A stretch of DNA of 34,384 nt from an uncultured Pelagibacteraceae bacterium (GTDB lineage Bacteria > Pseudomonadota > Alphaproteobacteria > Pelagibacterales > Pelagibacteraceae). The translations under genes were made by a program, and so were the position numbers. This document shows positions 1 to 34,384 of this stretch, one piece after another. The stretch covers positions 1 through 34,384 of the forward strand of contig CACCBT010000006.1 of assembly GCA_902544345.1 (NCBI GenBank), written 5' to 3'. The stretch's first letter is position 1; each line of letters starts with the position of its first letter. Below the pieces are notes generated by a model. It saw only the letters and a list, made by a program, of their open reading frames with translations, had not been told where the DNA came from and searched no databases.

Positions 1-969
1 ATTGCTAAACAGAAACCGTGGGAGCCCATAATTGTCTCTGATAATATAACTTGGTCAGAATTTTCAAGATTAAATTTATTTTTACACGAATTGGAGGGAG
101 TTAAGCCAGTTGTGTCAGTTGCTAGAACGTATCCAGATAACTCTTCGGCGCACATCTTAGGTTATGTTTCACAAGTAAGCGCAAAAGACCTTGAAACGAA
201 AAAATACTTAAAAGATTTACATGTGCCCGGTATGAGCATTGGAAAAACTGGACTAGAAAGAAAACTTGATGAAAAGATCATTGGCAAAATAGGATTTCAA
301 AGATATGAAGTAAATGCTTTTGGAAAAAGAGTAAAACAAATTCAAATTAACGAAGGTCAAGCAGGAGAAAGTTACAAAACTACATTAGATTTTGAAGTTC
401 AAAAGTACACAAATGAGCTTTTAAAAGATAAGGCTGCAGCAGTATGTGTTATGGATGTATATAATGGAGATATAGTATCCATGGTATCTTCTCCTAGTTT
501 TGAGCCAAATGAATTTGTTCATGGTTTAGAAAAAAAATACTGGAATAGTCTTATTAAAAATGAATTAAGACCATTAACAAACAAAACTATTTCAGGATTA
601 TACCCTCCGGGTTCTACTATCAAAACATTGGTTGCACTGAGTGCTCTAGAAAACGGAGTTATTAAACCTTTAGATACTTTTAAATGTAAAGGTAAAATTG
701 AACTTTATGGAGAAAAATTTCACTGCTGGGAGAAGGATGGTCATGGAATAGTAAATTTGAGGAAGGGAATACAAAGATCATGTGACGTTTATTTTTATGA
801 AGTTGCTAGAAAATTAGGAGTTGATCGTCTATCCGAAACAGCAAAAAAATTTGGATTAGGAAAAAAGGTACTTGATGGCTTCATTGAGGAAAGAGCAGGC
901 GTTGTTCCCAATACAAAATGGAAGAAAAAGTTTATTGGTCAAAATTGGTACCTTGGAGAGACTATTTAA
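1..969 (+). CDS. mrdA: Penicillin-binding protein 2 (peptidoglycan D,D-transpeptidase), internal fragment; frame open to the window's left edge and cut off after ..WYLGETI
   Basis: Frame stays open from base 1 (IAKQKPWEPIIVSDNITWSEFSRLNLFLHELEGVKP...). PBP2-type motifs YPPGSTIK (SxxK), SCDVYFYEVARKLG (SxN-like) and WYLGETI. ORF track starts at 91 only because of a TTG codon. Confidence 0.85.
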   Translation: MAKQKPWEPIIVSDNITWSEFSRLNLFLHELEGVKPVVSVARTYPDNSSAHILGYVSQVSAKDLETKKYLKDLHVPGMSIGKTGLERKLDEKIIGKIGFQRYEVNAFGKRVKQIQINEGQAGESYKTTLDFEVQKYTNELLKDKAAAVCVMDVYNGDIVSMVSSPSFEPNEFVHGLEKKYWNSLIKNELRPLTNKTISGLYPPGSTIKTLVALSALENGVIKPLDTFKCKGKIELYGEKFHCWEKDGHGIVNLRKGIQRSCDVYFYEVARKLGVDRLSETAKKFGLGKKVLDGFIEERAGVVPNTKWKKKFIGQNWYLGETI

Positions 970-1542
970 ATCATTCAATAAAAGAACTCTTGAAGATAAA
1001 TAATTTGTTTCAACTATTCTTCCAACTAAGTAGTTATTATGAGTTACCGGCATACCCTTCATTATGCCTCTACTGGTGCCTTTATTAATTATAATTGATT
1101 TTAAAAAAGGACTATTTTTATCAACTAAAACTTTGGCCAAGACAACATTACTAAGATTTTTATTAAAATATTCTGTTTCCAAAATTTTTTGTAAATTTTT
1201 GTTTTCATCTGACAAAAATTCTACATTAAGTTCAAGTAATTTATATTTTTCTATTTCTAATTTTAATCTTTCATTTTCTGCTTTAATATTTAAATAATTA
1301 GAGAGATCTTTGCTTGCTTGAGGAAAAAATCTAGTTGGCGTAGAAGCTAGAAAAGTTATTCTATAAACTACATCATTTAAAAAACCTCTTATAGGTTTAG
1401 TAAACTTTGCTCCATAAACATCTAGAAAAAAAATAATTAAAGCTAGAAATATTAATGATAGTACAGAAAATTTTTGTGCTCCACCTCTTTTAAGAAGAGC
1501 CGAACGAAAAGCAATACTAAAATCATCTCTACTAACTGACAT
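965..1542 (-). CDS. mreC: Rod shape-determining protein MreC, 3' end lost at an apparent inverted join
   Basis: Directly downstream of mreB; N-terminal TM, coiled coil and MreC beta-domain text (VTHNNYLVGRIVETNYLSSRVLLLNDLNS). Beyond ~965 the ORF is antisense to the mrdA fragment. Confidence 0.8.
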
Positions 1543-1561
1543 CTATTCATCTGTAGATAAA

Positions 1562-4169
<2,608 letters not shown>

Positions 4170-4262
4170 AACTTTATAAAAATTTAATACCCTATATTAC
4201 AATCAAAGCTAGAATTTGCAAATAATTATGTAGTTCAATTAGTGTTTTGGACTCAGATTGGG

Positions 4263-5832
<1,570 letters not shown>

Positions 5833-5833
<1 letters not shown>

Positions 5834-7599
5834 TAAACTAAAATTTTCCCTTCATCAGAAATTTCTTCTTCTTCTTCAGGTCCTAAAATCATTTGATTAT
5901 GGGGCTTGCCTGAAGGTATCATTGGAAAACAGTTTTCTGCTTTATCGACTACACAGTCAAATATCACTGGCCTATCAATACTAATCATTTCCTTTATCTT
6001 TTCATCTAACTCACCAGGTGTTTTCGCTCTAATACCAACACAACCATAAGATTCTGCAAGTTTAACAAAGTCTGGTAAAGCGGCCGTGTAGCTTTCAGAA
6101 TAATTCTTTTCATGTAAAAGCTCTTGCCATTGTCTCACCATTCCCATGTACTCATTATTTAAAATAAATATTTTAATAGGTAATCTATATTGCACAGCAG
6201 TAGACATTTCTTGCATTGTCATCAAAACAGATGCTTCTCCTGCTATGTCAACGACTAATTTTCCAGGATTTGCAATTTGAACACCGATTGCAGCTGGAAG
6301 CCCATAACCCATTGTTCCAAGACCTCCAGATGTCATCCATCTATTAGGCTTATTAAACTTATAATGTTGGGCTGCCCACATTTGATGCTGGCCTACCTCA
6401 GTAGTTATAAAGGTATCTTGATTTTTTGTTAATTCATATAATCTTTGTACAGCATGTTGAGGTTTTATAATTTTATTACTATTTATGAAGTTGAGGGATT
6501 TTTTTTCTCTCCACTTCCCAATTTGTTCCCACCATTTTGAGGTTTTTTGTTTATTAGAATTCAAAAAGTTTTTATTTTTCTCTTTAAATCTTTTAATTAA
6601 AGATTTTAATAGTTCTGTTACATCGCTGATGATTGCAAGATCAACTTTAATATTTTTTCCGATTGAGGATGGATCAATATCTACATGAATTTTTTTTGAA
6701 CCTGGTGAAAATTCATCAACCTTACCTGTAATTCTATCATCGAACCTCGCTCCAATATTTATCATTAAGTCACAATCATGCATCGCATTATTTGCTTCAT
6801 AAGTTCCGTGCATACCGAGCATACCTAAAAATTGTGGATCGTCTCCAGGATACGCTCCAAGTCCTTGTAATGTAGAGGTTATAGGGAAACCAGTTAATGA
6901 AACTAGTTCTCTTAAATATTTGCTAGCTTCAGGTCCAGAATTTATAACTCCACCACCTGTATAAAAAATAGGCTTGGTAGATTTTTTAATTAGATCTATA
7001 AATTTATCTAATTCGGAATTAGATATTTTATGAGTTGATTTTCCATTAAGTTTTTTTTTAAGAGTATTTTTGAAAAATTTATATTTACCTTTTTTAAATT
7101 GTATATCTTTTGGAATATCAACTAAGACTGGACCAGGTCTACCAGTAGTAGCGACTTCAAAAGCTAAGTGTAAAGTTTTAGAAAGATCGTTTACATCTTT
7201 TACTAACCAATTATGTTTTGTACATGGTCTTGTAATTCCAGTTGTGTCACATTCTTGAAATGCATCAGTGCCAATTAAGTGTGTTGGTACCTGCCCAGAA
7301 ATACAAACAAGCGGTATTGAGTCCATGTAAGCATCTGTTAAAGCTGTTACTGCATTTGTAGCGCCAGGTCCTGATGTAACCAATAAAACTCCTGGCTTGC
7401 CACTTGATCTCGCGTACCCTTCTGCTGAGTGTCCTGCACCTTGCTCGTGCCTTGCTAAAATATGTTTTATTGATTTATGATTTTTTAATTCATCATAAAT
7501 TGGTAGAACCGCACCGCCGGGATAACCAAAAATATATTCCACTTTTTGATCTTCTAGTGATTTAAATACAATTTCTGCTCCACTCAATAATTTTGGCAT
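5833..7599 (-). CDS. ilvB: Acetolactate synthase large subunit
   Basis: YIFGYPGGAVLPIYDEL, LLVTSGPGATNAVTALTDAYMDSIPLVCISGQV, ThDP-binding region; overlaps ilvN start. Confidence 0.96.
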
Positions 7600-7636
7600 A
7601 TATACAATCTAGCCTAGAAATGAGTTGCGTCAAGTT

Positions 7637-8554
7637 TTAGCTTACGACTTTTAATGATTTTTTTAAAAGATTTGAGAAATTTTTCGAATATAGCTTATTC
7701 CAATTCTTCATATGGCCTCTAGCCCAAGTATTTTGTCTTTTAGCATATTGTCTGGTCTTTATATTAATAAGATCTTTGCACTGCGCTAAAGAGATAGATT
7801 TTCTCAAATAATCATTAATTTCCTTCACACCTATAATTTTATTTGCTGATAAAGTTTCATTTATTTTTAATGCATTAAATCTTTTGACTTCATTAATACA
7901 TTTTTTCTTAAACATTTCTTCTGTTCTAAGTGAGATTTTTTTAAGTAATACCTCTCTAGGCATATCGATAAAAATTTTTTTTATTTCAAAATCTGAAAAA
8001 TCAGATCTTGTATTTTTAAACCAATCATACAATGATTTTTTTGTCTTAAGCTTTACTTCATACGCCCTTTGTAATCTTTGAGAGTCTGTTCGAAGTATTC
8101 TTCCTTTAATTTTTGGATCAAGTTTGAGCAATTGATAATAAAATTTTTTATTACCAAGTTTTTTAAATAAGTTTCTTGCTTTATTTCTTGTTTTGATATC
8201 TATGTCAGGTATTTTACTTATGCCCTTTGTAATTATATTAAAGTAAAGCCCTGTCCCTCCAACAATTATTGGCACTTTCTTTTTTTTTTTACAAATATTA
8301 ATCTTTTTTTTTACTTGTTTGAGCCAATCGCCAGCTGAAAAATGTTTTTTTACAGTAATAATTCCATAAAGATGGTGTTTAATTTTTCTAGTTTGAGCTA
8401 AAGTTGGTCTTGAAGATAAAACAGAAAATTCTTTAAAAATTTGCATACTATCTGCATTAATAATCTCACCATTAATTTTTTCTGCTAATTTAATTGCTAA
8501 ATTTGATTTTCCTGAAGCTGTTGGTCCTGCTAAGAGTATTAACTTTTTGAGCAA
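7637..8554 (-). CDS. miaA: tRNA dimethylallyltransferase
   Basis: LLAGPTASGKSNLAIKLAEKINGEIINADSMQIFK, VGGTGLYFNIITKG. Confidence 0.95.
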   Translation of the reverse strand: MLKKLILLAGPTASGKSNLAIKLAEKINGEIINADSMQIFKEFSVLSSRPTLAQTRKIKHHLYGIITVKKHFSAGDWLKQVKKKINICKKKKKVPIIVGGTGLYFNIITKGISKIPDIDIKTRNKARNLFKKLGNKKFYYQLLKLDPKIKGRILRTDSQRLQRAYEVKLKTKKSLYDWFKNTRSDFSDFEIKKIFIDMPREVLLKKISLRTEEMFKKKCINEVKRFNALKINETLSANKIIGVKEINDYLRKSISLAQCKDLINIKTRQYAKRQNTWARGHMKNWNKLYSKNFSNLLKKSLKVVS

Positions 8555-8556
8555 AA

Positions 8557-9960
8557 CTAATTTATTTTAACGCCTAGGTAACGTCTTTGATTGTTTTTAT
8601 TTATAACTGTTAATAGTAACGTTTTCTCACCTTTTTTAAAAAAACTATCAACTAACTTTTTTAAATCTGAGGTCGATTTTATTGGAGACTTTTGAACTTC
8701 AATAATTATATCATTTACGCTCAAAAGATTTATTAGCGGGCTTCTGCTAGAAATTTCTGTAATTACAACACCAGAAGTTTTTTTATTTAAATTCCTAGAG
8801 GCAATGTCCTCGCTATTTATATCTCTTACAGCTATTTTTAATTTATCAATATCTACAACTTTTTTTACTGTTTTTGTTTTCTTATCTTTAAATTCTTCAG
8901 AGGACTCAAGTCTTCCAAGAACCAATCTTTTAGATATAAGTTTTTTGTTTCTCCAAATTTTTAGCTCTACACTTTTTCCAACCTCTGTAGAGGCAACGAC
9001 TTTTGGTAGAGTTCTCATCGTATCAATTTTTTTTCCATCAAAATTTAAAATTATATCGCCTGCTTTTATTCCTGCTTTATCTGCAGGACTATTTTCACCA
9101 ACACTAGCAACCAAAGCACCTTGCGGTTTTTTGAGCTTTTCCACCTCAGCTATTTCTTTTGTAACCTCTTGAATTCTTACTCCTAACCAACCTCTTTTAG
9201 TTTCTCCAAATTTAATCAATTGGTTAATTATGTTTGAAGCTGCATTAGCTGGTATAGCAAATCCTATTCCGATTGAGCCAGATTGGCCTGGAGCAATAAT
9301 TGCAGTGTTGATACCAATTACTTTTCCTTCAAGATTAAATAAAGGCCCACCTGAGTTACCTTGATTTATAGAAGCATCAGTTTGAATGAAATCGTCATAT
9401 CTCGTAAGATTAATATCTCTGTTTCTTGCAGATATAATTCCAGCAGTCACTGTTCCTCCAAGACCAAAAGGATTTCCAATAGCAACAGCCCAATCTCCAA
9501 CCCTTGCTTTATCAGAGTCACCAAAGCTTACTGGTTTAAATTGATCTTTTGTTTCCATTTTTAAAACAGCTATATCCATATAAGGATCTGCACCAATTAC
9601 TTTTGCTTTATATTCTTTGTCTCCTACTCTTACTAAAATATCATCAGCTCCAGAGATTACATGGTTATTAGTTACAACTGTTCCTTTAGTATCAATAATA
9701 AATCCTGAACCTAGGGAAGAAGCTTTTCTCTCTGTAGGTCTCTCAAAATCTTTAAACATTTCACCAAATGGTGAACCTGGAGGAAATTGAAAAGGAAATT
9801 GGTTTGTAGTTGTTCTAACCGTTTGAGTTGTAGAAATATTCACAACGGATGGCATCAGTTTATCTGCTAAATCAGCGAATGAATCTGGAACAGGTTTTGA
9901 ATGTGCAAAAGAAAAATTAATTACAATTAAAAAAAATATTATTTTACTTACTAATTTCAT
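8557..9960 (-). CDS. degP: Do-family periplasmic serine protease (DegP/HtrA) with PDZ domains
   Basis: Signal peptide; TNNHVISGA, DIAVLK, QTDASINQGNSGGPL catalytic triad text; PDZ region. Confidence 0.94.
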   Translation of the reverse strand: MKLVSKIIFFLIVINFSFAHSKPVPDSFADLADKLMPSVVNISTTQTVRTTTNQFPFQFPPGSPFGEMFKDFERPTERKASSLGSGFIIDTKGTVVTNNHVISGADDILVRVGDKEYKAKVIGADPYMDIAVLKMETKDQFKPVSFGDSDKARVGDWAVAIGNPFGLGGTVTAGIISARNRDINLTRYDDFIQTDASINQGNSGGPLFNLEGKVIGINTAIIAPGQSGSIGIGFAIPANAASNIINQLIKFGETKRGWLGVRIQEVTKEIAEVEKLKKPQGALVASVGENSPADKAGIKAGDIILNFDGKKIDTMRTLPKVVASTEVGKSVELKIWRNKKLISKRLVLGRLESSEEFKDKKTKTVKKVVDIDKLKIAVRDINSEDIASRNLNKKTSGVVITEISSRSPLINLLSVNDIIIEVQKSPIKSTSDLKKLVDSFFKKGEKTLLLTVINKNNQRRYLGVKIN

Positions 9961-10146
9961 CTAACTTTTTATATACCAAATTATTAAAAAACCGATAATT
10001 AAAAAAGCAATTCCTAGACTTCTTAATTTATTCTCTGGAGTATTTTTAATTAATTCTAATATGCTTTTAATTCTTGACGGGAAAATGGCTAAAAACAGAC
10101 CTTCCACAAAAAAAATTAATCCGATTGCGATAATAAATTCATTCAC
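9961..10146 (-). CDS. DUF2065-like small membrane protein
   Basis: 61 aa, two TM segments (FFVEGLFLAIFPSRIKSILE..GFLIIWYI), next to hflC/degP. Confidence 0.75.
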   Translation of the reverse strand: MNEFIIAIGLIFFVEGLFLAIFPSRIKSILELIKNTPENKLRSLGIAFLIIGFLIIWYIKS

Positions 10147-10161
10147 AAATATGTTAAATAT

Positions 10162-11037
10162 CTACCTTTTTACAGCAGGCTTTACAGACTTACCAAAAAA
10201 CTTAAAGAATTCACTATCAGGCGATAAAACGAGTGATGTCTCGCCTCCTATAAGAGCTTTTTCATACGCTTGCATTGCTCTATAAAAAGCAAAAAACTGT
10301 GGATCTCTTCCGAAGGCATTAGCAAAAATTTTGTTTCTTTGACCATCGCCTTCACCTTTCATAATTTCTGATTTCTTATTCGCTTCAGCTAAGATCACAG
10401 TTACATCTTTATCTGCAGTCGATCTAATTTTTTGAGCTATTTCTGCACCTTGTGCTCTAAATTCTTTTGCCTCTCTTTCTCTTTCAGTTTGCATTCTTTT
10501 ATAAATTGCTTCACTATTTGCTGGAGGTAAATCCGCTCTTTTTATTCGAACATCAACTATGTTAATTCCGAAATTTTTTGCTTCCTCGTTCACTTGCGAT
10601 TGAATTATTTGCATTTGTCTTGCTCTATCTGTAGATAATAATGTTGCTAGTTCTTGCGTACCTAATACACCCCTGATTCTAGAGTTGATGATTGTAGACA
10701 ATCTAGATCTTGCTACTCTTTCATTTCCAACCGAAATATAAAACTTTAAAGGATCTACAATTTTAAATCTTGCAAAAGCGTCAACAATCAATCTTTTTTG
10801 GTCAGCAGCAATAACCTCTTCCGGATCGTTGTCTAGATTTAAAATTCTTTTATCTAAATAGACAACGTTTTGAATGAAAGGTAGTTTAAAATTTAAACCA
10901 GCTTTAGTTACAATCTTTTTAGGATCACCAAATTGAAGAACAATTGCCTGACTAATTTCTTGAACGATAAATAAAGATTGGAAAATTACTACACCAATTA
11001 AAATTATTGCTGGAACTATAAATTTAACACCTTTCAC
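10162..11037 (-). CDS. hflC: HflC (SPFH-domain modulator of FtsH)
   Basis: SPFH/band-7 text, N-terminal TM, paired with hflK. Confidence 0.93.
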   Translation of the reverse strand: MKGVKFIVPAIILIGVVIFQSLFIVQEISQAIVLQFGDPKKIVTKAGLNFKLPFIQNVVYLDKRILNLDNDPEEVIAADQKRLIVDAFARFKIVDPLKFYISVGNERVARSRLSTIINSRIRGVLGTQELATLLSTDRARQMQIIQSQVNEEAKNFGINIVDVRIKRADLPPANSEAIYKRMQTEREREAKEFRAQGAEIAQKIRSTADKDVTVILAEANKKSEIMKGEGDGQRNKIFANAFGRDPQFFAFYRAMQAYEKALIGGETSLVLSPDSEFFKFFGKSVKPAVKR

Positions 11038-12152
11038 TAATTATTGCTCCCTTTTTTTAATTCAGGTAATGGTAGATAAGGAACTACTCCTGAACCGGAT
11101 TCTTTATCTATGATTACTTTATCTATATCTGCTAAAACCTTTTCCATTGTTTCTAAATACATTCTCTCTTGAGTAACTTGTTTTGCATCTTTATATTCAT
11201 TATAAATAGCTAAAAATCTGCTAGCCTCACCCTCAGCTTTTGCAACGACTTCTTTCTTATATGCTTCTGCTTGTTGTAAAACTTGCTCGGCTTCCCCTCG
11301 CGCTCTTGGTATAACATCATTAGCATATGCTTCGGCTTCATTTTTTGATCTTTCTCTATCTGCTCTAGCGGCCTGGACATCCCTAAATGCATCGATAACT
11401 TGTTCAGGTGGGTCAGCTTGTTGTGTTTGTACTTGAGTTAACTGTATACCTGAACCATACTCATCTAAAATTAGCTGAGCTATTTCTTGCACCTCAACTT
11501 CTATTTTAGATCTTCCCTCTGTCAGAATATTTTGAATTTTATTTTTTGCTATTACTTCCCTCATTGCTGTCTCGGATGCAGCTTTAACTGTTTCAACTGG
11601 ACTTTGAATATTAAATAAAAATTTTTGTGCGTCTTTGATTACCCAAAAAACAGAGTAATTAATGTCTACTATATTTTCGTCACCTGTTAACATTAAGCTT
11701 TCTTCTGGAACGTTTCCAACTCCGGATGACCTGCCAGAGTCACTTGCTGGCCTGAAACCAACATCCACTCTATTAACTTTGGTTACCTTAGGAGTTAATA
11801 CTCTCTCAAAAGGTGTAGGGAAATGATAATGTAATCCAGGTTGAGTAGTATTTACATATTTACCAAATCTTAAAACTACCCCTTGTTCATCTGGTAAAAC
11901 TCTGTAAAGACCGCTCGCAACGTAAAGTAATGCAATAATAATTAAACCTATAATTATCGGTCGAGTACCTCCTGATTTTCCGCCAGAAAATTTATTAATG
12001 GTTTTTTGAAAATTTTTTATAACATCATCAATGCTAGGTGGGTCTTGTCTAGATCCTGATCCATTTCCACTAGGCGAACCTCTTCCACCGTCTCCACCTG
12101 GAGGTGCTCCCCATGGAGATTGGTTATTTAAAATCTTATCTTTGAAACTCAT
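11037..12152 (-). CDS. hflK: HflK (SPFH-domain modulator of FtsH)
   Basis: Gly-rich N-terminus, TM, LYRVLPDEQGVVLRFGKYVNTTQPGLHYHFPTPFE. Confidence 0.94.
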   Translation of the reverse strand: MSFKDKILNNQSPWGAPPGGDGGRGSPSGNGSGSRQDPPSIDDVIKNFQKTINKFSGGKSGGTRPIIIGLIIIALLYVASGLYRVLPDEQGVVLRFGKYVNTTQPGLHYHFPTPFERVLTPKVTKVNRVDVGFRPASDSGRSSGVGNVPEESLMLTGDENIVDINYSVFWVIKDAQKFLFNIQSPVETVKAASETAMREVIAKNKIQNILTEGRSKIEVEVQEIAQLILDEYGSGIQLTQVQTQQADPPEQVIDAFRDVQAARADRERSKNEAEAYANDVIPRARGEAEQVLQQAEAYKKEVVAKAEGEASRFLAIYNEYKDAKQVTQERMYLETMEKVLADIDKVIIDKESGSGVVPYLPLPELKKGSNN

Positions 12153-12236
12153 GACACTTTATATAGTGACTTTTATCCCAAAAACAAGTTAAGAAGGAGC
12201 GCTAAAATGTCTAAAACATTTGATAAAAATTGAATC

Positions 12237-13031
12237 ATGAGCCAAAAACCACCTCCAAAGCAATTTGTTAAGACTCCAATTAATGGAACAAAATATACTA
12301 TTCTTGTTTCAAGCGCCAAAGGAGGTGTGGGGAAATCTACTGTGGCTGTTAACCTAGCTTTTGCTTTACAAAGTTTGGGTTTAAAGATTGGTATACTTGA
12401 TGCTGATGTTTATGGTCCATCTTTGCCTAAACTATTGAATTTAAAAGATAAGCCAAAAAGCGAGGATAATAAATCAATTACACCTCTTGAAAAATTTGGA
12501 GCTCAATGTATGTCAATGGGCTTACTGATTGATGAACAGACTCCAATGATGTGGAGAGGTCCGATGGTAATAAGTGCTATAAAAACAATGACGCAAAAAG
12601 TTCTTTGGAAAGACAGAGATGTAATAATAATAGATATGCCGCCTGGCACAGGTGATACTCAGTTAACGTTTGTTCAAGAGGTGAAAATTGATGGGGTTAT
12701 AATTGTATCAACACCACAAGACCTTGCTCTATTAGACGTGAAAAGAGGAATTCAAATGTTCGAAAAAACCGGAGTAAAGATTTTAGGACTTATAGACAAT
12801 ATGAGTGTTTTTGAAGGTGATGATGGAAAAAAGTATAAGATATTCGGAGATGGAGGAGTTGAAAAAACTGCTAAAGAATTTAATAAAGAATTTCTAGGTC
12901 ATTTGCCTTTACATCAAGATTTAAGAAGTTCATCCGATAAAGGTGATCCCTTAACTCGTGTAGATCCTAATCACGAAGTCTCATTACTGTTTAAAAATAT
13001 AGCCGAAAAAATAAAGTCATCCCTTAATTAG
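12237..13031 (+). CDS. mrp: Mrp/ApbC-family iron-sulfur cluster carrier ATPase
   Basis: Walker A ILVSSAKGGVGKSTVAVNLA, MMWRGPMVISAIKTM, IIDMPPGTGDTQLT. Confidence 0.93.
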   Translation: MSQKPPPKQFVKTPINGTKYTILVSSAKGGVGKSTVAVNLAFALQSLGLKIGILDADVYGPSLPKLLNLKDKPKSEDNKSITPLEKFGAQCMSMGLLIDEQTPMMWRGPMVISAIKTMTQKVLWKDRDVIIIDMPPGTGDTQLTFVQEVKIDGVIIVSTPQDLALLDVKRGIQMFEKTGVKILGLIDNMSVFEGDDGKKYKIFGDGGVEKTAKEFNKEFLGHLPLHQDLRSSSDKGDPLTRVDPNHEVSLLFKNIAEKIKSSLN

Positions 13032-13071
13032 TATTGAATATATTTTGAACGTTTATTAATTTTTTTCAAGA

Positions 13072-15192
13072 CTAATTAATTTTTGAAATTTTTAAATAAA
13101 GTCCATAATCAGGTTCTTCATTAAATAAATCATAGTGACTATCTATATTAATTTTGAAACCAGTTAATTCTTTATTATGTGAAAGTTTAGCCGAAGTATC
13201 CTCAATCGACATAGCATAGGAAGATCTGTGAGATCCTCTATAATCTAAGGCAATAATATAGTTATCATTTTTATTATTTTTGGACTGATCTCTAGTATAT
13301 TTAGTCATTAAGGTTAAACCATTATCAGATATAAAATCAAAACCAATACTGCCCATTAAATTATGAGTAGAGTTATTAATGTTTTTTAATGTATAACTTT
13401 GACCATTAGAAGTATAAGAAAATCTTTGCTGTGATGATGGGCTCATATCAGCATAATATTCAAAATCAAAATATGGAATAAAAGAGCCAACTTCAAAATC
13501 GTATGTGTTATCCAAACTTGTTCCTACAGACGAAGTAAAATTTCCAATATATTGATCATCGAATTGTAGGTTTAGTCCTGTCGCTCCAGTCTCGGTGTAA
13601 GCTCCTAAGTGAGTTACTCCGTAGTTGATCTTTAGTTTAGGAGTAAAATTTAATTGATTTTTTGAAAATGTATCTCTTAAACTTAAAGATCCATATAATT
13701 GCTCACCGTATCTATCCCCATCTGTTGAAGTAGAGCCACTATTATTAATTAAATCAGAATTTAAAAAACTTAAACCAATTAAATGATCTGTAAATCTTTG
13801 CTCTCCTTTTGGTTTGCTTTTATAAAAGGTCAAACTAAAAGAACTCATATCTAAAGCACTTCCAAGGTCACCAACATCAATATCATCAGTTCCAAGTCTT
13901 AAAGCAATTCCTCTCATAATATCATCTTCACCCTTTTTATCTGCGCCAAGAGTAATTGCTGACGTACTAATACTTTTTGATGATGATTGGCTTGTATCAC
14001 CTACACTTCCAATACTGATCGTTCCTTCGCTCCAAAAAGACCAGTTTGAATTTTGAAAATTCGTTTCATTATCACCCTCATTTGAAAAATAAATAGGAAT
14101 TAATTGATCTTTTAAGGTATTTAAAATTTCATTATTAAATTGAAACTTTATATTTTGATTTGTTAAATTTGTCCTTCCACTGTTTCGTCTTAACCATTCC
14201 ATTCGATTGAGTACTGGATAAGTTGTATGCTGTATAAGTTTTTTTGTAGTTTCAGACTGTGCTTCTATGGATGCAACATCATCTTTGTCATTAGTCGGAT
14301 CTGTACAAGTTTTAACACCAAATCCACAAGATAAAGTATATTCATAAACATTATCATTCGTAAAATCAGTATGAAACATTTTCGAACCATCATTATTAAA
14401 TGTTAAACCGGTAATTCTAATATCTGTTGTGTAATTAGGTTGAAAGTCACCATTTTTAGTAGCATTTGAAATATTAAAAGGTGAGCTTAAAGAAAATTCT
14501 CTTATATAATTTCTTTCTGCCAGAGGGTTTTCTACAGCTGTTGCAGAATTTGAGATGAATAATTTGTAACCATCTGAACTTAAACTTATACCTTGACGTC
14601 TTCCTCCACCGGAAAAAGTTGATGTTAAAGTATTTGTTTGACTTAATGTGTCAAGATCATAAGCAACCGATAAAGTATATTCGGTAACTGTTCCTACAGT
14701 GGATGAAGTTTGAGTTATTGTGAATAATTTTTTTCCATCATTAGAAAATTTAAATCCTCTTAAATCTCCACTCAATGAAGTACGTTTTCTGTCTGTGTCA
14801 GTAAGACCACCTATGTCATAAGGTGCACTTAAGTCCCATTGATCTATTCCTCTATTTCCAACTTCTCTTCCTATAAGAAACAAAACTGTTCCATCTGAAT
14901 TAAATTCTATATCTTGAGGTGCATCTTGAATTGATCCTATATCGAAAGTCTTTACTGCAACTGGTGGAGATGATAAATCAAATGCAGTGCTAAGGGAATA
15001 TTGTCTTATAGTATCAGTGTTAACACCTAAAATAAACATTGTCTTACCATCTCGACTAAATTTTACTGTAGTCGAAATTGTTTCATCACTGATATCAAAA
15101 TCATCGACATTATTGGGATCTGTAAATGCAAAAGCGTTAACATTAAAAAAAAGAAAAATGATTATGAAAAATATTTTCTTTATAAGTTTCAT
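13072..15192 (-). CDS. Secreted protein with N-terminal beta-propeller-like repeats and C-terminal outer-membrane beta-barrel-like region
   Basis: Signal peptide; repeated FSxDGxxxFIxGxxxxxIxxYxLSxxxDL units; C-terminal alternating beta strands as in autotransporter barrels. Confidence 0.65.
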   Translation of the reverse strand: MKLIKKIFFIIIFLFFNVNAFAFTDPNNVDDFDISDETISTTVKFSRDGKTMFILGVNTDTIRQYSLSTAFDLSSPPVAVKTFDIGSIQDAPQDIEFNSDGTVLFLIGREVGNRGIDQWDLSAPYDIGGLTDTDRKRTSLSGDLRGFKFSNDGKKLFTITQTSSTVGTVTEYTLSVAYDLDTLSQTNTLTSTFSGGGRRQGISLSSDGYKLFISNSATAVENPLAERNYIREFSLSSPFNISNATKNGDFQPNYTTDIRITGLTFNNDGSKMFHTDFTNDNVYEYTLSCGFGVKTCTDPTNDKDDVASIEAQSETTKKLIQHTTYPVLNRMEWLRRNSGRTNLTNQNIKFQFNNEILNTLKDQLIPIYFSNEGDNETNFQNSNWSFWSEGTISIGSVGDTSQSSSKSISTSAITLGADKKGEDDIMRGIALRLGTDDIDVGDLGSALDMSSFSLTFYKSKPKGEQRFTDHLIGLSFLNSDLINNSGSTSTDGDRYGEQLYGSLSLRDTFSKNQLNFTPKLKINYGVTHLGAYTETGATGLNLQFDDQYIGNFTSSVGTSLDNTYDFEVGSFIPYFDFEYYADMSPSSQQRFSYTSNGQSYTLKNINNSTHNLMGSIGFDFISDNGLTLMTKYTRDQSKNNKNDNYIIALDYRGSHRSSYAMSIEDTSAKLSHNKELTGFKINIDSHYDLFNEEPDYGLYLKISKIN

Positions 15193-15297
15193 AGGTAGTA
15201 TAATTTTTTTGAAAACTATATCAATTTATCTTTAAGGTCAAAAGATTTATCAAATCGGTTTTCCAGTACCGCTGCGAATAAGAATACAAATTTAAAT

Positions 15298-16476
15298 TCA
15301 TTTATATTTTTTTTCATAAATGTAAAAAAAAATATTATTTTCAAAATCTAATTTATTTCTTTCATAAGTTAAATGTCCTAAGTCTGGATATCTTATTAAT
15401 TCTATAAATTTTTTGTCAATATTATACTCTTTATTGATTAAAGATTTTTCACCATCATTAAAATTATTTCTAAAATACTCGTGATTCATTGAAAAAAAAT
15501 ATTTTGATGTTCTGTGAATATGATTGATGTAATTTCTTGCTGTTTCAGGACTCATCTCACCTAAACTGTTCTTATTTAAAGCTAAATTTATAGAATTATC
15601 TTGAATATTTTCAATTTCCCATGGAGGTAGAAAAATTAAATCATATTCATTTATAATATTACTATTAAACTTCCTTTCACCATAAAATAAATTTTTTTTA
15701 TTTGGGAAGCTTTTTGATAAAAAGTATGAGGCGAGCGTTAGCGTTTCAGGAATATCGAGATCAATATAAGTATAGTTACTAATATTTTTCAATAAATAAT
15801 AAGCTAATTTTCCATATCCGCCACCAATTTCTAATATTTTATTACTCTCGCCCTTTTGGTTCAAGTAGTTAGACAAAATTTTAGAATAAATATGATTTAA
15901 AAAACTACCAATAACCATAAATTTATTATCAATTACTGCTCCAATTTGATTTCCATGTTTAGGGATATCGAGATCGTCCAAGTCTTCGTTCTTATTAAAA
16001 AATTTCCACAATTTTAATTGACCACCAAAAATTTCATTTGATAAAAATTTTTTTAGAAATATATTTTTATTATATTTATTTACTAAATCTTGATTTTCTA
16101 CTCCAAGATATTTTTCCCAATTTCCAAAATTTTGTAGAAAAAATAAAAATTTTTCAACATCATCATTTTTATATGCCTCAACTAAGAAACTAAAATCATT
16201 ATCTATTTGAGACTGCCAAAGTGATGAGGGTTTATAAACTATAGACTTAGCATCCTGTTCACTTTTAATTAATTTGTAAGATTTAAATATTCTATTGGCT
16301 AACGGTAGATCTTTTGTATCAATCTTTTTTAATTTTGAAGTGTATATTCTAATATTAGTCTTATTAAATTTAAATAATAGTAAAAAACCTATTAGATAAG
16401 GATAAAATTTTTTTTTTAAAGTTTTAATTAATCTTTTTTCTAAAACAACTTTTTTTAATTTTATAAATAAGTTCAT
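15298..16476 (-). CDS. Putative sugar O-methyltransferase
   Basis: SAM-binding text KILEIGGGYGKLAYYLLKN with YTYIDLDIPETLTLASYFLSKSFP. Confidence 0.65.
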   Translation of the reverse strand: MNLFIKLKKVVLEKRLIKTLKKKFYPYLIGFLLLFKFNKTNIRIYTSKLKKIDTKDLPLANRIFKSYKLIKSEQDAKSIVYKPSSLWQSQIDNDFSFLVEAYKNDDVEKFLFFLQNFGNWEKYLGVENQDLVNKYNKNIFLKKFLSNEIFGGQLKLWKFFNKNEDLDDLDIPKHGNQIGAVIDNKFMVIGSFLNHIYSKILSNYLNQKGESNKILEIGGGYGKLAYYLLKNISNYTYIDLDIPETLTLASYFLSKSFPNKKNLFYGERKFNSNIINEYDLIFLPPWEIENIQDNSINLALNKNSLGEMSPETARNYINHIHRTSKYFFSMNHEYFRNNFNDGEKSLINKEYNIDKKFIELIRYPDLGHLTYERNKLDFENNIFFYIYEKKYK

Positions 16477-17424
16477 TTATACGATTTTATCTTCAAAAGA
16501 AAATGAGGTCATTAATTCATTCCATTCTCGCTTAGAAAGCCCTGAATTTTCAAAACTTACTTTTTCACCTTTGACCATTTGTTGTATAATTTTCTTACCT
16601 TTGGCTGAAACATGAACAGCTCCTACTCTATAATCTAAAAATGCAGAATGGGTAATGGGCACCCATTTTTTTACAGTCTCTAACATTACTTCAGCATAAA
16701 CTCTTATCTCATACTGAGCGTGGCTATCAGCTCTTAAAAACAAAAAATTGAGTAAATTTAATAAATCTGTTTTCCAATACCATTGTGTGTAAGAATTCAA
16801 AGTAAGGTTCATTCTAGCGAGTTCTCTTGCGAGGCCGGCTTTGCCTTCGTCTATTGTAGTACCATCAAATTTTTCGTTGAGCATTTTTTCGTAATTTTCG
16901 TACGTTCTTGTAGCATCGTCTTTTAAAATTTTTAAAACTTCATCAGCTTGATCTCCTGTAATTAAATCTCCTCTTCCTTGCCGATTGGAAGTAGACTGGG
17001 CAGATAACTGTTCTTTTGCAGGAATATAAAATTCTTTATCTAATATAGAATACCTCGCTGAATATTCATTCACGTTTGCAGTTCTGTGTCTTATCCATTG
17101 TCTAGCAATAAAAATCGGAAGTTTGACATGATATTTTATTTCGCACATTTCAAAAGGAGTAGAATGCCAATGTCTCATTAAGTATTTTATTAAGCCTTCA
17201 TCTGTTGAAACTTTTTTTGTTCCTTTGCCGTATGAAACCCTTGCTGATTGTACAATAGAACTATCATCACCCATGTAGTCTATTACTCTTACAAAACCAT
17301 GATCTAAAACAGGCAATGCTTCATAAAGAATTTGTTCTAATTGAGAAGAAGTAACTCTTTTAGTAGTGTTTTTTTGTGATTGTTGGTCTGCAATTTCTTG
17401 CTTTTGTTCTTTTGTAAGTTTCAT
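16477..17424 (-). CDS. thyX: Flavin-dependent thymidylate synthase ThyX; ORF-track start at 17553 is too long
   Basis: [15 protein letters not shown] matches the RHRxxSxNExSxRY ThyX motif. The first 43 residues ([13 protein letters not shown]...) are antisense to the tmRNA acceptor piece; first plausible Met ([11 protein letters not shown]) is at 17424. Confidence 0.95.
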
Positions 17425-17470
17425 TTTTGAATTAATTATTGAATCTATCCAAAAGAGTTTTATATTAATA

Positions 17471-17731
17471 GTGTTGGTTTTCCAACTATGACGATAAACG
17501 AATTTCGTAATAAACATCACGGACGTGGGGGCAGTACCCACCACCTCCACCATTTACAACTTACGGGGGTGAATTAGGATCGACGGGTGTCTAAAAGCTG
17601 TTCTTTCGTACGAGATGGTTCCGACGTAACGGGCTAATTTATAAATGCAAATCAAAAATTTGCACTTGCAGCTTAATTAACTTAGTTAATTAAGTTACGG
17701 GGTCTTGGGGCACCTGGCAACAGAACGCCCC
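17471..17731 (+). ncRNA. ssrA: Two-piece, circularly permuted tmRNA: acceptor piece ~17471-17552 (CCA at 17550-17552), spacer 17553-17564, coding piece ~17565-17731
   Basis: GGACGTGGGGGCAGTACCCACCACCTCCACCA, then GGGGGTGAATTAGGATCGACGGG (tmRNA 5' consensus). GGGGGUG pairs with CACCUCC (7 bp, one G-U). Tag frame 17647-17676 reads ANQKFALAA*. Stop codon sits in hairpin CTTAATTAAC-TTA-GTTAATTAAG. 5' and outer end are approximate. Confidence 0.93.
17707..17731 (+). repeat. att-like repeat 1: 3' end of ssrA, GGGGCACCTGGCAACAGAACGCCCC
   Basis: Reference copy; related copies listed below, all in the same orientation. Confidence 0.9.
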
Positions 17732-17777
17732 TGCGTATTGGCGTTAACACTTATTAATTCACAACTTTTTTTATTTA

Positions 17778-17795
17778 GGACTCACATAGGACTCA
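17778..17795 (+). repeat. Cassette A left-end direct repeats GGACTCA x2, 11-bp period
   Basis: GGACTCACATAGGACTCA read directly; the same heptamer recurs at the cassette's right end. Confidence 0.8.
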
Positions 17796-17828
17796 GTGAA
17801 GAAAGACAAACTTAGTGAGCGGGGGAAC

Positions 17829-18242
17829 TTAATCTAAAACAGGTCCAACTCTATTTTGTTCAAAATAATCTATTAAAAAAAAAGCCATCTTTTGTCCTTT
17901 TATTTTATGTTTTTTATCGAAAACAAAACTCAGTGTTTGAGGATAGACTAATGCACTTGCAGCTACCCAATGATTTTTAACTACTTGGCCAGCTCCGTTA
18001 ACAGATAGATCGTGATACTTTTTCTTCATAAGCTTTTTAGTTATTTTGTATTTTTTAATAATCGGTTGATTATTTTTATCTTCAAAAGCTAATTCTATTA
18101 AATCATCTATTGCTTTTTCTTTTTCTCTAGATTTCTTAAACATTGAATTCATATCAAAATCCATTGATACATCAGATAGAACTCGACTAATCTTAACTAA
18201 CTTAGTTGATTTTTTTATACTTCTAAATATTCCGAAAACCAT
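17829..18242 (-). CDS. Hypothetical protein (cassette A)
   Basis: Likely start MVFGIFRSIKKS at 18242, overlapping the upstream gene's stop as TAATG; ORF track extends to 18299. Confidence 0.6.
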   Translation of the reverse strand: MVFGIFRSIKKSTKLVKISRVLSDVSMDFDMNSMFKKSREKEKAIDDLIELAFEDKNNQPIIKKYKITKKLMKKKYHDLSVNGAGQVVKNHWVAASALVYPQTLSFVFDKKHKIKGQKMAFFLIDYFEQNRVGPVLD

Positions 18243-18526
18243 TATTTGCTTGGCCCCCAAATTTTTCCACCCCAAAGATAACTTAAATGAACATAGCACA
18301 TTTTAAAAGAAATTAATCCGCCAATGAACAACAAATAATAGACCCAAGTACTTTCAGCCCAACTAATTGCGAGCCAAATCAAACCTACTCCAAGCGTAAG
18401 ATCAATTAACGCCCAAGCAATCATCGTCCACTTAGGGAATGATTTTCTTAAATCTTTTTTATCTCCAGACCAATAAACCTTTTTAGTATAATCTCTTGTT
18501 GAGTATTGGCTCTTTCTTTTTTTCAT
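18242..18526 (-). CDS. Small membrane protein (two hydrophobic segments)
   Basis: WTMIAWALIDLTLGVGLIWLAI and WVYYLLFIGGLISFKM; overlaps flanking genes. Confidence 0.65.
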   Translation of the reverse strand: MKKRKSQYSTRDYTKKVYWSGDKKDLRKSFPKWTMIAWALIDLTLGVGLIWLAISWAESTWVYYLLFIGGLISFKMCYVHLSYLWGGKIWGPSK

Positions 18527-19221
18527 TTTCCGATCTTATCACTCTTTTCTAAATTATGTCTTCTGCAATAAAGTCTAATATTTTTTGCATCTTTAGATGT
18601 TCCACCTTTGCTAAAAGGGATGATGTGATCGTAGTGTAGATGATCAGTTGATCCGCATTTAACACATTTGCCTTTATCTCTATTAAAGACTTCAATTTGA
18701 ACTTCACCAGGTATAATCCGATTATCTTCTTTTAAGTTATCTTTATTAATTTGATATCCATCTACTTTTTCATCTGTTAATAATAATTTAAATTTAAATA
18801 CCATTCTTCCACCTGATTTTTCCTCCCAACCATCAACAAGTTTGAAAACGCCGTTGAAAGTCCACATTCCAGGTTTAATTTTTTGATAAACTCTTATTTT
18901 TTCTGGATCTTTTAACCCATCTTTAAAAAAATGAGATGCTTTCATGAATTTTCCGTTCTCTGTTAATTTGCCATTCGGCGATGCAATTGGCTGATCGAAT
19001 GTATTTGGATCTTTATTTTTGCAATATCTTTTATTTAAATTATGGCCTTCATAAATAATCTCTTTTCCATCTTCACTTATTTTATCTTTGTATGGAGCGT
19101 TTTTAGCAACAGACATTAAAACAATGCTATAATTTTTATCTTTTATTTTGAAATTCATTCCTCGTTCTGGTCTGAAACCCTCAATCTCTTCTATTTTGCG
19201 ATATGGAATAATTTCGTTCAC
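18523..19221 (-). CDS. HNH endonuclease with N-terminal SRA/YDG-like domain (candidate type IV restriction enzyme); likely GTG start at 19221
   Basis: C-terminal CVKCGSTDHLHYDHIIPFSKGGTSKDAKNIRLYCRRHN (HNH); N-terminal IIYEGHNLN as in SRA-like HNH proteins. MPTSESSYDES upstream is antisense cassette-end repeat. Confidence 0.75.
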   Translation of the reverse strand: MNEIIPYRKIEEIEGFRPERGMNFKIKDKNYSIVLMSVAKNAPYKDKISEDGKEIIYEGHNLNKRYCKNKDPNTFDQPIASPNGKLTENGKFMKASHFFKDGLKDPEKIRVYQKIKPGMWTFNGVFKLVDGWEEKSGGRMVFKFKLLLTDEKVDGYQINKDNLKEDNRIIPGEVQIEVFNRDKGKCVKCGSTDHLHYDHIIPFSKGGTSKDAKNIRLYCRRHNLEKSDKIGK

Positions 19222-19266
19222 GGACTCATCATAACTGGACTCACTGGTGGGCACAATACGGACTCA
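19222..19266 (+). repeat. Cassette A right-end repeats: GGACTCA at 19222, 19237 and 19260
   Basis: Three exact heptamers; region shared with 28199-28228 and, diverged, ~30111-30143. Confidence 0.8.
19228..19256 (-). promoter_or_regulatory. Predicted promoter TTGTGC-N17-TATGAT, 6 nt before the GTG start (leaderless)
   Basis: Same spacing and position at 28190-28218 and 30104-30132. Confidence 0.6.
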
Positions 19267-19327
19267 CCTAGCAAAGAAATAGCCGTTTTTAATGATCTAG
19301 AATTGTTGTATAACGTTAAAAGGTTAA

Positions 19328-19351
19328 GGGCACCTGGCAACAGAACGCCCC
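19328..19351 (+). repeat. att-like repeat 2 (A/B boundary)
   Basis: GGGCACCTGGCAACAGAACGCCCC, inside the longer hairpin GGTTAAGGGC...GCCCCTTAACC (19322-19357). Confidence 0.9.
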
Positions 19352-19399
19352 TTAACCAACGGAAACCGTTGATCCGATTAAAATATCAAATTTAGAACA

Positions 19400-19433
19400 A
19401 CACGAAGTTTTACACGAAGTTTACACGAAGTTT
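19400..19433 (+). repeat. Cassette B left-end repeats ACACGAAGTTT x3, 12/11-bp period
   Basis: ACACGAAGTTTTACACGAAGTTTACACGAAGTTT; same unit recurs at 24607-24674. Confidence 0.85.
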
Positions 19434-19453
19434 TAAATCAAAAATTTACGAAC

Positions 19454-19627
19454 TTATTTTTTATTTTTTATTTTAAAACCTTGAGATTCAAGTACTTTGA
19501 TCAAATTTTTTAACTTTTGCTCTCGAGATGTATTTGAGTCCCCTATTTTTTCAAAAAATATTGGTTTTAAACCTCTATCTTTTTTTGATTTAAAATAGTT
19601 TTTTAGTGATTGTATTTTTAGTTTCAT
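19454..19627 (-). CDS. Small basic protein, 57 aa, not in ORF track
   Basis: MKLKIQSLKNYFKSKKDRGLKPIFFEKIGDSNTSREQKLKNLIKVLESQGFKIKNKK*; preceded by AAAGGAGAAAA (RBS-like). Confidence 0.55.
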   Translation of the reverse strand: MKLKIQSLKNYFKSKKDRGLKPIFFEKIGDSNTSREQKLKNLIKVLESQGFKIKNKK

Positions 19628-19782
19628 TTTTCTCCTTTAGCGTTTTGTTTATAGTCCTAGCAAGTAAAGTTTTTTTAAATCAGGACTAAATCAATACTAA
19701 CAAATCTACAAATTTTTGCCACTATTATTCAATAATATATAAATTGTTAAAGTTGACATCAAAACTTTAATAACTCCAAAAT

Positions 19783-20115
19783 ATGCAACAACTAGAACTG
19801 TTTGATTTCAGAAGAGATATTCTTTTTGAAAGAGATAATCAAATCGCTCGTTTTTATGATGTCCTTAGCGAAACTAATGACGGAATAAGTTATGCTGAAC
19901 ATATAGATCCCAAAAAAAAATTCTCTATATGTGGTATGGATTATGAAGAGTATGTAGACGTTAAAAAGAAATTCTTAAAGGGTTTGACTTATGACCAAAT
20001 ACTCAATTACTTAAAGAAATTTAAGAAGGAAGAAAGATTAGAAAAATATAAAATCTTACTTAAATTTAGAAACATACCTTTTGATGCTGATTTATTTACT
20101 TGGAATAGCGATTAA
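19783..20115 (+). CDS. Hypothetical protein, 110 aa (cassette B)
   Basis: Clean ORF upstream of the methyltransferase on the same strand; no recognised motif. Confidence 0.55.
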   Translation: MQQLELFDFRRDILFERDNQIARFYDVLSETNDGISYAEHIDPKKKFSICGMDYEEYVDVKKKFLKGLTYDQILNYLKKFKKEERLEKYKILLKFRNIPFDADLFTWNSD

Positions 20116-20128
20116 TTAAATTAAGACC

Positions 20129-20154
20129 GTTATACTTGCATCTGCGCGTATAAC
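20129..20154 (+). promoter_or_regulatory. Inverted repeat GTTATAC-N12-GTATAAC between 110-aa ORF and methyltransferase
   Basis: Perfect 7-bp arms; operator or terminator possible. Confidence 0.4.
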
Positions 20155-20204
20155 ACAACTTGAGACTACATCTAAAAAATATTTCTGATATAAGTTTCTA
20201 ATAT

Positions 20205-21005
20205 ATGGCAGAAAAAATGAATAATCTCTCAGGTAGTGAATGGTTACAGGAGTCATTTTCTATTTGGAGAGGGATCAAGAAAACTAAAGAAGAATTACTA
20301 ACAAAACACCCTGCTTTATTCCCTCAAAAATTACCTCAAAAATTAATAAATCTTTACACAAAAAAAAATGGTGAGTTAATACTAGATCCCTTCATGGGAA
20401 TCGGTTCTACTTTATTGGGATCCATGAACTCAGGTGTAAAATCTATTGGTTTAGATTTAAATAAATCATATGTCTCACTAGCAAAAAAGAGAATTAAAAA
20501 ATATCAAAAAGATTTGTTTAATGAAAAAAAAGTCTTTGAACCTAAAGTTATATGTGATGATGCAAATAATCTTTTAAAATATGTAAAAAAAGAAAGTGTA
20601 GATCTAGCAATAACATCTCCACCATACTGGAACATTTTAAATCAAAAAAGAACTGCTGATCATAAAGAAATTAGAACTTACTCTAAATCAAAAAAAGATT
20701 TAGGAAATATTGAAGATTACGAAAAATTTTTAAATTCTCTAAAAGAAGTGTTTTCAAAAGTATATGATGCACTTAAATTCAACAAAAGATGTATCTCTGT
20801 AGTTATGGATATCAGGAAAAAAGACAAGTTTTTCCCCTTACATGAAGATCAAACAAGAATAATGAAAGAAATAGGTTTTGAGTTAGAGGAATATGTAATT
20901 TGGGATAGACAAATAGATTATAATAATATGAAAACCTTGGGGTACCCATATGTTTTTAGATTTAACAAAGTGCATGAATTTATATGCATATATTGGAAAA
21001 GATAA
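20205..21005 (+). CDS. DNA methyltransferase (N4-cytosine/N6-adenine amino-MTase)
   Basis: Catalytic TSPPYWN; SAM motif LDPFMGIGSTLLGSMNSGVKSIGLDLN. Confidence 0.88.
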   Translation: MAEKMNNLSGSEWLQESFSIWRGIKKTKEELLTKHPALFPQKLPQKLINLYTKKNGELILDPFMGIGSTLLGSMNSGVKSIGLDLNKSYVSLAKKRIKKYQKDLFNEKKVFEPKVICDDANNLLKYVKKESVDLAITSPPYWNILNQKRTADHKEIRTYSKSKKDLGNIEDYEKFLNSLKEVFSKVYDALKFNKRCISVVMDIRKKDKFFPLHEDQTRIMKEIGFELEEYVIWDRQIDYNNMKTLGYPYVFRFNKVHEFICIYWKR

Positions 21006-21758
21006 TTAAAATAAATTCTTAAAAATTAATTTTTTATTACATTTTTTTTCTATATAAACTTTAACTTCATTTGCAGTTTCTGACCTTATAGTTCTTGGAA
21101 GTCCTATAAAATTAAATTCTTTTTCTAAATCTTTATAAAGTTCATGAAATTTATTAAAATTATTTAATTTTAATTCTTTTGATAAAAAATCTTTAAATGA
21201 GGACATTTCTCTAAAATCGATATTAACTCTTGGTGTTGTGGAACCTGATGAAAAATAGTTTCGATTTTGTTTTTCTGTGAATAATGTTTTGATTTTTTCT
21301 ATATAATCACAAAAAATTAATTCAGGGTTATATGTACATAATGCAAGTACTGCTACTTTAATTCCTGCTTTTTGATAAAGCATGTAAGTTGTATATGCTT
21401 CTCTTTCAATTAAACCTAAATTGTCTAAAGTAATATTTTCATTCAAAGTTTTATTAATTAAATCTGGTAAAGTTTTTAAATAAACAGGAGTAAACATTAC
21501 CTTTGTGTCTAAAAAAAAACTTTCGATTTTATTACTTTTATCTAGAACAATTAAATCTGGTAAATATCTTAGCATCAAGATGGTCTTGTTTTTCTTCAAA
21601 AAATCTGATTGCCAAACATTTGGTTGTTCTTTTGTTAAAGATTGTTTGAATTTTTCTGTGGGTAATACAATTAGATCTAAATCCTGAAAAAATTTAGTTA
21701 TTTTATTTTCTAAGACTTTTCCTATGGGTAATCTCAAATCTGTAAAATTATTACTCAT
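21006..21758 (-). CDS. Putative PD-(D/E)xK restriction endonuclease
   Basis: LPDLIVLDKSNKIESFFLDTK fits PD-Xn-DxK; located in an MTase operon. Confidence 0.6.
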   Translation of the reverse strand: MSNNFTDLRLPIGKVLENKITKFFQDLDLIVLPTEKFKQSLTKEQPNVWQSDFLKKNKTILMLRYLPDLIVLDKSNKIESFFLDTKVMFTPVYLKTLPDLINKTLNENITLDNLGLIEREAYTTYMLYQKAGIKVAVLALCTYNPELIFCDYIEKIKTLFTEKQNRNYFSSGSTTPRVNIDFREMSSFKDFLSKELKLNNFNKFHELYKDLEKEFNFIGLPRTIRSETANEVKVYIEKKCNKKLIFKNLF

Positions 21759-21759
21759 T

Positions 21760-22431
21760 TTACATTTTAAAATTTAATTGATTTGAATTTTTATTTTTAG
21801 TTGGTTTTTTTTTAACATTTACCTCTAATTTACCATACTCATTTCCCCAACCTTTAAATCCAATTCTTTTCTGTCTTGCAAAAACATCGAGTTTTTTTCC
21901 TTTAAAATATTTATGAATTAGTTGATAAAATTCATCGGGTTTAACAGAATGTGCAGATGAACTTGCGGCAAAACATGTTTTCATTTTTCCTAAACATTTT
22001 TTTTCAAATTTTGCTGTCCCTTTATAACCAAATAACAAATGTTCTGTTGTAATTTGATAAGGACCAAATGGACAAGGTCCAGTTTTCTTATCCCATGTAA
22101 TCATAGTATAGAAATTAAATCCCCATTCATTCAGTAAATCAAAACCAGTTTTTATTATTGGTTCTTTTGTTTTTTTATCTTTACTATTTGTTACCCATAA
22201 CCAAATAAAACAATTATTTTTTGACCATTCATTAATTGGAAGTTTTATAATTTCTTCTTTGCTTAAAGTTGGATAATCTAATTTTTTTGTTTGATTAGGT
22301 CTTACTCCCCTATAACCTGTTTTACCTTGATTCCATGGTGGGTCGACTACCAAAACATCGAACTTTTCAGTGTTCTTAATTTTGCATTTTCTGCTAATTT
22401 TATCAAAATATTGTTTAATATTTTTATTCAT
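21760..22431 (-). CDS. MT-A70-family adenine methyltransferase
   Basis: DVLVVDPPWNQGKTGYRGVRPNQ (DPPW) and RPNQTKKLDYPTLSKEEIIKLPI typical of MT-A70. Confidence 0.88.
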   Translation of the reverse strand: MNKNIKQYFDKISRKCKIKNTEKFDVLVVDPPWNQGKTGYRGVRPNQTKKLDYPTLSKEEIIKLPINEWSKNNCFIWLWVTNSKDKKTKEPIIKTGFDLLNEWGFNFYTMITWDKKTGPCPFGPYQITTEHLLFGYKGTAKFEKKCLGKMKTCFAASSSAHSVKPDEFYQLIHKYFKGKKLDVFARQKRIGFKGWGNEYGKLEVNVKKKPTKNKNSNQLNFKM

Positions 22432-22915
22432 CTAGTAACCTTCTGCATGCTAATGGTATAATTGATTCTTTTCTAATATTTTCATTATCATCATTAAAGG
22501 CAAAAATAATTAAATTCTTATCATTATAATTTACTAGTTTTTTATTAAAATTATCATCGATCATGAAGAAACTAATTTCTTCAGAGTGACCTTTGCGAGA
22601 AATCAAGAAAGAGAATGTTGGGTTTATTATTTTATTAAAGCACATAATCTCCCCTATCTCTCTCAAACCTACTGACTTGTGTGTTCTATTTATTAGCATA
22701 ATCTCAAATTTTTCATTCGATGTGTTTTGAATAATAACAGTGAAATCTGGAGTAAAGCACCAACTTGAATAACTTTTAAAATTTTTAATATATTCATTAT
22801 TAATTTTTGATAAATCTTCTGATTTAATAATGTCTACTAATTTATAATTTTTTTGTTTTGATATGAATTTTTTAATCCAAATTTCAATTTTATTTTCTAA
22901 AATACTATCAGACAT
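22424..22915 (-). CDS. Degenerate PD-(D/E)xK-like protein, similar to the C-terminus of the 553-aa neighbour
   Basis: TPDFTVIIQNTSNEKFEIMLINR...LREIGEIMCFNKIINPTFSFLISRK aligns with RPDIIGISKKSNKIFFIESK...VKELGQIWSYSVLANPFQSFLISTK. Confidence 0.55.
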   Translation of the reverse strand: MSDSILENKIEIWIKKFISKQKNYKLVDIIKSEDLSKINNEYIKNFKSYSSWCFTPDFTVIIQNTSNEKFEIMLINRTHKSVGLREIGEIMCFNKIINPTFSFLISRKGHSEEISFFMIDDNFNKKLVNYNDKNLIIFAFNDDNENIRKESIIPLACRRLLDE

Positions 22916-24569
22916 TAAATAGTTTTACTCCTTTTTTGATATTAAATTGACCAAAAATAATTTCTTTATTTTCGTTAAAATTTAAAAACTTTTTATCTTT
23001 ATTTTGTGCATAAACATTTAACAGAGATTTTGATATTTCTTTAGTAGAGATCAAAAAACTTTGGAAAGGATTTGCTAGAACTGAATACGACCAAATTTGT
23101 CCTAATTCTTTTACACCTAAGGAAACAATTTTACTTTCTATAAAGAAAATTTTATTCGATTTTTTTGATATACCAATTATGTCTGGTCGAATATTTAGAT
23201 CGTCTAAATTCTTGATTTTTTGTCTATATTTATCTGATGCCTTAAAATTCATTGAAAAATAATTTGCTAGAGTTTGAGATGATGTATCAAAAACATCACT
23301 ATCTTCATTAAATTTTTGTTTTATATAAGATTTCAACCAAATTATTAGGGGTTTATAAGTATCAATTTCAGAGATATTTTTATTTCTTTTTTTAATTTTA
23401 GTTTTAACTTTTTTTGGATGAGTTTTAATTATCTCCTCAAATTTTTTTTTTGCAGTTTGATTAAATATTTCATTAATCTTTTTAAAATCAGTTTTTTCTT
23501 TACTTCCATTAATTTGATAGATACTTTTGTTTTTAGAACTTAGCATTTCCTTTTCTAAATTTTTACAACCCATAAATAAATTTATTTGCCAGGAAGCATT
23601 TATATGTTTTCCTCTCAATCTTTCAGAGATTCTTATGTCATTATTCATAGGATGATATGGTTTTATATCTTTTTGCTCTATCTTTCGATTTGCTACTAAC
23701 CAATCTTCCACTTTATTATTAAAATCAACTTTTTGATTATGATTTAACAATTCTTTAAATAAAGTTTTTTTAGGTTCTAATCTTATTTTAAAGTTTTGAA
23801 GAGTTTCAGGCAGTAGTTTTATTTGATGTTCTTTGAAAGCACCATTTGGAGACTGCTGATGATGAAAATAATCTAAGGATGGATCAACAATATTTGGATG
23901 CCCCCACCTTATAGTTTGTGTTGGAATTTTAAAATTATCCCTTAAAAAGTTGTCAATTTGAATTGGTAAATTCCAATTTCTTACAATTTGCAAGTATACT
24001 CTCATCCTGGTATTTCCATTTTTTCCAGTTCTTGGATACCAGTTTCCTTGATTGAAAAAACCACATGTATCTAACAATCCATTAACAAACTCTGTTTTAA
24101 ATTCATTGCTCTCTTTGTTTAAACCGTCATCTATCTCAAAATTATCAAAACCAGTTTTTCCATGAAAAAAAATTGTTATAAATTCAATAATTTTTTTACT
24201 CTTAATATCTAAAATCAATATAGTTGTTGAATCTGTTGATAAAATTTGATGTTCAAAAGATAAGTTTTTTTTTAAAAAAGGTATAATATTTTCATCAATT
24301 GATTTTCGTGCATTTTCTTTTTGATTAAATATTTTTCTTACATTTCTATCAATGCAATTACTTCTTGAATTATTACAATTTGAGTTTTTACATTTTAAAA
24401 GATCAGAAAAACCAGTTGCTAACCATCCACATTTGGGACAATGAGCAATACCTTCAAGATATTTGTCTTTATGATTAAAATTTATTGCTAAGTTATTATT
24501 ACTTAAAATATTTCCTTTTCCACAAATCAAACCTAATAAATAAAATAAACCTGTATTTTTCATTATCAC
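22908..24569 (-). CDS. Putative endonuclease: degenerate LAGLIDADG-like motifs, zinc-ribbon-like Cys cluster, C-terminal PD-(D/E)xK domain
   Basis: FYLLGLICGKGNI and FVNGLLDTCGFF (LAGLIDADG-like); CPKCGWLATGFSDLLKCKNSNC; RPDIIGISKKSNKIFFIESK. Confidence 0.6.
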   Translation of the reverse strand: MIMKNTGLFYLLGLICGKGNILSNNNLAINFNHKDKYLEGIAHCPKCGWLATGFSDLLKCKNSNCNNSRSNCIDRNVRKIFNQKENARKSIDENIIPFLKKNLSFEHQILSTDSTTILILDIKSKKIIEFITIFFHGKTGFDNFEIDDGLNKESNEFKTEFVNGLLDTCGFFNQGNWYPRTGKNGNTRMRVYLQIVRNWNLPIQIDNFLRDNFKIPTQTIRWGHPNIVDPSLDYFHHQQSPNGAFKEHQIKLLPETLQNFKIRLEPKKTLFKELLNHNQKVDFNNKVEDWLVANRKIEQKDIKPYHPMNNDIRISERLRGKHINASWQINLFMGCKNLEKEMLSSKNKSIYQINGSKEKTDFKKINEIFNQTAKKKFEEIIKTHPKKVKTKIKKRNKNISEIDTYKPLIIWLKSYIKQKFNEDSDVFDTSSQTLANYFSMNFKASDKYRQKIKNLDDLNIRPDIIGISKKSNKIFFIESKIVSLGVKELGQIWSYSVLANPFQSFLISTKEISKSLLNVYAQNKDKKFLNFNENKEIIFGQFNIKKGVKLFNV

Positions 24570-24606
24570 AAGTTTAGCGTTATTATTTTAATTATTCCAT
24601 ATCTCT

Positions 24607-24674
24607 ACACGAAGTTGAAAGTCAAGAAATCGGCAAAATGAGCAAAACACTACACGAAGTTTTACACGAAGTTT
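24607..24674 (+). repeat. Cassette B right-end repeats ACACGAAGTT at 24607, 24652, 24664
   Basis: Same unit and orientation as 19400-19433. Confidence 0.85.
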
Positions 24675-24708
24675 TTGAAAAAGTGTTATATTCTGTATTA
24701 TTAATCAA

Positions 24709-24730
24709 GGGACGAGAAACAGAACGCCCC
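24709..24730 (+). repeat. att-like repeat 3 (B/C boundary), left half diverged: GGGACGAGAAACAGAACGCCCC
   Basis: Shares AACAGAACGCCCC with repeat 1. Confidence 0.8.
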
Positions 24731-24731
24731 T

Positions 24732-25757
24732 TTAATTTAAATATTTATCCAAAGTTTTTTTATCTGAGACGATAATAAAATCATCAAAATGAATAGATTG
24801 ATTGGGGTATTTAATTCCAATTTGTTTTCCCGAGTCTCTATAAACACCTATTCTTACATTAGTACCAGTGGATTCTCCTTTCCAATCAGATGTTATACCT
24901 TTGTAATCAAATATTAATTTATTATCTTTGAAGATTTCTACAAAACCAGTTTCTTGTCTAGTATTATAAATGCCAATTTTGTAAGTGGTCCATTTTCCTA
25001 ATTTAGTAATTTTTAATGATTTATTTTGTGTAAGTTTAAAATTATTTTTTATTTTTTTTTCACCTCTAGTTTTTTCTTGAAACACTAACCAATTTGAATC
25101 ATTTTTTTTATATTTTATATCAATACGATGCTTAATATTATCTTCTTTATTCCTTCTATTGAAACCAGTACCCGCAGTATTGCCGACTATTTTTAATGTT
25201 TTCCCAGTATCATCAAAACTTATTCTTACAAGAGGATGCGTTCTCATAGATGCATCTCGATTTTTAAATTCAAAAAACGTTACTCTGCCATCTATATGTT
25301 TAAAATCTTCAGGAAGTCTTGTTTTAAAACCAATCCATATTTCTTTATTTAAAGTGCTTCTTTGCTTTGTCTCAAATATTGCTCTTTCTGTCTCTTTTCC
25401 TGACCCTTCTTTAAGAGGATCATTATTCCATCCGTGTTTCAATGTAACTTCAAGATACTTATTGCCATCAAGATCTTTTTTAACTTTAAATGGTTTTAAA
25501 CCTGCTCCCTTATCATAGATTCGAAATATTTGGTTGAATGATTTTTCTGTACCCCCACCAGTAGCAGGATTTGAAGATGAAGGGTTAAGGTTGGCAACTT
25601 TTAGTTTTCCTTCTTCTTGATTTTCAAAGTCCTCAAAGAAATTCCATGGCGACTTTACCTTTTTATTTACATAATCTGGAACAGGTACCTTTTCCCAACT
25701 AAATGTAGTAATTGGAAATGATAAAATAAAAATAATTATAAATAAAATTATCCTCAT
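24732..25757 (-). CDS. Secreted polysaccharide lyase-like protein (heparin-lyase-type jelly roll)
   Basis: Signal peptide MRIILFIIIFILSFPITTFSW; WIGFKTRLPEDF..., GKWTTYKIGI, NQSIHFDDFIIV strand pattern. Confidence 0.55.
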   Translation of the reverse strand: MRIILFIIIFILSFPITTFSWEKVPVPDYVNKKVKSPWNFFEDFENQEEGKLKVANLNPSSSNPATGGGTEKSFNQIFRIYDKGAGLKPFKVKKDLDGNKYLEVTLKHGWNNDPLKEGSGKETERAIFETKQRSTLNKEIWIGFKTRLPEDFKHIDGRVTFFEFKNRDASMRTHPLVRISFDDTGKTLKIVGNTAGTGFNRRNKEDNIKHRIDIKYKKNDSNWLVFQEKTRGEKKIKNNFKLTQNKSLKITKLGKWTTYKIGIYNTRQETGFVEIFKDNKLIFDYKGITSDWKGESTGTNVRIGVYRDSGKQIGIKYPNQSIHFDDFIIVSDKKTLDKYLN

Positions 25758-25882
25758 TATGAAAGAATATAAGAATATTATTAAAACAAATAAATACATT
25801 TATTTGTTTTAATAAATTGAAATATAAATTTTAGTGCAATTTCAGGTTCTAGGGTACGATAAGAGAGTACTTGCCCCCAATT

Positions 25883-25949
25883 TCAATGAAGTTTCAAAAC
25901 AAGGTTTGGGGCAAAAGTTAAAAATTTCAATGAAGTCCTCAATGAAGTC
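25883..25949 (+). repeat. Cassette C right-end repeats TCAATGAAGT at 25883, 25927, 25939
   Basis: TCAATGAAGTCCTCAATGAAGTC, 12-bp period; same relative position as the cassette B repeats. Confidence 0.8.
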
Positions 25950-25989
25950 TTTCAAAAAAGTGTTATTTTCTGTTATAAATTGGTTTAAA

Positions 25990-26008
25990 GGGTAAAACAG
26001 AACGCCCC
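25990..26008 (+). repeat. att-like repeat 4 (C/D boundary): GGGTAAAACAGAACGCCCC
   Basis: Shares AACAGAACGCCCC core. Confidence 0.8.
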
Positions 26009-26066
26009 TTACAACTTTCCACTTTTCCTAAATTAATATCGCCAATTTAAATAATACAACCTGGCT

Positions 26067-26084
26067 TGCCGAAGATGTGACGGA
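26067..26084 (+). repeat. Cassette D left-end repeats TGCCGAA / TGACGGA, 11-bp period
   Basis: Match the 11-bp-spaced TGCCGA pair at 26689-26706. Confidence 0.55.
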
Positions 26085-26091
26085 ATTAATC

Positions 26092-26664
26092 TTATAAATC
26101 TTTTTTAAATAATTCAGCATCTTGTTTCTTGTTTTGCTTATACCATGCTGTAGGTAAAATTGTTATCGTTCCTAATTCTTTGTTATCTTTATACCTTATA
26201 GTAGAAATAGAGACGCCATCGCCATTATGATACACGCATTCTCTATTAACAAATTTTGCTCCCATTTTATTCATAAGATCTGTTTCTGTGCATTTAAACC
26301 CAGGGAATTTATTTTTTATTGCCTCAACAACTCTAACAAAATTAGATGCTGGTTGAATAACATTGGGACAAGTTGCTAATTCAGTACATAAAAGTGTGGC
26401 AGACATATTATAGTAGATTTTAAATTGAATAGCTTCAATCGTTGCAGGTTTTTTAGTCCACCATACAGTTGGTTTGTCCACATTAACTCCTGCTAATGTA
26501 GTCACATAATGGAAGGTATCGTATAATTTTCTTTGAGATTTCCAAGTTTGCTTAAACTCTTTTTTGTTTAAACCTAATTTAAATCCTTTCAACTCTACTT
26601 CTTTAGCTTGAACATTAATAAGCCAAAACATTGTGAGAAACGCTATACCTAAAAATTTTTTCAT
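26092..26664 (-). CDS. Secreted hypothetical protein (cassette D)
   Basis: Signal peptide MKKFLGIAFLTMFWLINVQA; four-Cys mature domain. Confidence 0.65.
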   Translation of the reverse strand: MKKFLGIAFLTMFWLINVQAKEVELKGFKLGLNKKEFKQTWKSQRKLYDTFHYVTTLAGVNVDKPTVWWTKKPATIEAIQFKIYYNMSATLLCTELATCPNVIQPASNFVRVVEAIKNKFPGFKCTETDLMNKMGAKFVNRECVYHNGDGVSISTIRYKDNKELGTITILPTAWYKQNKKQDAELFKKDL

Positions 26665-26688
26665 ACTTTAAGAATCTAGCATAAAAAT

Positions 26689-26706
26689 TGCCGATCCTCT
26701 GCCGAA
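26689..26706 (+). repeat. Cassette D right-end repeats TGCCGA x2, 11-bp period
   Basis: TGCCGATCCTCTGCCGAA. Confidence 0.65.
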
Positions 26707-26777
26707 ATTTCCTTCAAAGTTTTAGATTTTTAACAGTTGAAAATGGCTAATAATAAGGAATAACGTTAAAAGGTTAA

Positions 26778-26801
26778 GGGCACCTGGCAACAGGACGCCC
26801 C
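26778..26801 (+). repeat. att-like repeat 5 (D/E boundary)
   Basis: GGGCACCTGGCAACAGGACGCCCC followed by a near-copy of sequence downstream of ssrA. Confidence 0.9.
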
Positions 26802-26897
26802 TGCGTATTGGCGTTAACACTTATTAATTCACAACTTTTTTTAAATAGATCACAATAGGATCACACTGAAGAAAGACAAGTACCATCGGCGGGGGAA
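26802..26897 (+). repeat. Second copy of the cassette left end found at 17732-17826
   Basis: TGCGTATTGGCGTTAACACTTATTAATTCACAACTTTTTTT... GAAGAAAGACAA...GGCGGGGGAA; GATCACA x2 at 26848/26859 (11-bp period) where A has GGACTCA x2. Confidence 0.85.
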
Positions 26898-26915
26898 TTA
26901 GAAAGCTTTTTCTTT

Positions 26916-27344
26916 TTATAAATTTTTAATTAAAAAACTTAGTTTAGATAAATTTTCGTTTAAGGAGCTACTATTTTTTTCAGTCTCATTCATCAGTTGA
27001 TTTAATTTAAATTTATCAATCTTTTTAGAAATCTCAATGAAACTGCTTTTATATTCACTGCTAACCATGATTTCTCTCAGGTTCATAATACCCTTGAGCC
27101 TATTGAAAGCTTTTTCACACATTTCTCCTTTAGTTTCTTTCCACATCTTAATATAGCTAACGCATGAAGAGATAACATCGTTTTCAAACTCTAAAGCAAA
27201 ACTAATCTCTTTAATTATCGCAAATTTCTGATCTGTTGAGGCGGATGATAATTTAGATTTATAATCATTATACCTATTATCATCAATAAAAGCATTTCCA
27301 CTCCACAAAAAACCCAGAACCACGATCGCTAAAAGTTTTTTCAT
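26916..27344 (-). CDS. Secreted hypothetical protein (cassette E)
   Basis: MKKLLAIVVLGFLWSGNA signal peptide; start overlaps upstream stop as TAATG. Confidence 0.65.
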   Translation of the reverse strand: MKKLLAIVVLGFLWSGNAFIDDNRYNDYKSKLSSASTDQKFAIIKEISFALEFENDVISSCVSYIKMWKETKGEMCEKAFNRLKGIMNLREIMVSSEYKSSFIEISKKIDKFKLNQLMNETEKNSSSLNENLSKLSFLIKNL

Positions 27345-28183
27345 TAGTTTATATATTCTTTAATGATAGATCCAACTGTTGCCATAGACCTTAATCCGTG
27401 ACCTCCATCAATAATATGTAACTTAACTTGTAGTTTTTTCTTTTTAAGTAAATCATAATAATATTTTGAAACTCCTGGAGCTGTATTTTTATCATCTTTT
27501 CCAACAATTAATATGTTGAGAGATTTTAAATCTATATCTTTATAATTGAAACTTGGTGAGTTTTTTTTTAATTCTTTCAATTGAGATTTGGTTTCCCATT
27601 TTTTACCGTTGCTTAGTTTTTTTCTAGTTTCCCAGTCACACGGGCAAGAGATCAAAATATTTATATCAACTAATCCTGGTACTTTTCCATGAATAGTACC
27701 TCCCTGATAAGCTCCTCCAGAATGACCAATTAAAATTAGTTTTTTTGGTTTATAATATTTTTTAAGATTTTGTAATGCAGGTGCTAGTATTTGAAAATTT
27801 TTCCAATCATAATTTACCACTGTACTCTTTATAGCGTTACGAGGTCCTGATGAATATCTATCCTCTTCACTACTGCCTCTTTCTCTAATAAAGTAACCAG
27901 GTCTTGCAAAAAGAAAAATATTGTTATTATCGTTTATTAATTCTTTTGCAAATCTAATTTGACTTTTTTTGGGTATTCCTGGTCTTGGAGAATTAGGACT
28001 ACCATCACCATGAAGAAATACTATTAAGTTTTTTTTACCCTTTTCAATCTTTCCTAAATTTAAAATTGCTATACATTTGTTTTTACTTGCTGATATATAT
28101 TTTATGAAATCCTCTTTTTCACAAGCATTAGAGTTTCCACTCAACAGCAAACCTAGAACCACGATCCCTAAAAGTTTTTTCAT
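27344..28183 (-). CDS. Secreted alpha/beta hydrolase; start at 28183, not 28216
   Basis: Signal peptide MKKLLGIVVLGLLLSGNSNA; IVFLHGDGSPNS, LIGHSGGAYQGG, DGGHG. Confidence 0.75.
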   Translation of the reverse strand: MKKLLGIVVLGLLLSGNSNACEKEDFIKYISASKNKCIAILNLGKIEKGKKNLIVFLHGDGSPNSPRPGIPKKSQIRFAKELINDNNNIFLFARPGYFIRERGSSEEDRYSSGPRNAIKSTVVNYDWKNFQILAPALQNLKKYYKPKKLILIGHSGGAYQGGTIHGKVPGLVDINILISCPCDWETRKKLSNGKKWETKSQLKELKKNSPSFNYKDIDLKSLNILIVGKDDKNTAPGVSKYYYDLLKKKKLQVKLHIIDGGHGLRSMATVGSIIKEYIN

Positions 28184-28189
28184 AGACTC

Positions 28190-28218
28190 ATCATATCCGG
28201 ACTCACTGGCGATCACAA
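28190..28218 (-). promoter_or_regulatory. Predicted promoter TTGTGA-N17-TATGAT, 6 nt before ATG
   Basis: Same layout as 19228-19256 and 30104-30132. Confidence 0.6.
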
Positions 28219-28228
28219 TACGGACTCA
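28199..28228 (+). repeat. Cassette E right-end repeats GGACTCA-GATCACA-GGACTCA
   Basis: Read directly; flanks match cassette A right end. Confidence 0.75.
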
Positions 28229-28288
28229 CCCAGCAAAGAAATAGCCGTTTTTTATGATCTAGAATTGTTGTATAAAGTTAAAGGTTAA

Positions 28289-28309
28289 GGGCACCTGGCA
28301 TAACGCCCC
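28289..28309 (+). repeat. att-like repeat 6 (E/F boundary), internal deletion
   Basis: GGGCACCTGGCATAACGCCCC. Confidence 0.85.
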
Positions 28310-28368
28310 TTATAACTGTAAAATTTTCTCTCATTAATATTAATTATTAAATTTGTGAATCCTAGCAG

Positions 28369-28385
28369 GGCGGAGCTTTGGCGGA
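28369..28385 (+). repeat. Cassette F left-end repeats GGCGGA x2, 11-bp period
   Basis: GGCGGAGCTTTGGCGGA, within a ~45-nt stretch repeated at the right end. Confidence 0.75.
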
Positions 28386-28389
28386 ATTT

Positions 28390-29289
28390 TCACTGAAGTT
28401 TTAGTTTTTTTTCAAAGAACTCTATCATTTTAATTTCTGAGTCTTTATCTGCTTCTTGATTATATTGACTGGCTCTACCAACATAGTCATGGTTTTTTTC
28501 CGTAGATCTAACAAGTTTTTTATGCATCTCTCTATTAAAACCGTGATGTGCATTTTTATAAATAAAAATTTGCAACATTCCTGATGATATTTGTTCTGGG
28601 TCTCTGTTTTTCCACATTTTACAATTTGTAGATGAAACCCATTCATCTAGCTCCCCTATAAAAACAACTACTGGCATTAAAAGTTTTTGTTTTCCGCACG
28701 ATGGATAAAAAGCAACACCTGCATCAAACCAGTGTTTAACATTTTTATACAGATAGTTTTCTCTTATAAGTTCTCCTGCTAGAGATAAAACAGTCATACC
28801 TCCTCTGCTACCACCAACGATACCAAACTTATTATTTGTAAGATTGGGAAATTCAGATTTTAAGTACTCTATTGAACTTAAAGCTCCCATGCTTGAAGCT
28901 GGACCCCTCGTAATCGTACCCTTTGTTATACCGGTGTTATAAAATATGTCTAAAATAATTACGCCAAATCCCCTTTGAAGTAATTTTTTTGCATATCTTT
29001 CTTTTGTGACGGCAGCAGCCTCGCCAATACCTCCGCTCGTTGGTATGATAACTACATAAGGAGACGGTTTTTTATGTAATGGTTTAAAATGAAAAATATA
29101 ATAATCATCTCCCGTTGGTTTTTCACCCTTTTGTTTTTGAACCATAGTTAAAGGATATTTTATACCTTGTATTTTTGTAACTTTTGGAAAATTTTTACAT
29201 TTAGGATTATCTTTGCAAGAGAGCTCCCTGGATAAAGCTTGAGAACTAAAATTTAAAAAAAGAAATAGGATCATTAAAAGTTTTTTCAT
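28390..29289 (-). CDS. Secreted dienelactone hydrolase-family protein
   Basis: Signal peptide; GVIILDIFYNTG, GIVGGSRGGMTVLSLAGE, YKNAHHGFN. Confidence 0.75.
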   Translation of the reverse strand: MKKLLMILFLFLNFSSQALSRELSCKDNPKCKNFPKVTKIQGIKYPLTMVQKQKGEKPTGDDYYIFHFKPLHKKPSPYVVIIPTSGGIGEAAAVTKERYAKKLLQRGFGVIILDIFYNTGITKGTITRGPASSMGALSSIEYLKSEFPNLTNNKFGIVGGSRGGMTVLSLAGELIRENYLYKNVKHWFDAGVAFYPSCGKQKLLMPVVVFIGELDEWVSSTNCKMWKNRDPEQISSGMLQIFIYKNAHHGFNREMHKKLVRSTEKNHDYVGRASQYNQEADKDSEIKMIEFFEKKLKLQ

Positions 29290-29314
29290 GCTTTACGATC
29301 CTAGCATAAGTTTG

Positions 29315-29331
29315 GGCGGAGTTGGGGTGGA
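29315..29331 (+). repeat. Cassette F right-end repeats GGCGGA / GGTGGA, 11-bp period
   Basis: GGCGGAGTTGGGGTGGA. Confidence 0.7.
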
Positions 29332-29403
29332 ATTTCAATTGAGGTTTTAGATTTGATTCAATTACAAATGTTGTTTAATAAGGAATAATGTTACAAGGTT
29401 AAT

Positions 29404-29426
29404 GGCACCTGGCAACAGAACGCTCC
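29404..29426 (+). repeat. att-like repeat 7 (F/G boundary)
   Basis: GGCACCTGGCAACAGAACGCTCC. Confidence 0.85.
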
Positions 29427-30097
29427 TAAAATTTGTAAATTTCTTTTAATAATTGTTTTAATTCGATTTCATCTGTCCTGGCGTACAAATCAAAAAGTAT
29501 TGAATTAAGAATATCTTTATAATGTCTATAATTTTTATCATTTCCGAAAGAGGTAAATTTCATCTCTGAAAGTTTTATCTTTGATGGCTTCGAGATTTGA
29601 GGAACCTTAATATAACCTAGGCTGCCATATAAATTTGATTTTTTTATCAAAAAATTAATGTCTTTGTTTTTTTTTGGCCAAATTTTATCTGGTATCTTTT
29701 CATTTATTTTTTTTGCAAGACCAATGTTATCTACATAAATTTTTTTATTATCAGTATTTTGATAATCTTTTTTTAAATTTATATCTAAAAAAAATTTTGG
29801 GTCATATATATTTAAACTTTTAATTATTATCAAATTAGAAAAAATCGAGTTCATGTCAAAATTAATTTCTATTTTTTTAGCTTTAAATATATTTTTGAAA
29901 TAATTTTTATTGTTATTTGAAATCGCAATATCCTCTATTTTAACATAACCAGAATAATTAAATTCAAGTTTTTTAATTTTAACTGGTCTTTCAACCCAAT
30001 TGGATAATTTATTTATATAGTAGTAGGAAACAATTTTTTTGTTAAAAAAAATTAAAATACATATAATGATGAGAACGATCACAGTTATTTTCGGCAT
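29426..30097 (-). CDS. AsmA/DUF748-like membrane-anchored protein; start at 30097
   Basis: N-terminal TM then WVERPVKIKKLEFNYSGYVKIEDIAIS; stop codon touches the att repeat. Confidence 0.5.
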   Translation of the reverse strand: MPKITVIVLIIICILIFFNKKIVSYYYINKLSNWVERPVKIKKLEFNYSGYVKIEDIAISNNNKNYFKNIFKAKKIEINFDMNSIFSNLIIIKSLNIYDPKFFLDINLKKDYQNTDNKKIYVDNIGLAKKINEKIPDKIWPKKNKDINFLIKKSNLYGSLGYIKVPQISKPSKIKLSEMKFTSFGNDKNYRHYKDILNSILFDLYARTDEIELKQLLKEIYKF

Positions 30098-30103
30098 GAA
30101 AAT

Positions 30104-30132
30104 ATCATATCTGGTCTCACTGGCAGGCACAA
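30104..30132 (-). promoter_or_regulatory. Predicted promoter TTGTGC-N17-TATGAT, 6 nt before ATG
   Basis: Same layout as cassettes A and E. Confidence 0.6.
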
Positions 30133-30204
30133 TACAGACTCACTACGCAAAAGAAATAGCCATTTTTTATGATCAGGAATTTTTGCAAAACTTTTAAAGG
30201 TTAA

Positions 30205-30226
30205 GGGCACCTGGCAACAGAACGCC
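30205..30226 (+). repeat. att-like repeat 8 (G/H boundary)
   Basis: GGGCACCTGGCAACAGAACGCC. Confidence 0.85.
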
Positions 30227-30230
30227 TAGC

Positions 30231-30593
30231 TCATTGTTTATTCAATTTATTATAAATTAATCCGTATATGAAAATATTAAAAACTATTAGTGATATGCCA
30301 AAATATATTTGAATTTCACTAGTTAAGCCCTCAGGATAAATTATTGGAAAAAGATAGTTGCTGATAAAATCATTAGAATAAGTTGTCAACTCACCTTTGT
30401 TCAAAAACCAATTCTCTAAATAGGTCAATGGGCAAACGGAATTGGTTATTTCTATATAAACTCCCCATAATAGTGCTGGTGGATGAATATAGATGATTTT
30501 TGAAAAAATAAAAAAAAGTAGACCACCAAAAATAACAAATAAGATAAAAATTAAATGTGCAATTAAAGTAAGATTTGCAAACAATTCATACAT
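30231..30593 (-). CDS. DUF2784-like membrane protein
   Basis: HLIFILFVIFGGLLFF, HPPALLWGVYIEITNSVCPLTYLENWF. Confidence 0.75.
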   Translation of the reverse strand: MYELFANLTLIAHLIFILFVIFGGLLFFIFSKIIYIHPPALLWGVYIEITNSVCPLTYLENWFLNKGELTTYSNDFISNYLFPIIYPEGLTSEIQIYFGISLIVFNIFIYGLIYNKLNKQ

Positions 30594-30616
30594 TCAATAT
30601 AGTAACTAAAATTATA

Positions 30617-30639
30617 GGCCCCTGGCAATAGAACGCCCC
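30617..30639 (+). repeat. att-like repeat 9 (H/I boundary)
   Basis: GGCCCCTGGCAATAGAACGCCCC. Confidence 0.85.
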
Positions 30640-30759
30640 TTACAACTTTACAGTTTTCTTTGATTAATAATTCTAATTTAAATTATGCAAATTATTAGGT
30701 CGTAATTTCAATCAAATTATAGGTTTATTCACTTGGAACAGCTATTTATTAATTTTTAA

Positions 30760-32190
30760 TTACGTTTTTTTAATTAAATTAGATATTGTGTTGGCAAGTC
30801 TAATAGCTAGTTGCACTATTGAAAAAGTTGGATTGGTATAGCCGCCTGTAACAAAATTCGAACTTCCGTTAACATAAAGATTATTAACGTCATGTACCCT
30901 TAAATCAGAGTTAACAACTGAATTTTTTTTATCATTTCCCATTCTAGTACCACCCATATGGTGACCTCCATCTCCAACTAGCTTTAAATATTCTAAATTA
31001 AAAATATTTTCTTCTATAGCTATTCTACCTAAGTCATTTTCTATACAAAAGTTTGCAAACTCTTCTAAAAAAACTTTAGCTGTCCTAAGAGGTTTTGGTG
31101 ACCTTTTATAAAATAATTTTACTTTTGGTATTCCATATTTGTCTTTTTTATTTTGATTTAATACGATTTTATTATCTTCGGATGGTTCTTGTTCTAAGAG
31201 TAAATTAATATTTACACAGCGAAAACTTTCTTTGTGAAAAGTTTGAATTAATTTTTCACCATATTTAGGTGCTACACACATTATGTCTTTCACAAATTCT
31301 TTATCTATAACTTTCTCATTTCTAAAAACATCCTGTGTTAACATATACATATATGCACTTAAAATTTTATGTTCATTAACAAACTTTTTAGTTGTTGCAA
31401 AAAATGTCAAATCAGTAAAACCTAAAAAATTATCTCTCATTTTATTTTCAAATTTTTTTCGACTCAATACGCCTCTACCTCCTAGGACATGGGGGTGATT
31501 CATCCAATATTTTCCTATGGGTAATTTTTCATTTAATAAACCTGGAGTTTTGTTTTTTGTCCATAGTAAAAGTCTAGAGTTCTCAATACCGCCGCATGAT
31601 AAGATAAAATATTTACCTTTTATTTTTTTTTCTTGAGCATTAGAATGGCATATAGCATGATTTATATTGTTATTTTTTCCGACAAGATAGGAAAGCTGAG
31701 TATTTAAAACTAAGGCTATTTTATCGGAGTCCTTTATATGGTTTTTGTACTTCTCAGCAAATTTAACTCTTGAAGTTTGAAACTCAATTTGGCTAAAGGA
31801 TTTATCTATTAAAGTTTTTCTAAACTGATTTTTAATATCTAATATTTCACAAGCTCTATCTAAATAAGGTTTCAAATCATTATTATTAATTGGCCATAAA
31901 TCAAAAGTGTAATCTTCAAGTGGTTTGCATGTCCCTCCCCAAAGCCCCGAGGTCCCTCCAAATTGCCTTAATCTGCTTTCTGATAAAGGCATAATCTGAT
32001 CTCCAATAATTTTTCCTTTATAAAAACCTTGAGATATTTCACTATAGTTTTCATTTCCTGCTTCAATTATTATTGAGTTAATATTTTTTTTCTCTAATTC
32101 TAATGCTGTTGAAATTCCGGCTGGGCCGCTGCCAAATATAATAACTGGAAATTTATCTAATTGAAGACTATCTAAATTGTATGAAATCAT
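30760..32190 (-). CDS. GMC-family FAD-dependent oxidoreductase
   Basis: VIIFGSGPAGISTALELEKKNINSIIIEAG; C-terminal HHMGGTRMGNDKKNSVVNSDLRVHDVNNLYVNGSSNFVTGGYTNPTFS. Confidence 0.85.
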   Translation of the reverse strand: MISYNLDSLQLDKFPVIIFGSGPAGISTALELEKKNINSIIIEAGNENYSEISQGFYKGKIIGDQIMPLSESRLRQFGGTSGLWGGTCKPLEDYTFDLWPINNNDLKPYLDRACEILDIKNQFRKTLIDKSFSQIEFQTSRVKFAEKYKNHIKDSDKIALVLNTQLSYLVGKNNNINHAICHSNAQEKKIKGKYFILSCGGIENSRLLLWTKNKTPGLLNEKLPIGKYWMNHPHVLGGRGVLSRKKFENKMRDNFLGFTDLTFFATTKKFVNEHKILSAYMYMLTQDVFRNEKVIDKEFVKDIMCVAPKYGEKLIQTFHKESFRCVNINLLLEQEPSEDNKIVLNQNKKDKYGIPKVKLFYKRSPKPLRTAKVFLEEFANFCIENDLGRIAIEENIFNLEYLKLVGDGGHHMGGTRMGNDKKNSVVNSDLRVHDVNNLYVNGSSNFVTGGYTNPTFSIVQLAIRLANTISNLIKKT

Positions 32191-32393
32191 TAATCATCGG
32201 CGCTCAAATGCCAGACAAAATTATTACTTTTTTTAATTTTTTTCTTTTTTTTATATAAAAAAAAAGAATTCATAAAAAAAATCGTAGGTAAAAAAAATAA
32301 AAATGATTTTAATAAATTTCTCCTATTTAATTTCATTTAAAAAAGATAATCAATATTTTTAAAGAAGTCGAGAAACAAGGTGCCTTTAAAAAG

Positions 32394-32476
32394 TGTAACA
32401 ATACAATGAATAAAGGCCTAAAGCTGGAACTGTTACACTCACAAAAATTGTAAAATCAGCTAGCAAGCCAAAATAA
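32394..32476 (-). pseudogene. Degraded fragment of the small membrane-protein gene at 34153-34384
   Basis: AACAATACAATGAATAAAGGCCTAAAGCTGGAACTGTTACA...AAAATTGTAAAATC...AAGCC resembles 34288-34360; frame broken; ends at the att repeat. Confidence 0.6.
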
Positions 32477-32497
32477 GGGCACCTGACAACAGAACGC
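32477..32497 (+). repeat. att-like repeat 10 (I/J boundary)
   Basis: GGGCACCTGACAACAGAACGC. Confidence 0.8.
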
Positions 32498-32555
32498 TTT
32501 TAAAAAATATGCTAACATCTAACCACTTTGTAGTTTAATTTACTGTTTAAAAACA

Positions 32556-33251
32556 ATGATTTTATATAATTTTATAGATAAGTTTTTGATGAATGATTTT
32601 AATTCTGAAATTAAAAATCGATTAAATCATAAAAATCCGATTATTTTTGATGTAGGATGTTTTAATGGTAATTTTTCAAGAAAATTAATCAAAGATTTGA
32701 AATTAAAAAAGGTAAATTTCTATCTTTTTGATGCAAACCCAAATTTGAAAATAAAAGAATTTAAATATTTTAATGAAGTATTTAGTAATAAGGTAAGTTA
32801 TAGAAATTTTAATTTAAATACTTTTTTTCCATCCTCTGGATCATCCTTAAAAAAAACCATCAAAGATGACAAATTATGGAATTTTTCAAGAAGGTTAATT
32901 ACCATGAAGTTTAATCAACCATTTGCGATAATTAAAGTTAAAACTAATACTTTAGATAATTTTTGTAAAATAAAGAAGATTAAAAGAGTTGATTTATTAA
33001 AAATTGACGTTGAGGGTTCTGAATTAGATGTTTTGAGGGGTGCTAAAAAATTGTTAAATTCAGTTAGTATTATTCAATTAGAAATTTTGCAAAGAAAAAA
33101 CAAATTTTTACGTGAAAAAAATAAAATATTAGTTTTTCTTAAAAAACACAATTTCAGGCTGATAAAAGAAAAAAAAATTCCATCGGTCGGGATATTAAGT
33201 AGTTCAATTTCTGAAGACTTATTATTTATTAAAGATCGAGTGATTTCTTAA
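32556..33251 (+). CDS. FkbM-family methyltransferase
   Basis: IIFDVGCFNGNFSRKLIK, VDLLKIDVEGSELDVLRGAKKLL. Confidence 0.85.
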   Translation: MILYNFIDKFLMNDFNSEIKNRLNHKNPIIFDVGCFNGNFSRKLIKDLKLKKVNFYLFDANPNLKIKEFKYFNEVFSNKVSYRNFNLNTFFPSSGSSLKKTIKDDKLWNFSRRLITMKFNQPFAIIKVKTNTLDNFCKIKKIKRVDLLKIDVEGSELDVLRGAKKLLNSVSIIQLEILQRKNKFLREKNKILVFLKKHNFRLIKEKKIPSVGILSSSISEDLLFIKDRVIS

Positions 33252-33256
33252 AACAA

Positions 33257-33279
33257 GACACCAGGCAATAGAACGCGCC
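33257..33279 (+). repeat. att-like repeat 11 (J/K boundary), degraded
   Basis: GACACCAGGCAATAGAACGCGCC. Confidence 0.7.
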
Positions 33280-33325
33280 TACTTAATTACATTAAATCCA
33301 CGATTGACATAATCTTTGTTTTTAT

Positions 33326-34114
33326 ATGTATAATACGTCAATGTTTATTTTAAAAAATCTTTTTTTTGCTTTAAGGAAGAGCGTTGTGAAAAACTTTATT
33401 TCAAAGTTTTTATACTTACTTAAATATAAAAAAATTTCTAAAACAAATATAAAAATTTTTCCTTTTTTTTTTAAATTTTGGATCTCAGAGATTATAGTAA
33501 AGAAAAATATTTCTCTTATTAATAAAAAAAGAAAATTTTATCAGGAGAAGTATTTTTTTCAAGATGGTGATTGGTTTTCACATAATATTCCAGTATGGGA
33601 GGAGATCTTAAATAAAGAAGTAGATCATGAAAAAAAAACTAAATATTTAGAAATAGGAAGTTGGGAAGGAAGGTCTGTTGTTCATATTTGTGAAAAATTT
33701 AAAAATTTCCAAGTAACAGTAGTTGATCCATATATGGAATATAAAGAGATCGATAAGTTTATCAAAAAACAGAATATGGATGACACATACAATACACTGA
33801 AGAAAAATTTAAAGAATTTTAAAGAAAGAGTTGAAATTTATAGAACAACATCGAAAAATTTTTTTAAAAATAATCAAAAAAGATTTAATATAATTTATAT
33901 AGATGGATCACATAAATCAGAGGATGTAGAAGATGATTTTTTAAATAGTTTAGAAATATTAGAAGACGGTGGATTAATAATTTTAGATGATTTTACTTGG
34001 AATCACTATGAAAATATTTGCGACAATCCGATAGGTGGTATTTTACCTGTTTTGAAAAAGAATGAACACTTAAGAATTATTTCAGCATCTAACCAGCTTA
34101 TTATTAAAAATTGA
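33326..34114 (+). CDS. Class I SAM-dependent methyltransferase (Methyltransf_24-like)
   Basis: YLEIGSWEGRSVVHICEKF, VTVVDPY, FNIIYIDGSHKSEDVEDDFLNSLEILEDGGLIILDDF. Confidence 0.75.
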   Translation: MYNTSMFILKNLFFALRKSVVKNFISKFLYLLKYKKISKTNIKIFPFFFKFWISEIIVKKNISLINKKRKFYQEKYFFQDGDWFSHNIPVWEEILNKEVDHEKKTKYLEIGSWEGRSVVHICEKFKNFQVTVVDPYMEYKEIDKFIKKQNMDDTYNTLKKNLKNFKERVEIYRTTSKNFFKNNQKRFNIIYIDGSHKSEDVEDDFLNSLEILEDGGLIILDDFTWNHYENICDNPIGGILPVLKKNEHLRIISASNQLIIKN

Positions 34115-34152
34115 TTATTAAATATTAGGTATTCTATATATCTGCGTAGTTT

Positions 34153-34384
34153 TTAACTTACATAAAGATTTACCAAGCCGATTAAGTAAATAGATGCTAG
34201 CCCAGTATTCAAAGCTACTAAAGATTTTTCATTCCATAACCAGGAAACTATTGCCAATCCGCTGTTTCCTATTAGAAAAATATAACAATACAATGGATAA
34301 AAACCTAGAGCTGCAGTTACAGCACCCGCTAAAATTGTTAAAGTTGAGCACCAAGCCCAAAACTGGTGGGGTTTTGGTTTTAAT
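34153..34384 (-). CDS. Small multi-pass membrane protein, 5' end beyond window; not in ORF track
   Basis: Minus-strand frame reads KPKPHQFWAWCSTLTILAGAVTAALGFYPLYCYIFLIGNSGLAIVSWLWNEKSLVALNTGLASIYLIGLVNLYVS*. Confidence 0.6.
   Translation of the reverse strand, partial: LKPKPHQFWAWCSTLTILAGAVTAALGFYPLYCYIFLIGNSGLAIVSWLWNEKSLVALNTGLASIYLIGLVNLYVS

What the first reader, a model, noticed from the sequence alone, without database searches (positions are those of the whole stretch)
19783..24569. Possible new restriction-modification system with two methyltransferases and multiple nuclease-like proteins
A TSPPYWN MTase (+) converges on a tight minus-strand operon: 553-aa nuclease, 163-aa protein, MT-A70 MTase (DPPW), 250-aa PD-(D/E)xK protein. 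ORF overlaps of 8 bp and a 1-bp gap suggest coupled expression. Two MTases plus two nuclease subunits recalls R-M systems for asymmetric sites such as BbvCI, but MT-A70 with this nuclease pair is not one I recognise.
Basis: partly seen in the sequence, partly recalled or inferred. Interest (0 to 1): 0.75.

Follow-up and report, generated by a model that had tools for sequence, protein, structure and literature searches.

The report
Restriction system with dead-meganuclease reader
These genes appear to form a DNA self/non-self (restriction-modification) system in which a disarmed homing-endonuclease fold probably reads the DNA and a separate type of nuclease does the cutting; the same arrangement turns up in many bacteria, archaea and phages, and I found no description of it.

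Summary
In detail: the ORFs, 8-bp overlaps and 1-bp gap are as stated. The 553-aa protein is a fusion of a LAGLIDADG (homing-endonuclease) fold and a PD-(D/E)xK nuclease. The 163-aa protein is a paralogue of that nuclease whose catalytic E and K are lost. A scan with the LAGLIDADG part alone found 139 relatives in bacteria and archaea. In the 80 fetched, plus phages and plasmids, it sits in one conserved module: two methyltransferases + LAGLIDADG protein + PD-(D/E)xK protein. Both LAGLIDADG catalytic Asp are missing in 89/89, while the nuclease D, E, K are intact in 84/84. So the meganuclease fold has probably become the DNA reader. All 85 complete loci pair one adenine-type with one cytosine-type MTase, although the MTase pair changed at least five times; the window's MT-A70 fills the adenine slot. 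The closest relatives (Gastranaerophilales) share the fusion, zinc insert, dead paralogue and TSPPYW MTase. I infer a Type IIT-like R-M system with an asymmetric target. The 250-aa protein is the least certain part. Pfam, NCBIfam, PADLOC, PHROGs and PDB have no family for reader or nuclease; REBASE could not be searched.

The parts
22908..24569 (-). 553-aa fusion: LAGLIDADG-like reader (residues 1-~345) + PD-(D/E)xK nuclease (residues ~396-553)
   Evidence: Separate proteins of ~290 and ~165 aa encoded by adjacent genes in relatives; AlphaFold model pLDDT 78.5, Foldseek top hits are LAGLIDADG enzymes
24507..24542 (-). LAGLIDADG motif 1, YLLGLICGKGNI; catalytic Asp position is K here
   Evidence: N 80, K 6, R 3 of 89 homologues; never D or E
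24375..24440 (-). Cys4 zinc-ribbon-like insert CPKC...C...C (C44, C47, C60, C65)
   Evidence: Invariant in window and L012-L014; absent from the other relatives aligned
24054..24089 (-). LAGLIDADG motif 2, FVNGLLDTCGFF; catalytic Asp position is C here
   Evidence: T 85, A 3, C 1 of 89 homologues; never D or E
23130..23186 (-). Active-site motif of the fused nuclease: PD (462-463) ... ESK (478-480)
   Evidence: D, E, K invariant in 84/84 stand-alone homologues and kept in the four fusions; strand-helix order on the model fits
22424..22915 (-). 163-aa catalytically lost paralogue of the nuclease domain (PD kept, E-x-K replaced by N-R-T)
   Evidence: same loss (N-R-S) in L012-L014; under purifying selection there, dN/dS 0.10-0.13
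21760..22431 (-). MT-A70-type adenine MTase (DPPW), filling the adenine-MTase slot
   Evidence: Pfam MT-A70 1.1e-25; PADLOC Type II MTase 2.1e-33; slot rule 85/85 loci
21006..21758 (-). 250-aa PD...DxK protein, accessory nuclease candidate
   Evidence: Homologue (28% identity, PD...ExK) next to a LAGLIDADG R-M locus in L075; fold not confirmed, pLDDT 32
20205..21005 (+). TSPPYWN MTase, cytosine-type slot (probably N4-cytosine)
19783..20115 (+). 110-aa ORF of unknown function upstream of the MTase; membership doubtful
   Evidence: No family match; not seen in related loci
19328..19352 (+). Left flanking direct repeat of the tmRNA 3' region
   Evidence: 100% identical to 17708-17732 inside the tmRNA gene
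24707..24731 (+). Right flanking direct repeat (degenerate; core AACAGAACGCCCCT intact)
   Evidence: the R-M genes lie between the two repeats, cassette GC 25.2% against 30.7% for the rest

Best explanation
A Type II, Type IIT-like restriction-modification system for an asymmetric DNA site. The LAGLIDADG fold, no longer catalytic, binds the recognition sequence and positions the fused PD-(D/E)xK domain, which cuts. The 163-aa dead paralogue pairs with the fused nuclease as a non-catalytic partner, so one complex probably cuts one strand; a double-strand break then needs a second complex, a second pass, or another nuclease such as the 250-aa protein. MT-A70 methylates an adenine and the TSPPYW enzyme a cytosine, one on each strand of the site, protecting host DNA. 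Shown by tools: genes, domain make-up, motif states, conserved co-localisation, MTase pairing. Inferred: DNA recognition by the LAGLIDADG part, nuclease activity, pairing of live and dead domains, methylated bases, restriction of phage.
For: A scan with the LAGLIDADG part alone returned 139 relatives. Neighbourhoods show two MTases + reader + PD-(D/E)xK in essentially every complete locus; the genes overlap in 89% of reader-nuclease junctions. AlphaFold + Foldseek: I-Tsp061I, I-DmoI, PI-SceI, I-SceI. Fusion, zinc insert, dead paralogue and convergent TSP MTase shared with Gastranaerophilales L012-L014. Reader and nuclease distances correlate, r = 0.82. Type IIT enzymes are generally accompanied by two MTases, one per strand, sometimes fused (PMC4081073).
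Against: No activity is shown for any member. The 250-aa protein occurs in only 2 of about 89 loci. Cytosine methylation by the TSPPYW MTase is inferred from its motif and slot. LAGLIDADG enzymes normally read sites of around 20 bp, longer than usual for an R-M system (own knowledge). No separate Foldseek match was obtained for the PD-(D/E)xK domain.
Confidence: 0.72

Rival explanations
1. Two separate R-M systems lie side by side: the LAGLIDADG-nuclease fusion, dead paralogue and TSPPYW MTase form one, and MT-A70 plus the 250-aa protein form an ordinary Type II pair nested in the same operon.
For: MT-A70 and the 250-aa gene are adjacent (1-bp gap) and neither is in L012-L014. In the same genus an MT-A70 MTase is paired with a BglII-type endonuclease (L095), so such pairs exist.
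Against: Every complete relative has an adenine MTase (85/85); without MT-A70 this locus would be the only one lacking it, and the recovered 60% of the genome offers only CcrM- and PrmC-like enzymes. The 250-aa homologue in L075 sits beside an NPP+TSP reader system without MT-A70. MT-A70 overlaps the dead-paralogue gene by 8 bp.
Confidence: 0.2
2. The LAGLIDADG protein is a free-standing homing endonuclease that has invaded R-M loci as a selfish gene.
For: LAGLIDADG fold with top structural matches to homing endonucleases and inteins.
Against: Both catalytic Asp are missing in 89/89. It is always next to the same nuclease family, co-diverges with it, and is fused to it in four loci.
Confidence: 0.05
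3. The locus acts as a strand-specific nicking system rather than a classical double-strand cutter: one live and one dead nuclease domain give nicks on one strand at the unmethylated site. (This is a sub-version of the main explanation, not exclusive of it.)
For: One intact and one lost active site in the window and L012-L014; known heterodimeric enzymes become strand-specific nickases when one site is inactive (PMC6326814, PMC4081073).
Against: Extra nuclease-like genes (250-aa here; SfsA-like beside L012 and L014) could supply the second cut; monomeric or multi-complex cutting can also give a double-strand break.
Confidence: 0.3
4. The locus is decaying or serves only DNA modification.
For: Only 1 of 101 sampled genomes (own plus close relatives) carries it; one nuclease copy is inactive.
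Against: All frames are intact; the same inactivation is shared across two phyla and the dead copy is under purifying selection in relatives.
Confidence: 0.06

Closest known systems
Type IIT restriction enzymes with unequal subunits (BtsI, BsrDI, BspD6I)
   Same: Asymmetric logic: large recognition subunit plus small nuclease subunit, with two MTases, one per strand, sometimes fused (PMC2909958, PMC4081073); BtsI subunit masses implied by PMC2909958 (about 38 and 19 kDa) are similar to reader and nuclease.
   Different: In BtsI the large subunit itself nicks DNA. Here the stand-alone reader has no recognisable active site, and its fold is LAGLIDADG, which the Type II review does not mention (0 occurrences). 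Sequence homology to BtsI could not be tested.
BbvCI / Bpu10I (Type IIT)
   Same: Two different nuclease polypeptides and, by inference, an asymmetric site.
   Different: BbvCI R1 and R2 are two active subunits of similar size (PMC6326814); here a reader-nuclease fusion goes with a dead nuclease paralogue.
LAGLIDADG homing endonucleases (I-DmoI, I-Tsp061I, PI-SceI)
   Same: Fold and two LAGLIDADG helices.
   Different: Catalytic Asp lost in all members; fixed association with MTases and a PD-(D/E)xK nuclease.
WhiA
   Same: A LAGLIDADG-fold protein used without nuclease function (own knowledge); appears among the fold matches (rank 41).
   Different: WhiA is a transcription factor; here the fold is tied to R-M genes.

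Membership tests
Type II restriction-modification system | DNA MTase(s) encoded together with an endonuclease | tested here: met
   Two MTases by Pfam and PADLOC; nuclease domain with intact D/E/K; conserved linkage
Type II restriction-modification system | Specific cleavage of unmethylated sites, blocked by the cognate methylation | not testable with these tools
   Needs cloning, cleavage assay and methylome
Type IIT restriction enzyme | Accompanied by two MTases, one for each strand of an asymmetric site | tested here: inconclusive
   Two different MTases in 85/85 complete loci; strand and site not testable
Type IIT restriction enzyme | Two different catalytic sites, one per strand | tested here: inconclusive
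   Two different nuclease domains here, but one lacks the E-x-K residues; most relatives have a single nuclease gene. Hence 'Type IIT-like' only
LAGLIDADG homing endonuclease | LAGLIDADG fold with two motif helices | tested here: met
   AlphaFold model and Foldseek; motif alignment
LAGLIDADG homing endonuclease | Acidic catalytic residue closing each motif | tested here: not met
   0 of 89 homologues at either position; so not filed as a homing endonuclease
PD-(D/E)xK nuclease (fused domain) | D ... (D/E)xK on the alpha-beta-beta-beta-alpha-beta core | tested here: met
   84/84 relatives; model strand and helix order
PD-(D/E)xK nuclease (163-aa protein) | D ... (D/E)xK active site | tested here: not met
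   N-R-T here, N-R-S in three relatives; homologous sequence, catalytic residues lost
PD-(D/E)xK nuclease (250-aa protein) | Motif and fold | tested here: inconclusive
   PD...DTK here and PD...EYK in the L075 homologue; model unusable, pLDDT 32

The most novel reading that the evidence does not exclude
A widespread but undescribed class of restriction enzymes in which a catalytically dead LAGLIDADG meganuclease fold is the target reader for a separate PD-(D/E)xK nuclease, with adenine and cytosine MTases that can be replaced by unrelated families; in the window's clade a live and a dead nuclease domain are paired, giving a natural nickase or half-site enzyme.
Probability: 0.55. Interest if true: 0.78.

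Novelty: new variant of a known kind. Interest (0 to 1): 0.66.

Why it matters
If true, restriction enzymes have recruited the LAGLIDADG fold as a pure DNA reader, joining two nuclease worlds usually treated apart. Natural readers with attached cutters are useful models and tools for site-specific nucleases and nickases. The MTase swaps under a fixed adenine-plus-cytosine rule offer a direct test of how restriction specificity is kept while the protecting enzymes are exchanged. The family libraries searched here, PADLOC included, miss its restriction subunits, so surveys based on them see only the MTases.

Tried and rejected
Searches of Pfam, NCBIfam, PADLOC, PHROGs and PDB sequences for the 553-, 163- and 250-aa proteins gave no meaningful match. 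Structure of the 250-aa protein with a two-row alignment failed (pLDDT 32). More relatives of the 250-aa protein were sought in viral contigs, phages, plasmids and about 500 genomes; only L075 was convincing, and the weak hits L093 (an SfsA-like protein), L102 and L103 were not accepted. A first full-length alignment (A5) misplaced reader C-termini and was replaced by A7. Viral scans with the window's own protein or the fusion profile found nothing. Full-text searches for LAGLIDADG-based R-M systems found none; REBASE was not available, so unpublished putative entries there cannot be excluded. The homing-endonuclease idea was rejected on the missing catalytic residues.
Full report
WHAT IS THERE. 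The ORFs, overlaps and gap named in the finding are exact. Reading the minus strand: a 553-aa gene (24569-22908; the true start may be the ATG at 24563), a 163-aa gene (8-bp overlap), an MT-A70 MTase gene (8-bp overlap) and a 250-aa gene (1-bp gap). A TSPPYWN MTase gene on the plus strand runs towards them and stops directly against the 250-aa gene. Pfam and PADLOC recognise only the two MTases. The other proteins have no family in Pfam, NCBIfam, PADLOC or PHROGs and no PDB relative by sequence.

THE 553-AA PROTEIN IS TWO PROTEINS FUSED. Translated searches found distant relatives in two gut phages and two Lactiplantibacillus plasmids. There the same sequence is split into two adjacent genes of about 290 and 165 aa, next to an EcoRI-type adenine MTase fused to a C5-cytosine MTase. 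The first part carries two LAGLIDADG-like helices (LLGMILGNG, LRGIADVTG). An AlphaFold model of the window protein (mean pLDDT 78.5; above 90 for many blocks of both domains) matched LAGLIDADG enzymes throughout the top of the PDB list: I-Tsp061I E 5.9e-6, I-DmoI, PI-SceI, I-SceI; viral-protein matches were mostly homing endonucleases and intein-bearing proteins. The second part has PD...ESK on the expected strand-helix core. In the whole family the LAGLIDADG catalytic position is N/K/R in motif 1 and T/A/C in motif 2, never acidic, in 89 of 89, whereas D, E and K of the nuclease are invariant in 84 of 84. The simplest reading is that the meganuclease fold now only reads DNA and the PD-(D/E)xK domain cuts (inference).

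THE 163-AA PROTEIN IS A DEAD COPY OF THE NUCLEASE. It aligns with the nuclease family and keeps PD, but E-x-K is replaced by N-R-T. The three nearest relatives have the same arrangement with N-R-S, so the loss is old and shared between an alphaproteobacterial and a Gastranaerophilales lineage. In those relatives the dead copy is under purifying selection (dN/dS 0.10-0.13, against 0.05-0.10 for the live domain). It is therefore likely a working partner, not debris.

THE MODULE IS WIDESPREAD AND UNIFORM. MTases were not part of the query, yet essentially all complete loci have two MTases followed by reader and nuclease. The pairs are Eco57I-like (NPP) + TSPPYW 41, EcoRI-type + Dcm-type 38, NPP + Dcm 5, MT-A70 + TSPPYW 1 (the window); the four incomplete ones start near contig ends. 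Pfam supports NPP as Eco57I/N6_Mtase with a TaqI-like specificity domain. That the TSPPYW enzyme is a cytosine-N4 MTase is inferred from its motif and from its exchange with Dcm. By the same rule MT-A70 belongs to the system as the adenine enzyme. These counts come from HMMs that I seeded from the first loci (bit score above 100), and the loci are not independent of each other by descent.

NEAREST RELATIVES. They form one starred clade with the window. In the window's own group the system is rare: 1 of 101 genomes (own plus close relatives), 2 of 289 sampled in the class, 1 of 399 in the phylum.

THE 250-AA PROTEIN. It has PD...DTK. A 28%-identical homologue with PD...EYK lies about 120 bp upstream of, and divergent from, a reader-type R-M locus in a Tissierellia genome (L075), which suggests an accessory role with this system rather than with MT-A70. 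Other loci carry SfsA-like proteins (8 loci) or members of a ~150-aa unknown family (41 loci) beside or inside the module. Its fold could not be predicted.

MECHANISM. Most likely a Type IIT-like R-M system. Whether one complex nicks, or two complexes or an accessory nuclease make the break, is open. Known Type IIT enzymes support the logic (PMC4081073, PMC2909958, PMC6326814).

MOBILITY. The R-M genes lie between two copies of a repeat derived from the 3' part of the tmRNA gene (17708-17732 in the gene; 19328-19352 perfect; 24707-24731 core only), with lower GC (25.2% against 30.7%). This marks them as a probable inserted cassette. Many relatives carry similar repeats and small cassettes at the same place.

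NOVELTY. No paper found in the searched library describes LAGLIDADG-based R-M enzymes, and the Type II review does not mention LAGLIDADG. REBASE was out of reach and may hold putative entries. I rate it a new variant of a known kind.

Noticed in passing
window 17457-33280; L126-L131; relatives: The tmRNA 3' repeat (GGGCACCTGGCAACAGAACGCCCCT) recurs downstream of the tmRNA gene in many genomes of the genus, every 0.2-5 kb, with small gene cassettes in between; in the window at 17708, 19328, 24707, 25985, 26778, 29403, 30205 and further degenerate copies. It looks like a cassette array at the tmRNA locus; I saw no recombinase gene in it.
   Followed up: partly
window 19397-19444 and 24606-24674: Repeats of TACACGAAGTTT lie just inside both ends of the R-M cassette; they might be recombinase binding sites.
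   Followed up: no
L095:1516-2728: In a genome of the same genus an MT-A70 MTase is paired with a BglII-type restriction endonuclease (Pfam 4.5e-36).
   Followed up: partly
L131:1060-2289: A cassette at the same tmRNA site in a relative carries a protein with MrcB-like N-terminal and NOV_C domains, perhaps another DNA-defence gene.
   Followed up: partly
window 18523-19254: HNH protein in the neighbouring cassette, with a weak match to the RNA-guided IscB HNH model (2e-6, far under cut-off); the match covers the C-terminal HNH only.
   Followed up: no
L017:6533-6988 and loci listed: A ~150-aa family with no Pfam or NCBIfam match (sometimes two copies, sometimes fused to a NOV_C domain) lies between MTases and reader, or after the nuclease, in 41 loci.
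   Followed up: partly
L012:5040-5765, L014, L019, L033, L067, L068, L074, L091: SfsA-like proteins (nuclease-like fold) sit beside this R-M module in eight loci.
   Followed up: partly
L126, L127, L131; window 26092-27344: Many cassette proteins share a near-identical secretion signal (MKKLLAIVVLGL...), as if signal and cassette boundary travel together.
   Followed up: no

What the first reader, a model, noticed from the sequence alone, without database searches (positions are those of the whole stretch)
22908..24569. LAGLIDADG-like fold with lost catalytic acids fused to a PD-(D/E)xK domain
The 553-aa protein has two LAGLIDADG-like motifs (YLLGLICGKGNI, FVNGLLDTCGFF). The usual acidic metal-binding position is K in one and C in the other. 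A C-terminal RPDIIG...FFIESK segment fits an active PD-(D/E)xK site, and a Cys cluster sits between. It suggests a homing-endonuclease scaffold reused for site recognition while another domain cuts.
Basis: partly seen in the sequence, partly recalled or inferred. Interest (0 to 1): 0.7.

Follow-up and report, generated by a model that had tools for sequence, protein, structure and literature searches.

The report
Restriction enzyme guided by dead meganuclease
This gene belongs to a widespread but unannotated family of bacterial restriction-modification (anti-phage DNA-cutting) systems in which a homing-endonuclease fold that has lost its own cutting residues apparently finds the target site while an attached PD-(D/E)XK nuclease does the cutting.

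Summary
The predicted N-terminal fold is LAGLIDADG (I-Tsp061I, Z 15.5; 29 of 29 Foldseek hits at E<=1e-3 are LAGLIDADG or WhiA). The C-terminal domain matches the nuclease domain of Type IIS enzyme PaqCI (Z 9.8). Both LAGLIDADG acid positions are non-acidic in all 87 relatives aligned (N/K/R and T/A/C). A scan with the LAGLIDADG part alone gave 121 genome loci. Of 86 loci inspected, 85 have an adjacent PD-(D/E)XK gene and 83 have two neighbouring DNA methyltransferases; the other three are cut by contig starts. Most relatives encode two separate proteins. The window and three MAG contigs carry a fusion plus a second PD subunit with the catalytic E and K lost. The window also has an MT-A70 and an N4/N6 methyltransferase. 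The cassette lies between tmRNA-3'-end direct repeats, and the matching junction in a same-genus genome lacks it. Best reading: an asymmetric Type II (IIT-like) enzyme whose specificity subunit is a dead LAGLIDADG. No Pfam, NCBIfam, PADLOC or literature match was found. Nothing was tested biochemically; REBASE was not available.

The parts
22908..24563 (-). 551-aa restriction subunit: dead LAGLIDADG domain fused to a PD-(D/E)xK nuclease domain (ORF from GTG is 22908-24569)
23706..24563 (-). LAGLIDADG domain, two repeats (residues 1-286), inferred target-recognition module
   Evidence: AlphaFold2 + Foldseek/VIA: I-Tsp061I Z 15.5, PI-SceI 15.4, I-DmoI 13.5, WhiA 13.0; hhalign to intein LAGLIDADG E 1.5e-4 to 1.9e-4
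24507..24542 (-). LAGLIDADG motif 1 YLLGLICGKGNI; K16 at the catalytic-acid position
24054..24089 (-). LAGLIDADG motif 2 FVNGLLDTCGFF; C167 at the catalytic-acid position
24375..24440 (-). CxxC...CxxxxC zinc-ribbon-like insertion (C42, C45, C58, C63) inside LAGLIDADG repeat 1, shared by the fusion-type clade
   Evidence: weak zf-tcix hit in relative L012 (E 3.6e-5, below the curated cut-off)
22911..23378 (-). PD-(D/E)xK nuclease domain (residues 396-551), catalytic D461/E476/K478
   Evidence: PaqCI EN domain 8epx Z 9.8, rmsd 3.1, 123 aa; AF1548 1y88 Z 9.5; conservation
22424..22915 (-). 163-aa second PD-(D/E)xK-like subunit, degenerate (D57 kept; E->N76, K->T78): probable catalytically dead partner
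   Evidence: the same degeneration in L012-L014
21760..22431 (-). MT-A70 family DNA methyltransferase (DPPW; m6A inferred), in the same operon
   Evidence: Pfam PF05063 E 1.1e-25; PADLOC MTase_II E 2.1e-33
20205..21005 (+). N6_N4 DNA methyltransferase (SPPY), convergent; homologous to a methyltransferase beside the LAG gene in 40 relatives
   Evidence: Pfam PF01555 E 1.2e-29; phmmer matches in relatives down to 3e-112
21006..21758 (-). 250-aa PD-(D/E)xK-like protein (RYLPDLIVLD...LDTK), same operon; accessory nuclease or part of a second system, role unclear
   Evidence: sequence; one homolog next to the system in L065
19336..19352 (+). tmRNA-3'-end direct repeat (att-like) bounding the cassette on the left
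24715..24731 (+). tmRNA-3'-end direct repeat (2 mismatches) bounding the cassette on the right; the G272 sequence joins the tmRNA end directly to this point
19397..19422 (+). 26-nt direct repeat ACAACACGAAGTTTTACACGAAGTTT, inner left flank of the R-M cassette
24649..24674 (+). 26-nt direct repeat (96% identical), inner right flank of the R-M cassette

Best explanation
The protein is the main restriction subunit of a Type II (IIT/IIS-like) restriction-modification system for an asymmetric DNA site. Its single-chain, two-repeat LAGLIDADG domain has lost both metal-binding acids and serves as the target-recognition module. The PD-(D/E)xK domain fused to it cuts DNA, paired with the neighbouring 163-aa PD-like subunit, which lacks the catalytic E and K and probably completes a nuclease heterodimer without cutting. 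Two methyltransferases of different class (MT-A70 and N6_N4) protect the host, one strand each. Shown: the gene order, the loss of the acids, the predicted folds and the family-wide linkage. Inferred: that LAGLIDADG gives specificity, that the PD pair forms a dimer, and that double-strand cutting needs either both strands handled by one active site or two complexes meeting.
For: LAGLIDADG fold: window; canonical relative, pLDDT 91; homology to intein LAGLIDADG nucleases with motifs in register. Acids lost in 87 of 87. PD domain like the PaqCI nuclease domain. A scan made with the LAG part only returns loci in which 85 of 86 have an adjacent PD gene and 83 of 86 have two DNA methyltransferases, the other three being cut by contig starts. 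MTase classes by Pfam (EcoRI_methylase, C5, Eco57I/N6_Mtase with TaqI_C, N6_N4). The LAG-PD fusion in the window and L012-L014 ties the two domains into one enzyme. LAG distances track PD (r 0.81) and MTase (r 0.88-0.91) distances. Two different MTases imply an asymmetric site, as in known Type IIT systems (PMC4081073). Dead partner subunit.
Against: No biochemical data and no known recognition sequence. The ~160-aa PD protein is about the size of a complete small restriction enzyme such as PvuII (own knowledge), so it could in principle recognise DNA by itself. Several residues of the LAG domain (HPN, D227, KEHQxK) are invariant in nearly all or all 87 sequences, more than expected if only site readout were needed, so an unconventional active site in the LAG domain cannot be ruled out. 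The window domain interface is not modelled with confidence (pTM 0.58, parts of the linker with pLDDT below 50). The 250-aa PD-like protein could be the real cutter for one of the two methyltransferases.
Confidence: 0.8

Rival explanations
1. The LAG protein is a regulator of the R-M genes (like WhiA, a LAGLIDADG-fold transcription factor), and the small PD protein alone is a complete restriction enzyme.
For: WhiA is among the best structural matches (Z 13.0-13.4); PvuII-sized nucleases can be specific alone (own knowledge).
Against: Four systems in two distant lineages fuse LAG and PD into one chain; a lone homodimeric PD enzyme would favour a palindromic site needing one methyltransferase, but two of different class are present; the fusion clade has a second dead PD subunit, which suits a heterodimer.
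Confidence: 0.08
2. The LAG domain still cuts one strand through a non-canonical site (invariant HPN/D/KEHQxK residues) and PD cuts the other, as the large and small subunits of BtsI do.
For: Invariance of H222, P223, N224, D227, E245, H246, Q247 and K249 in 87 of 87 sequences; the BtsI precedent of a large nicking subunit plus a small catalytic subunit (PMC2909958).
Against: Both canonical metal-binding acids are gone in every member; in intein homologs the KEHQ stretch aligns to an ordinary stretch of the second repeat; BtsI's large subunit uses a PD-EXK motif, which was not seen in the LAG part.
Confidence: 0.07
3. A decaying homing endonuclease that merely sits beside unrelated methyltransferases.
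For: LAGLIDADG genes often degenerate after homing (own knowledge).
Against: Conserved over bacteria, archaea, phages and plasmids with intact reading frames, the same gene order and strong residue conservation; the acids are replaced by conserved residues (N, T) rather than at random.
Confidence: 0.03

Closest known systems
Type IIT/IIS heterodimeric restriction enzymes (BtsI, BsrDI, BspD6I/BstNBI)
   Same: Large recognition subunit plus small PD nuclease subunit, two methyltransferases per system, asymmetric site (PMC4081073, PMC2909958).
   Different: In BtsI the PD-EXK motif lies in the large subunit at residues 57-72 (PMC2909958) and no LAGLIDADG is reported for it. Here the recognition part is a LAGLIDADG fold without its acids; in the fusion clade the small subunit is the inactive one.
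LAGLIDADG homing endonucleases (I-DmoI, I-Tsp061I, PI-SceI)
   Same: Two-repeat LAGLIDADG fold, both motifs, homologous by profile comparison.
   Different: Both catalytic acids lost in every member; encoded in an R-M operon, not in an intron or intein.
WhiA / DUF199
   Same: Catalytically dead LAGLIDADG fold used for DNA binding.
   Different: WhiA is a transcription factor with a helix-turn-helix domain; here the partner is a PD-(D/E)xK nuclease plus methyltransferases.
PaqCI (Type IIS)
   Same: The predicted structure of the PD domain matches the PaqCI nuclease domain (Z 9.8).
   Different: PaqCI is one chain with its own target-recognition domain; no LAGLIDADG is mentioned for it in the paper held (PMC10201449).
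Engineered inactive I-SceI - PvuII fusions (Fonfara et al. 2012, cited in PMC3857828)
   Same: A catalytically dead LAGLIDADG protein used as the DNA-binding part with a restriction nuclease as the cutting part.
   Different: Man-made and without methyltransferases; this appears to be a natural counterpart.

Membership tests
LAGLIDADG homing endonuclease | two-repeat LAGLIDADG (alpha-beta-beta-alpha-beta-beta-alpha) fold | tested here: met
   predicted structures; profile comparison
LAGLIDADG homing endonuclease | acidic metal-binding residue at the end of each motif | tested here: not met
   0 of 87 sequences have D or E at either position
LAGLIDADG homing endonuclease | located in an intron or intein, or able to home | tested here: not met
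   free-standing gene in an R-M operon in the 86 loci inspected; homing activity itself not testable here
PD-(D/E)xK nuclease | PD...(D/E)xK catalytic residues on the matching fold | tested here: met
   D461, E476, K478; PaqCI nuclease domain Z 9.8 and AF1548 Z 9.5
Type II restriction-modification system | restriction gene(s) next to cognate DNA methyltransferase gene(s) | tested here: met
   two MTases in 83 of 86 loci, the rest cut by contig starts; window MTases by Pfam and PADLOC
Type II restriction-modification system | sequence-specific cleavage blocked by cognate methylation | not testable with these tools
   needs biochemistry
Type IIT (heterodimeric, asymmetric site) | two different subunits or catalytic sites and two methyltransferases | tested here: inconclusive
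   two subunits and two MTases present, but in the window clade only one PD site looks active; stoichiometry unknown
BtsI/BsrDI family | PD-EXK motif within the large recognition subunit | tested here: inconclusive
   BtsI sequence not available for a direct comparison; its reported motif (PMC2909958) is in the large subunit, whereas the canonical LAG subunit here matched LAGLIDADG folds

The most novel reading that the evidence does not exclude
A broad, previously undescribed class of restriction-modification enzymes uses a catalytically dead LAGLIDADG meganuclease fold as its site-recognition module. In the window clade it has evolved into a fused enzyme with one active and one dead PD nuclease subunit, so that restriction would proceed by strand-specific nicking or by paired complexes.
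Probability: 0.6. Interest if true: 0.8.

Novelty: new variant of a known kind. Interest (0 to 1): 0.72.

Why it matters
Homing endonucleases and restriction enzymes share the HNH, GIY-YIG and PD-(D/E)XK nuclease folds, but in the sources read here LAGLIDADG has no place in restriction. This family would put it there as the targeting part rather than the cutter, a natural version of engineered dead-meganuclease fusions. LAGLIDADG proteins can be re-engineered for new sites, so such enzymes could be practical for designing nickases and cutters. The family is found in gut bacteria, archaea, phages and plasmids and is missed by the defence-system models used here.

Tried and rejected
Single-protein viral scan with the window protein: no relatives; an alignment was needed. 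The order-level search found no homolog in the other genomes of 297, so the system is rare in this lineage. Pfam, NCBIfam, PADLOC and PHROGs give no family for LAG or PD; weak hits (zf-tcix, DUF234, Hom_end E 0.24, PPL4) were not used as assignments. Sequence-only PDB searches found nothing for LAG and only chance cryptochrome matches for PD. MhoVII of Mycoplasma hominis (fused MTases, PMC12898733) was considered and rejected: it methylates GATG/CATC with different MTase classes. BtsI/BsrDI were considered as the same family; the reported motif position argues against it, but no sequence was available. A search of viral contigs for the tmRNA repeat gave nothing. One extended intein alignment contained a wrong-frame row and was rebuilt.

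Full report
WHAT IS THERE. The ORF at 22908-24569 on the minus strand encodes 553 aa from a GTG; relatives align from the ATG at 24563 (551 aa). It heads a tight four-gene operon on the minus strand: the 553-aa gene, a 163-aa gene overlapping it by 8 bp (22424-22915), an MT-A70 methyltransferase (21760-22431, PF05063 E 1.1e-25) and a 250-aa protein (21006-21758). An N6_N4 methyltransferase (20205-21005, PF01555 E 1.2e-29) converges on the operon.

FOLD. AlphaFold2 on the full-length window protein with 67 rows gives pLDDT above 90 for most of the LAGLIDADG core and the PD core. All 29 Foldseek matches at E<=1e-3 are LAGLIDADG nucleases or WhiA. VIA-align gives Z 15.5 to I-Tsp061I over 188 residues, 15.4 to PI-SceI, 13.5 to I-DmoI and 13.0 to WhiA for residues 1-286, and Z 9.8 (rmsd 3.1, 123 aa) to the nuclease domain of the Type IIS enzyme PaqCI for residues 396-551. 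A canonical free-standing relative from Ruminococcus torques folds at pLDDT 91, pTM 0.90, and again matches LAGLIDADG proteins, as it does in the viral structure library. A profile comparison with real intein LAGLIDADG nucleases fetched for the purpose gives E 1.5e-4 with both motifs in register.

LOST ACIDS. In 87 aligned family members the acid position of motif 1 is N (80), K (4) or R (3), and that of motif 2 is T (83), A (3) or C (1); no member has D or E. Most of the intein homologs used for comparison carry D at these positions (VGDG / DADG). The loss is therefore family-wide and old, not a peculiarity of this gene.

THE FAMILY. A scan of 84,980 species genomes with the LAGLIDADG part alone found 121 relatives, 80 kept; two phage genomes, two plasmids and three viral contigs add more. 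Hosts include Clostridia, Bacteroidales, Spirochaetes, Elusimicrobia, Streptococcus suis and archaea. In 85 of 86 loci inspected the LAG gene (about 295 aa) is followed at once, often with overlap, by, or fused to, a PD-(D/E)xK of about 160 aa. In 83 of 86 there are two DNA methyltransferase modules, and the other three are cut by contig starts. The pairs are an Eco57I-like m6A enzyme plus an N6_N4 enzyme, an EcoRI-type m6A enzyme plus a C5-cytosine enzyme (separate or fused), or a C5 enzyme plus an Eco57I-like enzyme. Pairwise distances of LAG correlate with those of PD (r 0.81) and the methyltransferases (r 0.88-0.91), and MTase class follows the LAG tree with few changes. In the annotated phage and plasmid records LAG and PD are 'hypothetical protein', and no Pfam, NCBIfam, PADLOC or PHROGs family covers them.

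THE WINDOW TYPE. Three MAG contigs, one labelled Gastranaerophilales (L012-L014), share the window's architecture: a 544-aa LAG-PD fusion, a 156-aa PD-like protein, and a convergent N6_N4 methyltransferase starting one base after it; they group with the window at 100/100 support, though these branches are long. In these four systems the fused PD keeps D, E and K, while the separate small PD keeps D but has N for E and S or T for K; these are the only four of 90 PD sequences with that loss. The fusion type also carries a CxxC...CxxxxC insertion in LAGLIDADG repeat 1. The window differs from L012-L014 in having MT-A70 in place of the Eco57I-like enzyme and an extra 250-aa PD-like protein, for which one homolog lies beside a family member in L065.

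MECHANISM. Two different methyltransferases per system point to an asymmetric site, as in characterised Type IIT enzymes, which are generally accompanied by two MTases (PMC4081073). A single-chain two-repeat LAGLIDADG protein is the kind of scaffold that reads an asymmetric site (own knowledge). The simplest model is therefore that LAG reads the site and recruits the PD nuclease: a PD dimer in the two-gene form, an active/dead pair in the fusion form. BtsI shows that large-recognition plus small-nuclease subunits work this way, but its PD-EXK motif sits in the large subunit (PMC2909958), so the present family looks different. Artificial dead I-SceI - PvuII fusions have been made (PMC3857828). 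Rivals (LAG as regulator, LAG with an unconventional active site, a decaying homing nuclease) are listed with their tests.

MOBILITY. The cassette lies between tmRNA-3'-end repeats at 19336-19352 and 24715-24731, with 26-nt direct repeats just inside. In same-genus genome G272 the tmRNA end joins directly to the sequence that follows the cassette in the window (99.5% identical over 1.3 kb), so the corresponding site there is empty of it.

LIMITS. Everything is sequence and structure prediction. REBASE could not be searched, and the paper library lacks most subscription journals, so the statement that this class is undescribed means only that it was not found here. The window genome is about 60% complete.

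Noticed in passing
window 17716-33280: Nine copies of a tmRNA-3'-end-like 17-mer (expected 0.01) lie every 0.4-5.4 kb from the tmRNA gene onward, all on the + strand, bounding small cassettes (HNH protein, R-M cassette, lyase, hydrolases and others). It looks like a tandem array of tmRNA-targeted insertions with no integrase noticed in the window; the genome has one tyrosine-recombinase match on another contig (C23).
   Followed up: partly
window 18523-19254: HNH endonuclease (PF01844 E 1.5e-6) with an N-terminal domain that may resemble modification-dependent enzymes (weak RE_AspBHI_N hit, E 0.04); a possible Type IV restriction gene in a neighbouring cassette.
   Followed up: no
L010 5199-5648; L011 2868-3944; L034 3922-5001: A ~150-aa accessory protein next to many of the R-M systems; in some Lachnospiraceae it is ~358 aa with a C-terminal NOV_C domain (PF13020 E 3.6e-10) carrying an E-x-K motif, possibly a further nuclease.
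   Followed up: no
LAG family, window residues 222-227 and 245-249 (about window 23817-23900): H222-P223-N224, D227 and E245-H246-Q247-x-K249 are invariant in 87 of 87 sequences although the window is only about 25% identical to most members; role unknown (shared target site, phosphate contacts or a hidden active site).
   Followed up: partly
window 24732-25799 and L113 10754-11818: The polysaccharide-lyase-like gene is 100% identical between the window and genome G272, while ThyX next to it is only 92% identical, suggesting recent exchange of that cassette between strains.
   Followed up: partly
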